DNA of 49,748 nucleotides from a virus. Position 1 is the stretch's first letter, and each line of letters opens with the position of its first letter. The notes under the pieces were generated by a model. The model saw only the letters and a program-made list of their open reading frames with translations, was not told the origin of the DNA and made no database searches. The stretch is from positions 1-49,748 of IMG/VR virus record IMGVR_UViG_3300027522_000006; one strand, given 5' to 3'. Shown piece by piece: positions 1 to 49,748 of the stretch. Position numbers and translations under genes: made by a program.

Positions 1-844
1 GGTCTTCAGACGTTGGCAGGTGTATCTCATTGCACAGGTTGGACCCATGAATGGATAAGCCTTTCTCTTTCATGGCTGGTGGTAGATGCCTGTTAGCTTC
101 ATCAATGAAGTTAAGGTAAGGCTCACCTGTACGGAAGCGTGTTTCAATTAAGCGTTCCCATAGTTCACGGGCAGGCATTGAGTCACGCACTGTATTATCA
201 GCAGGGTCAATCAAATCCCAAGTCGCATTAGCATTCACAGCATCCATGAATGAATCAGGGATGTTCACAGCGTTGTGAATATTGAACGCCTTACGATTAG
301 GGTCACCACCTGTAGGCACACGGATGTTGATGAACTCAACGATGTCTGGATGTGAGATGTCCATGTAGGCAGCGTAAGAACCCTTGCGAGTCTTGCCCTG
401 TCTGTAGGCAGTCATGTCAGAATCGACAGTCTTTAGGAATGGTATAGGGCTAGGAGCAACATCACTAACACTGCGTATATCAGACCAATGGCCTCCGACT
501 CCACCGCCTTTGACACTGAGCCAACGTAGCTCGGTAGTGTGGGAAATAAGACCATCAAGGGTGTCAGGGACATAACTAAGGAAACAACTAATGGGAAGTC
601 CACGGACCTTCTCTCCTTGTGCAGGTGCGTTAGATAAGATGGGGGAGCTAAACATGAACCAGCCTTTACTGGCGTAGTCATATATGCGTTGGGCTAAGTC
701 GTAGTCGTTACGACAGAATGCTGTAGCAGCACGTGCATAAGCATCTTGAGGGTCTTCACCTTCACGACAGTAGTAGTCAGAGAGTAAGGTGAAGGCTTGC
801 TCAGATAGCAATTCGTTACGAGAGTAATCAACTACAATTGTCAT
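1..844 (-). CDS. nrdA: Ribonucleotide reductase large subunit, class I, truncated by the window edge (copy 1)
   Basis: This is the first 281 or so codons of a ribonucleotide reductase catalytic subunit, which reduces ribonucleoside diphosphates to deoxy forms for phage DNA synthesis. The ATG is at 842-844, overlapping the end of the redoxin gene by 17 bases, so the two are probably translationally coupled. The sequence is nearly the same as the N-terminal half of the complete copy at 39480-41243. The part carrying the catalytic NLCNE motif and the C-terminal CxxC lies outside the window. The break at base 1 is the window end, not a mutation. The nrdA assignment is firm because the complete copy shows the diagnostic residues. 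Confidence 0.9.
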   Translation of the reverse strand, partial: MTIVVDYSRNELLSEQAFTLLSDYYCREGEDPQDAYARAATAFCRNDYDLAQRIYDYASKGWFMFSSPILSNAPAQGEKVRGLPISCFLSYVPDTLDGLISHTTELRWLSVKGGGVGGHWSDIRSVSDVAPSPIPFLKTVDSDMTAYRQGKTRKGSYAAYMDISHPDIVEFINIRVPTGGDPNRKAFNIHNAVNIPDSFMDAVNANATWDLIDPADNTVRDSMPARELWERLIETRFRTGEPYLNFIDEANRHLPPAMKEKGLSIHGSNLCNEIHLPTSED

Positions 845-1061
845 TGACCCACTCCGTTGTTTCTCTGATACCTTTGAAACCAATTAAGGTGGCACCAGTT
901 TCAGTGTTAAGTACAGTGGGAACACTCCGCACTCTATATTTAATAGCTGATGCAATGTCCTTAGCAATATCAACTTCTTCATAGTCCACTTCTGCATGGT
1001 TCAGTACAGTGCTCACTGCTTTACAGGGCATGCACCCTTCTGTGTAAAATTTTATAATCAT
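828..1061 (-). CDS. Thioredoxin/glutaredoxin-like redoxin (copy 1)
   Basis: A 77-residue thioredoxin-fold protein with the dithiol active site C10-M-P-C13 near the N-terminus and the expected cis-proline at P48 in the stretch SVPTV. At this length it is glutaredoxin/NrdH-sized rather than a full thioredoxin. It overlaps the start of nrdA by 17 bases, so the likely role is to re-reduce the phage ribonucleotide reductase. Unlike T7, which borrows host thioredoxin as polymerase processivity factor, nothing here shows a polymerase partner role. The second copy has CQPC in place of CMPC. The fold is secure; the partner is inferred from gene order. Confidence 0.85.
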   Translation of the reverse strand: MIIKFYTEGCMPCKAVSTVLNHAEVDYEEVDIAKDIASAIKYRVRSVPTVLNTETGATLIGFKGIRETTEWVNDNCS

Positions 1062-1070
1062 ATTTATTTC

Positions 1071-1301
1071 TCAGTCATACTTCTGGTGTTGGAGTTCAAG
1101 CCATAGCTCTGCGTAGTGGATTATCTTTTTAACATCAGATTCAAACTGGCCTTTGTGGGGAGCGCGAGTTGCGTACTTCACGATGTTGCCAGCGATGAAG
1201 TCCAGTTCATTCTTCATGATGTATTCGATAGGCTGGATGGGGTGAGTGTAGTGGTCACCACCTTCTTGGCGTTCAGTTCCTATATACGGGGTGGGTTCCA
1301 T
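1071..1301 (-). CDS. DUF3310 family protein (copy 1)
   Basis: A 76-residue protein matching the DUF3310 pattern: GGDHY near the N-terminus, then HPIQPIEYI, then NIVKYATRAPHKG and a C-terminal helix with a conserved IHYAEL. The family is common in phage nucleotide-metabolism regions and is sometimes annotated as nucleotide-kinase-like, but no activity has been established that I can cite. The start lies inside the end of the exonuclease gene (overlap 1280-1301). The position between exonuclease and redoxin/nrdA fits a role in nucleotide or DNA metabolism. Its close copy is at 41469-41711, with a longer N-terminus there. Confidence 0.8.
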   Translation of the reverse strand: MEPTPYIGTERQEGGDHYTHPIQPIEYIMKNELDFIAGNIVKYATRAPHKGQFESDVKKIIHYAELWLELQHQKYD

Positions 1302-2020
1302 AATGGGGGTTCCATGTTGTCAGGGTTGAGGTCTTCAGTACGGAGGATACGAGCACAGCGCGCTTGGACTAAGGCTTCTTCAAGACCTAGGCCAGCCTTC
1401 TCAAATGCAGCAAGAACATGAGGCCAATAGTCCAACTCAGCAGCATCAAGAATCTTCTCAGCTTTCACTGGTCCAACTTGGGGACAGCCTTTGTAGTTGT
1501 CAGAGGAATCACCTATCAGAACTTGATAGTAGAAGTAGCGGTCAGCCATAGGCAGGGTTACATGAACCACACCCCTGTCTTTGTGACGAGGGTTGTACAG
1601 GTGACAAGGCACACATAAGAAGTCTTTATCTTCAGATACAACGATTGTGTCTGTGTCAGCAGTAGCTGCAATGCCAATCAAGTCATCAGCTTCAAATGGT
1701 TCTAGTAACTCAGCATCGCCTTCAACAATCATCCACTGCTTCAACGCACCTAGAGTCATAGGCTTACGGGTATCTTTACGATTACCTTTGTAGGATTCAA
1801 GAATGTCGTAGCGGAAGTTCTCTTTGCCTGTCAGGAACAAGCGCATCTTAGTGCATCCTGTTGCCGTGGTTATGGCTTTTAATGCACGGTTGATGTGGCG
1901 TTGCCCATCCTCTTCAGATGCGTGGAGTGTCCACATATCGTGGTCCCATTTGGTAGGAACCTCAGTGGCTGCTGCTGCTTGGAATGCAAGGATGTCAGCA
2001 TCAATAAGTAGGGTCGTCAT
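1280..2020 (-). CDS. T7 gp6-like 5'-3' exonuclease / flap nuclease (copy 1)
   Basis: A 246-residue member of the FEN/5'-3' exonuclease family, like T7 gp6, which degrades host DNA and removes RNA primers. Visible metal-binding acidic residues are D7 and D9 at the N-terminus, the EADD cluster (E110, D112, D113), SEDKD (E130, D131, D133) and GDSSDN (D171, D174). A helix-hairpin-helix stretch with QVGPVKA follows at about 181-187. The length is close to the family norm (T7 about 300, cyanophages shorter). The start overlaps the end of the upstream membrane-protein gene by about 20 bases. It is clearly diverged from copy 2 (41672-42457, 261 aa), unlike its immediate neighbours. Confidence 0.92.
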   Translation of the reverse strand: MTTLLIDADILAFQAAAATEVPTKWDHDMWTLHASEEDGQRHINRALKAITTATGCTKMRLFLTGKENFRYDILESYKGNRKDTRKPMTLGALKQWMIVEGDAELLEPFEADDLIGIAATADTDTIVVSEDKDFLCVPCHLYNPRHKDRGVVHVTLPMADRYFYYQVLIGDSSDNYKGCPQVGPVKAEKILDAAELDYWPHVLAAFEKAGLGLEEALVQARCARILRTEDLNPDNMEPPLWNPPRI

Positions 2021-2192
2021 ATGATTCCTCTTCTTTAGAGTTACGTTCAGTGACTATGCGGATACCATGTTCAATAGCTGCAGAGGCTTCCATGTAATCT
2101 AGGTAGGCATTCATAGCAAAGCTAAAGGCTAAGGCTAGAGATACGACTACAAATCCTAGGCACACAAGTACCATCATTAATGTTTCAATCAT
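2001..2192 (-). CDS. Small single-pass membrane protein (copy 1)
   Basis: A 63-residue protein with one strongly hydrophobic segment at about residues 5-28 and a charged C-terminal tail containing an ITERNSKEE-like end. I do not recognise a family. It overlaps ThyX upstream by 8 bases and the exonuclease downstream by 20 bases, so it is translated within the same tight operon. The copy at 42438-42629 is almost identical, although the flanking exonuclease is diverged. That conservation argues that it is a real gene. A role at the inner membrane is possible; the function is unknown. Confidence 0.7.
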   Translation of the reverse strand: MIETLMMVLVCLGFVVVSLALAFSFAMNAYLDYMEASAAIEHGIRIVTERNSKEEESYDDPTY

Positions 2193-2826
2193 TTGTTAAA
2201 GCCTCCCAGCTTACTGGATATAAAGGACGGATAAGATTGTCCACTTCCCTAGCTAGCTCTTGTATTTCTACTTGAGCGTGAGGGTCAGTGCGTTGCTTAT
2301 AGAACCTAGCAAAGGACGCAACATTGCCTGTCCAATACCAAGACACCTCAGTACCTTGAGGCAACAAGAAACGTGCTTGTTCAGGACACATACCTCCAGC
2401 TATTGCTGTGTCATAGGACTCAAGGCACATGTTGTAGACAGTTTGGAAGTGTCTCTTCCAGTAGCGATTACCAACAACGTGCATAGGTCCACTACTGCCT
2501 TGCTTGGCTCCACCTGTGGGTCCCTTACGGAACTGGTCAGGGGTGTAGAAGCTAGGCTTTCCACTGATATACCTGCGCGACTCTTCGTTCTCTGAGAACC
2601 CAACCTTGTGCTTAAAGCATTGGGTGCGGATAGGCACGGGCGCTTTCATGCGGAGGGTCACAGAGGTGTGAGCAAAGGGAGTCCAGTGATTGTGTGTGGC
2701 AAGGTAGTTGATTAAACCTGTGTCATTCTCTGCATTAAACTCAGTAGCATCTGCGGCAAAGGAAACACGCGCAGCACGTACAACAGAGGCATCAGTACCC
2801 ATGTGGTCTATGTACTCAGCCTTCAT
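2185..2826 (-). CDS. thyX: Flavin-dependent thymidylate synthase ThyX (copy 1)
   Basis: A 213-residue ThyX, which makes dTMP from dUMP using FAD/NADPH and methylene-tetrahydrofolate. The signature is KHKVGFSENEESRRY at residues 72-86. Cellular enzymes carry RHR at the first three positions, so this phage version has lysines in place of both arginines, while the downstream SxNExSxRY part is intact. The length is typical for phage ThyX. The gene starts 4 bases inside the preceding small gene and runs into the membrane-protein gene. Together with nrdA, nrdB and the redoxin it forms a dNTP supply module. Confidence 0.93.
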   Translation of the reverse strand: MKAEYIDHMGTDASVVRAARVSFAADATEFNAENDTGLINYLATHNHWTPFAHTSVTLRMKAPVPIRTQCFKHKVGFSENEESRRYISGKPSFYTPDQFRKGPTGGAKQGSSGPMHVVGNRYWKRHFQTVYNMCLESYDTAIAGGMCPEQARFLLPQGTEVSWYWTGNVASFARFYKQRTDPHAQVEIQELAREVDNLIRPLYPVSWEALTND

Positions 2827-3113
2827 ACTTCACATTCCTGTTCATACATTTGATTAGCTTCAGAATAGCCTTCCCAATCACAGACACCGCAGGCATCAAG
2901 ACATGCAAGAAGATGGCTGTCTCTCTCTAGAGAAGCAAAGTAAGTGGCGCTGGTGGTCACCTTCCTGCAGTCGATATTAGTCACCTCAGTATGGGGACTG
3001 ACCCCTAGCTTCACTCGGTCCTTGAACAGCCCATCCCAGCCATCACGGTAGGCATCACTAACGACACCTGTTTGAATAGGGAGTCCAGTGGCTTCACTTA
3101 TTGCTTTGGTCAT
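2823..3113 (-). CDS. Conserved hypothetical protein with paired cysteines (copy 1)
   Basis: A protein of about 96 residues; I place the start at the ATG giving MTKAISEATG, preceded by a GAAAG-type ribosome binding site, rather than seven codons upstream. No family is recognised. Two blocks are shared with the copy at 43270-43536: GWDGLFKDRVKLGVSPHTEV in the middle, and LDACGVCDWxGYSEA near the C-terminus. The middle between them is not conserved. The C-x-x-C pair could bind metal, but only two more cysteines are nearby. It lies between the polymerase-side gene and thyX with overlaps at both ends. Confidence 0.7.
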   Translation of the reverse strand: MTKAISEATGLPIQTGVVSDAYRDGWDGLFKDRVKLGVSPHTEVTNIDCRKVTTSATYFASLERDSHLLACLDACGVCDWEGYSEANQMYEQECEV

Positions 3114-3339
3114 TATCTTTCTCTTCTGTTTCACGTAGACGGATTAGACCCATGACAGTGATATGCCAGCGTCTTCCAAATTGTTCAGTGCCTACGGTTC
3201 GTGTTGATATGAAACCTTCACACGCACACACAGCGATAAGCTCAGCATTAGTTCTGGCAAAGTCACTGCGTGTGGTGAAGGGGTTTGTATAGGCGTGGCT
3301 AATCACCTTAGTGAGTGTCAGCCCAGTTATCTCCGACAT
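3094..3339 (-). CDS. Conserved small protein, possible winged-helix (copy 1)
   Basis: About 81 residues from the ATG giving MSEITGL, which has a GGAG site six bases upstream; a longer form starting at 3351 is less likely. The core TTRSDFARTNAE, CEGFIST and WHITVMGLIRLRE is conserved in the second copy (43538-43759). The pattern looks like a compact winged-helix: a helix pair followed by a strand and a terminal recognition segment. That is a guess from composition only. The start overlaps the last 32 bases of the DNA polymerase gene, so translation is probably coupled to it. Confidence 0.65.
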   Translation of the reverse strand: MSEITGLTLTKVISHAYTNPFTTRSDFARTNAELIAVCACEGFISTRTVGTEQFGRRWHITVMGLIRLRETEEKDNDQSNK

Positions 3340-5107
3340 TGAATTCTCCATCTAATGGACATTTAAAGTTGAATATACTGGTGACTTCTCTGATTGAAGC
3401 GACAGCTATATCACCTACTTGCTGGGCTATGTCTTCTCTGCAGGCTACTTGGATTTCATCGTGTACCCATGCTGACATAGCAAAGTCTCCATCCCATCCA
3501 TGCTTAAATCCTGCAGCTTCCATTGCCTCAACAAACTGGACCAGCCACTGCTTACAAATTATTCCTCCAGCACTTTGGAGCAACGCATTTAATGCTGAGT
3601 GCTCACTTCGAATATGGATACGTCTTCGGTCTAACCCGTAGATGAACCCACGCTTTGAACTTGACATCACCTGCTCACGTAACTTGGCAAGTGCAGGGGT
3701 CATTGCTAAGAATCTTTCCTTAGCGGCCTTGCCCATCTTGCGTCCACCACCCAATAGCTCACCTACTAACTGGTCACCTCCACCATATAAATAACAATAG
3801 ATGAAGCGTTTTGCAGCATCGCGTGAAGCTAAGCCTGCAGCGATTTGGTTAGCAGTGTGGATGTCACCTTCAAGTAACTCCTTCACGTAAGCACCACCAT
3901 CATATGCAGCCATGAAATGCCCTAAGCATCTCAACTCGAGGCCAGAAGCGTCAGCGCCCATGAGCTTCCATCCTTTAGGGACGGTGAATAGCTCACGACA
4001 CTCACGTCCATATGGAGCAGACAGTGAGGGCACTTGGGCGATGTTGGGGTAGGCATGTGTAGCACGCCCAGTTACAGCACCATTGGGATTGACTGAACCG
4101 TGAATCTTTCCATCCACTACGTTCTTCATCCAACCTTGAGAACCATCAGATAGCTGAGCGATACGCTTCTGCAGCATGAAGTATTCAGCCATGACCTTAG
4201 CTTCAGGGAAGGGGAGTCCTGTCAGCGTAGATTCATCGACCTTAGCTTGCCCACCTTTGGTGAACTCTTTAGGTTTCCAACCACGTACCTTGGTTAGTCG
4301 GTCTGCAATGTGAGCACGGGATGATGGATTGAACTCCATGATTTTGATGGGCGTGTAGGCACAGTCCTTGACTATTGATGCACGGGTCACATCTTTATAA
4401 TTGACTGTGCGACAAGGCACTTTGATTGAATCAGCAATTATCCAAGGTGCGAACAATCCATCTAGCTTAGAACGAATGTCAGTGCGCGTAGCAGAGAGGT
4501 CAAGGTACAGAACACCAGCCTTCTCTTCATCAAACACAAAGCCATTGCGCTCTTGCTTCGCCATAATCCAAGCCACTTGGTGTTCAAGTTCTAAGGCTTG
4601 TTCACTATAGGCCTGTTTAATTATTGCTTCATACAAAACAGCAGTGACTTCAACGTCTTGCTGGCAGTACTCAAGCATCTCTTCAGAGTAAACATCCCAC
4701 GCTGCTTCTTGGTCTGCGTAGTCTCCTTTGAGAATACCTAAGCGGTAACCCCATGCCTTAAGTGAGTGGGACCCATACATCTTACGAGGGAACTCTGGCA
4801 TGTTGACGAGCCTTTCTGCATCGTCTTCTTTAATGCTGGACCAAACCAATCTGACACACACCAACGTGTCTAGGACTGAGGGTGATTTGAAGTTAGGGTG
4901 TAACTTTTTGATAGCAGGAACATCAAACTTAATTCCGTTGTGAGCTATTAACAACTCAGCAGATTCAAGTAGCTTGATGCCCTTGCCTATCTCGTTAGGT
5001 CTAAAGGAATGAACCTCACCTGTGTCAACATCTTTAGCTACGATGCAATGGATACATGTGAGTTCATCCAGCAGTCCGTTCGTTTCAATATCGACAATGA
5101 GTTTCAT
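3308..5107 (-). CDS. T7-like family A DNA polymerase with 3'-5' exonuclease (copy 1)
   Basis: A 599-residue replicative polymerase. The N-terminal proofreading domain starts with DIETNG (D6, E8). Polymerase motif A is GADASGLELR with D386. Motif B is AKRFIYCYLYGG with K433 and Y437. Motif C is WVHDE with D550. Y437 occupies the position of T7 Y526 (E. coli Pol I F762). It is about 100 residues shorter than T7 gp5 (704), similar to cyanophage enzymes, so the thioredoxin-binding insertion is probably missing. It lies between primase-helicase and the small downstream genes, as expected for the replisome. Copy 2 (43731-45524) keeps all motifs but is clearly diverged. Confidence 0.96.
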   Translation of the reverse strand: MKLIVDIETNGLLDELTCIHCIVAKDVDTGEVHSFRPNEIGKGIKLLESAELLIAHNGIKFDVPAIKKLHPNFKSPSVLDTLVCVRLVWSSIKEDDAERLVNMPEFPRKMYGSHSLKAWGYRLGILKGDYADQEAAWDVYSEEMLEYCQQDVEVTAVLYEAIIKQAYSEQALELEHQVAWIMAKQERNGFVFDEEKAGVLYLDLSATRTDIRSKLDGLFAPWIIADSIKVPCRTVNYKDVTRASIVKDCAYTPIKIMEFNPSSRAHIADRLTKVRGWKPKEFTKGGQAKVDESTLTGLPFPEAKVMAEYFMLQKRIAQLSDGSQGWMKNVVDGKIHGSVNPNGAVTGRATHAYPNIAQVPSLSAPYGRECRELFTVPKGWKLMGADASGLELRCLGHFMAAYDGGAYVKELLEGDIHTANQIAAGLASRDAAKRFIYCYLYGGGDQLVGELLGGGRKMGKAAKERFLAMTPALAKLREQVMSSSKRGFIYGLDRRRIHIRSEHSALNALLQSAGGIICKQWLVQFVEAMEAAGFKHGWDGDFAMSAWVHDEIQVACREDIAQQVGDIAVASIREVTSIFNFKCPLDGEFNVGDNWADTH

Positions 5108-5119
5108 ACTTATTTCTCT

Positions 5120-5362
5120 CTAGCTAACTATAAAGGTGGCACGGAATCCTTTGACTTCATCAGCACGTTCAGAGCACAGACGGTGAAGGCTTGCCGTTGA
5201 TAGACCAGTGGCTCTGCTTGCAGCAGCTAGGTTCTTATAAACCTTGGCACCATCATCCTCACCAATCACCACAACCTTGCGATGAAAGGGATGGTGGACT
5301 GCATGGGTCTGCTCAGATGGAGCTTTTGTTGGGGTGGTCTTCTTGCGGAATGGGTTAAACAT
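5120..5362 (-). CDS. NUMOD1-like DNA-binding protein, possible remnant of a homing endonuclease (copy 1)
   Basis: An 80-residue protein. Its C-terminal half (VYKNLAAASRATGLSTASLH, then an RL-C motif and KGFRATF) resembles the NUMOD1-type helix-turn-helix found at the C-terminus of phage homing endonucleases. The same end occurs in the 168-residue endonuclease at the equivalent locus of copy 2 (45527-46033), in the form KGFKAEF. The leader GGTAACTCAA before the ATG is identical in both copies. No nuclease motif is present here. It may be a free-standing DNA-binding domain or what remains after loss of a nuclease domain. The N-terminus is basic and proline-containing. Confidence 0.6.
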   Translation of the reverse strand: MFNPFRKKTTPTKAPSEQTHAVHHPFHRKVVVIGEDDGAKVYKNLAAASRATGLSTASLHRLCSERADEVKGFRATFIVS

Positions 5363-5375
5363 TTGAGTTACCTAT

Positions 5376-7025
5376 TTAGAAAGCTGCGTTCACATCATGA
5401 AGAGGGGCTGTGTCAAACACAGTCTGCTCATAGAGATGCCCAGTTTCTTGATTGTAGTTAAGTGGAATTGTCATTCCCGTGGATTGCCCTGTGTATCTAT
5501 CTTTCAGGACACGGAATGTAGTTGTCTGTCTTTCTTTAATGTCTTCAGCTTGTTGGTTACGCTCCATGCCAAACATGAAGTGACACCAGAAACCGATAGC
5601 TCGACTGCCTTTGAAGTGTCTGATTGACACACGACCACCCTCTTCATGAGGTTTGCCTTCAGGTGTAGCGAGGTGAGATACCATTGTGATGATGATGCCT
5701 AGACGCTTAGAAATTTTAGCTACGTCAGAGGTGATGCGTTCCAATTCGATACGCTCATCAGTACCCTGCCCTGTGGCTAGTGCAGTGAGGTGGTCGATGT
5801 AGAACAGACGGATACCATCAGCGTGGTACATGTACTCAATGTTAGCTTTGACAACATCCCACTCACAGACCCCAAAGGAATCGTAGAGGCGAATCATGTC
5901 TGACTCTTCAAGAGTATTAATGGCTTCAACACGCTGTTCTTCTGTCCAATCACCATCAGGGATATGGAACATCTTGCCTGCATGCTTGCCTGCTAAACGG
6001 ATGGCAGTCTCAACTGGCATTTGCTCTAGGAAGAACACACCAACCTTCTCCTTCAACACTTGCATATCGTAGATGATTTGCTGTGTCATGAAGTCAGTCT
6101 TGCCTACACCAGTACCTGCACCTAGACAATAGACTTCACCGTACCTACGTCCATAGGTCTTACGGTTGAGAGTCTCAAGGAACCAAGGCTTGCCCCACTC
6201 GACAGGTTTGTCTAGCGCAGAGCGAATGTCCTTGAGGCTTACGATACCATCAGGTCTGTACGTCTTAGCGTTCCAGATTGCGTCCATGATTAGACGATGT
6301 TTGCCTGCTAGTAATGCTTCGTTAGCATCCTTGAATCCGTTGATGTTACCTATCTTTACCTTGCCTGCTTCAAACAGTGGAGCACACGCTTTCGCTGCCT
6401 CTTCTCCTGCCTCATCTCCATCCATAAGGAGGATAATTTCTTGGAATTCTTTGAAGTAACTCATGTTGGCAGCAATGGATTTAGCTGCACCTGCTGCACC
6501 ATTTGGCACAGAGATTACAGGCCACTTATTATCTTGGACCTGAGACACAGCCATCGCATCAAGCGCGCCTTCGCAAATTACTATCTTCTTACCTGATGAA
6601 AATAATTGAGTGCCAAACATTGGCATCTTGCTGAAGTCACCGAGGATGGGGAAGGACCCCTTGTCTTGGTAACGTAGTTGTTGTGCGACCAGCTTACCTT
6701 CAGTGTTGTGGAGTGGTGTGATGTGAACAGGTTGTCCATTGTGTGAGCCTACTTTGTATCCATAGTGACGGGCTGTCTCTTCAGAGATACCTCTATGTCG
6801 CAGTGAACGAATCTCACCATCAATTAAGTTACTTGCCATGCGTGTACTACTCCTAACAGTTTGAATATTCTCCCCCTCTGCAGGCCACTCCATGTGGTTG
6901 CAGGTAAGGGAGAAGCAGTAAGCTCTGCCAGATGCATAGCGTGCTAAGTTGTCGCGTGAGTTACAGCTAGGGCAACTCTCACGTCCAATCATCGGGCTAT
7001 CATCTTGGTCACGGGGCTTACTCAT
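5376..7025 (-). CDS. T7 gp4-like primase-helicase (copy 1)
   Basis: A 549-residue fused primase and replicative helicase (T7 gp4 is 566). The zinc-binding domain has C18, C21, C37 and C42. The TOPRIM primase core shows E152 in CEGALDA and DGDEAG at 202-207. The helicase Walker A, GAGTGVGKT, is at 302-310, and the later YIDHLTAL and MVSHLATP stretches are the usual Walker B and downstream motifs. It starts just after the small HTH gene and is probably expressed from the phage promoter near 7300. The second copy, at 46046-47671, has the same architecture. Confidence 0.96.
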   Translation of the reverse strand: MSKPRDQDDSPMIGRESCPSCNSRDNLARYASGRAYCFSLTCNHMEWPAEGENIQTVRSSTRMASNLIDGEIRSLRHRGISEETARHYGYKVGSHNGQPVHITPLHNTEGKLVAQQLRYQDKGSFPILGDFSKMPMFGTQLFSSGKKIVICEGALDAMAVSQVQDNKWPVISVPNGAAGAAKSIAANMSYFKEFQEIILLMDGDEAGEEAAKACAPLFEAGKVKIGNINGFKDANEALLAGKHRLIMDAIWNAKTYRPDGIVSLKDIRSALDKPVEWGKPWFLETLNRKTYGRRYGEVYCLGAGTGVGKTDFMTQQIIYDMQVLKEKVGVFFLEQMPVETAIRLAGKHAGKMFHIPDGDWTEEQRVEAINTLEESDMIRLYDSFGVCEWDVVKANIEYMYHADGIRLFYIDHLTALATGQGTDERIELERITSDVAKISKRLGIIITMVSHLATPEGKPHEEGGRVSIRHFKGSRAIGFWCHFMFGMERNQQAEDIKERQTTTFRVLKDRYTGQSTGMTIPLNYNQETGHLYEQTVFDTAPLHDVNAAF

Positions 7026-7027
7026 GG

Positions 7028-7222
7028 TTACCAGCCTAAGCGGTATTCAGAGTAGGTAGCCCGTGCGCCATCTTTTCGCTCAGCCGTGATTTCAAACCCC
7101 TGCTTCTTAAGGAGGTGGACCACAGCAGCTAGTCGTGTGATTCCATACAATCCAATGGCTTCGATAGAGGTAAGCTTGCGGTTGTTGGTTAGGTGGTTAA
7201 GTACAGTTTGTGATTGAGTCAT
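7028..7222 (-). CDS. Small helix-turn-helix protein (HTH_39-like) (copy 1)
   Basis: About 64 residues from MTQSQTVL; this start has GAGAG eight bases upstream, a feature conserved in copy 2, so I prefer it to the ATG at 7249. The sequence TVLNHLTNNRKLTSIEA followed by LYGITRLAAVVHLLKKQG is the typical helix-turn-helix pattern of small phage HTH_39-type proteins. It is the first gene after the phage promoter near 7300 and precedes primase-helicase by 2 bases. A DNA-binding role is likely; the target is unknown. The N-terminal half is near-identical in the copy at 47674-47871, while the C-terminus differs. Confidence 0.75.
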   Translation of the reverse strand: MTQSQTVLNHLTNNRKLTSIEAIGLYGITRLAAVVHLLKKQGFEITAERKDGARATYSEYRLGW

Positions 7223-7263
7223 AATTTTTCTCTCGATAGTTGAGTTCATATATAGGAATGATG

Positions 7264-7279
7264 GCCCCCCGAAGAGGGC
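7264..7279 (-). promoter_or_regulatory. UUCG-loop hairpin in the primase-helicase leader
   Basis: On the minus strand this reads GCCCTC-TTCG-GGGGGC, a six-pair stem (one U-G) closed by a stable UUCG tetraloop. It lies about 15-20 bases downstream of the phage promoter core and has no U tract. It is more likely a 5' stabilising or processing stem than a terminator. A comparable stem follows the promoter in copy 2 (47911-47926). Confidence 0.6.
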
Positions 7280-7293
7280 ATACGGTTTACTTA

Positions 7294-7314
7294 CCGTGAT
7301 GGTGCAACCTTTGC
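7294..7314 (-). promoter_or_regulatory. Phage RNAP promoter, class GGTTGCAC (HTH/primase-helicase)
   Basis: The minus strand reads AGCAAAGGTTGCACCATCAC. The core GGTTGCAC(T/C)AT recurs at 8991, 11709, 17690 and 37803, always in a gap or gene end before a gene group and always pointing the same way as the genes. TTGCACTAT resembles the T7 promoter core ACTCACTATA. Initiation probably occurs a few bases after the core. Confidence 0.75.
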
Positions 7315-7323
7315 TCTAGCCCT

Positions 7324-7746
7324 TTAGCTGAGCCACTCTCGTACATCAAACGATGGACAGTCTTTCTGCACATCAGGAAGGTCCCGATGTCCTAGAACTT
7401 CAGCGGTTGGGTAAGTGAGTTGGAGGGTTGTTACTACATCAGCAAGGGTGCTGAACTGTTCAGGTGTGAAGTTGTTCTCAGATACTTTGACATCATCTTC
7501 AGTAACGCCACCGACTAATGCGATGCCAATACTTTTGTGATTAAAGCCCCGTGCGTGAGCGCCAACAGCGTCTATTGGCCTGCCCTCTTCTAGGGTCCCA
7601 TCACGTTTAATAATTATCTGATAACCACAACCAAGGAATCCGCGATGGCGATGCCATGCGTCAACCTCAGTGAAGCCTATGTCCATTGAGGGTTTTGTTG
7701 CTGTGCAGTGGATTACTATGTAGTCCGTACTGCTTCTGTTAGCCAT
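7324..7746 (-). CDS. N-acetylmuramoyl-L-alanine amidase, T7 lysozyme (gp3.5)-like (copy 1)
   Basis: A 140-residue zinc amidase close to T7 lysozyme, which cuts the amide bond in peptidoglycan and in T7 also binds and inhibits the phage RNA polymerase. Zinc ligands are H13 (VIHCTA), H120 (LGHRDLP) and C130 (KDCPSF); Y42 and K128 match T7 Y46 and K128. It overlaps the endonuclease I gene by about 30 bases, the T7 order of gp3 then gp3.5. Since no other endolysin is visible, it is the likely lysis enzyme, working with the holin at 19643. RNAP control is inferred from the family only. Confidence 0.94.
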   Translation of the reverse strand: MANRSSTDYIVIHCTATKPSMDIGFTEVDAWHRHRGFLGCGYQIIIKRDGTLEEGRPIDAVGAHARGFNHKSIGIALVGGVTEDDVKVSENNFTPEQFSTLADVVTTLQLTYPTAEVLGHRDLPDVQKDCPSFDVREWLS

Positions 7747-8138
7747 GAATGAGGGATACTCCCCTTAGCGAATTGGAACCCATGCTTCTCACACCACATA
7801 GCGTATGTAGTTTTGGAAGCCTTTGAGATTCTTTGGTTTGGATTGCTGAACACAAAACGAATGTCCAGATGAGGGTGTTGGTTTTTAATAAGTAGATGCT
7901 TCTGCCTATCGTCAGTCATGAACCTCCCTTTCAACTCTATAATCATGGTTCCGATTACAAAGTCAGGGGTGTACTTGGATTGACGTGCAGGGCGTGTGTA
8001 TTCAATCTTCAATTCTTCATAGGTGAAGGGGATGCCTTGAGTTGTTAGCTCGTCAGCAACCCTCTTCTCTAATCCAGAACGGAACCCATACTTAAGACCA
8101 ACGAAGTAATCTTTAGAACGGGATGTCGTCATACTCAC
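7716..8138 (-). CDS. T7 gp3-like endonuclease I (Holliday junction resolvase) (copy 1)
   Basis: A 140-residue homologue of T7 endonuclease I, a dimeric resolvase that cuts branched DNA and degrades host DNA. Catalytic residues are visible as E24 (FRSGLE), D59 (YTPDF) and E68 with K70 (IELKG). The C-terminal part, DDRQKHLLIKNQHPHLDIRF, is almost the T7 sequence. The start at 8138 lies inside the end of the SSB gene; an ATG at 8132 would give a slightly shorter form. The 3' end overlaps the amidase gene. The copy at 48363-48770 keeps the same motifs. Confidence 0.94.
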   Translation of the reverse strand: MSMTTSRSKDYFVGLKYGFRSGLEKRVADELTTQGIPFTYEELKIEYTRPARQSKYTPDFVIGTMIIELKGRFMTDDRQKHLLIKNQHPHLDIRFVFSNPNQRISKASKTTYAMWCEKHGFQFAKGSIPHSWLTEAVRTT

Positions 8139-8760
8139 CTGCTTCTTCTAGCTCTTTATTGAGAGACTGTTCAGAGGTAGCGCCATGCGGTGCAGGTGGT
8201 GTGTACTCGAAACCATCTTCAACATCGAAGCCAGCAACAGCGGCTGAAGAAACAGCAGGTGCAGAGGTTGCATCCAATGCTTCAATAAGCTGAACAGTCT
8301 TCATGCGTAGTGAGACACCAGCACCAACCAGACCTGTGTAGTAGGTGATAGGTTGGAAGCCAATACGTACACGACTGCCATTCCACGTTGGGACCTCAGT
8401 AGTGATAGGCTTCTTCTGTGAATCAATCACGATAGGCTTCTGAGTGAAGTCACCATCACGGGCATTAACCAATGCCTTAAGCTTGAACTTGAACGACACA
8501 TCACCTGTCTCTTCATCAATGATGTAAGGTGGGTTGGTTTTGATTTTAGCCTTGGGCTTGCCTGTCTCTTCCACAGCGTCAGCAATAGCCTTCTCCATGA
8601 ACGCATCAAGCTGAGCCATCAGAGGCTGAGCCTGTGCATTCTCAATGTTCAAGGTACAACCAAACTCCCCATTATCTGAGAATTTATAATCTGGGGTGAA
8701 GCACTTAAGCCATTCAGTGCGGCCTTCAGGTGTTACGATTTGAGGTATTTTGTTTGACAT
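8113..8760 (-). CDS. T7 gp2.5-like single-stranded DNA-binding protein (copy 1)
   Basis: About 215 residues from the ATG giving MSNKIPQIV, with AGGA nine bases before; the in-frame ATG at 8784 has no better site. The sequence fits the gp2.5-like family: an N-terminal TPEGRTEW, a long beta-rich core, and a low-complexity then acidic C-terminus ending EYDDIPF, the typical SSB tail used for contacts with polymerase and helicase. T7 gp2.5 has 232 residues. The position between RNAP and endonuclease I matches T7. It is among the most diverged genes between the two copies (48751-49386). Confidence 0.88.
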   Translation of the reverse strand: MSNKIPQIVTPEGRTEWLKCFTPDYKFSDNGEFGCTLNIENAQAQPLMAQLDAFMEKAIADAVEETGKPKAKIKTNPPYIIDEETGDVSFKFKLKALVNARDGDFTQKPIVIDSQKKPITTEVPTWNGSRVRIGFQPITYYTGLVGAGVSLRMKTVQLIEALDATSAPAVSSAAVAGFDVEDGFEYTPPAPHGATSEQSLNKELEEAGEYDDIPF

Positions 8761-8801
8761 AGTTATCCTAGTTGTCAGGTGCATATAGATATGCGTTGGG
8801 T

Positions 8802-8939
8802 TTAAATAATGTGAGTCCGAATGAACTCATCAAGAATTACTCCTTGGGCTGCTAAGGCGAACGCAAGGTCTACTGGTAAAGGGTCACCGTTTGCTAAAAG
8901 CAATGCGGCTTGAATCTGTTCAAAAGTTTCTGGTTCCAA
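8802..8939 (-). CDS. Conserved 45-residue protein, TTG start (copy 1)
   Basis: I start this gene at TTG (8937-8939), which follows GGAGAAGG at about 5 bases. A longer reading from 9002 would run through the terminator-like hairpin at 8959-8978 and is unlikely. The product begins MEPETFEQIQAALL, followed by LPVDLA and QGVILDEFI. The copy at 49434-49571 aligns without gaps over all 45 codons, with EQ, LPLDLA and QGVILDEFI conserved. It is first in the SSB operon after the promoter near 9000. Function unknown; in T7 several small genes sit here. Confidence 0.7.
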   Translation of the reverse strand: MEPETFEQIQAALLLANGDPLPVDLAFALAAQGVILDEFIRTHII

Positions 8940-8952
8940 ATTCCTTCTCCAT

Positions 8953-8978
8953 AAAAAAGCCCCTGTTTGACGAGGGGC
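8953..8978 (-). terminator. Hairpin with U tract between promoter and SSB operon
   Basis: The minus strand reads GCCCCT, an 8-base loop, AGGGGC and then six T. This is a typical intrinsic terminator for host-type polymerase. It lies about 15 bases after the phage promoter and just before the ribosome binding site of the 45-residue gene. It could stop host polymerase reading through from RNAP while letting phage polymerase pass, or act as a leader stem. Copy 2 has a stem at the same place (49596-49613). Confidence 0.7.
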
Positions 8979-8990
8979 GGTTTGCTTACT

Positions 8991-9012
8991 GTGATAGTGC
9001 AACCTTTGCTAA
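8991..9012 (-). promoter_or_regulatory. Phage RNAP promoter, class GGTTGCAC (SSB operon)
   Basis: The minus strand reads AGCAAAGGTTGCACTATCAC, in the gap between the RNAP stop (9047) and the SSB operon. It shares AGCAAAGGTTGCAC with the promoter near 7300. T7 likewise has promoters just after gene 1. Confidence 0.78.
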
Positions 9013-9046
9013 TTGCTAGGCTGCACCTGATGCAGTACTGAAAGTA

Positions 9047-11629
9047 TTAGGCAAAAGAATAACGGGCCTCGGCTGTAGAAGCTAGGTCCAATGTGCCTTT
9101 ACTAGGTGGTAGTGGAATGTCCTCACGATTCTCAGGCTTCATCTGTGCGCGCATCTCTAAGTAGAGAGCGTGGACAATATCACCTGCCTCATACATCTCC
9201 ACTAGCGAATCTCTAATGATGTGCCAGTACTCGTCACTATCTGCTGCATGTGTGGCGAATGAGTCATGAATTTGAGAGAAACTACCAATGCCTACATCAG
9301 CAGAGCGAGACACTGTGAGGATAAGGTGACTCGCGTCCCAAGAATGGACGGTGTTAGGGGCCATCGCTTGAGCAGACTTGCGTGTGCATATCTGGTCAGT
9401 TGATTCCTTCAAGGTCAGGTAAACAAGAGCACCATTGATTGAAGTCTTCACACGCCTAGGGTTGGTGTCGTAGTAAGACTGCACCACAGGGAATCCTAGA
9501 GGTGTTGTCCATCGGACAGGCATTGCATGAAGTGCTCCATCAGGCATCTCAAACTTCTCTTTTGCTACCTTGCTGGCTGCATCTGTTAACCACTCCATTA
9601 ATACGGCTGGGCGTTTAACTGAATCAACAACAGCATCCCAAAGTAGACGAGCGATGTAGCTAGAGGCACGGTATCCGTTGTCATAACTGAACGGGAATTC
9701 CTGACCTGTCTTGTTACACTCTCGCATCAATGGATGCATGATGTCAGTCTGGATTTGTTCCTTGAATCCGTACTGCTTTGAGCCGTAAGAATATGTCATA
9801 CAAGACCTTTTCGAGTGACTCCTACCAAAGCCATGCTTCAACCATTCAAGTGCTAGCTCCGTGTAATTTGGGACCCTCACGCCCATGTTGTTCTTGATAG
9901 CTGGACCCCAATGTTCGAAGGGCTGCTCACTGTCCTTGCGTAGCTGCTCAACAACCTTGTCTGCAACAATCTGGTACAGGTCCATAGGCTTATCAACAGG
10001 TAGAAGGTTCACGTTCAACGCTGTACTGGCACACTTAGTTGCCATACTGAGGTGCTGCAAACCGCTAGCACTGCCATCAAGTGCGATTGGTATGTGACTC
10101 ACGAATGCGTCCCCTTGCTCAAGGAATCCCTTCCATTCCATAGCAGCAGCCATGAATTGCAGAGGTTTGTCAGCATCAACCCATTGACGGTGCTCAAATG
10201 GATTCTCAACACACTGCATAATCCAATGTTCGTTGTCCATTACCCATTGAACCCGTGCTTCAAGAGTGTCCTTATCAATCTTGTCAAACCCACCTGTATT
10301 AGCTAACTGAATTGCCAACCAACGCCACCCTGTCTTACCAAGAGGCTTGCCATTAGCAAACTGGAGGGTGGCTTTCATTTCATCGGGTCCCATCCCATTG
10401 TATGCTGAAACCGCATAGACACGTCCACGAAAGTCAAGGTTGTAACCAAAGAAGAACTCATCAAACTCAGAGAATTCTTCAGCGGTTGCCATTGTGCTGC
10501 TGAAAGAGATTCGCTTGGCTGCACTCTCTCTGTTTGCTGCATCAATCCTGTTCTTTTCTTTATAGAATGCTGCCCATTGTTGCTTGCTTTCTAGCTCAAA
10601 GTCTTCAGCTAATATCTCAGTCTCATTCCAACGAGGTGGGATAGACGGACACCACTCAACACCAGCATCCCATAACTCATTAACCAAGTTGAGGATATCC
10701 TTGTTTACTGACCAAGCTGTGCGCTGCATTGCATTAACACCGTGAAGGACAACATCAATATCAGCATGCTTGAGTTCATCCATGTAATTGTTGTTGTTGG
10801 TCTTAACAAAACGGACAGGTCTGCAGTAATGTGAGTAGTAAATACCACCTGATAAGTTCTCATAACTCCAATCCCTAGGCTGGATAACCAGAGGCTTATA
10901 CTGAGGGGCTGTAAGGCCTATACGAGAGCATCTCTCTTCAATCCATACCAATGTCTCAGGTGTAGCAACCAACCTCTTAACGGTGTTGTGCTTGCCCTTA
11001 GACTCGGTTGTAATCTGGACTAAACCAACAGTCTCCATGAGGATGGTGAGTAGCTTAGAACCTATGGACATTAGTTGTGCTGCTGTCCAAGATTCCCAGT
11101 TATTGATGGTCCCCTTACCCGTTTCATCGTTCATTGCATTGATGATTACAGTGCGCTTCCAGTGTCCCTCTTTACGGTTAGAAGCATCAACCAATCGTTT
11201 CCATAACTGGGCATCTTGCTTGCGGAGGTCAGCTAATCTGAATTCATCCTCAACCTGTTCTGCTGCCTTCTTTACTATTGATTGTAATGTCCCATACTTG
11301 ATACTGATTCCGTTGATAATGAACTTCATAAACACAAAGCCCATGACGTTGGCATCACCCCCCTTTAATAACTTACGGACTGACCCACCACGACCACCAC
11401 GGCCTAGGTCCCCTTCCATGTACTCAGTGATACCCTCTGCAAATTTAGCTAGGCCATGAGTCAACATAGCTTGACCATACTGGGTCCCAGATTCACCCCT
11501 TTGTCCCTTCTGTTTGTCTATCTGTTTAGCTACTCTCTCAACACCAACATCCCTCATTCTTTTCTCAATGAGTAGCTGGGCATCCATCAAGTAATCACCT
11601 GTTACAACTGTATCTTCGACTTGGTTCAT
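9047..11629 (-). CDS. Single-subunit T7-like RNA polymerase
   Basis: An 860-residue DNA-directed RNA polymerase (T7 has 883). Catalytic motif A is DGSASGLQHL with D518. Motif B is SHSKRSCMTYSYG with R603, K607 and Y615. Motif C is IHDSFATHAAD with H788 and D789. FRGRVY is at 400-405. The promoter-specificity loop should fall at about 705-745, after RWTTPLGFPV. The C-terminus ends YSFA. The start has GAAAGGAAG upstream. A phage promoter (11709-11749) lies only about 80 bases upstream, so the polymerase can transcribe its own gene, and attP and integrase lie beyond that. The end of a second, related RNAP is at 49686-49748. Confidence 0.97.
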   Translation of the reverse strand: MNQVEDTVVTGDYLMDAQLLIEKRMRDVGVERVAKQIDKQKGQRGESGTQYGQAMLTHGLAKFAEGITEYMEGDLGRGGRGGSVRKLLKGGDANVMGFVFMKFIINGISIKYGTLQSIVKKAAEQVEDEFRLADLRKQDAQLWKRLVDASNRKEGHWKRTVIINAMNDETGKGTINNWESWTAAQLMSIGSKLLTILMETVGLVQITTESKGKHNTVKRLVATPETLVWIEERCSRIGLTAPQYKPLVIQPRDWSYENLSGGIYYSHYCRPVRFVKTNNNNYMDELKHADIDVVLHGVNAMQRTAWSVNKDILNLVNELWDAGVEWCPSIPPRWNETEILAEDFELESKQQWAAFYKEKNRIDAANRESAAKRISFSSTMATAEEFSEFDEFFFGYNLDFRGRVYAVSAYNGMGPDEMKATLQFANGKPLGKTGWRWLAIQLANTGGFDKIDKDTLEARVQWVMDNEHWIMQCVENPFEHRQWVDADKPLQFMAAAMEWKGFLEQGDAFVSHIPIALDGSASGLQHLSMATKCASTALNVNLLPVDKPMDLYQIVADKVVEQLRKDSEQPFEHWGPAIKNNMGVRVPNYTELALEWLKHGFGRSHSKRSCMTYSYGSKQYGFKEQIQTDIMHPLMRECNKTGQEFPFSYDNGYRASSYIARLLWDAVVDSVKRPAVLMEWLTDAASKVAKEKFEMPDGALHAMPVRWTTPLGFPVVQSYYDTNPRRVKTSINGALVYLTLKESTDQICTRKSAQAMAPNTVHSWDASHLILTVSRSADVGIGSFSQIHDSFATHAADSDEYWHIIRDSLVEMYEAGDIVHALYLEMRAQMKPENREDIPLPPSKGTLDLASTAEARYSFA

Positions 11630-11708
11630 TTGAACTTCCTTTCTGTTGTGTTTTGTTTCAATGCTGAAACCTTTTAACCACAGCTATACGCTCTGGCATG
11701 ACCCTTTG

Positions 11709-11749
11709 GGCCATAGTGCAACCTTTGATATTAAGCTTTTACTAATATA
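11709..11749 (-). promoter_or_regulatory. Phage RNAP promoter directly upstream of RNAP
   Basis: The minus strand carries TATCAAAGGTTGCACTATGG, preceded by an AT-rich TATTAGTAAAAGCTTAA. The whole stretch of about 35 bases is repeated with one change at 17697-17731, after the terminase gene. Transcription from here runs into the RNAP gene 80 bases away, which would make a positive feedback loop. A GGCCC/GGGTC stem follows the core. Confidence 0.8.
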
Positions 11750-11751
11750 CG

Positions 11752-11781
11752 ATTTGTCCTCATTTGGACCTCATTTGTCCT
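11752..11781. promoter_or_regulatory. Putative integrase arm-type sites, RNAP side (three phased ATTTG repeats)
   Basis: ATTTG occurs at 11752, 11762 and 11773, as ATTTGTCCT, CATTTGGACCT and CATTTGTCCT, spaced 10 and 11 bases (one helical turn). The same repeats occur five times on the other side of the tRNA-like core at 12021-12073. This arrangement is what arm-type binding sites of tyrosine integrases look like. Binding itself is inferred. Confidence 0.6.
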
Positions 11782-11793
11782 ACTTATTGTGCT

Positions 11794-11806
11794 CCTTAAT
11801 TTGCTC
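11794..11806. repeat. 13-base direct repeat flanking the attP terminator (partner 11955-11967)
   Basis: CCTTAATTTGCTC occurs here and again at 11955-11967, immediately next to the tRNA-derived core. The two copies lie 161 bases apart, on either side of the terminator at 11840-11876. It may be a further binding site or a relic of an att exchange. Confidence 0.55.
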
Positions 11807-11839
11807 TGAATTAGTTTCAGTACTGGTAAACGGTAGCCA

Positions 11840-11876
11840 AAGAAAGGCCACACCACCTGTATCAGTGATGTAGCCT
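11840..11876 (-). terminator. Strong intrinsic terminator between attP core and RNAP
   Basis: On the minus strand AGGCTACATCAC, an 8-base loop and GTGGTGTGGCCT form a continuous 12-pair stem (two G-U pairs), followed by TTCTTT. It lies 55 bases downstream of the tRNA 3' end. In a lysogen it would stop the host tRNA transcript before the RNAP gene; in the free phage it would reduce early host-polymerase readthrough into RNAP. Confidence 0.75.
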
Positions 11877-11930
11877 AGGAATATATCTTAGTGAATTCTT
11901 TGCGCCTGTCCCTAAAAGAGACTGTGAAAA

Positions 11931-11955
11931 TGGCGCGCCCGAGAGGATTCGAACC
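11931..11955 (-). other. Putative attP core: 3' end of a tRNA gene (tRNA-Arg-like)
   Basis: The minus strand begins GGTTCGAATCC and ends CGGGCGCGCCA, which is the T-loop, 3' T-stem, acceptor strand, discriminator and CCA of a tRNA. The acceptor strand CGGGCGC would pair with GCGCCCG, the 5' end of gammaproteobacterial tRNA-Arg(CCG). The preceding sequence does not fold as a tRNA, so only the 3' end is present. That is the usual attP core for tyrosine integrases that target tRNA genes and restore the tRNA on insertion. It lies 40 bases beyond the integrase stop, as in integrase-carrying marine podoviruses. Core length and the exact tRNA need a host genome. Confidence 0.82.
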
Positions 11956-11994
11956 CTTAATTTGCTCGACCTTCTCATAGAATTCGTAGATATA

Positions 11995-13131
11995 TCAGGC
12001 ACTTAGTGCTTGCTGAATACCATTTGGTAACTCATTTGGAGACAATTTGTCCTGCCCTTTGTCCATCATTTGGAGGGCTGTTATGCCTGACTGCAAGGCA
12101 CTGTCTGTGACTTTTGCATAACGTGCTGTTTGTGTGATGTTGCTGTGTCCCATTAGCTGCTGGACAATCTTAAGGTTAACGTCTGCCTCAACTAAACGAG
12201 TGGCAAAGGTGTGGCGCATGCCGTACCAAACTTCCTCGTCTGTCCAGTTCATCACAGGCCTTACTAGCTCATTCCAGAAGCGCGTACAGTGCCACTTATA
12301 GTCGAGCTTAGCAAACGGCTGGTGGTCAGCAGTCTGCCACTGTGAACGCTTCATAAGGATGCGCTTTACTCGGTCAGTCATTGGGATATCCCGTGACTTC
12401 TTGGTCTTGCTATAAGCCTTCGGTATGCGTATCACTGGGCTTCCGTTTACATCGTGCTTAATCCAATCACAATGGAAGCTGTGAGCTTCACGCCAAGGCC
12501 TCATGCCAGTGTCAAATAACACTACAATGAAATCCACAAGCAGGTCATTGATAGATGAACAATGGAAGTCCATATCACCTGCAAGGCCTATCAGGTTGCT
12601 CTCTTCCACAGGGCTGTAGTAGCGCATGCGTGAGTTGTCCCCGATGCTTTCCCATTGGATGATGGGTGGGTGCTTCAAGCGTCCTGTGTGGGCCATGTGC
12701 TTAAGCATTGAGGATAGGCAGGTTAGCTTGTTGTTGATGGTTTTGGGCTTGTTACCCTTGTTACGCAAATGCCTGATGTAAGAATCAATCATCATTGTAT
12801 CAACATCTTCTAAGCGGTGTGCTTTTTCCTGCTTAATAAAGAACTGCTCAATCGACTTCCAGTACTGAACCACTTTGGTCTGGTAGTCGTTGCTCTGATA
12901 GGCCCACTTGTGCTCCCACGTTTCATCATAGGCTAGCTGCAGGGTTAGACTTGTGCCGTGGCGTAACTGCCCACCGACAGGCCTAAGACCCCGTGCCATA
13001 TCTGCAATGGCCTGCGCTTCAATAGCGACTGCCTCTGCATGTAGGTCTAGGCCTTTGACAAAATCAACGAAACGGTGACCGTCACGCATTACTTTTATCT
13101 GCCAGCCTGTTGCTTTTTGATAGATAGACAT
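11995..13131 (-). CDS. int: Tyrosine-type site-specific integrase
   Basis: A 378-residue phage integrase. The catalytic set is visible: R211 in TGMRPWRE, a lysine in the SKTKKSRD turn (K242-K245), R306 in YGMRHTFATRL (the first position of the HxxR box is Y303), H329 in LMGHS, and the nucleophile Y338 in TARYAK. A core-binding SAM-like domain spans about 70-155, and an arm-binding N-terminus lies before it. The 3' end of the gene overlaps five ATTTG repeats that may be its own arm sites, and the attP core follows 40 bases later. It lies between the MarR-like gene and RNAP, so it is expressed with the early genes. Confidence 0.95.
   Translation of the reverse strand: MSIYQKATGWQIKVMRDGHRFVDFVKGLDLHAEAVAIEAQAIADMARGLRPVGGQLRHGTSLTLQLAYDETWEHKWAYQSNDYQTKVVQYWKSIEQFFIKQEKAHRLEDVDTMMIDSYIRHLRNKGNKPKTINNKLTCLSSMLKHMAHTGRLKHPPIIQWESIGDNSRMRYYSPVEESNLIGLAGDMDFHCSSINDLLVDFIVVLFDTGMRPWREAHSFHCDWIKHDVNGSPVIRIPKAYSKTKKSRDIPMTDRVKRILMKRSQWQTADHQPFAKLDYKWHCTRFWNELVRPVMNWTDEEVWYGMRHTFATRLVEADVNLKIVQQLMGHSNITQTARYAKVTDSALQSGITALQMMDKGQDKLSPNELPNGIQQALSA
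12021..12073. promoter_or_regulatory. Putative integrase arm-type sites, integrase side (five phased repeats)
   Basis: ATTTG (once CTTTG) occurs at 12022, 12034, 12045, 12057 and 12068, in the forms CATTTGG and ATTTGTCC, spaced 12, 11, 12 and 11 bases. They lie inside the last codons of the integrase gene, 66 bases from the core. The regular helical spacing and the matching array across the core suggest cooperative integrase binding on one DNA face. Confidence 0.6.
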
Positions 13132-13142
13132 AATCCTGTCTC

Positions 13143-13496
13143 CTAATTAAAATGAGAAGTAAGTTGCTTGGCAAAAGCTTTGCCCTTCTCGGTAAGTTGG
13201 ACATAACGCACTCGCCTGTCTAAAGGGTCGGTTGTCAGTTCAACAAGGTTTAGCGGTTCGACTTTACGCCTTGCCACTGTGATGTCAGATAGTGCAGCTA
13301 CACACCTGCTAACATTTGAACCTGTTGTGTTCATAGCATTGCAAATCTCGCGCCCTGTCACTGAGCCACGTCTAGCAACTACTATAAATACACGCATCTG
13401 CATGGCTGTCATTTCGACATATAATTCGTTGAAATTTGCCAATGCCCCTGCAAGACCTGCGAGTGTTTTCTGTTCAATTGTATCCATACTATTCAC
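13143..13496 (-). CDS. MarR-like winged-helix regulator
   Basis: A 117-residue protein with a MarR-type layout: an N-terminal helix, MQMRVFIVVARRGSVTGREI as the start of the winged helix, a recognition helix around TTGSNVSRCVAALSD, and the wing LTTDPLDRRVRYVQLTEKG followed by a C-terminal helix. The DxRxR wing motif is classic MarR. It lies 12 bases upstream of the integrase start in the same direction, and AT-rich gene-poor DNA lies upstream. It is the best candidate for a lysogeny regulator, since no CI-like repressor is seen in the window. Its target and any ligand are unknown. Confidence 0.82.
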   Translation of the reverse strand: MNSMDTIEQKTLAGLAGALANFNELYVEMTAMQMRVFIVVARRGSVTGREICNAMNTTGSNVSRCVAALSDITVARRKVEPLNLVELTTDPLDRRVRYVQLTEKGKAFAKQLTSHFN

Positions 13497-13692
13497 CTTC
13501 TATAATTAAATATTGTGTTCCAACACCGAGATTATATTGGCAGTGCCAAAAGTATGGTGTTATGTAAAGGTCGCCACGCCCTAATAAATCTGAGTTTGCA
13601 TCGACCATCCAAAACCAGATGGGCCAGTTTGATTCTCGCATCCATGCCATCATTCGACAGTTTATTTTGGATGCTATGCTAAAAATTGTCAT
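13489..13692 (-). CDS. Hypothetical tryptophan-rich small protein
   Basis: A reading frame of 67 codons ending inside the first codons of the MarR-like gene (8-base overlap), which favours it being real. The product is rich in W, M, Y and I, with the stretch MMAWMRESNWPIWFWMVDAN. No family is recognised, and no clear ribosome binding site stands before the ATG. A shorter form from an internal ATG is possible. It could be a leader peptide for the MarR-like gene. Confidence 0.4.
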   Translation of the reverse strand: MTIFSIASKINCRMMAWMRESNWPIWFWMVDANSDLLGRGDLYITPYFWHCQYNLGVGTQYLIIEGE

Positions 13693-13938
13693 ATTTAGTA
13701 CGCCTTTTTATCCAGTGCTTTTAGGTCGTTTTTAGTAAATAGGGCATATTGTCCCCATTCAATAATAAATTCTACCTTAGCTATTCTTAAAAATAAATAA
13801 TGAGATGGCGTCAATTCCACCTCGAAAATTCCGAAAATACTGATATTAAACAATCTTTTGATAGTCTATTTCCCTTGGTCGCTTAATACTGATTATTATT
13901 AAAACGCTGGTGATTTGAATTATACTCATTATTGAAAC
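13693..13938. other. AT-rich intergenic region upstream of the regulator genes
   Basis: About 245 bases with no convincing gene and a lower GC content than its surroundings. It holds a direct repeat CGAAAATTCCGAAAAT (near 13821-13836) that could be an operator, and several AT-rich promoter-like boxes, none of which I can place with confidence. Its position just before the MarR-like and integrase genes makes it the likely control region of the lysogeny genes. Confidence 0.4.
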
Positions 13939-14043
13939 CTATTGCATACAGCCAATAGTCTTGTACGCACCATAAAGCTGCCCTATAGCGCAGTAATCTT
14001 GATTTTCAATCAAATCAATCAAATCTAAAATGTCAAATTCCAT
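13939..14043 (-). CDS. Possible 34-residue acidic protein
   Basis: A short frame starting MEFDILDLIDLIENQD with GGGG nine bases before the ATG, ending at TAG. The product is acidic and helical-looking, with two cysteines in the second half. No homologue is recognised. It lies alone in a region of early genes, after the terminator at 14098-14122. Coding is plausible but not proven. Confidence 0.4.
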   Translation of the reverse strand: MEFDILDLIDLIENQDYCAIGQLYGAYKTIGCMQ

Positions 14044-14097
14044 ATACCGTCCCCTTGTGCTGTTTTGTTTTGTGTTGGCTCAGTATTGAACCCCCCA

Positions 14098-14122
14098 AAA
14101 ACGCCCCCTATGTTGAGGCGCT
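14098..14122 (-). terminator. Intrinsic terminator after the early gene cluster
   Basis: The minus strand reads GCGCCTC, loop, GGGGCGTTTTT, a six-pair stem (one U-G) followed by five T. It lies just after the stop at 14136 and would end host-polymerase transcription of the small early genes before the lysogeny region. A related AAGCGCC...GGGCGTTT stem is at 15254-15273. Confidence 0.65.
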
Positions 14123-14135
14123 TTAAGTGGACCCA

Positions 14136-14330
14136 TTACGCTGTTCTGACCCTCCGAGCTATGTCTGCTATCAGAACCCGTGCCTCGTTGCTTGTGTACC
14201 TGCTAGCTGCCCTGCGTCCCATTGCGTAATGGTGGTTTAATGTCATAGCCTCACCTGCATCTATCGCCTTGAGGCCTAGCGCGCGTTCAATGGACAATCT
14301 AAGTCGCTTTTGCTGTTCGTATCTGCTCAT
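14136..14330 (-). CDS. Hypothetical early protein, 64 residues
   Basis: I start at the ATG giving MSRYEQQKRLRLSIERALG, which overlaps the stop of the upstream gene as ATGA; a longer form starting at 14396 would overlap it by 70 bases. The product is basic, with alternating R and A-rich helices and no cysteines. No family is recognised. T7-like early genes of this size often encode host-takeover proteins. The coupled start supports expression with the cysteine-protease-like gene before it. Confidence 0.6.
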   Translation of the reverse strand: MSRYEQQKRLRLSIERALGLKAIDAGEAMTLNHHYAMGRRAASRYTSNEARVLIADIARRVRTA

Positions 14331-14737
14331 TTCATCACCCCACCCTTTGCCATTTCCCAAACATTCAATACCTTGTGTGCTTTGTCTGCCGTCCAATCCA
14401 AAACCTCACCGTTTACCATGGCTGCTACGTGTCCGCTGTAGCTCACAATGTAGTGGCCTTTTGGATATACCTTGCCAATTGAACGGGCTGTGAATAGATT
14501 TCCCTTGTCTGTCTTAGGGTAGAATCTGCGAGTACCAATCCCTAGCTTATGGGCTGCGTTTAGTATCTGTGTATCGTAAACACCTTGGCCCTTTTTGCGC
14601 CCAAACACTTTAAGCGCGGCCCGTGCTTGTGGGTAGGTGACTTGACCAGCGATAGCCAAAGCCATGACGCTGCAGTCGCTTGTCTCCCCTAGTTTCTGGG
14701 ATGTCTTAAGTAGACGCTGGTATTTATTAATTGCCAT
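14327..14737 (-). CDS. Papain/C39-like cysteine-peptidase-fold early protein (tentative)
   Basis: A 136-residue protein. C22 sits at the start of a helix (ETSDCSVMALAIA), H103 in a strand (YIVSYSGHVAAM), and D114 in VLDWT. A Cys at a helix start, then a His in a strand, then Asp/Asn about 10 residues later is the papain-like arrangement seen in C39 and related small peptidases. Whether it cuts host protein, or only uses the fold to bind, cannot be said. It starts 5 bases after the upstream gene and overlaps the next. An early-expressed peptidase would suit host takeover. Confidence 0.55.
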   Translation of the reverse strand: MAINKYQRLLKTSQKLGETSDCSVMALAIAGQVTYPQARAALKVFGRKKGQGVYDTQILNAAHKLGIGTRRFYPKTDKGNLFTARSIGKVYPKGHYIVSYSGHVAAMVNGEVLDWTADKAHKVLNVWEMAKGGVMK

Positions 14738-14742
14738 GATGT

Positions 14743-14973
14743 TTATGCTCCTGCAGCTAGGCGTGCTAGCTTTTTTAGTATTTCATCTTTAAGAACTGTG
14801 TTTTCAATATCCTCAGCCACTACCCACTCGTTTCTACGCTGGTAAATTGCTGTAAGCGGTGCGCCTTGCTCTGATGCCTTGCGTTGCTCATTGCTGATAT
14901 AACTGGAAAAGCTGCCCAAATTGCGCCCCCATATGGCGATGCATTTATAGGCTGATGGTAGATAAATTTGCAT
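14743..14973 (-). CDS. Hypothetical early protein, 76 residues
   Basis: Starts MQIYLPSAYKCIAIWGRNLG and has a charged C-terminal helix (VLKDEILKKLARLAAGA). The start follows AAGGAACAAC, a good ribosome binding site. The protein looks small, soluble and alpha/beta; no motif is recognised. It lies between two other small early genes with short gaps, typical of the T7-type early region. Confidence 0.65.
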   Translation of the reverse strand: MQIYLPSAYKCIAIWGRNLGSFSSYISNEQRKASEQGAPLTAIYQRRNEWVVAEDIENTVLKDEILKKLARLAAGA

Positions 14974-14988
14974 GATGTTGTTCCTTGG

Positions 14989-15213
14989 TTATCGTTTGGC
15001 GTAGGCGCTTAAATTGGCTAGATATTTGGCAGGGTTTTTGTTTCGTTCCATGTTCCCCACCCATGCAGCAACACATGATTTGGTTGACGTGATACCGAGC
15101 CAAATTCCACGGGCACCGTTAGGGCCTGCAGTTATCCATTGCCCAACCTGCAGGGCTTCGCGCTCCGAATAGGTAGCGGCCCAAATGTCTACAGTTTTTT
15201 GATACTTTGCCAT
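14989..15213 (-). CDS. Hypothetical early protein, 74 residues
   Basis: Starts MAKYQKTVDIWAATYSERE, basic overall, with ARGIWLGITSTKSC and AAWVGNMERNKNP in the middle. AAAAGGAAG precedes the ATG at a suitable distance. No family is recognised. It is transcribed with the neighbours at 14743 and 14327; the hairpin at 15254-15273 separates it from the membrane peptide gene upstream. Confidence 0.65.
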   Translation of the reverse strand: MAKYQKTVDIWAATYSEREALQVGQWITAGPNGARGIWLGITSTKSCVAAWVGNMERNKNPAKYLANLSAYAKR

Positions 15214-15253
15214 GATGTTTACTTCCTTTTGTTGTGCTTGTTGAGGTCTACAT

Positions 15254-15273
15254 AAACGCCCTTCTAAGGCGCT
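15254..15273 (-). terminator. Weak terminator-like hairpin in the early region
   Basis: The minus strand reads GCGCCTTAGAAGGGCGTTT, a short stem with a small loop followed by three T. It resembles the stem at 14098-14122 and may be a processing or partial termination site between early genes. Confidence 0.45.
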
Positions 15274-15287
15274 TAAATTGAACCCAT

Positions 15288-15407
15288 CTAAGGCTTTGGA
15301 GTTGGTGCAAAGATGCAGACTAGGCCCCCTACAACGCCCCCTAGGACAATCAAACCAAGTACCGCTAAAAGTGGGTATGTGTGTGGCAAAAATGTGATGT
15401 GTTCCAT
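15288..15407 (-). CDS. Single-pass membrane peptide, 39 residues
   Basis: A short frame starting MEHITFLPHTYPLLAVLG and continuing with a glycine/valine-rich hydrophobic stretch to about residue 34, ending APTPKP. AGGGG lies about 11 bases before the ATG. One transmembrane helix is obvious. It sits between the GP88-like gene and the hairpin at 15254-15273. Function unknown; small membrane peptides are common in phage early regions. Confidence 0.55.
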   Translation of the reverse strand: MEHITFLPHTYPLLAVLGLIVLGGVVGGLVCIFAPTPKP

Positions 15408-15434
15408 GCTGTTAAATCCCCTGTATTGAAAGTA

Positions 15435-16181
15435 TTAGTGCTGTTTGTAGCTAACGTGTTGAACATCTGCAGACCAACAAGCGCGGCAATCTTGGCACCC
15501 GTCTTGTGTCTTTTCACTGGCAGGGCAAGCTTGACCGCGACCGCCATTGTCTGGAGTGTGGACGCCACTTGTAAGGCCCTTAAACTTGTTCTTTGACTGG
15601 TTCACCATGTCATCTGATAAACGGGTTACACAATTGGCAAGGCCTAGCAAAGGACGTGCAAGGATTGGTTCCTTTGTTGGTATCCAGTGCTTGACGTGTG
15701 GTGTCAGTTCAATGGCTGTCTTGATTAGTTGGACATATTCGGCACTAAACAAATCACCTGCGCTGTGCCACCTGAAATAAGTCTCTTTTTCCATGCAGAT
15801 AACAAAGGCAGCAAGCCACAAATAGTCTATGTGCTCAGATTCAAGGGCTAGCTTGATTAGGTCCCATCTGCGTTGCTTTGCCGTCTTAGCTGGTTGCATT
15901 CCATCGTGGCCCTTGACTGCATAACAATCAAAGCAAACGGTGCCTTTAATCAAGCTCAATTTGCCACCTCTAGGGCAGCTTTCACGGGCTGGTATAGCTA
16001 GGGTGAACGCTGGCATTTTGTTATTTTGTGATAGCCCGATAAAAGCACGGGCTTGCTTTAAGCCTCGCTTTGACCCTGTAATAAAGTCTATAGCATCCTT
16101 TTTGATTCCGCTGGTTGAATCTGCAAAAATCATGCAGGCCTTTGCAATGTCTGTCATGGTACTGGTTGCAATCATGTTCAT
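15435..16181 (-). CDS. GP88-family phage protein
   Basis: About 248 residues from the ATG giving MNMIATSTM, chosen because AAAAGGAATCACC precedes it, as before the next gene upstream; a frame opening at 16304 has no such site. Hallmarks of the GP88 family (named after mycobacteriophage L5 gp88) are visible: GTVCFDCYAVKG, then TYFRWHSAGDLFSAEYV, then a cysteine-rich C-terminus with CPASEK, CQDCRAC. The clustered cysteines suggest a metal or Fe-S site. The biochemical function of the family is not known to me. It is the largest early gene here and lies directly before the membrane peptide gene. Confidence 0.8.
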   Translation of the reverse strand: MNMIATSTMTDIAKACMIFADSTSGIKKDAIDFITGSKRGLKQARAFIGLSQNNKMPAFTLAIPARESCPRGGKLSLIKGTVCFDCYAVKGHDGMQPAKTAKQRRWDLIKLALESEHIDYLWLAAFVICMEKETYFRWHSAGDLFSAEYVQLIKTAIELTPHVKHWIPTKEPILARPLLGLANCVTRLSDDMVNQSKNKFKGLTSGVHTPDNGGRGQACPASEKTQDGCQDCRACWSADVQHVSYKQH

Positions 16182-16221
16182 GGTGGTGATTCCTTTTAAG
16201 TGTGTTGTTTGTGTGGGTTGC

Positions 16222-16662
16222 TTAAGACTGAGCACGTTTATAGAAGTCGGCACGGGCTTGTACAGTGTCCTTCTGACAATACCAACCGTGGTGAAACGCT
16301 CCATTAAAGAACTTCCACGTCACGTACTCACCACGCCAAACCGCAAGAACTACAGTGTCATGGCCATTTTGACCCATTGAAGTCAGGCACAAGATTGCAC
16401 CCATTGATTCTGCATGCTTCTGCATTTGACCAAACTCAGTGGCGGTGTCAGCTTCTTCAATGCTGGCAGCATGGACCAACCGAACCCAATCCTTAACATC
16501 TGCTATAGAGTTGTATTCTTGAGCGTCATTGCCGTCCATGTTAGTTACTCTATAGGTGCTCCAACGGATGGAATCAGAAACGATAAACTCAAGGCCTTTA
16601 TAATGGACCGTCACAGGACGTGGTGTGGATGCATTCAATTGTGTGATTGTAATTATGTTCAT
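16222..16662 (-). CDS. Hypothetical early protein, 146 residues
   Basis: Starts MNIITITQLNASTPRPVTVH after AAAAGGAATCAACACC, a strong site almost identical to that of the GP88-like gene. The product is acidic to neutral, alpha/beta, and ends with FFNGAFHHGWYC, ARADFYKR. I see no known motif; the histidine/tryptophan-rich C-terminal part might be a ligand site. It is second in the early cluster after the membrane protein at 16677. Confidence 0.7.
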   Translation of the reverse strand: MNIITITQLNASTPRPVTVHYKGLEFIVSDSIRWSTYRVTNMDGNDAQEYNSIADVKDWVRLVHAASIEEADTATEFGQMQKHAESMGAILCLTSMGQNGHDTVVLAVWRGEYVTWKFFNGAFHHGWYCQKDTVQARADFYKRAQS

Positions 16663-16676
16663 GGTGTTGATTCCTT

Positions 16677-16967
16677 TTATGCTGCAGCGTTGATTAAAAA
16701 TGGAGTGACTAACAAGCCAGCCATGCAGATGGTTGAAACAAAAACTGCAATGGTGATACCAAAGTTTATGCTGTCTTGCTTCAATGGCTTGTGGTTCAGG
16801 TTTAACTTGGTTCTAATCTTAAGCTGTCGTTTTGTCCTAGCTGCAATTCTGCCTTGAAGCTCCAGCCGCTTATCAATCATGCGGCTATCATATGGAGTGC
16901 AGACAGTGCCAGTGCTTAAAGGCATCTTAAGAGAGTGAGCAAACTGTAATTGGGTCATATCGTTCAT
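16677..16967 (-). CDS. Early protein with C-terminal membrane segment
   Basis: About 96 residues from the ATG giving MNDMTQLQFAHSL, preceded by AGGTAATAAC; a longer frame from 17030 would begin inside the early promoter and is rejected. The middle is very basic (GRIAARTKRQLKIRTKLNLN). A hydrophobic segment of about 25 residues from FGITIAVFVSTICMAGLL to PFLI is near the C-terminus. It is the first gene after the host-type promoter at 17034-17061, so probably the first phage product made. Function unknown. Confidence 0.68.
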   Translation of the reverse strand: MNDMTQLQFAHSLKMPLSTGTVCTPYDSRMIDKRLELQGRIAARTKRQLKIRTKLNLNHKPLKQDSINFGITIAVFVSTICMAGLLVTPFLINAAA

Positions 16968-17033
16968 TTTGTTATTACCTATATAAGTGGGTTGGTCCGA
17001 TTCAGCACTGCAGCCGCCTCGGTACTGCAACTA

Positions 17034-17061
17034 ACTATAGTGAATGGTTTGAGGATTGCAA
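17034..17061 (-). promoter_or_regulatory. Candidate host sigma70-type early promoter
   Basis: On the minus strand TTGCAA (17056-17061) and TATAGT (17034-17039) are separated by 16 bases, close to the TTGACA/TATAAT consensus. It lies about 70 bases before the first early gene. A second -35-like TTGACA is at 17090-17095 without a good -10. This is where T7-like phages carry their strong early host promoters. Confidence 0.55.
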
Positions 17062-17106
17062 CTTATTTCGATGCTGAACTGCAAATAAGTGTCAAATAAA
17101 CCTAAT

Positions 17107-17276
17107 TCAATAGGGAATCAATAGGATGTTGGTAGATGTTGGTGGATGTTTGGAGTTCAGTTGGAGTTCAATAGGTTGTCAATAGGTTGTTCAATGAGAA
17201 AAACAAAAACGGAAAAGTGTAAGTAGATGGAGAAAACAGACAGCACCATTATAGATAGTCAATAGGACCTCAATAG
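17107..17276. repeat. Phased TCAATAG heptamer array
   Basis: TCAATAG occurs at 17107, 17118, 17168, 17179, 17259 and 17270, with a variant TCAATGA at 17191. Within each pair the spacing is exactly 11 bases. T7 has arrays of a different heptamer (CCTAAAG) next to its terminal repeats, so this may be the functional counterpart near the packaging ends. Confidence 0.7.
17125..17153. repeat. Three 10-base GATGTTGGT-type tandem repeats
   Basis: GATGTTGGT, AGATGTTGGT and GGATGTTTGG follow each other at a 10-base period, between two TCAATAG pairs. A protein-binding site or replication slippage are both possible. Confidence 0.65.
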
Positions 17277-17542
17277 ATAGCCAATTGAACCCTTTATAAT
17301 GGCAATAAAGGCTGGTTACCTCTTATTGATTCAGCCATGGCAGGCCCTGCAGAGCCATTAGGAAAATGATTAGGACAAATGAAAGAGTCTTGACTTGTCT
17401 TTTGATAGGGCCAAGGGGGATTTCGGGCCGTCCCTATACGTAATTGGGGCCTCATAGTTTTTCGCCAAAACAAAAGTTGGAACATCCCAAAGAACTCATG
17501 CGGAACATCCCATAGACATCAAGTAGAAATCAAATAGCACAC

Positions 17543-17578
17543 ACATAAAGGATATCTTGAGGAGCTACATAAAGGATA
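17543..17578. repeat. 12-base direct repeat ACATAAAGGATA, two copies
   Basis: Copies at 17543-17554 and 17567-17578, 24 bases apart, lie about 115 bases from the phage promoter at the genome end. Role unknown. Confidence 0.6.
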
Positions 17579-17689
17579 GCTGTCGGACTATACCAAGAGA
17601 ATGTTAGAGATGAACTCAGAGCTATGGTGTTGTAGATTAATACCTCAAACATCATATCTCAGAGATTAGTCCATCCCCTTCTCAGGGGT

Positions 17690-17732
17690 TCCCCCTTAGT
17701 GCAACCTTTGATATTAAGTTTTTACTAATATA
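17690..17732 (-). promoter_or_regulatory. Phage RNAP promoter at the genome end (T7 phi-OR-like)
   Basis: The minus strand reads TATCAAAGGTTGCACTAAGG, with upstream AT-rich TATTAGTAAAAACTTAA. It is nearly the same as the promoter upstream of RNAP (11709-11749). It lies just after the terminase stop and points into the gene-free genome end. T7 phi-OR has this position and serves replication and concatemer processing. Confidence 0.75.
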
Positions 17733-17746
17733 GTCCACAACGCTGA

Positions 17747-19408
17747 TTACATCCACGTCACAGCCCTAGGTTTCTGTCCTACAGCTTGGTCCATGAACTT
17801 CTCAATCTCTCTAGAGAAAGCTTCAGCCTTCTGAATGCTAGCCATCGACTCACTATCAGCGTCCATCTGTTCAGTCCAGTAGGCAACAGCCATAGCCAGA
17901 GCATCCAAGCGGTCATCATGAATGATTGCGCCTCTATCTCTGGTAAGTCTGGTCATCTGGTAGAACAAACTGTAAGCAGGTTCAGGAGCACTGTCATAGT
18001 CTTCCTTAATGAGCTTCTCATCGACTACCAAACGGTGCTGCATCATCACAGGCTCAAGGGTATCTATCATCCTCAACTCCTTCTGAGTGGAGTGACGGAC
18101 TTCTTCTATAGCTACCTTGTGAATCCTATTGAGGATGGGTGTAAGTAACTTCACATACATACCATCACCGAAGTTAGACTCGACAATAATCATGTTCACA
18201 GACTCTTGCTTAGCGACTGTAGCTAGATTGGTCAACGTCTTGTCTGAGTAGCCTCCTGTGAAGCCACCTATACGAGTGACATACAGGTAACCATTCAACA
18301 TCTTCACAACAGCATAGGCTGTCTCATCCTTACCACGACCAGATGGGTCAATGGACATAACTGAACCTTGGAAGTCCAACATGTCATCAGACATCCACAT
18401 AGGACGATAGAACTTATCACCTGTGAATCCAACGATAGGGACATCTTGTACTATCTGAGAAGGTCCAGAGGCCCACGCTAGGTCAGCCCACCCCTTCTTA
18501 GGGTTCAATGCAGTCACCATCAAATCTGCTAGCTTCAGAGGGTACTTATCAGCATCTGCTAATGTAGTATCCAACATGAATTGTAGAGCAAATCCAGCCT
18601 TACCATAGGAAGCTTCACGCTCCATCAGGTCTTCTTTGGTGAATCGTTGAGGCTCAGTAGGAGCACCCCCCTGGTTCTCTCTACGGAGGTCTATGAAGGG
18701 AGCTAATCTGCCTTGATACATTGAGGCCTGTTTGTCTGTGGGGTACCTAGCAGGCCACACACGTATCTCATAGCCACGTTCTGGCAGGAGGTTGTATATG
18801 GACATCTCTGTCTGAGGTGTACCAAGATAAATCACACGACCATTAGGCTTTAGAACAGCATCAAACTCTTTGATAGCTTCAGATAACTTGTCTCTCATAG
18901 TCTGAGTAGCGGAGTTGTTTGTAACTTCCACGTCATCTGCGATTATTGTCTGAGCGCGTGAACCTGTAAGCTGACCTGAGATGCCCACTGACTTAACTGA
19001 AGGGGAATGGTCGGGTAAGCTAGGCCCAACATCAAAAGCAATGACAGAATCACGCTGACCATTTTTAGTTCTAAGGTGGGCGAGTAGTTCAATTTCATTG
19101 ATAAGTCTTTTAGTAAATGTTGAGAAGGCATCAGCACGTTCTTTGGAGGCTGATACAACGAGAATCTTGTGTTGAGGGTCACAATATAACAACCACACCA
19201 CATAGGCTGAAGTTATCCATGACTTACCGATGCCACGGAATGCTTCAATGACACAACGTCTAGGCCCCATTTGGAGGTAGCTTCCCATGTCGTACTGGAT
19301 TGGGGTAGGGTCTGGGAGATTCAGGGTGTGCCATACAATCCATAAGAATTTACGGAAGTCTTGTTTGATAGGGTCGTCTACTACCAACTGAGTGGAGGGT
19401 TGTGCCAT
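17747..19408 (-). CDS. Terminase large subunit, T7 gp19-like
   Basis: A 553-residue packaging motor with ATPase and nuclease. The ATPase A-motif is EAFRGIGKS at 55-63. The acidic Walker B is IIADDVE around D158-D159, and the coupling motif YLGTPQT is at 194-200. The nuclease domain has SIDPSGRGKDETAY with its metal-binding Asp, and IVESNFGDG and DDRLDALAMA further on. The length is close to T7 gp19 (586). The gene follows the small terminase by 7 bases and is last before the genome-end region, as in T7. Confidence 0.96.
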   Translation of the reverse strand: MAQPSTQLVVDDPIKQDFRKFLWIVWHTLNLPDPTPIQYDMGSYLQMGPRRCVIEAFRGIGKSWITSAYVVWLLYCDPQHKILVVSASKERADAFSTFTKRLINEIELLAHLRTKNGQRDSVIAFDVGPSLPDHSPSVKSVGISGQLTGSRAQTIIADDVEVTNNSATQTMRDKLSEAIKEFDAVLKPNGRVIYLGTPQTEMSIYNLLPERGYEIRVWPARYPTDKQASMYQGRLAPFIDLRRENQGGAPTEPQRFTKEDLMEREASYGKAGFALQFMLDTTLADADKYPLKLADLMVTALNPKKGWADLAWASGPSQIVQDVPIVGFTGDKFYRPMWMSDDMLDFQGSVMSIDPSGRGKDETAYAVVKMLNGYLYVTRIGGFTGGYSDKTLTNLATVAKQESVNMIIVESNFGDGMYVKLLTPILNRIHKVAIEEVRHSTQKELRMIDTLEPVMMQHRLVVDEKLIKEDYDSAPEPAYSLFYQMTRLTRDRGAIIHDDRLDALAMAVAYWTEQMDADSESMASIQKAEAFSREIEKFMDQAVGQKPRAVTWM

Positions 19409-19415
19409 GTGTTAC

Positions 19416-19646
19416 CTAGTGTCTGGGGAGTTCATCTTCACTGAAGTCAGGAAGAGCATGAATAAGATTGTCCAAAGGGTTGCCTTGGGTCGGTACACCA
19501 TCAATGCCGTTGTCCTTGAGGAACTGACGGGCTACGTTGAGGATGCTTGCAGATGTATCACCAGCCTGTACTTGACCTAGCAGTTGTGTAGCTAGTTCAG
19601 CGTGAAGGTCTGCCATGATTTCTTCTAAGCGGTTGCTTGTGCTCAT
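19416..19646 (-). CDS. Terminase small subunit, T7 gp18-like
   Basis: A 76-residue protein (T7 gp18 has 89) directly before the large terminase. The pattern LHAELATQLLGQVQAGDTSA, SILNVARQFLKDNGI and an acidic tail DFSEDELPRH is typical of gp18-type small terminases, which recognise concatemer DNA for packaging. Its start overlaps the holin stop by 4 bases. The assignment rests on pattern and position. Confidence 0.88.
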   Translation of the reverse strand: MSTSNRLEEIMADLHAELATQLLGQVQAGDTSASILNVARQFLKDNGIDGVPTQGNPLDNLIHALPDFSEDELPRH

Positions 19647-20038
19647 GATGTAAGTCCTTTAGCTTTCTCATAACTGCGTAGTCCACCTAATCCTAGGAGG
19701 GACATTACAAGTGTTGAGAGTTCTGCTGCTTGAATAGAGGGTAGTTCTGCTGGAAGTGCATAGAATGCGTTGATAAGTCCAGCAAAGGGGAGGATAAGGA
19801 ACTGGTAACCAAGACCAATTGCACATACCCACCCTATCGCAGGCCTCCACCCAGCAACGAACACGGAGCTATGTTTAGCACCTTCGATGTTTGCCATCGC
19901 TTGTAAGTTGTGGGGTTTTTGGAGGAGTTCAGTTATCTTTAGAGTGGCATTCGCCTTCTCTTCATCAGATGTGAACAGGTCATCAAGACCTTCCATGACA
20001 CTCCCTGCAATCCCAGCGAAGGGGTTGAGAGATGCCAT
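19643..20038 (-). CDS. Holin, 3TM (GTA-type) family
   Basis: A 131-residue membrane protein of the 3TM holin family: an N-terminal NPFAGIAGSVMEGLDDL, a charged segment with EEKANATLKITELLQ, then SVFVAGWRPAIGWVCAIGLG and two further hydrophobic segments, ending in LLGLGGLRSYEKAKG. Holins of this family form the inner-membrane lesion that lets the endolysin out. The amidase at 7324 (or its copy at 47956) is the probable partner. It lies between the XhlA-like gene and the small terminase. Confidence 0.88.
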   Translation of the reverse strand: MASLNPFAGIAGSVMEGLDDLFTSDEEKANATLKITELLQKPHNLQAMANIEGAKHSSVFVAGWRPAIGWVCAIGLGYQFLILPFAGLINAFYALPAELPSIQAAELSTLVMSLLGLGGLRSYEKAKGLTS

Positions 20039-20055
20039 GATATTTTCCTAGTTTG

Positions 20056-20283
20056 TTAAAGTGCTGCTAGTTTAAGCGCACCCATGATTCCTAATTGGTC
20101 TGCAAACACAACTGCGCCTGCACCCACAGCAATCCATTTGATTTGCTTGAGAGTCATAGTGATTATTTCAAGAGTTGTCTTTAAGTCAGTGGAGGTTTGC
20201 TTGAGGATAGAGATTTCATTCTCATGACCGTCCACTCTCCACTCTATTTTAGTGAGCCTTTCGTTATACTGCTCCATTACCAT
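20056..20283 (-). CDS. XhlA-like membrane protein of the lysis cassette
   Basis: About 75 residues (or 73 from the second ATG) with a charged coiled-coil part, YNERLTKIEWRVDGHENEIS, then a C-terminal transmembrane segment KWIAVGAGAVVFADQLG. This matches the small XhlA-type haemolysin/lysis proteins often found next to holins. The start lies inside the end of the 53-residue gene (20264-20425). It probably assists lysis; an Rz-like function is less likely because no signal anchor is at the N-terminus. Confidence 0.75.
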   Translation of the reverse strand: MVMEQYNERLTKIEWRVDGHENEISILKQTSTDLKTTLEIITMTLKQIKWIAVGAGAVVFADQLGIMGALKLAAL

Positions 20284-20425
20284 CCCCGTAAGTTGTGCCT
20301 GACTCAGGCTGCTTCATTAATACAGCAGGAAGTGTAGGGACTTCAGAGGCTAAGGGCGTAAACCCCCAGCCCCAATCAAGTCCGACCTCCTCTGTGGCTG
20401 GTACAATCCATTCAAAGTCTGTCAT
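20264..20425 (-). CDS. Conserved-position 53-residue protein, tryptophan-rich
   Basis: A short frame starting MTDFEWIVPATEEVGLDWGW and ending in GDGNGAV. Its ATG overlaps the stop of the gene upstream as ATGA, and its end overlaps the start of the XhlA-like gene by 20 bases. It therefore fills the only gap in a tightly packed region. It has no membrane segment. Small proteins before the holin occur in several T7-like phages; the function is unknown. Confidence 0.7.
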   Translation of the reverse strand: MTDFEWIVPATEEVGLDWGWGFTPLASEVPTLPAVLMKQPESGTTYGDGNGAV

Positions 20426-20967
20426 GTTTCTACATACTCATCATCAGGGAAACCATCCCATCCCCAAGGGGTCCGATAGCACATACCATCTTCATCATCA
20501 GGCATACGTGTTCCACCCATAGCTAGGATAAACTTAACCATGTTGTCACCACGGGGATGAAGGATGATGCGCTGGATGCCTGTAGGCTTCATGAGTTCTT
20601 CTACCACTGAATTACTTGGAGGAGCATAAGCCCACGCCAAGGAGCCAGAAGCATCAGGACCAAAGAAGCTTAAGACAACATCGAAAGTTCCTTGAGCATC
20701 TACAGTCCCACTCTGTACCATTAACAATACATCTGTGCCTACTTCTCGCAATTCAAATACAACTGCTGTCTTGAACATTTCATGGAGTCTATTTTTTAAA
20801 GTGTTCTTAACATGGAACCCTTTATATATCCCGTCTTGAGCAACACCTTCACTGTCAAGAGGGATACTTGTGCCTAGGTTACCTTCAAGGATGTACGGCT
20901 CACTAGAGGCATACAACACATCAAAGTCACTGTCGGATATCGCTGTTATTAATTTTGAATACATCAT
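20422..20967 (-). CDS. Putative tail-associated protein, 181 residues
   Basis: Starts at the ATG giving MMYSKLITAISDSDFDVLY, which overlaps the previous stop; a longer frame from 21030 runs against the preceding gene. The product is acidic with alternating beta-strand-like stretches, including the central GTFDVVLSFFGPDASG and a C-terminal MCYRTPWGWDGFPDDEY. No family is recognised. As the last gene of the fibre block it may be a fibre tip, chaperone or attachment protein. Confidence 0.65.
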   Translation of the reverse strand: MMYSKLITAISDSDFDVLYASSEPYILEGNLGTSIPLDSEGVAQDGIYKGFHVKNTLKNRLHEMFKTAVVFELREVGTDVLLMVQSGTVDAQGTFDVVLSFFGPDASGSLAWAYAPPSNSVVEELMKPTGIQRIILHPRGDNMVKFILAMGGTRMPDDEDGMCYRTPWGWDGFPDDEYVET

Positions 20968-21503
20968 GATATTGTCACCGTTGAGGAGCCTCCCGTTAGT
21001 ATGCTTCCCATCGAACAGTCCCACTTCCACTGCGTTATTGGAGTGTTAGTTCCTGTGGACATTTCTGTACCTGAAAAATAATAGGAACCATTACCCACCG
21101 TGAAAGTCGTACCGTCAAGAGTTATGGAACTAATAAAGTTCTCAGGGTGGTTACCTGCGATTATGAATACGAAGTACCCTTGACCCGCATTATTAGCACT
21201 CGCAGCCCAGTGGCGTGTTGATATGTTATCTATACGCTGACCTTTGAAGGTGGTAGGGCTGACTGAACCGTGGTTACTTCCAATAGCGTAGTTGTCCATA
21301 TTCAGGGATTGGTCCCATCGGAAGTAACCTCGCTGGTCGTTGTCACCCATCATCTTGTCACCGCGCAGTGCAGCATAAGCATTCTGAGTTGTTAAGGTGG
21401 TGGCTGCTGTGTAAATCAAAGAGCCATTAAGTCTGACCTCACTGACTGTAACACCATTGAAATTCACAGTTGCCAAGTTACCGAAAGCAATTGATTGACT
21501 CAT
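20964..21503 (-). CDS. Putative tail fibre/adhesin component, 179 residues
   Basis: Starts MSQSIAFGNLATVNFNGVTV after AAGGAGGCAAT, a very strong site. The first 40 residues, VSEVRLNGSLIY, resemble the small repeat seen in phage fibre proteins that carry a beta-strand linker. The rest is rich in G, N, S and T (TFTVGNGSYYFSGTEMS) with an all-beta look. It lies between the collagen-like protein and the 181-residue protein. A receptor-binding head domain is likely but not proven. Confidence 0.65.
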   Translation of the reverse strand: MSQSIAFGNLATVNFNGVTVSEVRLNGSLIYTAATTLTTQNAYAALRGDKMMGDNDQRGYFRWDQSLNMDNYAIGSNHGSVSPTTFKGQRIDNISTRHWAASANNAGQGYFVFIIAGNHPENFISSITLDGTTFTVGNGSYYFSGTEMSTGTNTPITQWKWDCSMGSILTGGSSTVTIS

Positions 21504-21512
21504 ATTGCCTCC

Positions 21513-22498
<986 letters not shown>

Positions 22499-22499
<1 letters not shown>

Positions 22500-23950
22500 T
22501 AGATTGTTACCTCTAGTTCACCGTTTGAATTGATTGAGAAGTCTTGGTCTGCGGCACTACCGTAATATTCGATAGTCAGCATTCCTGTGTTCGGGTCCAT
22601 GTAGAAGTTACCGAAGGCAAGTCCTAATGCAGTTGGACCGAGAGGACCAGCAGCACCCACAGGACCTGTAGGGCCTAATGGGCCTTGGTCACCATCGACA
22701 CCTTTGTTACCAAAGTCTCCTTGAATACCTTGAGGACCGTCTGGGCCTAGTGGTCCTGTAGAACCTGTTGGTCCTTGTGAGCCTGTAGCTCCTAATGGAC
22801 CGTCATCACCTACTGGGCCTTGAGAACCTGTCAGTCCCGTAGGACCTTGAGAACCTGTAGAACCAGTAGCACCAACAGGGCCTTCATTACCTACTGGGCC
22901 TTGAACACCTGTCTCTCCTGTAGGGCCTTGAGTACCTGTAGAACCAGTGGGTCCCATAGGACCGTCACCACCTTCAGGGCCTTGTGTACCTGTGATGCCA
23001 GTTGGGCCTTGTTGACCTGCCTCACCAGTTGGCCCAAGAGGACCATCATTACCTTCGGGGCCTTGAGAACCAGTTCCACCTGTCGCACCTGTAGGACCTT
23101 CATCACCAACAACACCTTGTATGCCTGTTGGGCCTACGGGTCCTGCTGTGCCACGGGGGCCTTGGCTACCTGTAACTCCTTGGTCACCTATAGCACCTGT
23201 GTTACCTAATTCACCCTGCTCACCACGGGGTCCTTCAGGTCCAATAACACCTTGAGGTCCAAATGGTCCTTGAGGGCCAGTGCCGCCTGTATCACCTGTT
23301 GCACCTATTGGTCCTTGAGGGCCTTCAGATAGTGAGAAGGTGAGTAAGCCTGTGTTTACATCATAGTCAACAGAGCCTGTGGCTCCATAAGGAAGCGAGG
23401 TCATTGCTGTGGTTAAGCCATATAGCTCATCACGTATGTGAACTACATCGGTGTGCTTGATTACAACGTCATTGTGCTTGGCTAACACTTCGCCATGCTT
23501 GGTTGTCACGTCTGGCATAACACCATCAGCGTAGGCTTTGGTCACCACATCAGTTGGTTCAACAGGAGGAGCTATGTTTGCTAGCCGTTTGTTTGCAGCA
23601 TCGAAAGCGCCTGCTGCATTTAATTGAATTGAGTTGTCTGCAGCGTCAAAAGCTTCTTGAGCTACATGGAATAACTGGTTGCTGTCTGTATCAAGAGAAG
23701 CTTCATTTAGAATTGAGCCATCTTGGAAATCAACAACGCGAAGTTCACGGTTGGTTGTTCTTCTAATGTCTATCACATCACCTATAGTAGGCGGTGTACT
23801 AAACTGTATGCGGCTTGAATCAAGCCATGTGAATGTACTAGCAACGCCATCAACAGATGCGCTCACTGTGTCCTGTGTCAGGTAAGTGAAGGTAACTATA
23901 TAAGACGAAGTAGTACCGTCACCTGTGTATTGCACAAAGGATAAGGCCAT
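22499..23950 (-). CDS. Tail fibre with T7 gp17-type N-terminus and collagen-like shaft
   Basis: A 483-residue fibre. The first 145 residues match the T7 tail-fibre anchor domain ([45 protein letters not shown], then [10 protein letters not shown]), which binds the tail. About residues 145-210 look helical. From about 215 to 435 the shaft is collagen-like Gly-X-Y (GPQGP, GPTG, GPVG), replacing the T7 triple beta shaft. The C-terminus, [17 protein letters not shown], is a short beta cap that repeats the motif [17 protein letters not shown] found just before the shaft. It follows the internal virion proteins after a terminator. Host recognition probably involves the downstream proteins too. Confidence 0.9.
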
Positions 23951-23980
23951 AGTTGTTCTCTATGTTTTAAGAATTTGGAT

Positions 23981-24006
23981 AAAAGAAACCCCTCGACTGA
24001 GGGGCT
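23981..24006 (-). terminator. Intrinsic terminator between internal virion protein and tail fibre
   Basis: The minus strand reads CCCCTC-AGTC-GAGGGG followed by TTTCTTTT: a perfect six-pair stem, four-base loop and U-rich tail. It lies 13 bases after the stop of the gp16-like gene and 31 before the fibre start, and should attenuate fibre expression. Confidence 0.85.
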
Positions 24007-24018
24007 TTAAGGGTAGTG

Positions 24019-27000
24019 CTAGAAGAGTTGTTTCTTCACTTCGTGTTTCCTGAAGTCAAGGTCTTGGTACATCTGCTCAAATATAGGAGACTCTTTGAGT
24101 AACCTAATCTTGGCTTTGTCTCTGTACCTCTTTACGACCTTTGCCAACAAGGCAACATGAGGTGAGTTAACATCTAGGTAAGGGGATTTCTGGAGTTCCA
24201 TATACTTATCAGAAGTGATTAGCGTGTACAGTGCAGACTCAAGGCTCTCACCTCTAATCTCTGTCTCGCCTATGAACCTGTTGTACTTTGCGTATACAGA
24301 TTCTTTCTCACCCCTGTCATATATCTCACGGTAATCAACACGGCCTGCACTCAGGTTGCGTGGTGGCTCACCTAGAAGTCCCTCTTTATCCTGAACAATT
24401 CGCAGGTCAAAGATTTCTTGGAAGACAGTCTTCGCTACACTTTGAGTATCAGCACGTACATCAGGAGTCTTGAACAAGTTCCAACCATCATTGGGCTTCA
24501 ACATTGGTTGACCTGTGACATCGTACTGAGCACCTAGCTCATCAGACCAGCCAGCAAGCTTCCGCTGCACTTGCTCCATTAAGGAAGTAGCTTCACGGAC
24601 ATTGGGGTCTCTGTTCATCTGGTTAGACATGTTAGGGACAAAGGATGTGACAGCACCATAAATCACAGATGTCGTTTTATTATCTTCACCTGTCAACATC
24701 TTCATCCAATCGTTGATTGACTGAAAGTAAGCCTTGTTAAGTATACTGTGAGTCACAGACATTTGGATTGCTTCAAGAATACTGGCAGTTCCATCCTGAT
24801 ACTTCTCAGGGTTCATCTTCCAGATGTAATGAGCGTTAGCAACAGAACCCATGATAGTTGAGAAAGGCTCAATCTTTTCATAGGGAACAGGAATCCCACC
24901 AATGTTAATTGTGTAGGGTTTGTTACCTGCTAACTCCCAAGCTTTACGCATCTTCCAATCTGAAGGGCCGCCACCTGTTAGCTCATTAGACTCTGCCGTG
25001 TACCATAAGTAAGCAATAGCCATTGCACCTACTTTCTTACGCGCTCTAAGCTTAGCTATCTGAACCTTGTCACCAGAGGCCAAGATTTGCTTCTGCTTAG
25101 CTGAGATATGCTTCGTAATAAGTTCAGGCAGAGGCGCATACTGGAGAGCATAGGAGATAGAGTTAACAGGAGCACGTCTAAATGGTAGGACAAATGCACC
25201 TACACCGCCTCCCATTCTAGCTATACCATTAACAAGTGAACCAACAGGACCAACAAGTTCTTCTGTGAAAGTCTCCATACGCACTTCACGCATGATGGCT
25301 TCATCAATGACACGACCTGACTCATCGAACTTAGAGGCAATCTCTTTCTCAATGAACTTGGTGTATTCTTCACTGCCAACTTTGAATGAAGTCTTGCCTT
25401 GTTCCTTTGCAGTCAACTCCAGCCTCTTCGCTTCAACAACTGCGTCAGCAAATGCCAGCGAGTGAGCGCGTGTGAACTTGTGTTGTTCATCTAAGGCCAT
25501 CAATACAGTGTGGGCATAACCTGTCACATTCTCATATATGATACGCTTCTTAGACTTGAACTGGTTACCTGCCTGATGAGCACTAGATTCAAGGTGAGTT
25601 ACACTAGGGTCACTAATGTGTACGCCCATCTTCACAGCCTTCATCGCAGTCTTCCAGCCTTGCTTGTAGTATTGCATGTTGCCTGAGTATTGAGCCAAGG
25701 CTCTTGTACGGGCCAATGCATCTTCCATCTTTGAAGCACGGGAGGCTTTAGTAAGACCAAAGTTGTGGCGACTTACATACTCTAAAGCAGGTTGGTATAT
25801 CATCTGGAAGTGGTTTGATACTGCAGCTAAAGTCATGGTGGATATACCACCCAACATTGAGCCAGCACGGACCCTGTTAACTTCAGCAACAATCTTCTTC
25901 CACCGACTCGGCTCTAGCAAGTCACGGATTTCTTTAGGTCCTTTAATCTTGCCAGATTCTAGACCATTGATTATGTCCTTGACTAATTTATCAACGACAA
26001 TAGGTCCATTCCCATTCTCTATAGCCAGCATTCCCTGTGCATCAATGACAGGTAGGATAGTCTCAGCTTCTGCTTCTAGAGCTTTCTCAGCAGTGTTCTG
26101 AACATCATCAACGAACCCACCACGGATAAGAGTGTCATCTGCGATAGCCATTGCTCTACGTGAGCCAAGCACTTGTGACGCACTTTGAGATTGCTTGAGT
26201 GTGAGTGGTGTCAGAGCATTAGTCATCTCAACAACCTTAAGTAGTTCAACTATCTCCTTCCTACTCAGCCCTCCTTCTATGCCTGTGTCTGCATGCTTAT
26301 ACGCAAGACGCTTCAGTTCCCCAAAAGTCCATGCATGTAAGTCACGGGTAGATTTGATACGAGCAGTGATTGCTCTTTGTGCATCTAAATCTCCTTTCAG
26401 CAATTTGATGATTGAGTTGAAATCACCACCTGTCGATTCAGCCAGTTCTTTAGCTGCAACCTTACCTTCTTCAGCAACCATTTCTAAGGTCTGCGAATCC
26501 CGTGGGTTCTCATCTAAGTACTTCTCAGCACGTTCTAGTACTAAGTTCTGGACATCCTTACTTGTTGACATCCTGTCTACGTTGTAAGGCATTGCTCTTG
26601 TGTTGCCTTCTTCATAGATTGAGGGCTTGGGGTCATTCGCTTTGGATTCGCCTGAAGGTCTGCGTGGTTTCTTTGAAGGTTCAAACATGGTGTTAATAAC
26701 CAAATCACCATCAAGGTCCACATCACCATTCTTTGCCCCTTCTTTTAGCTTTGCTTTGACTGACTGCGCCATCTCGTCAATCTCTTCCTCTAACTTATCA
26801 GGGAAGACACCACGTAAGAATCGCATGTGCTCGTCATGAGCCTTGGACCCTTTGCTTGCTACAATGAAGAGAGCCTTATCAACGTCAGAGTCAAACTTAA
26901 TCTTGAAGTTCTCACCCTGATAACCATAGCGAGGCTTGGAGCCTGCAAGACCTTTAGGCATTACTGTTGTTGATTTGATTTTCTCTCCTGACGTTACCTC

Positions 27001-28215
27001 TATAACAGTGTCTACAGAATCAGAACCATCGTAGACAATGCCCCAATCTTCATCAGTAAACTCATCAGCAAAGTCACCCTCAAAGTCTTCCAGCCAATCA
27101 GCTTCAGTGGCTGCATCATCAGGATTGAAGTCATCAGTTAAGTCATCAAGTACTTTAGGAGTCTCAACAACTTCACCGATTACTTCATCAGCCTGAACAA
27201 CACCTTCATCAATCACTTCATCAGCAACTTCATTGACTTGCTCAGCAACTTCATTGACTTGCTCAGCAACTTCATCAGTATTCTTTACTAACTTACTGGC
27301 AGCACGTTTACCTGTCCACGCAGCTAAGCTGCCTATAAGAGTGAAACCAGCCACAACACCTATGCCTGTCATGGTTGCAGCTTCAGCAACGTCATACTCA
27401 CCCTGCTGCCCTGTATCAATCTTAATCTTCTGTTGCATGAGGTTGTCAGCACCCATGTATCCACCGATTTCAACGGCTCCAACTGTGCCTGCACCAGCAG
27501 TAGATAGAAGCATCTTCTTAACAGCACTCGCTGCCATAGGCTTTAGGGCTATCTTAGAAAGTGCAGATAGTACAAAGCCTAATCCAATGTAGGTTGTTGG
27601 GTCACCAGCAAGGCCTTCAAATGCTCTCCTTGTGGTAGCCAGTGAGATAGGAAGTTCTTCGTACTGGGCCATTAAACGAACCAGCGCAACCTGTTCTTCG
27701 TCAGACCAATCACCAACATCGAATGCTAGATTACCCGTCTTGACCATGTTCCAGCGTGTGGTACCTAACCAATCAAGAGTCTCGGAAGTCATATCACTGT
27801 CAGACATTGAGTCACGATAAGCTGCACGATACGCAGGGTCAGTGCGTTTCTGTTCATCTATCTTGGCCTGCATATCTTCTATGCTAGGCTGCGTAACACC
27901 TTTCGCCATATCTGCGGCAAAGGAATGCCCTTGGTTCAGTGGTGAAGGACGTGCAGGGGCTTTGATAATCCTAGAGGACAATGTGCGTGAATCCGCTACA
28001 GACTGAGTGTCTGCGTGGAACGCCTCTTCATTGAACACAGGAAGTTCTTCAAGCCCTGCTTCCTCCCGTGTAAATGGAATGGCTGTGCTTTTCACAACAG
28101 GGACATTGGGTACATCGTCAGGGAGTTCTTCAGGGCGTGGTGCTTCTTGCTCTTCAGGCCCCTCCCCTTGGATTGCCCAAATGTCCTCAGTTGCATATTT
28201 ATTTTCACTACTCAT
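24019..28215 (-). CDS. Large internal virion protein, T7 gp16-like
   Basis: A 1398-residue protein (T7 gp16 has 1318) in the gp16 position. Such proteins leave the head early in infection and form the conduit across the envelope. The N-terminus has an acidic proline-rich stretch. Hydrophobic segments lie near residues 205-260 and 280-300 (GIGVVAGFTLIGSLAAW). A heptad-like repeat VAEQVNE, encoded by a 21-base tandem DNA repeat at 27221-27283, follows at about 315-330. I see no lytic transglycosylase motif at the N-terminus, unlike T7, as in several marine relatives. It starts 4 bases after the preceding gene. Confidence 0.88.
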   Translation of the reverse strand: MSSENKYATEDIWAIQGEGPEEQEAPRPEELPDDVPNVPVVKSTAIPFTREEAGLEELPVFNEEAFHADTQSVADSRTLSSRIIKAPARPSPLNQGHSFAADMAKGVTQPSIEDMQAKIDEQKRTDPAYRAAYRDSMSDSDMTSETLDWLGTTRWNMVKTGNLAFDVGDWSDEEQVALVRLMAQYEELPISLATTRRAFEGLAGDPTTYIGLGFVLSALSKIALKPMAASAVKKMLLSTAGAGTVGAVEIGGYMGADNLMQQKIKIDTGQQGEYDVAEAATMTGIGVVAGFTLIGSLAAWTGKRAASKLVKNTDEVAEQVNEVAEQVNEVADEVIDEGVVQADEVIGEVVETPKVLDDLTDDFNPDDAATEADWLEDFEGDFADEFTDEDWGIVYDGSDSVDTVIEVTSGEKIKSTTVMPKGLAGSKPRYGYQGENFKIKFDSDVDKALFIVASKGSKAHDEHMRFLRGVFPDKLEEEIDEMAQSVKAKLKEGAKNGDVDLDGDLVINTMFEPSKKPRRPSGESKANDPKPSIYEEGNTRAMPYNVDRMSTSKDVQNLVLERAEKYLDENPRDSQTLEMVAEEGKVAAKELAESTGGDFNSIIKLLKGDLDAQRAITARIKSTRDLHAWTFGELKRLAYKHADTGIEGGLSRKEIVELLKVVEMTNALTPLTLKQSQSASQVLGSRRAMAIADDTLIRGGFVDDVQNTAEKALEAEAETILPVIDAQGMLAIENGNGPIVVDKLVKDIINGLESGKIKGPKEIRDLLEPSRWKKIVAEVNRVRAGSMLGGISTMTLAAVSNHFQMIYQPALEYVSRHNFGLTKASRASKMEDALARTRALAQYSGNMQYYKQGWKTAMKAVKMGVHISDPSVTHLESSAHQAGNQFKSKKRIIYENVTGYAHTVLMALDEQHKFTRAHSLAFADAVVEAKRLELTAKEQGKTSFKVGSEEYTKFIEKEIASKFDESGRVIDEAIMREVRMETFTEELVGPVGSLVNGIARMGGGVGAFVLPFRRAPVNSISYALQYAPLPELITKHISAKQKQILASGDKVQIAKLRARKKVGAMAIAYLWYTAESNELTGGGPSDWKMRKAWELAGNKPYTINIGGIPVPYEKIEPFSTIMGSVANAHYIWKMNPEKYQDGTASILEAIQMSVTHSILNKAYFQSINDWMKMLTGEDNKTTSVIYGAVTSFVPNMSNQMNRDPNVREATSLMEQVQRKLAGWSDELGAQYDVTGQPMLKPNDGWNLFKTPDVRADTQSVAKTVFQEIFDLRIVQDKEGLLGEPPRNLSAGRVDYREIYDRGEKESVYAKYNRFIGETEIRGESLESALYTLITSDKYMELQKSPYLDVNSPHVALLAKVVKRYRDKAKIRLLKESPIFEQMYQDLDFRKHEVKKQLF
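27221..27283. repeat. 21-base tandem repeat inside the gp16-like gene
   Basis: TCAGCAACTTCATTGACTTG recurs at 27221 and 27242, with a partial third copy at 27263, an exact 21-base period that encodes the VAEQVNE heptads. In-frame expansion or contraction by seven residues would be tolerated. Confidence 0.85.
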
Positions 28216-28218
28216 TGT

Positions 28219-30153
28219 TTATTTTCCTTGGGTTGTCTTCCGAGCGCGCCAGTCAGTCTTTGATATATAGGCTTTGTTGTTCCTCATACCACCATAGGCT
28301 CTGTAGTAACGGGCGAATGCGCCTTCACCAAACTGCTTATCAAATGCAACATAGGCAGGTACTGAACCCCATTGTTTCCATCGCTCTTCAGTGAGGTCTT
28401 CTTGGGTCATCATGTATGTAGGGTCATTTAGAACCTGACTTAATACCTGTGGGTGTGCCAACGCTTTGATTCTCTCCACCTTCAGGTCACCTGATATTGT
28501 TCTTTCGTTTGTAGTCCCAATATCATTAAACCTACCTGCGGTAACCATTCCATCACCACCCTCCTCAGACTTCATGATTGCAGCGTCTATTGCAGATTGG
28601 TGGTCTGTAATCTCCGTCTTCTCAGTCGCACTAGCTACTTGACTGTCTGCATATTGCTTGTTCATGAAACCTTCAACATGTGCAACCCAGCTACGCATTG
28701 TTGCTGAATTAGGGGGACCTTCATTCTCTACGAAATGGTCAAAGATTAGGTTCTCCATTTCCCGTTGCCAGATTTTGGTGTACTCACGTTTCATCTGCTT
28801 AGCATCAATGTCGTAGTCATCCTCCATCTCAATGGCTGCATCAATGTACTGCTTCATTGGTTGGCTGAGTGTGGCGCTTTGTAGAAGAGGCTGTGCCTTC
28901 TCAACTTTCTCAAGGTGGCCCAACATCTCTTTCATACGTGACGGGTGGATGGGGTTATTATCACTGAAGACATACCCTTTAACATTGCCATATTCAGAAG
29001 CGAAGTTAGGGTCAAGGCGGTTCTGTGAAACATCCAGTATGTACTTCTGGAAATTCTCAAGCTGAGTGGCTGATTCCTTAACTTCCATAAGCTTGGCAAC
29101 AGCGGCCTGTTCTGCAAGCATATTCTCAGGGGTGATGTTCAGTTCCTTCATCTGCAAAATTAGTTCTGCGGAGAAAGTGCCTTCACCATTGTTATCAACT
29201 AGCAGAGTGGTCAGTGCAATTTCACCTGCCTTCTTTGCTGCTGCCTTTGCTGCAACCTGTTCAGCCTTCTGCTTAGCCTGCACTGCACGAAGACGCGCAT
29301 CATTGAGGTCTTCTGCGGCAGTAATTGCAGCCTGTGCTTCTGGGCGTAAGGTTTCCCCTTTGCCTTTTGAATAGCGCACAAGAGAAGCCATGTGAAGATA
29401 CCTCTCAGCAACTTCAGGACTCGCTGCCTTTGCCATATCAAGAAGAGATTGGAAGACCATCTTATTGCCTTCACCCTTGGATAGAGGTGTTGTCAGAGAA
29501 TACTGAGTAGCAAGGTTGTCGAGTTCTTTGATGCGCTGGTAGAATCCTGTCGGAGCTACTGTGTCACCAAATTCATTGACAATAGGTTTCTCATGCACGA
29601 TGCCATCTACACGAAGAGTGAAGCTATTCGCTGTTTCCTCAAAAGCGCGCTTGTCTAGAAAGGCAACGTGGTCTTTTCGAAGAGCATTGCGCGTTTCTAT
29701 TAACACTCGCTGTGCGCCTGCCTGTAGGAACTGACCGCCCTTACCTTTGAGGCCTTCCATAATAGGACTGAACATCTCATTAAGCTTGGCATCAACATCA
29801 CTACCATCACTGGCTGATGAATGTTGCCACTCAGCAAAGTCACTGGCTATGGTAGGTGCTGCTTCTACAGCATGTTGGAAGCCACGGTTCTCAAGGATTG
29901 TTGCCCTGTAGGCAGGGTGAGAGCTATGTCCTTCAGCAAATGCATGGAGGTCTTTAGGTCCTCCTGCAAGTGACTCAGCGACTGCTGCCAACTCCCCTTC
30001 TCTTACAGCGCGTTCATTGTCTGTCTTCTTAATACTCTCTGTCAGCCTACTGATTGCAGCTTGGTTACGCTCAAACTCTGGGCGAACATAGGTATCCATA
30101 GCGCGCGCTGCAGGTCTAAGGGCCGTTACTTGTAGTTCACGTTGTTGTGCCAT
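28219..30153 (-). CDS. Internal virion protein, T7 gp15-like
   Basis: About 644 residues from the ATG giving MAQQRELQVTALRPAARAMD, preceded by AAGGAATTGG at a normal distance; a TTG three codons earlier is less likely. It is largely helical with long coiled-coil-like parts, such as the alanine/lysine-rich KQKAEQVAAKAAAKKAGE near residue 290. T7 gp15 has 747 residues. The gene sits between the gp14-like and gp16-like genes, the T7 order. It probably forms part of the ejected core or periplasmic tunnel. The assignment rests on order and composition rather than a signature motif. Confidence 0.82.
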   Translation of the reverse strand: MAQQRELQVTALRPAARAMDTYVRPEFERNQAAISRLTESIKKTDNERAVREGELAAVAESLAGGPKDLHAFAEGHSSHPAYRATILENRGFQHAVEAAPTIASDFAEWQHSSASDGSDVDAKLNEMFSPIMEGLKGKGGQFLQAGAQRVLIETRNALRKDHVAFLDKRAFEETANSFTLRVDGIVHEKPIVNEFGDTVAPTGFYQRIKELDNLATQYSLTTPLSKGEGNKMVFQSLLDMAKAASPEVAERYLHMASLVRYSKGKGETLRPEAQAAITAAEDLNDARLRAVQAKQKAEQVAAKAAAKKAGEIALTTLLVDNNGEGTFSAELILQMKELNITPENMLAEQAAVAKLMEVKESATQLENFQKYILDVSQNRLDPNFASEYGNVKGYVFSDNNPIHPSRMKEMLGHLEKVEKAQPLLQSATLSQPMKQYIDAAIEMEDDYDIDAKQMKREYTKIWQREMENLIFDHFVENEGPPNSATMRSWVAHVEGFMNKQYADSQVASATEKTEITDHQSAIDAAIMKSEEGGDGMVTAGRFNDIGTTNERTISGDLKVERIKALAHPQVLSQVLNDPTYMMTQEDLTEERWKQWGSVPAYVAFDKQFGEGAFARYYRAYGGMRNNKAYISKTDWRARKTTQGK

Positions 30154-30154
30154 C

Positions 30155-30610
30155 TTATCCAATTCCTTGTGCTGCTTTATCTTTGTTGTAGATGTCGTAC
30201 ATCTCTAAGCCAGTAGGTACCATGCTAGGGCCTGACTTCATCCGACCTGTGGATTGTGTCTGGAAACCTTGCATCGCATACTGCTTCTGCTGTACATCCA
30301 TCTTATAGTTCTCACCAATGTTGTTCTTGTTACGAGCTTCAATTGCTTTCTGCTCATTAACTAAGCGCGTTACCAGAGAGCCGCCCATACCTTCTGAGTT
30401 TGCATAGACTGCTGCTTGGTTCGTCTTGGCTGCAAGGGTGTCTTGGAAGAGTGCATCAGACATCTGCTCATGAGTCTGCAGTTGGGATAATCTTGTTTGA
30501 CTTACTTTCTGGAAGTAGTCTTTTCGTGATGCTTCATTTTGAGCATTCACTTGGCTTTCTTTCTCAGCAAAGGACAGCATCGAAAGGCCTACACTTACGG
30601 GGTCACACAT
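30155..30610 (-). CDS. Internal virion protein, T7 gp14-like
   Basis: About 151 residues from the ATG giving MCDPVSVGLSMLSFAEKES; the MCDP start is typical of gp14-type proteins. An ATG two codons upstream also exists, but this one overlaps the previous stop (ATGTGTGA). It has a helical, glutamine-rich middle with SSEGMGG-like turn and a C-terminal segment that ends QGIG. T7 gp14 has 196 residues and inserts in the outer membrane during ejection. The position directly before gp15 and gp16 supports it. Confidence 0.83.
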   Translation of the reverse strand: MCDPVSVGLSMLSFAEKESQVNAQNEASRKDYFQKVSQTRLSQLQTHEQMSDALFQDTLAAKTNQAAVYANSEGMGGSLVTRLVNEQKAIEARNKNNIGENYKMDVQQKQYAMQGFQTQSTGRMKSGPSMVPTGLEMYDIYNKDKAAQGIG

Positions 30611-31073
30611 TTTCATTCACCTTTACGAATTCATAGAATGGTGCTTTACCTACCCCATACTCTGGGTCTAGATAAATAAATTGGAAGCCAAGCCACTTGA
30701 GCCAACGAATGGCTTTAGTGTTCTCAGCATGTACATAATTAACAAGGACCCTGTGGTCCCGTGATACTTCGGCTAGCCATGACTTACACTCAGTCGTAAA
30801 CTCTCTAGCATGTTCATAGATACCTGAACTTCCAAGCATCCAAGGAATTCCTAATCCATCTATAGTTGCATCAACTACACCGAACATCGCAAAGGGAATG
30901 TCTGACTCATCCACAGCCACATAGGCTGCTTCAGAGGCATTCATTGACAGGGTAAGGGCCGTTATAGGACCCAACCCACAGGAGAGTTTTAACTCATCCT
31001 TATCTTCCTGACGTAAGCGTGGGCCTAGCGTATTACAGTCATTCAGTTTTGCTGGCCTAACGCTCATCGTCAT
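30603..31073 (-). CDS. GNAT-like protein, T7 gp13-like
   Basis: A 156-residue protein with an acetyltransferase-like C-terminal half: ENTKAIRWLKWLGFQFIYLD matches the T7 gp13 stretch with NTSHIRFLKTIGA and the acetyl-CoA-type fold end. It starts MTMSVRPAKLNDC after AGGAGAATCTAA. T7 gp13 is a head-tail assembly factor that is not needed in the mature particle. The gene follows gp12 without a gap. Enzyme activity is uncertain, since the full acetyl-CoA loop R/QxxGxG/A is not seen. Confidence 0.8.
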   Translation of the reverse strand: MTMSVRPAKLNDCNTLGPRLRQEDKDELKLSCGLGPITALTLSMNASEAAYVAVDESDIPFAMFGVVDATIDGLGIPWMLGSSGIYEHAREFTTECKSWLAEVSRDHRVLVNYVHAENTKAIRWLKWLGFQFIYLDPEYGVGKAPFYEFVKVNENV

Positions 31074-33284
31074 TTAGATTCTCCTAGATTTTGTTGTGTA
31101 GAAGCCTGTCCACTCTGCTGATTGGAAGGCTGATGGGTAGTGAGTGTCGTTGCTGACTTTCACTGTTAGACGGTCATTCTTAGATTGAAGTGGGAACTCA
31201 AACACACCTGAAGTTATTTCTATCTGACCTAGAGTGAGGAGACCAAGAGGCTTTCCTGTGTAGGTATAAGTGTGTGTTACACCTTGTGAGATAGTCTGAA
31301 CATCAAAGCGCCCTGTATTTTCATAGAGAAGTTTGAATTGACGCATCTGCATACGCCCTGAAGTATCAGTCAATAGACTTCCACCAAGGCCTTGGGTGCG
31401 TTTGTACTGTGTTGAGAAGGTGTATTCCATTTTGTAGGGGTAACCAACATAGTCAACGCTATCGACAGTAACAACTGACTGTCCTGCTAAGGCTGTGGAG
31501 GACGCAGTAAGTCCATCTAAGAACACCATTGAGCCACTTGGCGTGAACTCTGGAGCCTCTTGGAGTTGCATCTTCTCTAGAACGATACGGTTGCCACGCT
31601 TCATCACCCAGAATGCAGTGGATTCAATCGTGCCTATACTTAGTATCTTGTCACAGCTAGGGAACTCCCACTTAGACCAAGACACTTGAAGTGCTTGCTG
31701 GTCTTGACGGAGGTACTTATAGACATAACAAGTTGCTACATCATGAACACCATCAGTCAATACAAACAAGATATCTTCGTTAGTGTTGGACACCAGTGAA
31801 GTAGCATTGCCCTTTATATAGCGAGGTACATTGAGGGTCGCATCAATAGCGATGTTGCTTGAAGTATCTGCCTGAACGAAGAACTCACGCACACCTGTGA
31901 AACCTTCACGGTTAGTGGCGAAGTAGATGTACTCACCAGCACCCACAGGCTCTGCCCGTAGACTAGATTCATACTCTGTTGTCTGGTTAATAGACACTGT
32001 TGCTGGAGTCAATGAGTCCCCTGCGCTCAACATGAACTGTGTTTGGTCAGAGAACAATAGCAAGGTTTCGTTAAAGGGAATCGCATGGCGAAGGATAGAT
32101 ACTTTGGTGTGACTTACTGCCACATCTATTGGGTCAGTAGCCAGAACAGTAGTGACTGTCTCAGGATAGAAAGAGAAGTATTTACCAGAACGACTGAAGA
32201 TAACATTCTCATCAGCAATCACACCTAAGCGGTTGCGATGGAAGAAGATGTCGTTCAACTTACGACCAGCAAAGCTTGGGTCTGGGGCTGAGTCAAGGTC
32301 ACCAACAGAGCGATTCTCCCATTCATTAGGAGCTAGGGTAAATGTACCATCAGCATTGCTCACCAATTTCCACGGCATGGTGTTGGGGTCAAGCGTGGTG
32401 TCTGCGCCATCTGCGAGAGTTTCTTTCCACAGACCTACAGCTTCATCACCCTCTTCATACTCAACATAATAGTTGTCACTGGATGAGGCTTTCTCACCAA
32501 TGATTTCAATTTTGAATCCAGAAAAGGCCCTACGTGGTAAGTCAGAGAATTTCTGAATAGAACCCTTAGCAGCGATTAATGCAAGGTTACCGAATGAGTC
32601 CTCAGTTCTTAGAGTGAAGTCTTCACCATCTGTACGCTGAATGAGGATTGCATTTCCTTTACGAGTTACCGTGAAGAAGCTCCCTAGGTTTGATACCAAT
32701 TGACCACTTAAAGTTGTGGCAATGGCATTAGTTTTTAGCTGAGCCTTAACATCATCAGCAGTGGTGTAGCTTGCTTTCTCTACATCGTCAATGAAGACCT
32801 TGTAGTCTGTTGCATAGTTACCTTGCTTCACATGGACAATGCCTTCAGGGAAGGGTGCGGTGGTTGCAGTAGGCAGAACCTCGGTGGCTACATTCTTATT
32901 CAAAAGGAAAGTATAGTCAGCAATGGTCACTGCTTTGAAATCTGTCAAGGGGTTACCTTGGGTGAGGTAAGAATATCCCTCTGGTGTGTTAACGGTGTAC
33001 TCAGTTCCTGAAAAGTCAAACACCCTTAATGCAGTGTTGGTTGCAATGACTAAGTACCGTTCATTAACATCACGATTAATAGTATGGATGAAGTAATCAT
33101 CAGTTGAGTTAGCGTCAGCAATTAGCTCAGCCATGTGTTGTGTCGGTGGGCGTTTGCGTAATCCACTGATTACTGAACTAAACGCATTGACTTGTTCCTC
33201 ACCTTGAGAAAGAAGACGGACACTTGGGGCTTGCTGGGAGACACCATTAGCTATGTTAGGTATTGAACTACTTACAAGTCCCAT
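31074..33284 (-). CDS. Tail tubular protein B, T7 gp12-like
   Basis: A 736-residue nozzle protein (T7 gp12 has 794). The N-terminus, SSSIPNIANGVSQQAPSVRL, is highly characteristic of gp12: in T7 and relatives the same I.NL..GVSQQ.P..R pattern opens the protein. GLRKRPPTQH follows. It builds the lower tail below the gp11 ring and holds the fibres. The gene lies 3 bases after the gp11-like gene, with AGGTAACAC before its ATG. Confidence 0.93.
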   Translation of the reverse strand: MGLVSSSIPNIANGVSQQAPSVRLLSQGEEQVNAFSSVISGLRKRPPTQHMAELIADANSTDDYFIHTINRDVNERYLVIATNTALRVFDFSGTEYTVNTPEGYSYLTQGNPLTDFKAVTIADYTFLLNKNVATEVLPTATTAPFPEGIVHVKQGNYATDYKVFIDDVEKASYTTADDVKAQLKTNAIATTLSGQLVSNLGSFFTVTRKGNAILIQRTDGEDFTLRTEDSFGNLALIAAKGSIQKFSDLPRRAFSGFKIEIIGEKASSSDNYYVEYEEGDEAVGLWKETLADGADTTLDPNTMPWKLVSNADGTFTLAPNEWENRSVGDLDSAPDPSFAGRKLNDIFFHRNRLGVIADENVIFSRSGKYFSFYPETVTTVLATDPIDVAVSHTKVSILRHAIPFNETLLLFSDQTQFMLSAGDSLTPATVSINQTTEYESSLRAEPVGAGEYIYFATNREGFTGVREFFVQADTSSNIAIDATLNVPRYIKGNATSLVSNTNEDILFVLTDGVHDVATCYVYKYLRQDQQALQVSWSKWEFPSCDKILSIGTIESTAFWVMKRGNRIVLEKMQLQEAPEFTPSGSMVFLDGLTASSTALAGQSVVTVDSVDYVGYPYKMEYTFSTQYKRTQGLGGSLLTDTSGRMQMRQFKLLYENTGRFDVQTISQGVTHTYTYTGKPLGLLTLGQIEITSGVFEFPLQSKNDRLTVKVSNDTHYPSAFQSAEWTGFYTTKSRRI

Positions 33285-33287
33285 GTG

Positions 33288-33866
33288 TTACCTCGTTAGT
33301 ATTCGGCTTACGGAAGTACTGCCTGTCAGCATGTTGTAGTCTGCATTCTCAGATTCCATAAGGCGTAATGTTGTTAGTGCATAATATTCATCTTCACGAT
33401 GCATACTGTGTAGTGAGTCAGACCCTAGTGTACGGTCTTGGAACATGCGCGATGCACGTTGGGTGATGTACGTTCTTGCTGCCTCTGGGATTTCCTCAAA
33501 GCTAAGCAAGAGGGTGAGGTCACATTTAAGAACGCCAGTGAATTGGTAGGTGTGGTTCTTCTTGTCATAGACTCTTGAACCACGTTGAATAACATCGTGC
33601 TCTGCAGAGGGAGTAGATGAATCCATAGACATTGTGTTTGTAGGTAGAACCAGTTGGCCTGTGCCGTCTGGAGTCAAGGGGAAGTTACGCTCAGTGTTGA
33701 AGAACCATCCTTGTACTTGAACCTCACGGTTCACTGCTCTCAAGACTGCCACAGCAGTGATTGCGTCTACAGAAGTCATACTGACCAAGCTATTTACAGG
33801 AGCTTCTCCAATCGTGTTCAGCATAGAGTTGACTGCTTCTAGTTCAGTCGTGGGATTTAGTGACAT
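33288..33866 (-). CDS. Tail tubular protein A, T7 gp11-like
   Basis: A 192-residue adaptor/gatekeeper (T7 gp11 has 196). The motif TELEAVNSMLNTIGEAPVNS at the N-terminus is the gp11 signature, followed by EVQVQGWFFNTE and a C-terminal AARTYITQRASRMFQDR. It forms the ring between portal and nozzle and anchors tail fibres. The terminator at 33888-33913 separates it from the capsid gene, as the T-phi terminator does in T7. Confidence 0.94.
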   Translation of the reverse strand: MSLNPTTELEAVNSMLNTIGEAPVNSLVSMTSVDAITAVAVLRAVNREVQVQGWFFNTERNFPLTPDGTGQLVLPTNTMSMDSSTPSAEHDVIQRGSRVYDKKNHTYQFTGVLKCDLTLLLSFEEIPEAARTYITQRASRMFQDRTLGSDSLHSMHREDEYYALTTLRLMESENADYNMLTGSTSVSRILTR

Positions 33867-33887
33867 ACCGTGTCCTTTATTGGAAGT

Positions 33888-33913
33888 AAAAAAAAGGGAA
33901 CCGAAGTTCCCTT
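33888..33913 (-). terminator. Strong intrinsic terminator after the capsid gene (T7 T-phi position)
   Basis: The minus strand reads AAGGGAAC-TTCG-GTTCCCTT followed by seven more T: a perfect eight-pair stem closed by a C(UUCG)G tetraloop. It lies between capsid and gp11, exactly where T7 has its T-phi terminator, which limits expression of tail genes relative to capsid. Confidence 0.93.
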
Positions 33914-33935
33914 GTGGCTACCTAGAAGGTAGAGC

Positions 33936-34871
33936 TTATGTAAGCTTTAATTCAATGGCAGATTCTGGACGCAGAATGCCACTGCCCATTGCATACTTAG
34001 CAACAAACAAAGTACCTTGACGGCGAATGTCGTACTCAGACTCAAGAGCCAAGTCCAACAACTTCACAGTACCGATAGCAGACTGATGGAATACAACAGC
34101 CTTGGTCTTGGTGAAGTCACCGTGGTAAGTGTTGTTCTCACCAGCAGTCGCAGTCTGAACACCAGTAGGAAGGTGGTTAGACATTACGATTGCAATACCA
34201 GCAACACGGATTACTTTGGCATCAGCGTAAACACCAGCACCGCCCCAATCCTTGTTCATGATAGTAGTGTCTTGCGCTAGCTTGTAGTACAAGGCAGGTG
34301 ATAGGACCGCTACGCGACCATCAGCAGGGATGTCTTTGCCGTCCATCTCTTCAGCAGCTTCAAACAAAGCAGCGATGATGTTAGCAGTAGTGGTGTAGTT
34401 GGCTTTAGAAATCTGAGCGCCAGACTTGCCAGAACCAGTGATAGTCTCAGCACCACGGGCAGCGTTAACTACCATGCGTAGGCCGTTCTTATCGAAGGCA
34501 TTTGCCAAAGCATTGCCTAACTCAGCAGTGTATGTTGAACGAACATCATAGTGATTTTTCGCTTCCAAAATATTGGAGATGAAGGCAGGTGCGATTAACA
34601 AATCGTCAACAGCGATAACTTTCTCAGCGTGCTTTACAGAACCGCCAGTGATTTCTTCACCAACAGAATGGTAAGCTGCAGTAGCAGTACCCATTACAGG
34701 GAAAGAGGCAGACTTGCCGTTAGAGATAGTGCGTACTTGATGTAAGCCCATCATGATATTCTTTTCTTCGAACTGAGTGATTACTTCACCAGCGAATAAT
34801 TTTAGGAATAACGCATCTTCTGCGCCTGCGCCATTTACTTGGCCTAATTGTGATACGGTTGCATTAGTCAT
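33936..34871 (-). CDS. Major capsid protein, T7 gp10-like
   Basis: A 311-residue capsid protein, HK97 fold (T7 gp10A has 345). Typical stretches are ALFLKLFAGEVITQFEEKN near the start, SVGEEITGG, then the long helix region with STYTAELGNALANAFDKNG, and YHGDFTKTKAVVFHQSAIGTVK near the C-terminus. It ends soon after with IELKLT. It follows the scaffold gene by a 167-base gap with a hairpin, and precedes a strong terminator. I see no slippery site giving a longer form at the stop. Confidence 0.95.
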   Translation of the reverse strand: MTNATVSQLGQVNGAGAEDALFLKLFAGEVITQFEEKNIMMGLHQVRTISNGKSASFPVMGTATAAYHSVGEEITGGSVKHAEKVIAVDDLLIAPAFISNILEAKNHYDVRSTYTAELGNALANAFDKNGLRMVVNAARGAETITGSGKSGAQISKANYTTTANIIAALFEAAEEMDGKDIPADGRVAVLSPALYYKLAQDTTIMNKDWGGAGVYADAKVIRVAGIAIVMSNHLPTGVQTATAGENNTYHGDFTKTKAVVFHQSAIGTVKLLDLALESEYDIRRQGTLFVAKYAMGSGILRPESAIELKLT

Positions 34872-35013
34872 TTTAAATATTTCCTTAAAGAGGATTGAAG
34901 TTTCAAGTTGGTTTGTTTCCTTGAGGCTTCAGCACTCAATAACTTCCCACAGCGTTGTCCTCCTCGGAGGCGCAGTTTCTTTGTCATTAATAGCTTGGGG
35001 CTTTGGGGAGGTT

Positions 35014-35029
35014 GGCCCCCTAGAGGGCC
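35014..35029 (-). promoter_or_regulatory. Hairpin between scaffold and capsid genes
   Basis: The minus strand reads GGCCCT-CTAG-GGGGCC, six pairs with one U-G. No U tract follows, so it is more likely an mRNA processing or stabilising stem in the capsid leader than a terminator. T7 has an RNase III site in the same kind of gap. No phage promoter core is seen in this gap. Confidence 0.5.
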
Positions 35030-35038
35030 GTGTGTTGT

Positions 35039-35827
35039 TTACAGAATTGAGGAGTTTGAAAGTTTGCTCTGTACACTCTGTCGGAATGCTGGGTCCTTCG
35101 CATAACGAGGGTCCCTCATTGCTTCAGTTAACTGAGCTACACTCTCAAAGCGACCGCCTGCATTTGCAGAGGTAGTGTCACCACTAATTAACTTAGGGTC
35201 GCTACCATTGGCTGCTGTGTAACGTGCTTTTAAACCATGGACAGACATCTGAATCTGGTCAGAGTTACCGCTGTTCATGGTTGTGTTGTAGGCATCTACT
35301 TCACCAGCGTTCAGGTTCGTACTTGCCCATTCCATCATTGTGTTATAAGTTTCTTCACCGCCTACACTATTGAACATAGTTGTCCGTTGAGATGTAGCGA
35401 GTTCTTCTTGACCAGCGATGTATGAGTCTACGACTTCACGCGGAATTCCTGACTTAGCCAGTGATTCATAGGTGTCATCAGTGAGACCTTGGTTTGCTGC
35501 ATACTCCGTTTGGAGTGCGCCAAAGTCTAAGCCTGCATTCTCAACTGCTTCCGATGCATCAGGGGTAGGAATCTCTGTCTCAGGGACTGCAGGTTCATCT
35601 GCAATGTTTCCGCTGGACATCTTCTTTTCCAATGCTGCATAGGAGTTAGCTAAGTCTTCAGGGGTCTTGAACTTTTCTGGTAACCATTCAGGCCTGTCTG
35701 CCACAGTGGCTTCAAGGTTCTCCTGCACAGGTGGATTTTGGGCATTCTCCGCCTTAGCCACCATTGCATCAATATGCTCTTGTGACTGAGGTTGTGGTTC
35801 TTGCTTAATTGTTACTGTTTCTACCAT
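35039..35827 (-). CDS. Scaffolding (capsid assembly) protein, T7 gp9-like
   Basis: A 262-residue acidic protein (T7 gp9 has 307) between portal and capsid genes. It is rich in E, A, P and N, with an N-terminal low-complexity part (EPQPQSQEHIDAMVAKAENA) and RPEWLPEKFKTPEDLANSYA, a stretch widely conserved in gp9-type scaffolds. It directs prohead assembly and then leaves. Its ATG overlaps the portal stop (TAATG). Confidence 0.9.
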   Translation of the reverse strand: MVETVTIKQEPQPQSQEHIDAMVAKAENAQNPPVQENLEATVADRPEWLPEKFKTPEDLANSYAALEKKMSSGNIADEPAVPETEIPTPDASEAVENAGLDFGALQTEYAANQGLTDDTYESLAKSGIPREVVDSYIAGQEELATSQRTTMFNSVGGEETYNTMMEWASTNLNAGEVDAYNTTMNSGNSDQIQMSVHGLKARYTAANGSDPKLISGDTTSANAGGRFESVAQLTEAMRDPRYAKDPAFRQSVQSKLSNSSIL

Positions 35828-37377
35828 TACTGTTCTTCACTTCCTTGGGGTTGTTGTTGTGCCATCATCTGCTCTTTCACAGCATCAAATGCTTGAGGCG
35901 CTAATTGCTGCCCTGTTTGTTGCATCTGTTGCTGTTGAGTTTCTTCTGCAATTGCCTCGTCAGATTTGATTAAGCCCTTCATATCAATACCTAGTGATGT
36001 ACCAACACGGGAGATATAGTCTCCTACGTTCATGTACTTCATAAGTGTTTCAGGACCTAGCTGACTAAGTTGTTCCAGCATGGCTGCTAGTTTGTTTAAA
36101 TCATGACCACGACCAAGTGCTTCAAGGCCTGTGGTGATTGTTGGGGATACGATGCCTTTAGGTAGAGAAGGAACTTTGCGCTGCTTCTGCATCTGTAAAA
36201 GTAATCGGTTCACTAAAGGTAGCTGAAATTCCTGAGACAAGATTGAGTAGATACCACCAAGGGCATCTTCTAATTCACCTGCCATGTATCGGATTTCTTC
36301 AGCGGTCACACGTTCAGCATTGCGCTGTACCGATGAGTTCATCAAGAAGGCATAAGCTAAACGCTCTTTGATTTCCTGTGCTGTCTGGAAGGCAATCTGA
36401 AAGTCGCCTCCCTTCTGAACTTGGAGTGTGCTTACATCAGCAGCATCGCCTTCACGGATTGCTCCATTAGGTGCTTCTGCTAAGACTCGCGCACGGGTTG
36501 TTCCATTGGGTCGGACTAAGAATAGTACCTTGGCAGAGGCTGCAGAGCCTTCAACGATAGCTTGTGTCAGAGTCTCAAGGGACTTTAAGTCACCTAAGTA
36601 TTCTTCAACATAACCACGGCCCCATGATTCCCCGTCAATGCGAGAAAGTCTTAGAGGTATCCAAGGTGTCTTGTCTAATGGGTATGTTCCTTCAGAGTCA
36701 GGGACTGCTTTCCCTTTAAGCTCTTGGCTCACCTTCCACTTCTTATCAACCCGAACAATACGGGTGTATAGCTCTACCGATTCATAGCCGTAGCCATCTT
36801 CTTTGCCTTCTTCATATCCACATAACTCTTGGAGTTCAGGTGTTAATGTTTCTGGTGAGATGTTTTCTTTGGTAATCATTTCCAACGCATTACCCATAGG
36901 GTCACGTTTGATTACATATCTGTCCATGTGGAACACACGCATACCACCCTCAGTCTCAGGGAGATATAGCAATACATTACCAGCAACTAACAAATGCTTG
37001 AGAGCTTCAAAGGTAGCAATACGCACAGAGCTTGATTCAATCTCTGACATTACTGCACGTTCAATTGAGGACAAGGCTTCTTCCACTTCTGCCCTAGCAC
37101 CCTCTTGTTGGGTGAGTTCCTGTAACTTAAAGTCATCCACTGTTAAGCGGAAGAACGGTGAGTTGGGTGGGACAAGTGCTAATAGTAATTTGGAGGCGAG
37201 GTTGTTTACACCACGCGCACCAATGCCTTGGAAGGGCGTATCAAATGTACTACTAGCAGAATGTCCTGAATCAGGGACTAGAGTCGGGAGAGTTAACTTA
37301 CTGCATTCTCTCGCTCTCGTAAGGAAAGGGTTTCGCTCTGTCTCCAACTTTTCATATCGTTGGCGAATAGAGGTCAT
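35827..37377 (-). CDS. Portal (head-tail connector) protein, T7 gp8-like
   Basis: A 516-residue portal (T7 gp8 has 536). Diagnostic stretches are the N-terminal YEKLETERNPFLTRARECSK, GARGVNNLASKLLLALVPP, a central RLSRIDGESWGRGYVEEYLG and RVTAEEIRYMAGELE towards the C-terminus. The C-terminal tail is glutamine-rich. The dodecameric portal forms the DNA channel and the site for terminase and internal core. The gene starts 7 bases after the gp7.3-like gene. Confidence 0.96.
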   Translation of the reverse strand: MTSIRQRYEKLETERNPFLTRARECSKLTLPTLVPDSGHSASSTFDTPFQGIGARGVNNLASKLLLALVPPNSPFFRLTVDDFKLQELTQQEGARAEVEEALSSIERAVMSEIESSSVRIATFEALKHLLVAGNVLLYLPETEGGMRVFHMDRYVIKRDPMGNALEMITKENISPETLTPELQELCGYEEGKEDGYGYESVELYTRIVRVDKKWKVSQELKGKAVPDSEGTYPLDKTPWIPLRLSRIDGESWGRGYVEEYLGDLKSLETLTQAIVEGSAASAKVLFLVRPNGTTRARVLAEAPNGAIREGDAADVSTLQVQKGGDFQIAFQTAQEIKERLAYAFLMNSSVQRNAERVTAEEIRYMAGELEDALGGIYSILSQEFQLPLVNRLLLQMQKQRKVPSLPKGIVSPTITTGLEALGRGHDLNKLAAMLEQLSQLGPETLMKYMNVGDYISRVGTSLGIDMKGLIKSDEAIAEETQQQQMQQTGQQLAPQAFDAVKEQMMAQQQPQGSEEQ

Positions 37378-37383
37378 AGTGTC

Positions 37384-37590
37384 CTACTTAGTTGGGATGT
37401 TAGTGCCAGTTGAAGAAGTTCCGCCAACAACACGCTCAATGCGTAGTGAGCCAGTGCCTTTCTTCTTACGGTTTACTTGACCACGGGTACTGTCAGAGTC
37501 ACCATTTTCCCCAATCTTTGGGGCTTCTGGGGCTAGGTCAGCAGGTGGTGGTGGAGGTGGAGTTGCTTTTGGTGCGGTTGGAAAACACAT
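37384..37590 (-). CDS. T7 gp7.3-like tail assembly / virion protein
   Basis: A 68-residue protein directly before the portal. The N-terminus is proline-rich (PKATPPPPPPADLAPEAP). The C-terminus has RKKKGTGSLRIERVVGG and ends in GTNIPTK, which resembles the end of T7 gp7.3 (GGKKSLSVARSSGGGINI). Proteins of this type are small virion components needed for tail assembly or adsorption. Assignment is by C-terminal pattern and position. Confidence 0.72.
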   Translation of the reverse strand: MCFPTAPKATPPPPPPADLAPEAPKIGENGDSDSTRGQVNRKKKGTGSLRIERVVGGTSSTGTNIPTK

Positions 37591-37596
37591 ATATGT

Positions 37597-37788
37597 TTAA
37601 TGCTCCGTCTTTTCAGTTTCATTCTGGGCTTCATACTGTACCCGTAACATACGGATTACATTTACAGCACCAACGTGTGCGAATATTTCACGTTCACTAT
37701 CATCAATAGAAGGAACGCAATCTGGGATTATTTCTTCAAGATACTCAATGAGTTCTTTAGGAACAAAGGGGAAATCATGAAATGTCAT
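37597..37788 (-). CDS. Hypothetical 63-residue protein before the structural operon
   Basis: Starts MTFHDFPFVPKELIEYLEEI; acidic with one helical segment, EREIFAHVGAVNVIRMLRVQ, near the middle. It lies 15 bases downstream of the phage promoter at 37803-37823, so it is the first gene of the virion operon. AAGAAGG precedes the start at about 12 bases. Similar small proteins lie before portal genes in marine T7-like phages, but I cannot name the family. Confidence 0.7.
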   Translation of the reverse strand: MTFHDFPFVPKELIEYLEEIIPDCVPSIDDSEREIFAHVGAVNVIRMLRVQYEAQNETEKTEH

Positions 37789-37802
37789 GTTTTATGTAAC
37801 CT

Positions 37803-37823
37803 TCTTATGGTGCAACCTATGCT
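37803..37823 (-). promoter_or_regulatory. Phage RNAP promoter, class GGTTGCAC (virion operon)
   Basis: The minus strand reads AAGCATAGGTTGCACCATAAG. It overlaps the last codons of phoH and points to the virion genes. The core matches the promoters at 7294 and 8991, not the two AATTGCA promoters in copy 2. Confidence 0.75.
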
Positions 37824-38518
37824 TGACTTTTATCAAACGCTTCAATCCACATCTTACATTCTGCACTGCGTACAACATCATCAATGGTGAATTCAATCAC
37901 AGGCACTGGTAAGTTATAGCGTTGGGCAAGGTCAATGATTGTTGATAGGCCACTGGTTGTTTTGATATCAGATTGTTTAATGTCACCATTGATTACGATG
38001 CGGCAGTTCTCACCGATACGGGTGGTGAACATCTTCATCTCTTCTGGTGTTGTGTTCTGAGCTTCGTCCATGATGACAAAGGCATCACTGAATGATGAAC
38101 CACGCATGGTTTCAAACGGGGCAACGATGATTGCACCCCGTCTTATGGCATTTTCATAAGCACCCCCCATGCAGTTCCTAAGCACTTCAACCACTGGAGT
38201 AGTCCACGGAGCCATCTTCTCTTCTAGAGTGCCAGGAAATGAACCTAGGGACCTTGACGAAGGCACATTAGGACGTGTCAGGATTATCTTATCGATAGTT
38301 CCTTTCATGTATAACTGTGCTGCCATTGTGCTAGCGATGTAGGTCTTACCTGTACCAGCGCAGCCTAAGCTGATGGTCTGGGTGAAGTTGTTAATCGCCT
38401 CAATGTAACGTGCTTGCATCTGAGTCTTAGGGTGTAGTGCAGTGCGAGGTGAGCGTTCTTCTTCGAACTTCTCTTTAATCTCTCGCTTAGGTTTTTGCTT
38501 ACGTATTTGTCGAGACAT
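37817..38518 (-). CDS. phoH: PhoH-like ATPase
   Basis: About 233 residues from the ATG giving MSRQIRKQKPKREIKEKF; an ATG six codons earlier overlaps nrdB. The Walker A motif is GCAGTGKTY, with AFVIMDEAQNTTPEEMKMF as Walker B and following helix, and GDIKQSD further on. This is the PhoH core without extra domains, as in many marine phages. Its role in phages is unsettled; RNA or nucleotide metabolism and phosphate starvation have both been proposed. It lies between nrdB and the virion operon promoter. Confidence 0.88.
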   Translation of the reverse strand: MSRQIRKQKPKREIKEKFEEERSPRTALHPKTQMQARYIEAINNFTQTISLGCAGTGKTYIASTMAAQLYMKGTIDKIILTRPNVPSSRSLGSFPGTLEEKMAPWTTPVVEVLRNCMGGAYENAIRRGAIIVAPFETMRGSSFSDAFVIMDEAQNTTPEEMKMFTTRIGENCRIVINGDIKQSDIKTTSGLSTIIDLAQRYNLPVPVIEFTIDDVVRSAECKMWIEAFDKSQA

Positions 38519-38523
38519 GTTCT

Positions 38524-39477
38524 TTACCATCCCCATGAGTCACCAGACATTCCGTCTGCTGAGTAGTCTGTTACGCGACCTTCAAAGAAATTCTTGAAGC
38601 TGTCGCCATTTAATACCCAATCTAGCCAAGGCAGTGGGTTCTCTTGAATATCCCAATTAGGCTTCAATCCTAGGTTTACCAATCGCCTGTCTGCGATGAA
38701 CCTGATATACGTCTTAACTTCGCTTGCGCTGAGACCTTCCATAGGACCCAATTCAAACGCCAAATCAATAACCTTATCCTCAAGTGACACTGCAGTGCGG
38801 TACATCTCGTAGATACCCAGCTTGAATTCATCTGTTACTACCTCTGGATTTTCTTTAATAAATGTTCTGAATATCTCAGTCATACCTGCAACATGGATAG
38901 TCTCATCACGGATAGACCATTCAACTATCTCGCACATGCCTTTCAACTTTCCAAAGCGTTGGAAGTTAAGCAGCATCACGAATGCAGAGAACAGGGACAT
39001 ACCTTCATTACACACAGTCTGGGCAAGAGCTTTTGCTAGGCCAGCTTTAGTATCAGGGTCAAAGTCCTGCATGAACTCAATCTTCTCAGACATCGCATCG
39101 TATTCAAGGAAGGCTGTGTACTCAGCTTCAGGGAATCCAAGGGTGTCATTGAGCAGCGCATACGAGCGCATGTGGATAGTCTCTCGGTGGGCGAATGACA
39201 GCATCATCATCCTAGCTTCGTTGTTTTTAATACGTGGCAGGAACACGTCAACATAGCTACCCCCGACTATCACATCTGACTGTGTAAATAGACGAAGGAT
39301 TTGGGTGATGAAGTTCTTCTCAGGTGGGCTAATCTTTCCAGACTTCCACTGAGCTACATCTTCATTAAGGTCACACTCCCACTCACCCCAGTGAAGCTTG
39401 TCATGTTCAATTGCTTGGTTGACAAAGCTAGGGTTAGCGAAAGGTTTGTATGCTGCTGATTGTGTTAGTAAGCTCAT
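38524..39477 (-). CDS. nrdB: Ribonucleotide reductase small subunit, class Ia
   Basis: A 317-residue radical-generating subunit, from the ATG giving MSLLTQSAAYKPF with AAGGATAAC before it; the frame is open eight codons further. The di-iron ligands fit E. coli NrdB spacing: D68, E99 and H102 (RETIH), E158 (NEGM), E192 and H195 (RDETIH). The radical tyrosine is present at Y106, four residues after H102, as in E. coli (Y122). So it is a classic tyrosyl-radical class Ia protein. It follows nrdA with the start 3 bases before its stop region and precedes phoH. Confidence 0.95.
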   Translation of the reverse strand: MSLLTQSAAYKPFANPSFVNQAIEHDKLHWGEWECDLNEDVAQWKSGKISPPEKNFITQILRLFTQSDVIVGGSYVDVFLPRIKNNEARMMMLSFAHRETIHMRSYALLNDTLGFPEAEYTAFLEYDAMSEKIEFMQDFDPDTKAGLAKALAQTVCNEGMSLFSAFVMLLNFQRFGKLKGMCEIVEWSIRDETIHVAGMTEIFRTFIKENPEVVTDEFKLGIYEMYRTAVSLEDKVIDLAFELGPMEGLSASEVKTYIRFIADRRLVNLGLKPNWDIQENPLPWLDWVLNGDSFKNFFEGRVTDYSADGMSGDSWGW

Positions 39478-39479
39478 TG

Positions 39480-41243
39480 TTATCCTTGGCAGCTTAGGCA
39501 CTCATCGTCATCTACAGCATAGTCTTTGAGAGCTACACGGGTGGGCTTGAAGCTCACTGTATCCGCTTTAGCTCCAGCACTTGTCCGAAGATAATAGAGT
39601 CCTTTAAGTTTCTTGTTGAAGGCACGAAGATGTACCTCATTGACGTAGGCCTTATCTGTCCCTGCTGGGAAGAAGAGGTTCACTGATTGACCTTGGCAGA
39701 TGTACGGTTGACGTTCTGCGGCATGGTCTACTACCCATCGTTGGTCTAGCTCGAAAGCTGTCTTGTAGATTTCTTTATCCCAATCATCCATCCACTCAAG
39801 GTGCTGTACGCTACCTTCATTGAGTATGATTGAGGTCCACTGCTCTTCCATCCACTTGTCAGATGAACCTTGCCAAAGTTCAGCATATGCTCTGATGACC
39901 TTATCTAGGTAAGGGTTACGGACAAGGTGAGCGCCTACACGGGTACGGTGTGTAAAGGCGTTGGACTTCAAAGGTTCAATGGAAGCTGAACAGCCAGCAA
40001 TGATTGAAGAGTTAGCATTAGGAGCTACAGCCATCAGGTGTGAGTTACGGACACCCTCAACATCAGGACATGCACCACGTTCTTCTGCTAGGTAGACTGT
40101 TGCAGCCTTAGCCTGTGCTTTGATATGGGTGAACATGTCAGTGTTGTACGAGGTAGCCATAGGAGATTCCCAAGGAATGCCTGCACGTTGCAGCGCACTG
40201 TGGAATCCCATAGCACCTAGGCCTAAGCTACGTTCCTGAGTAGCACTGAAGACTGCCTTGCGGAGTTCTTTAGGTGCGTGAAAGCAGAAGAAGCTAATCA
40301 CGTTATCAAGCATCTCAATAAGGTCAGCCACCATAGTGGTGTTCTTCCAGTGTTCGTAATGCTCTAGGTTAACGCTGGACAAACAACACACTGCTGTACG
40401 GTCTTCAGACGTTGGCAGGTGTATCTCATTGCACAGGTTGGACCCATGAATGGATAAGCCTTTCTCTTTCATGGCTGGTGGTAGATGCCTGTTAGCTTCA
40501 TCAATGAAGTTAAGGTAAGGCTCACCAGTACGGAAGCGTGTTTCAATCAGACGTTCCCATAGTTCACGGGCAGGCATTGAGTCACGCACTGTATTATCAG
40601 CAGGGTCAATGAGGTCCCAAGTCGCATTAGCATTCACTGCATCCATGAATGAATCAGGGATGTTAACAGCGTTGTGAATATTGAACGCCTTGCGGTTAGG
40701 GTCACCACCTGTAGGTACACGGATGTTGATGAACTCAATGATGTCTGGGTGACTGATGTCCATGTAGGCAGCATAAGAACCCTTGCGAGTCTTGCCCTGT
40801 CTGTAGGCAGTCATGTCAGAATCGACAGTCTTTAGGAATGGTATAGGGCTAGGAGCAACATCACTAACACTGCGGATGTCAGACCAATGACCACCCACTC
40901 CACCGCCTTTGACTGAAAGCCAACGTAGTTCCGTAGTGTGTCCAATAAGGCCATCGAGAGAATCAGGTACATAAGATAAGAAACAGCTAATAGGAAGTCC
41001 ACGGACTTTCTCTCCTTGTGCAGGTGCATTAGATAAGATGGGTGAGCTGAACATGAACCAGCCTTTACTGGCGTAGTCATATATGCGTTGGGCTAAGTCG
41101 TAGTCGTTACGACAGAATGCTGTAGCTGCTCGAGCATAGGCATCTTGTGGGTCCTCACCTTCACGACAGTAGTAGTCAGAGAGTAAGATAAAGGCTTGCT
41201 CAGATAGCAATTCGTTACGAGAGTAATCAACTACAATTGTCAT
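39480..41243 (-). CDS. nrdA: Ribonucleotide reductase large subunit, class I, complete
   Basis: A 587-residue catalytic subunit, shorter than bacterial NrdA (about 760) because the N-terminal ATP cone is missing, so dATP inhibition is probably lost. Seen are the redox cysteine in LPISCFLSY, the catalytic SNLCNEI (N, C and E), the partner cysteine in AVCCLSS, the radical-transfer pair in GLYYLRT, and the C-terminal redox pair CLSC followed by QG. It overlaps the redoxin gene by 17 bases and is followed at once by nrdB. The upstream part (40400-41243) is the counterpart of the truncated gene at 1-844. Confidence 0.96.
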   Translation of the reverse strand: MTIVVDYSRNELLSEQAFILLSDYYCREGEDPQDAYARAATAFCRNDYDLAQRIYDYASKGWFMFSSPILSNAPAQGEKVRGLPISCFLSYVPDSLDGLIGHTTELRWLSVKGGGVGGHWSDIRSVSDVAPSPIPFLKTVDSDMTAYRQGKTRKGSYAAYMDISHPDIIEFINIRVPTGGDPNRKAFNIHNAVNIPDSFMDAVNANATWDLIDPADNTVRDSMPARELWERLIETRFRTGEPYLNFIDEANRHLPPAMKEKGLSIHGSNLCNEIHLPTSEDRTAVCCLSSVNLEHYEHWKNTTMVADLIEMLDNVISFFCFHAPKELRKAVFSATQERSLGLGAMGFHSALQRAGIPWESPMATSYNTDMFTHIKAQAKAATVYLAEERGACPDVEGVRNSHLMAVAPNANSSIIAGCSASIEPLKSNAFTHRTRVGAHLVRNPYLDKVIRAYAELWQGSSDKWMEEQWTSIILNEGSVQHLEWMDDWDKEIYKTAFELDQRWVVDHAAERQPYICQGQSVNLFFPAGTDKAYVNEVHLRAFNKKLKGLYYLRTSAGAKADTVSFKPTRVALKDYAVDDDECLSCQG

Positions 41244-41460
41244 TGACCCACTCCGTTGTTTCTCTTATACCTTTCCACCCAATTAAGGTGGCTCCAGTTT
41301 CAGTGTTAAGTACAGTAGGTACACTACGCACTTTATATTTAATAGCTGAATCAATGTCCTTACCAATATCAACTTCTTCATAGTCCACTTCTGCATGGTT
41401 CAGTACAGTGCTAACTGCTTTACAAGGCTGACACCCTTCAATGTAAAATTTTATAATCAT
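41227..41460 (-). CDS. Thioredoxin/glutaredoxin-like redoxin (copy 2)
   Basis: A 77-residue redoxin, almost the same as that at 828-1061, but with the active site C10-Q-P-C13 and a few other changes (EGCQPC, GWKGIRE). The cis-proline P48 is kept. It overlaps nrdA by 17 bases. The probable role is to reduce the C-terminal CLSC pair of NrdA. The residue between the cysteines sets redox potential in this fold, so the CMPC/CQPC change could matter. Confidence 0.85.
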   Translation of the reverse strand: MIIKFYIEGCQPCKAVSTVLNHAEVDYEEVDIGKDIDSAIKYKVRSVPTVLNTETGATLIGWKGIRETTEWVNDNCS

Positions 41461-41468
41461 ATTATTTC

Positions 41469-41711
41469 TCAGTCATACTTCTGGTGTTGGAGTTCAAGCC
41501 ATAGCTCTGCGTAGTGGATTATCTTTTTAACATCAGATTCAAACTGCCCCTTATGCGGAGCGCGAGTTGCATACTTCACGATGTTGCCAGCGATGAAGTC
41601 CAGTTCATTCTTCATGATGTATTCGATAGGCTGGATGGGGTGAGCGTAGTGGTCACCACCTTGTTGACGGTCTAGACCTGTAGTAGTTGGTTCCACTCTG
41701 GAGGTGTCCAT
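41469..41711 (-). CDS. DUF3310 family protein (copy 2)
   Basis: An 80-residue DUF3310 protein. From GGDHYAHPIQPIEYI to the end it is almost the same as the copy at 1071-1301; only the N-terminus (MDTSRVEPTTTGLDRQ) differs, because it is encoded over the diverged end of the exonuclease gene. AGGAAATA stands before the ATG. Function not established. Confidence 0.8.
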   Translation of the reverse strand: MDTSRVEPTTTGLDRQQGGDHYAHPIQPIEYIMKNELDFIAGNIVKYATRAPHKGQFESDVKKIIHYAELWLELQHQKYD

Positions 41712-42457
41712 AAAATTATATTTCCTTTTAGGTCGAGGTCTTCATATCGTAAGATACGAGCGCACCTTGCTTGGATTAGTGCATCATCCTCAGTGAGTCC
41801 AGCCTTCTCATAGGTAGCTACGATAGCTTCCCAGATTGCTACGTTACGTAGATGAAGGTCATTGATATTAAGTGATGCTTTGTACAGGATTGTCTGGGCC
41901 TTAACTGGTCCAATACCTTTACAACCTTTATAGTTGTCTACGGTATCGCCAGTGAGGACCTGAGTGAAGAAGAAGAAGTCTGCCTCAGATTCGCTAATAG
42001 TGACCACACCTTCTTCAGGATGTGCAGGGTTGAAGAACTTGCAAGGGATTGTCTTGAGGTCTTTGTCCTCAGACGCAATGATGGTGTCGTTGCCATCACT
42101 ACCACGGATACCTAGCAGGTCATCAGCTTCAAAGGGTTCACGCAACACGGCTTTGTATTCATCAATCAGCCACTGCTTGAGTGGACCTAATGTCATAGGC
42201 TTACGTGTGTCTTTGCGATTACCTTTGTAGGACTCTAGAACGTCATAACGGAAGTTCTCTTTACCTGTCAGGTAGAACTTGAAGTCAGTACAACCTGTCT
42301 GCTCCAGCATTACTGCTAGCTTCTTCTTAATTAAAGCCTGACCATCTGACTCATAGGCATGTAATGTCCATAAGTCATCGTCCCACTTGGTAGGAACTTC
42401 AGTGGCAGAGGCAGCTTGGTAGGCTACGATGTCACCATCAATCAATAGGGTCGTCAT
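41672..42457 (-). CDS. T7 gp6-like 5'-3' exonuclease / flap nuclease (copy 2)
   Basis: A 261-residue FEN-family nuclease with D7 and D9 (LIDGDI), the EADDL cluster, SEDKDL and GDTVDNYKGCKGIGPVKA, which is the helix-hairpin-helix. It is 15 residues longer than copy 1 and well diverged outside the motifs, yet it lies between two blocks of near-identical DNA. That points to replacement by recombination at this gene. It overlaps both neighbours. Confidence 0.92.
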   Translation of the reverse strand: MTTLLIDGDIVAYQAASATEVPTKWDDDLWTLHAYESDGQALIKKKLAVMLEQTGCTDFKFYLTGKENFRYDVLESYKGNRKDTRKPMTLGPLKQWLIDEYKAVLREPFEADDLLGIRGSDGNDTIIASEDKDLKTIPCKFFNPAHPEEGVVTISESEADFFFFTQVLTGDTVDNYKGCKGIGPVKAQTILYKASLNINDLHLRNVAIWEAIVATYEKAGLTEDDALIQARCARILRYEDLDLKGNIILWTPPEWNQLLQV

Positions 42458-42629
42458 GTGGTTCCCCTTCTTTAGAGTTACGTTCAGTGACTATTCGGAT
42501 ACCATGTTCAATAGCTGCAGAGGCTTCCATGTAATCTAGGTAGGCGTTCATAGCAAAGCTAAAGGCTAAGGCTAGAGATACGACTACAAATCCTAGGCAC
42601 ACAAGTACCATCATTAATGTTTCAATCAT
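42438..42629 (-). CDS. Small single-pass membrane protein (copy 2)
   Basis: 63 residues, identical to the protein at 2001-2192 except in the last eight positions, which overlap the exonuclease start. One transmembrane segment spans about residues 5-28. It begins at the ThyX stop. The exact preservation next to diverged genes suggests either strong selection or recent exchange. Confidence 0.7.
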   Translation of the reverse strand: MIETLMMVLVCLGFVVVSLALAFSFAMNAYLDYMEASAAIEHGIRIVTERNSKEGEPHDDPID

Positions 42630-43273
42630 TACTTATCTCCTACTAGAGCTTTCCAACTAACTGGGAACAAAGGCTCAATGATGTTGGATACTTCTTGAGC
42701 TAGGTCTTGGATTTCTTTCTGAGCATGAGGGTCCATGCGTTGCTTACAGAACCTAGCGAATGCAGCGATAGAACCTGTCCAATACCAAGACACCTCAGTG
42801 CCTTGAGGTAACAGGAATCGCGCCTGTTCAGGACACATTCCTCCAGCTATTGCTGTGTCATATGACTCAAGGCACATGGTGTATACAGTCTGGAAGTGAC
42901 GCTTCCAATATCTGTTACCTACAGGATGCATGTCTGACCCAGAGCCTTGCTTCGCTCCACCTGTTGGAGCCTTACGGAACTGTTCAGGTGTGAAGAAGGA
43001 TGGCTTACAGCTTATGTATCTACGAGACTCTTCGTTCTCTGAGAACCCCACCTTGTGCTTAAAGCACTGGGTACGTATCGGAACAGGAGCAGCCATTCTC
43101 AATGTCACAGAGGTGTGAGCAAAGGGAGTCCAGTGATTGTGATTGGCAAGGTAATTGATTAAACCTGTGTCATTCTCTGCGTTGAACTCAGTAGCATCTG
43201 CAGCAAAAGAGACACGGGCAGCACGTACAACAGAGGCATCAGTACCCATGTGGTCTATGTACTCAGCCTTCAT
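42629..43273 (-). CDS. thyX: Flavin-dependent thymidylate synthase ThyX (copy 2)
   Basis: A 214-residue ThyX with the same KHKVGFSENEESRRY signature as copy 1, so the KHK variant is fixed in both phages. Differences to 2185-2826 are mainly in the C-terminal third, such as FCKQRMDPHAQKEI and a C-terminal VGDK. The flavin-binding and dUMP-binding parts are the same. It overlaps the preceding small gene by 4 bases. Confidence 0.93.
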   Translation of the reverse strand: MKAEYIDHMGTDASVVRAARVSFAADATEFNAENDTGLINYLANHNHWTPFAHTSVTLRMAAPVPIRTQCFKHKVGFSENEESRRYISCKPSFFTPEQFRKAPTGGAKQGSGSDMHPVGNRYWKRHFQTVYTMCLESYDTAIAGGMCPEQARFLLPQGTEVSWYWTGSIAAFARFCKQRMDPHAQKEIQDLAQEVSNIIEPLFPVSWKALVGDK

Positions 43274-43536
43274 TCGTCACACTCCTCTTCGTACATTGCT
43301 TTAGCTTCAGAGTAACCGTCCCAATCGCAGACACCACAGGCATCAAGGCATTCTAGAAAGTGGCTAGCTTTCTCAATAATGAGAAGGTAATCACGGTTAA
43401 CAGTCGTCATTACTTGAGGTTTCTCAGCCTTCATGTTTCCATCACGGCAGTCGATGTTAGTTACCTCAGTATGAGGACTGACTCCGAGCTTTACCCTGTC
43501 CTTGAACAGTCCATCCCAGCCATCACAGTTAGCCAT
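43270..43536 (-). CDS. Conserved hypothetical protein with paired cysteines (copy 2)
   Basis: An 88-residue counterpart of 2823-3113. It lacks the first 20 or so residues of copy 1 and starts MANCDGWDGLFKDRVKLG after GGGAAAAG. The block LDACGVCDWDGYSEA near the C-terminus is kept, while the middle is longer and different (MKAEKPQVMTTVNRDYLLI). Function unknown. Confidence 0.7.
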   Translation of the reverse strand: MANCDGWDGLFKDRVKLGVSPHTEVTNIDCRDGNMKAEKPQVMTTVNRDYLLIIEKASHFLECLDACGVCDWDGYSEAKAMYEEECDE

Positions 43537-43537
43537 A

Positions 43538-43759
43538 TTACTTTTCCCTTAATTCACGTAGATGCATAAGGCCCATGACAGTGATATGCCACACTCTGCC
43601 GAACTCGTTATCACCTACAATACTGGTTGATATAAAACCCTGACACGCAGACACAGCAACCCATTCGGCATTAGTCCGAGCGAATTCACTGCGTGTGGTG
43701 AAGGGTGATTGGTAGGCACGTTTAAGTACCTCAATGAGTTTCAGCCCATGAGTTTCCAA
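43538..43759 (-). CDS. Conserved small protein, possible winged-helix, TTG start (copy 2)
   Basis: The counterpart of 3094-3339. I prefer the TTG at 43759 (METHGLKLIEVLKRAY), because GGGAG stands seven bases before it and it aligns within one codon of the ATG in copy 1; an ATG at 43774 is the alternative and would lie deeper in the polymerase gene. TTRSEFARTNAE and WHITVMGLMHLRE are conserved. Function unknown. Confidence 0.62.
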   Translation of the reverse strand: METHGLKLIEVLKRAYQSPFTTRSEFARTNAEWVAVSACQGFISTSIVGDNEFGRVWHITVMGLMHLRELREK

Positions 43760-45524
43760 TGTTGAACTCCCCATCTAGTGGACACTTAAAGTTGAATACT
43801 TCAGTGACACGTTGGATTGTAAGAACAGCTATCTCACCTATTTTATGAGCTAGGTCTTCACGAACAGCTACCTGTATTTCATCGTGGACCCATGCACATA
43901 AGGCGTAGTCACCATCCCATCCATGCTTGAAACCTTGTGCTTGCATTTCATTTTCAAACTCAACTAACCACTGCTTGCAAATGATTGCACCAGCAGACTG
44001 TAAGAGAAAATTTAATGCGGCATGGGGTGAGCGTATGTGGATATGACGACCATCAAGGGCTTTGACATAACCACGTGCAGCAGCTTTGGATACGCCTTCA
44101 CGTAACTGTTTAAGGGCAGGAGTCTTATCAAGAAAAGATTTCTTAATCTTCTTACCTTCCTTAGCGCCTCCACCTACTAGCTCACCAATGAGTTGGTCAC
44201 CAGCGCCATACAGGAATGCATAGATAAAGGTCTTAGCTTGGTCACGTGTAGGTAACCCAGCAGCTAGTTGATTCACTGTGTGGATGTCGCCATCAAGGAC
44301 CACATCAACGTAAGCGCCCTTGTCATAGATAGACATGTAACCAGCTAAGGCTCGTAACTCGAGGCCAGAAGCATCAGCGCCCATGAGCTTCCATCCTTTA
44401 GGGACAGTGAATAGTTCACGGCAATCTTTACCGTAAGCTGCTCTCATGGATGGTATCTGAGCTAGGTTAGGATGGCTGTGAGTAGCCCGTCCAGTACCTG
44501 CACCATTCGGGTTCACACTTCCGTGAATCTTTCCGTTGGTACAGACCTTGAGCCACCCTTGCTTACCTTCAGCTACCTGACCAAGACGCTTCTGTAACAT
44601 GAAGTACCTAGCCATCTGCTTTGCTTCAGGATAGTCCAGCTTAGACAGAACTGTTTCATCTATCTTAGGCTGTCCATTATCTGTGAACACAGTAGGCTTC
44701 CAATCGTACTTAGTGATAAGTCTGTTGGAGATGTGAGCGCGTGATGAAGGGTTGAACTCCACTATCTTGATGACAGTAAAGGGTGCATTCATAGTGCGGT
44801 CAGCCTTCATTGGGTCTTTGTAGTTACAACTACGTGATGGCTTCTTCTCTCCTTCAGCTACTATCCATGCAGGGAACAGTGAGTAAAGTTCTTGGTAGAT
44901 ATTGTCACGCTGTTCAGCTAGGTCTATGTATAACTTCTGTGCTTTCTTCTCATCAAACACAAAGCCATTACACTCTTGCTTCCACATTAGTTCAGCTACG
45001 GAATGCTCAAGGTCTATAGCTTGTTGGCTATAACCTTTACCTAGTACCTTGTTGTAAAGGTCCACAGTAACGCGCACGTCTTGCTCACAGTACGTAAGCA
45101 TCTCTTCAGTGAATACATCCCATGCATTCTCTTGCTGACCATAGTCACCTTTGAGTTCGCCAAGGCGGTAGCCCCACGCTTTCAAAGAGTGAGAACCAAA
45201 TAACCTGGAGGGTAATATATTCTTGAAGTGACTGAAGTCTAGGTCCTTGATGTTGGACCATATCAGACGGGAACAAACTAGAGTGTCGATGACACGCTTA
45301 GGTTTGAAGTCAGGGTAGAGTTTCTGAATTGCTGGTACATCGAACTTGATTCCGTTATGTGCAATCAATTCATCAGCACTCTGCATCAAGGAGATGCCTT
45401 CACGTATCTCATGAGGTCTAAAGGTGTGGAGGATTCCAGTGTCTAGGTCATGAGCAACGATGCAGTGGATTGTAGTGAGTACATCTAGAAAGCCATTGGT
45501 TTCAATATCGACAATGAGTTTCAT
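43731..45524 (-). CDS. T7-like family A DNA polymerase with 3'-5' exonuclease (copy 2)
   Basis: A 597-residue polymerase. The exonuclease domain begins DIETNG (D6, E8). Motif A is GADASGLELR with D384, motif B AKTFIYAFLYGAG with K431 and Y435, and motif C WVHDE with D548. Motif B matches T7 (KTFIYGFLYGAG) more closely than that of copy 1 (AKRFIYCYLYGGG). The sequences of the two polymerases are clearly different over the whole length although size and motifs match. It sits next to a complete homing-type endonuclease gene. Confidence 0.96.
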   Translation of the reverse strand: MKLIVDIETNGFLDVLTTIHCIVAHDLDTGILHTFRPHEIREGISLMQSADELIAHNGIKFDVPAIQKLYPDFKPKRVIDTLVCSRLIWSNIKDLDFSHFKNILPSRLFGSHSLKAWGYRLGELKGDYGQQENAWDVFTEEMLTYCEQDVRVTVDLYNKVLGKGYSQQAIDLEHSVAELMWKQECNGFVFDEKKAQKLYIDLAEQRDNIYQELYSLFPAWIVAEGEKKPSRSCNYKDPMKADRTMNAPFTVIKIVEFNPSSRAHISNRLITKYDWKPTVFTDNGQPKIDETVLSKLDYPEAKQMARYFMLQKRLGQVAEGKQGWLKVCTNGKIHGSVNPNGAGTGRATHSHPNLAQIPSMRAAYGKDCRELFTVPKGWKLMGADASGLELRALAGYMSIYDKGAYVDVVLDGDIHTVNQLAAGLPTRDQAKTFIYAFLYGAGDQLIGELVGGGAKEGKKIKKSFLDKTPALKQLREGVSKAAARGYVKALDGRHIHIRSPHAALNFLLQSAGAIICKQWLVEFENEMQAQGFKHGWDGDYALCAWVHDEIQVAVREDLAHKIGEIAVLTIQRVTEVFNFKCPLDGEFNIGNSWAETH

Positions 45525-45526
45525 AG

Positions 45527-46033
45527 TTATTCCTTGGTTAATTGAGGGACGAACTCCGCTTTGAATCCTTTAGATTCCTCCAGCTTGCCGTGGCAGAGGT
45601 TGAGTATGGAGTGTTTACTTATATCGAATACCCTAGATACATCAGTGGCAGTCTCAAACTTGATTACTACACCTGTTGGATGGGTGAGAAGAATAGGATG
45701 TACCAGCTTACTGTTGATTACCTGAAGGCGCTTGTTGGCCCAACGCACATTCCCTGCCTCATAATGACCATCAGAATCAATCCTATCTACTGTATGCTGG
45801 GGTGTAGGCTTCTTCCCTAATTCACACCAGAATTCATTAAAGCTAGTAAACTTAAACTGAATACCTCGCCCACCATAATTCTCAAAATAAATAGTGTTTG
45901 GATTCAAGCAACGGCTCATCGCTGCGTAATACGCTTTGTACTCTGTTATACGGAGGCGTATGCCTTTTGCATTTATGTAACTGGTACGCACAAAAGTACC
46001 GTCAGTGCCGTAGCACTTTTCAAGTTCTGTCAT
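45527..46033 (-). CDS. Homing-type HNH-like endonuclease with NUMOD1-like C-terminus
   Basis: A 168-residue free-standing endonuclease. The N-terminal part has the widespread phage pattern AMSRCLNPNT, YGGRGIQFKF, then TVDRIDSDGHYEAGNVRWAN (residues about 80-100), an HNH-like nuclease layout of intron/homing type. The C-terminal 45 residues (TGVVIKFETATDVSRVF to KGFKAEFV) resemble NUMOD1 DNA-binding modules. It lies between primase-helicase and polymerase, with the leader GGTAACTCAA that the shorter gene at 5120-5362 also has. Homing endonucleases cut cognate sites in related phages lacking them. The copy 1 phage, which has only the DNA-binding-like part here, would be a natural target or a degenerate relative. 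Confidence 0.82.
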   Translation of the reverse strand: MTELEKCYGTDGTFVRTSYINAKGIRLRITEYKAYYAAMSRCLNPNTIYFENYGGRGIQFKFTSFNEFWCELGKKPTPQHTVDRIDSDGHYEAGNVRWANKRLQVINSKLVHPILLTHPTGVVIKFETATDVSRVFDISKHSILNLCHGKLEESKGFKAEFVPQLTKE

Positions 46034-46045
46034 TTGAGTTACCTG

Positions 46046-47671
46046 CTAGAAAGGAGTGGACACAGCTACTGAGTCGAATGGACTAGCTTCGTGTAGTTTC
46101 CCTGTCTCGTGATTGTAGTTTAATGGGAAGGTCATACCTGTGGACTGCCCTGTGTACCTGTCTTTAAGTACACGGAATGTAGTTGTCTCACGCTCGGTAA
46201 TGTCTTCAGCTTGTTGGTCACGCTCAAGTCCGAACATGAAGTGGCACCAGAATCCAATAGCTCGAGAGCCTTTGAAGTGCCGGATGCTTACACGCCCACC
46301 TTCTTCGTGAGACCTACCTTCAGGTGTAGCTAAGTGACTCACCATTGTGATGATGATGTTCAGACGCTTGGCTAACATAGCGATAGCAGCAGTGACTCTC
46401 TCTAACTCAACTCGCTCATCATTACCTTGGCCTGTAGCCAGTGCAGTAAGGTGGTCAATGTAGAAGATTTCAATGCCGTCAGCGTGGTGCATGTATTCGA
46501 TGTTGGACTTGATGGTGTCCCATTCACATGTGCCAAAGCTGTCATACATACGCAGACGGTCATGGTCCATAAGTTCATCAAGAGCTACGCCCCTGTCTTT
46601 CTTAGTCCACTCACCATCAGGGATGTGGAACTGTTTACCAGCTTGCTTACCAGCAATACGGATAGCAGTCTCAGCAGGACGTTGCTCTAAGAAGAACACA
46701 CCTACAGTTTTCTCTAGCTCGTACATGTCATAGACAATCTGCTGCGTTAAGAAGTCGGTCTTACCAACTCCAGTACCAGCACCAATTGCATACACTTCAC
46801 CAAGCCTGCGCCCATAGGTGGCCTTGTTCAGGGTAGGTAGATACCAAGGCATTCCCCACTCGACAGGCTTCTCTAGTTCTTCACGGATGTCCGAGAGAGA
46901 TACTATGCCATCAGGTCGGTACACCTTTGCGCCCCACATTGCTTCAAGAATCTTACGGCTATCACCAGCCATCAGTGCTTCGTTGGCATCCTTGTAACCA
47001 TTAATAGTAGCGATGGAACATTTACCAGCAGCGAACAGTGGAGCGCAAGCTGCTGTAGCTTTCTCCCCTGCTTCGTCACCATCAAACATGAGGATAACTT
47101 CTTCAAAATTATTGAAGTAAGAAAGGTTAGCTGCGATAGTTTTCGCTGCACCTCCAGCCCCGTTGGGTAAAGAAATCACAGGCCATTTGTTATCCTGTAT
47201 CTGGCTCAAAGACATAGCGTCTATGGCACCCTCAGTAATCACTAACTTCTTACCTTTGTTCCACAACTTAGTACCAAACATAGGCATCTGTTTAAAGTCA
47301 CCCAGTATTGGGAACTCCTTGTCCTGTGTTCTTAACTGCTGTGCTACTAACTCTCCTTTAAGATTATGTAATGGACAGATGTGTACTGGCTGTCCACGAT
47401 ATGAACCAACCTTGTAACCAAAGTGCTTCGCTGTATCTTCAGAGATGCCGCGCTGTCGCAAGGCACGAACATCACCTGTTATTAAATCACTAGCCATACG
47501 AGTCCTTTGGGGTTGGGGTTTGGATTCATCATCATCGGGCCATTCCATACGTCCACAGTCAGTGCCGTAGCAGTACGCACGACCTGATGCATAGCGTGTT
47601 AGGTTGTTACGGGAACCACAGTCAGGGCAGGGTTCACGCCCCACCACAGGACTGTCATCATGTTCCCTCAT
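46046..47671 (-). CDS. T7 gp4-like primase-helicase (copy 2)
   Basis: A 541-residue primase-helicase. Zinc ligands C15, C18, C34 and C39 (CPDCGSRNN, then YCYGTDCG); TOPRIM motifs with TEGAIDAM and FDGDEAGE; helicase Walker A GAGTGVGKTD; YIDHLTAL and MVSHLATPEG as in copy 1. The helicase half is closely conserved between copies and the primase half less so. It starts 2 bases before the HTH gene end and is probably read from the AATTGCA-class promoter near 47950. Confidence 0.96.
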   Translation of the reverse strand: MREHDDSPVVGREPCPDCGSRNNLTRYASGRAYCYGTDCGRMEWPDDDESKPQPQRTRMASDLITGDVRALRQRGISEDTAKHFGYKVGSYRGQPVHICPLHNLKGELVAQQLRTQDKEFPILGDFKQMPMFGTKLWNKGKKLVITEGAIDAMSLSQIQDNKWPVISLPNGAGGAAKTIAANLSYFNNFEEVILMFDGDEAGEKATAACAPLFAAGKCSIATINGYKDANEALMAGDSRKILEAMWGAKVYRPDGIVSLSDIREELEKPVEWGMPWYLPTLNKATYGRRLGEVYAIGAGTGVGKTDFLTQQIVYDMYELEKTVGVFFLEQRPAETAIRIAGKQAGKQFHIPDGEWTKKDRGVALDELMDHDRLRMYDSFGTCEWDTIKSNIEYMHHADGIEIFYIDHLTALATGQGNDERVELERVTAAIAMLAKRLNIIITMVSHLATPEGRSHEEGGRVSIRHFKGSRAIGFWCHFMFGLERDQQAEDITERETTTFRVLKDRYTGQSTGMTFPLNYNHETGKLHEASPFDSVAVSTPF

Positions 47672-47673
47672 GG

Positions 47674-47871
47674 TTAGTGGACTAAGCTGTATTCAGCGTA
47701 CTGGGTCTTGTTCACGCCATCCTTCATGGTGGTATCAACATCGACACCTGACTTCTTGATGTTGTGAACTACAGCAGCTAGACGTGTGATTCCATACAAG
47801 CCAATGGCTTCTATAGAAGTTAACTTGCGATTGTTGGTTAGGTGGTTAAGTACAGTTTGTGCTTGTGACAT
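47674..47871 (-). CDS. Small helix-turn-helix protein (HTH_39-like) (copy 2)
   Basis: About 65 residues from MSQAQTVLNHLTNNRKLTS, with GAGAG before it as in copy 1. The helix-turn-helix part up to RLAAVVH is the same as at 7028-7222; the wing and C-terminus (KKSGVDVDTTMKDGVNKTQY) differ. It is the first gene after the promoter near 47950. If it binds phage DNA, the differing C-terminus may tune specificity. Confidence 0.75.
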   Translation of the reverse strand: MSQAQTVLNHLTNNRKLTSIEAIGLYGITRLAAVVHNIKKSGVDVDTTMKDGVNKTQYAEYSLVH

Positions 47872-47910
47872 AAAATTTCTCTCGGTAATTGAGTTCATAA
47901 GAATGAAACA

Positions 47911-47926
47911 CCCTCGGAATTGAGGG
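47911..47926 (-). promoter_or_regulatory. Leader hairpin after the copy 2 promoter
   Basis: The minus strand reads CCCTC-AATTCC-GAGGG, a five-pair stem about 15 bases downstream of the promoter core. It has no U tract and matches in position the UUCG hairpin at 7264-7279. Confidence 0.55.
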
Positions 47927-47936
47927 CGTTGAGTTT

Positions 47937-47965
47937 GGTCTGGCTATAGTGCAATTTAATTATTT
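47937..47965 (-). promoter_or_regulatory. Phage RNAP promoter, class AATTGCA (copy 2 HTH/primase-helicase)
   Basis: The minus strand reads ATTAAATTGCACTATAGCCAG. It takes the same place as the promoter at 7294, but GGTT before GCAC is replaced by AATT, and CACTATAGCCAGACC follows. The same form recurs at 49622-49650. CACTATAG is identical to the T7 promoter core. Confidence 0.78.
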
Positions 47966-48390
47966 ATAGAGGCCCACCAGCTCTTCACATCGAAGGCTGG
48001 ACAGTCTTTAGAAACATTAGGTAAATCGCGGTGGCCTAGGACTTCAGCGTCTGGATATAACTCCGTCAACCTTTCGATGAGTGCTTTAAGAGTCACCCAT
48101 TGTTCGTCCGTAAAATTGTCTTCTGATATAGACACGTCCTTTTCAGTAACGCCTCCAACCATTGCTACACTAATAGATGTGGCATTGAAGCCACGGGCAT
48201 GAGCGCCTACCTGTTCAGAGTCACGGCCTTCTTCAAGAAGACCATTCTGTCTAATCACGTAGTGATACCCGATACCTAGAAATCCACGATGGCGATGCCA
48301 TGCGTCTACTTCTACTCTTCCTACATCCATTGAAGGACGTGTTGCTGTGCAGTGAATTACAATTAATTCTGTACTGCTTCTTTTAGCCAT
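47956..48390 (-). CDS. N-acetylmuramoyl-L-alanine amidase, T7 lysozyme-like (copy 2)
   Basis: A 144-residue amidase. Zinc ligands H13 (VIHCTA), H120 (LGHRDLP) and C130 (KDCPAF) are at the same places as in copy 1, and Y42 (GYHYVI) is kept. The C-terminus is four residues longer (WWASINN). It overlaps the endonuclease I gene. In T7 this protein also binds the RNA polymerase; its partner RNAP would be the one whose end is at 49686. Confidence 0.94.
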   Translation of the reverse strand: MAKRSSTELIVIHCTATRPSMDVGRVEVDAWHRHRGFLGIGYHYVIRQNGLLEEGRDSEQVGAHARGFNATSISVAMVGGVTEKDVSISEDNFTDEQWVTLKALIERLTELYPDAEVLGHRDLPNVSKDCPAFDVKSWWASINN

Positions 48391-48770
48391 GCGTGTGGGA
48401 TACTCTCCTTTGCATACAGGAACCCATGTTTCTCACACCACATAGCGTATGTAGTCTTAGAAGATTTAGAGATTCTCTGGTTGGGGTTAGAGAACACAAA
48501 CCGAATGTCTAATTCAGGATGTTGTTCTTTGATTAGAATGTGCTTCTGGCGGTCAGCCACCATGAAGCGGCCTTTGGTCTCAATGAAGATATGACCTATC
48601 TTAAAGTCAGGCGTGTAAGTGCTAAGGCGAGAAGGTTTTGTATAAGCAATCTTCTCTTCCTCGTATGTATACGGGATGCCTTGAGCCGTAAGCTCTTTAG
48701 CTACCCGTACCTCTAGTCCACTTCGGAATCCATACTTAAGACCAACGTCTTTAGAATGGAACGTCTTCAT
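48363..48770 (-). CDS. T7 gp3-like endonuclease I (copy 2)
   Basis: About 135 residues from the ATG giving MKTFHSKDVGLKYGFRSGLE; the frame is open further upstream, but that would run 100 bases into the SSB gene. Active-site residues sit in SGLE, YTPDF and IETKG, the last closer to T7 (VETKG) than copy 1 (IELKG). ADRQKHILIKEQHPELDIRF follows. It overlaps SSB and amidase genes. Confidence 0.94.
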   Translation of the reverse strand: MKTFHSKDVGLKYGFRSGLEVRVAKELTAQGIPYTYEEEKIAYTKPSRLSTYTPDFKIGHIFIETKGRFMVADRQKHILIKEQHPELDIRFVFSNPNQRISKSSKTTYAMWCEKHGFLYAKESIPHAWLKEAVQN

Positions 48771-49386
48771 ATTCCTCCGATGCTTCTTCTTGGAAGTTCT
48801 GAGCTTCAGCAGGTACTGTTGCCTCAACGTGTGAGTAACCATCCTCATCATCAAACATCGAGGTGGCTTCACTGGTTCCAGCTAATGCTTCAATCACCTG
48901 CACTGAACGCATACGTAGAGATAACCCTGCGCCTGCTAGTGCTGTGTAATAAGGTATGATTTGAAAGCCAATACGTACCAGTGAGCCATTCCATAGTGGA
49001 ATCTCTTTGGTGATAGGCTGTCGCTTGGCATCAACTACAATAGGCTTCTGCTCAAATGTCTCACCCTTCTGGGTTGTGACCTTGGCCTTAAGCTTTAATT
49101 TGATGGTGACATCACCTGTCTCTTGGTTAACATCATAAGGGTCAGTGACACGTATCTTTTCCCTTGGCTTACCTGTCTCTTCTACTGCTGAGTCAATTGC
49201 TAAGGCATGGGCTGCATCTAACATCGCCATGATGTCTGTAGCGTCTGAGTTGTCCATCACTAATTTAGTACCGTACTCACCATCTACATTAAATTTAGTA
49301 TCTGGTGTCCATAATTTAGCCCACTCTGTACGTCCTCGTGGTGAGGTGTGCATCGGGAGCTTGTTGGTTTTCTTGCGTTGGGTCAT
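48751..49386 (-). CDS. T7 gp2.5-like single-stranded DNA-binding protein (copy 2)
   Basis: A 211-residue SSB that begins MTQRKKTNKLPMHTSPRGRTEW, with TAGGAAAT before the ATG. The core pattern EETGKPREKI, DPYDVNQETGDV, IGFQIIPYYT and SLRMRSVQVIEAL matches copy 1, while much else differs. The C-terminus is acidic and ends EYEDVPF, so the tail needed for protein contacts is kept. Confidence 0.88.
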   Translation of the reverse strand: MTQRKKTNKLPMHTSPRGRTEWAKLWTPDTKFNVDGEYGTKLVMDNSDATDIMAMLDAAHALAIDSAVEETGKPREKIRVTDPYDVNQETGDVTIKLKLKAKVTTQKGETFEQKPIVVDAKRQPITKEIPLWNGSLVRIGFQIIPYYTALAGAGLSLRMRSVQVIEALAGTSEATSMFDDEDGYSHVEATVPAEAQNFQEEASEEYEDVPF

Positions 49387-49433
49387 ATAATTTCCTAGTT
49401 TTCAGGTGCGTAAGAACGCTTGGTTAGGTTAGG

Positions 49434-49571
49434 TTAGTTAAGGTTTGCCGCGATGAATTCATCGAGGATTACGCCCTGCTCCATTAGTTTGGCAGCAAGG
49501 TCTAAAGGCAGTGCTTCGCCTGATTGGATGAGCGCGGCAGCAAAGGCCTGCTCTAGGGTTAGGTCTTCGAT
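49434..49571 (-). CDS. Conserved 45-residue protein with apparent ATC start (copy 2)
   Basis: The counterpart of 8802-8939, aligned without gaps for 45 codons (EDLTLEQAFAAALIQ, LPLDLA, EQGVILDEFI). At the place of the TTG start in copy 1 there is ATC, and an in-frame TGA lies two codons upstream, so no standard start is available in the aligned region. GGAGA lies seven bases before the ATC. Either AUC is used (rare), or a single-base change or read error removed the real start, or the gene is broken. An ATG at 49583-49585 is in another frame and gives only eight codons. Confidence 0.5.
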   Translation of the reverse strand: MEDLTLEQAFAAALIQSGEALPLDLAAKLMEQGVILDEFIAANLN

Positions 49572-49595
49572 AAGTCAATCTCCATATACAAGAAA

Positions 49596-49613
49596 ACCCT
49601 CGGGATTGAGGGT
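49596..49613 (-). promoter_or_regulatory. Leader hairpin with short U tract (copy 2)
   Basis: The minus strand reads ACCCTC-AATCCC-GAGGGT followed by TTTCTTG: a six-pair stem and weak U tract between the AATTGCA promoter and the 45-codon gene, the same place as the terminator-like hairpin at 8953-8978. Confidence 0.6.
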
Positions 49614-49621
49614 CTTCAGTT

Positions 49622-49650
49622 TGGTCTGGCTATAATGCAATTTAATTAAT
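49622..49650 (-). promoter_or_regulatory. Phage RNAP promoter, class AATTGCA (copy 2 SSB operon)
   Basis: The minus strand reads ATTAAATTGCATTATAGCCAG followed by ACCAAACTG, almost the same as the promoter at 47937-47965. It is in the gap after the RNAP gene, as is the GGTTGCAC promoter at 8991 in copy 1. Confidence 0.78.
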
Positions 49651-49685
49651 TACACGCTCTGGTAACCTATACCAATCGACAAGCA

Positions 49686-49748
49686 TTAGGCAAAACTATA
49701 GCGTGACTCGAGTGAATCAGCTAATACCAAGTTGCCTTTGGCTGGCGG
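49686..49748 (-). CDS. C-terminal end of a second T7-like RNA polymerase (truncated by the window edge)
   Basis: The last 20 codons and stop of an RNAP gene whose body lies beyond the window. The reading PPAKGNLVLADSLESRYSFA aligns with the end of the complete RNAP at 9047 (PPSKGTLDLASTAEARYSFA). The FA end is the conserved C-terminus needed for activity in T7 RNAP. Since the promoters near it differ from those of copy 1, the missing specificity loop would be of interest. Confidence 0.9.
   Translation of the reverse strand, partial: PPAKGNLVLADSLESRYSFA

Follow-up and report, generated by a model that had tools for sequence, protein, structure and literature searches.

By gene content, the DNA studied here represents a temperate T7-like (Autographiviridae-type) phage of a kind already known, in which a MarR-like regulator and a tyrosine integrase are encoded directly upstream of the RNA polymerase (RNAP) gene. 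Because the attachment site falls between the integrase and RNAP genes, integration disconnects RNAP from the early and lysogeny operon, moving it to one end of the prophage. This displacement, together with a terminator-like hairpin, probably forms a second layer of control beneath MarR-type repression. The question of how a phage that relies on a self-amplifying T7-type polymerase could ever lie dormant has yet to be answered, and an integration step that shifts the polymerase away from the early operon is conserved across many bacterial prophages. The architecture itself is already known; its use as a regulatory layer is what we propose. A literature search that covered few subscription papers found no paper stating that RNAP displacement by integration is a regulatory step, which is weak evidence of novelty.

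The stretch analyzed (hereafter the window) is a virus record of 49,748 bases whose genes lie almost entirely on the minus strand. Along that strand, the terminase large subunit is followed by a promoter copy, small early genes, the MarR-like gene, integrase, a tRNA 3′ end, a hairpin, a phage promoter, RNAP, and then the single-stranded DNA-binding protein (SSB) and replication genes (Table 1). With part of the open reading frames annotated, this is the unidirectional T7-like order that runs from early genes through RNAP, SSB and replication, and head-tail connector to terminase. The polymerase is 37.7% identical to that of Bordetella phage BB8. The original prediction, made from the same DNA, had correctly placed and ordered the elements from the early genes to RNAP; it did not include the MarR-like gene, the two palindromes near the promoter, the arm-like repeats, or the fact that the window is longer than the genome. 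Other phage-borne genes encode the thymidylate synthase ThyX (2185–2826), the large subunit of ribonucleotide reductase (39480–41243), and PhoH (37817–38536). Degenerate internal DNA repeats at 21557–23306, within the open reading frames at 21513–22499 and 22499–23950, are suggestive of a repetitive fibre-like protein.

Table 1. Locations of genes and of established or candidate control elements in the window.
Feature	Position	Strand	Remarks
Phage promoter copy between amidase gene and 73-aa open reading frame	7297–7313	−	3 mismatches
Phage promoter copy downstream of RNAP	8992–9008	−	2 mismatches
T7-type single-subunit RNA polymerase, 860 aa	9047–11629	−	phrog_414, E=1.9e-212; PF00940, E=3e-95
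Palindrome TTCAGCATTGAA, candidate operator just upstream of RNAP start codon	11657–11668	.	putative function
Phage promoter directly upstream of RNAP	11711–11749	−	39-nt match to 17694–17732; conserved in 9 relatives
Candidate integrase arm-type sites, RNAP side (P′ arm)	11752–11790	.	direct repeats CTCATTTGGA/ATTTGTCC in common with the integrase side, 272 bp apart
Palindrome CTGAAACTAATTCAG, candidate operator upstream of phage promoter	11806–11820	.	putative function
Terminator-like hairpin, 13 pairs, T-rich tail	11845–11876	−	55 bp past tRNA 3′ end
attP core, tRNA-Arg 3′ end (T loop to CCA), 25 nt, GGTTCGAATCCTCTCGGGCGCGCCA	11931–11955	− (strand of RNAP)	invariant in 9 relatives
Tyrosine integrase, 378 aa	11995–13131	−	phrog_1, E=6e-41; PF00589, E=1.4e-14
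Candidate integrase arm-type sites, integrase side (P arm)	12024–12072	.	overlaps integrase 3′ end; direct repeats in common with 11752–11790
MarR-like winged-helix regulator, 117 aa, directly upstream of integrase	13143–13496	−	PF12802, E=3e-7 (above cut-off); phrog_9665, E=1e-20
Putative early host promoter TTGCAA-16-TATAGT	17034–17079	−	operator-like palindrome copy TTCAGCATCGAA (17066–17079) just upstream
Second phage promoter copy, between terminase and early genes	17694–17732	−	94.9% over 39 nt to 11711–11749
Terminase large subunit	17747–19408	−

The attP core is an intergenic segment that begins 39 bp past the integrase gene and is identical to a segment of a tRNA, here beside a gene for a tyrosine integrase; its predicted placement on the same strand as RNAP was confirmed. 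No tRNA or Rfam match was returned anywhere in the window, as expected for a partial tRNA. In an alignment of the integrase-RNAP gap from nine relatives (mean column identity 60%), the sole long invariant run spans 24 columns and coincides exactly with the tRNA piece. The next longest invariant run is of seven columns, and a run of 24 was reached in 0 of 20,000 shuffles, which excludes chance as the source of the conserved core. Of the 35 IMG/VR contigs that contain the exact 25-mer, 23 carry an integrase relative that ends 41–230 bp before the 25-mer and an RNAP relative that starts 263–1621 bp after it, although some are near-duplicates and the number of independent cases is therefore below 23. 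The other 12 comprise one in which a host tRNA replaces the integrase side, two cut by contig ends, eight with a complete tRNA-Arg and without these phage genes, and one that is unclassified.

Repeats on both sides of the core resemble integrase arm-type sites and may serve that function. A separate 13-nt exact repeat, CCTTAATTTGCTC, has one copy that abuts the core from the integrase side (11955–11967) and another at a distance of 161 bp toward RNAP (11794–11806), and is possibly also an integrase site. In some relatives (L204, positions 3095–3130; also L100 and L199), attP matches the host tRNA-Arg further upstream, with gagcggtcaga preceding the core, and the length of tRNA identity thus differs within the family.

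The window exceeds one phage genome, which measures approximately 40.4 kb when contig L002 (IMGVR 3300027771_000307) and contig 3300027771_001122 are joined through a 115-bp overlap at their ends away from the core. Positions 40400–49124 repeat the middle genes, from SSB to ribonucleotide reductase, with 68–75% identity to positions 1–8513. In L002 the left-hand block joins the same late region, the two being identical for 667 bp or more. It follows that the record represents an assembly of mixed strains, a recombinant, or a tandem prophage. This excess length, 49.7 kb against 40.4 kb, raises the concern that the integrase-core-RNAP adjacency is itself an assembly product or the joint between tandem prophages rather than an attP. 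We consider this exceedingly improbable, given that the same adjacency is present in at least 22 other diverse contigs, including one that is 99.9% identical and comes from another assembly, as well as in isolated phages, and that the duplicated block lies at the opposite end of the window. Tandem prophages as the source of the joint were ruled out because the adjacency recurs in so many other contigs; the extra sequence corresponds to the second middle block at the right end.

The contig in which a host tRNA replaces the integrase side is L002, which is 99.99% identical to the window from position 11955 to position 1. Upstream of the core it carries CTACGAACCGAGCGGTCAGA, and this segment plus the core forms a 45-mer that aligns end to end with E. 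coli tRNA-Arg at 91% identity. Inspection of the 45-mer revealed the anticodon loop, with ACG, and a T stem without mispairs. L002 is a natural attL, wherein half of a host tRNA-Arg(ACG) is fused exactly at the core and is followed by the terminator, the phage promoter, and RNAP. Its breakpoint matches the exchange site that had been proposed for the integrase. Contig 3300027771_001122, which derives from the same sample and carries integrase with early and late genes, stops exactly at the core. L002 provides the single natural attL from the immediate family, for which no attR was found. A search of 369 gammaproteobacterial genomes for an exact match to the host half of the tRNA found none, and DNA searches of phage and plasmid records gave no matches.

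An attachment site between integrase and RNAP predicts that the two genes will be permuted upon integration, such that integrase, located just upstream of RNAP in free phages, comes to lie far downstream of it in the prophage. A search of genome contigs with the RNAP as a single-sequence query yielded no matches, and a profile search built from an alignment located 54 T7-type RNAP loci in bacterial genomes. In 11 of 15 bacterial genomes examined, integrase indeed follows RNAP on the same strand at a distance of 33–41 kb, in agreement with the expectation that integrase and the early genes would be found about 40 kb away at the other prophage end. Repeats of 17–55 bp, present before RNAP and again after the far integrase, flank eight of the 11 permuted prophages, and seven of the eight are tRNA segments: Pseudomonas putida (55 bp), Stenotrophomonas maltophilia (50 bp), a Pseudomonadota metagenome-assembled genome (MAG; 49 bp), AG-914-F14 (27 bp), Rhodopseudomonas (24 bp), Parvibaculum (17 bp), and S. 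sepilia (17 bp). The 21-bp repeat of Endozoicomonas is outside this tRNA-assigned set. No convincing flanking repeat was found for two of the 11, the OTTO1 MAG and Xanthobacter. In Polynucleobacter, the contig opens with a tRNA-Leu that immediately precedes RNAP and breaks off shortly past integrase, and the far repeat is thus missing. The permuted order was absent or not resolvable in Xanthomonas, Devosia, Pseudomonas HMWF032, and a cyanobacterial MAG. Together with the attL of L002, the permuted order and its flanking repeats bear out the expectation that RNAP would come to lie at one prophage end, behind a restored tRNA and with a terminator between them.

No hairpin of this type in the 11.6–17.8 kb interval has a longer stem than the one that separates the core from RNAP, and its predicted folding energy is −20.6 kcal/mol (z of −5.4 relative to shuffles). 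Across seven sequences, 95.6% of pair cells are retained, with compensatory change. The covariation score of 0.322 compares with 0.198 for shuffled alignments, and was equaled in only 1 of 500 shuffles; slid versions of the structure are at most 54% paired. The tail, TTCTTT, is a modest T tract. A 12-pair terminator had been predicted at 11840–11876; a conserved hairpin is present there, with boundaries and pairing that we revise to those in Table 1. A hairpin with a T tract between core and RNAP was also present in five of nine bacterial prophages. The tRNA differs in its orientation relative to RNAP among prophages and is reversed in Stenotrophomonas, for example, so that an argument based on tRNA read-through does not apply to all relatives.

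These comparisons bear on whether the location of attP has any regulatory meaning. An attP that adjoins the integrase gene is the usual arrangement in temperate phages. The site could therefore be regulatory-neutral, retained beside integrase by descent, with a hairpin that serves only to form the 3′ end of the restored tRNA correctly and with integration that is perhaps transient. The transient integration of cyanophages (PMC8776855) and the variable tRNA orientation fit such a reading. However, the integrase-att-RNAP order is common to pelagiphages, cyanophages, and the prophages of Pseudomonas, Stenotrophomonas, and rhizobia; terminators are found repeatedly between att and RNAP, both as T4 of phage LUZ100 and in bacterial prophages; and the presence of these prophages in sequenced genomes indicates that lysogeny is stable in many relatives. 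We therefore judge a neutral attP to be unlikely.

The 17-nt core of the phage promoter, CAAAGGTTGCACTATGG, occurs four times in the window where 0.19 occurrences are expected, and all four are intergenic and in the sense orientation. The copy between terminase and the early genes would allow RNAP to read the early genes, the MarR-like gene, and integrase, and in a prophage to continue past attR into the host. Two conserved palindromes flank the promoter that precedes RNAP. The TTCAG-N2-TTGAA palindrome is found in seven of seven family members (one with a single mismatch), 32–54 bp before the start of the RNAP match, and the CTGAA-N5-TTCAG palindrome is present exactly or with one mismatch in six of the seven. 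One relative (L009) has a further exact copy of the latter 327 bp before its MarR match. These palindromes are short and their number alone gives no clear genome-wide enrichment, so only their position and conservation are used here. No sigma70-like site was detected at the scan threshold on the RNAP strand between core and RNAP. The early host promoter in Table 1 is putative, as promoter-like matches are no more numerous than in shuffled sequence. The region at 17050–17160, which precedes the putative early promoter, is repeat-rich, and an ungapped comparison with a near-identical contig (L018) loses register there, which suggests a length difference between strains.

The MarR-like gene is also conserved. 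It precedes integrase in seven of seven family members compared, with 63–73% identity in the six relatives, and a MarR-type match lies directly before integrase in 10 of the 11 permuted bacterial prophages, several of these matches being below the Pfam cut-off yet matching phrog_9665. AG-914-F14 has an open reading frame at this position that gave no match. The MarR-like protein is the likeliest keeper of lysogeny and would work in trans, through the palindromes on either side of the phage promoter.

We propose that recombination by the integrase takes place between the 25-bp core and the same 25 bp at the 3′ end of the host tRNA-Arg(ACG). The tRNA is restored on the RNAP side, and this end of the prophage consists of the tRNA, the hairpin, the operator-like palindromes, the phage promoter, and RNAP. 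The early genes, the MarR-like gene, and integrase occupy the opposite end some 40 kb away, an order that is observed in the genomes described above. The hairpin lies between the tRNA transcript and RNAP, a geometry seen directly in attL, and would act there as a terminator. Since the phage promoter is not parted from RNAP, the self-activating loop could be set off again by any leak. Displacement and terminator would then constitute the second layer, situated beneath MarR-like repression. Excision would bring back the arrangement of the free phage, where transcripts from the early promoters could occasionally read through the hairpin and ignite RNAP, as has been proposed for LUZ100.

A stronger form of this idea holds that integration is the switch, wherein separating RNAP from the early promoters suffices for silence and no repressor is needed. 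The geometry of the natural attL and of the permuted prophages with their flanking repeats fits this view, as do a terminator that is conserved with covariation and the lack of a detectable host-type promoter between core and RNAP. Against it, the phage promoter is on the RNAP side of the core and remains with RNAP in L002, so that the autocatalytic loop survives integration. The hairpin precedes RNAP in both states, and integration thus swaps the upstream promoter, with that of the tRNA now placed in front of the same terminator as in the free phage. Moreover, the MarR-like gene and the flanking palindromes are retained nearly everywhere checked, and two cyanophages, P-SSP7 and S-TIP37, whose att lies past the integrase gene, integrate there without forming stable lysogens (PMC8776855); in P-SSP7 we find this att to precede RNAP. 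On these grounds, we regard integration without a repressor as very unlikely, and the earlier proposal of a rearrangement in place of a repressor is not supported. As to the regulatory role of integration, a second layer is plausible and a sole switch is unlikely.

An intermediate arrangement is possible, though we consider it doubtful. In this position-dependent lysogeny, silence would be established or stabilized only when RNAP is physically moved to a place behind a host tRNA and a terminator dedicated to this role, with MarR as a helper and not the sole keeper. Such a need would explain why att is kept between the lysogeny operon and RNAP. The genomes and junctions named here provide settings where the effect of the terminator, the operator, or the displacement could be measured.

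One of the closest known systems is Pseudomonas phage LUZ100 (OP329100), which like the window carries a MarR-like gene, integrase, terminator T4, promoter phi1, and RNAP in the same order and on the same strand. It differs in that its RNAP is 33% identical, a tRNA-Leu gene lies upstream of integrase, and there is no tRNA-Arg core. In the available portion of the LUZ100 report, transcriptomics define a MarR-integrase operon, a terminator after integrase, and a phage promoter before RNAP, and the model given has MarR repressing the promoter before RNAP while read-through primes expression (PMC10134795). The same portion cites an earlier paper, elsewhere named Boeckman et al. 2022, for MarR sites flanking the RNAP promoter, states that no stable lysogens were obtained, and makes no use of the att position in its regulatory model (PMC10134795). 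By RNAP identity (37–38%), the closest cultured phages are Bordetella phage vB_BbrP_BB8 and Limnohabitans phage YIMV22061. Both encode integrase directly upstream of RNAP, with a tRNA-Leu between the two in YIMV22061, and their predicted att targets differ from that of the window phage.

Temperate T7-like phages that integrate at tRNA genes have been described previously (PMC8631192, PMC6811365). Pelagibacter phage HTVC019P, a Fonsibacter prophage, Rhizobium phage Pasto, and the Rhizobium vTRX32-1 group are T7-like and are temperate or integrated at tRNA-Leu (PMC6811365, PMC8631192). HTVC019P and Pasto resemble the window in having a regulator and then integrase upstream of RNAP; unlike the window, all four use tRNA-Leu rather than tRNA-Arg, and several carry or restore a whole tRNA-Leu. 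Cyanophage P-SSP7 likewise has a gene annotated as MarR-like, integrase, a tRNA-Leu piece, and RNAP in the same order, but its att carries the 5′ half of the tRNA. Given this and the reversed tRNA of some relatives, the logic of tRNA, terminator, and RNAP is not universal. Integration of P-SSP7 and S-TIP37 was demonstrated by PCR and requires integrase and attP in S-TIP37; it is transient, with no stable lysogeny, and the authors report no repressor homologue (PMC8776855).

A precedent for regulation by integration is mycobacteriophage BPs, whose attP is inside the repressor gene such that integration changes the repressor protein (PMC4557955). The window phage is similar to BPs in that the position of attP would let integration alter the state of a key gene for lysis or lysogeny. 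It does not share the defining feature of BPs, as its core is intergenic and outside the MarR-like gene, and it is RNAP that is moved instead.
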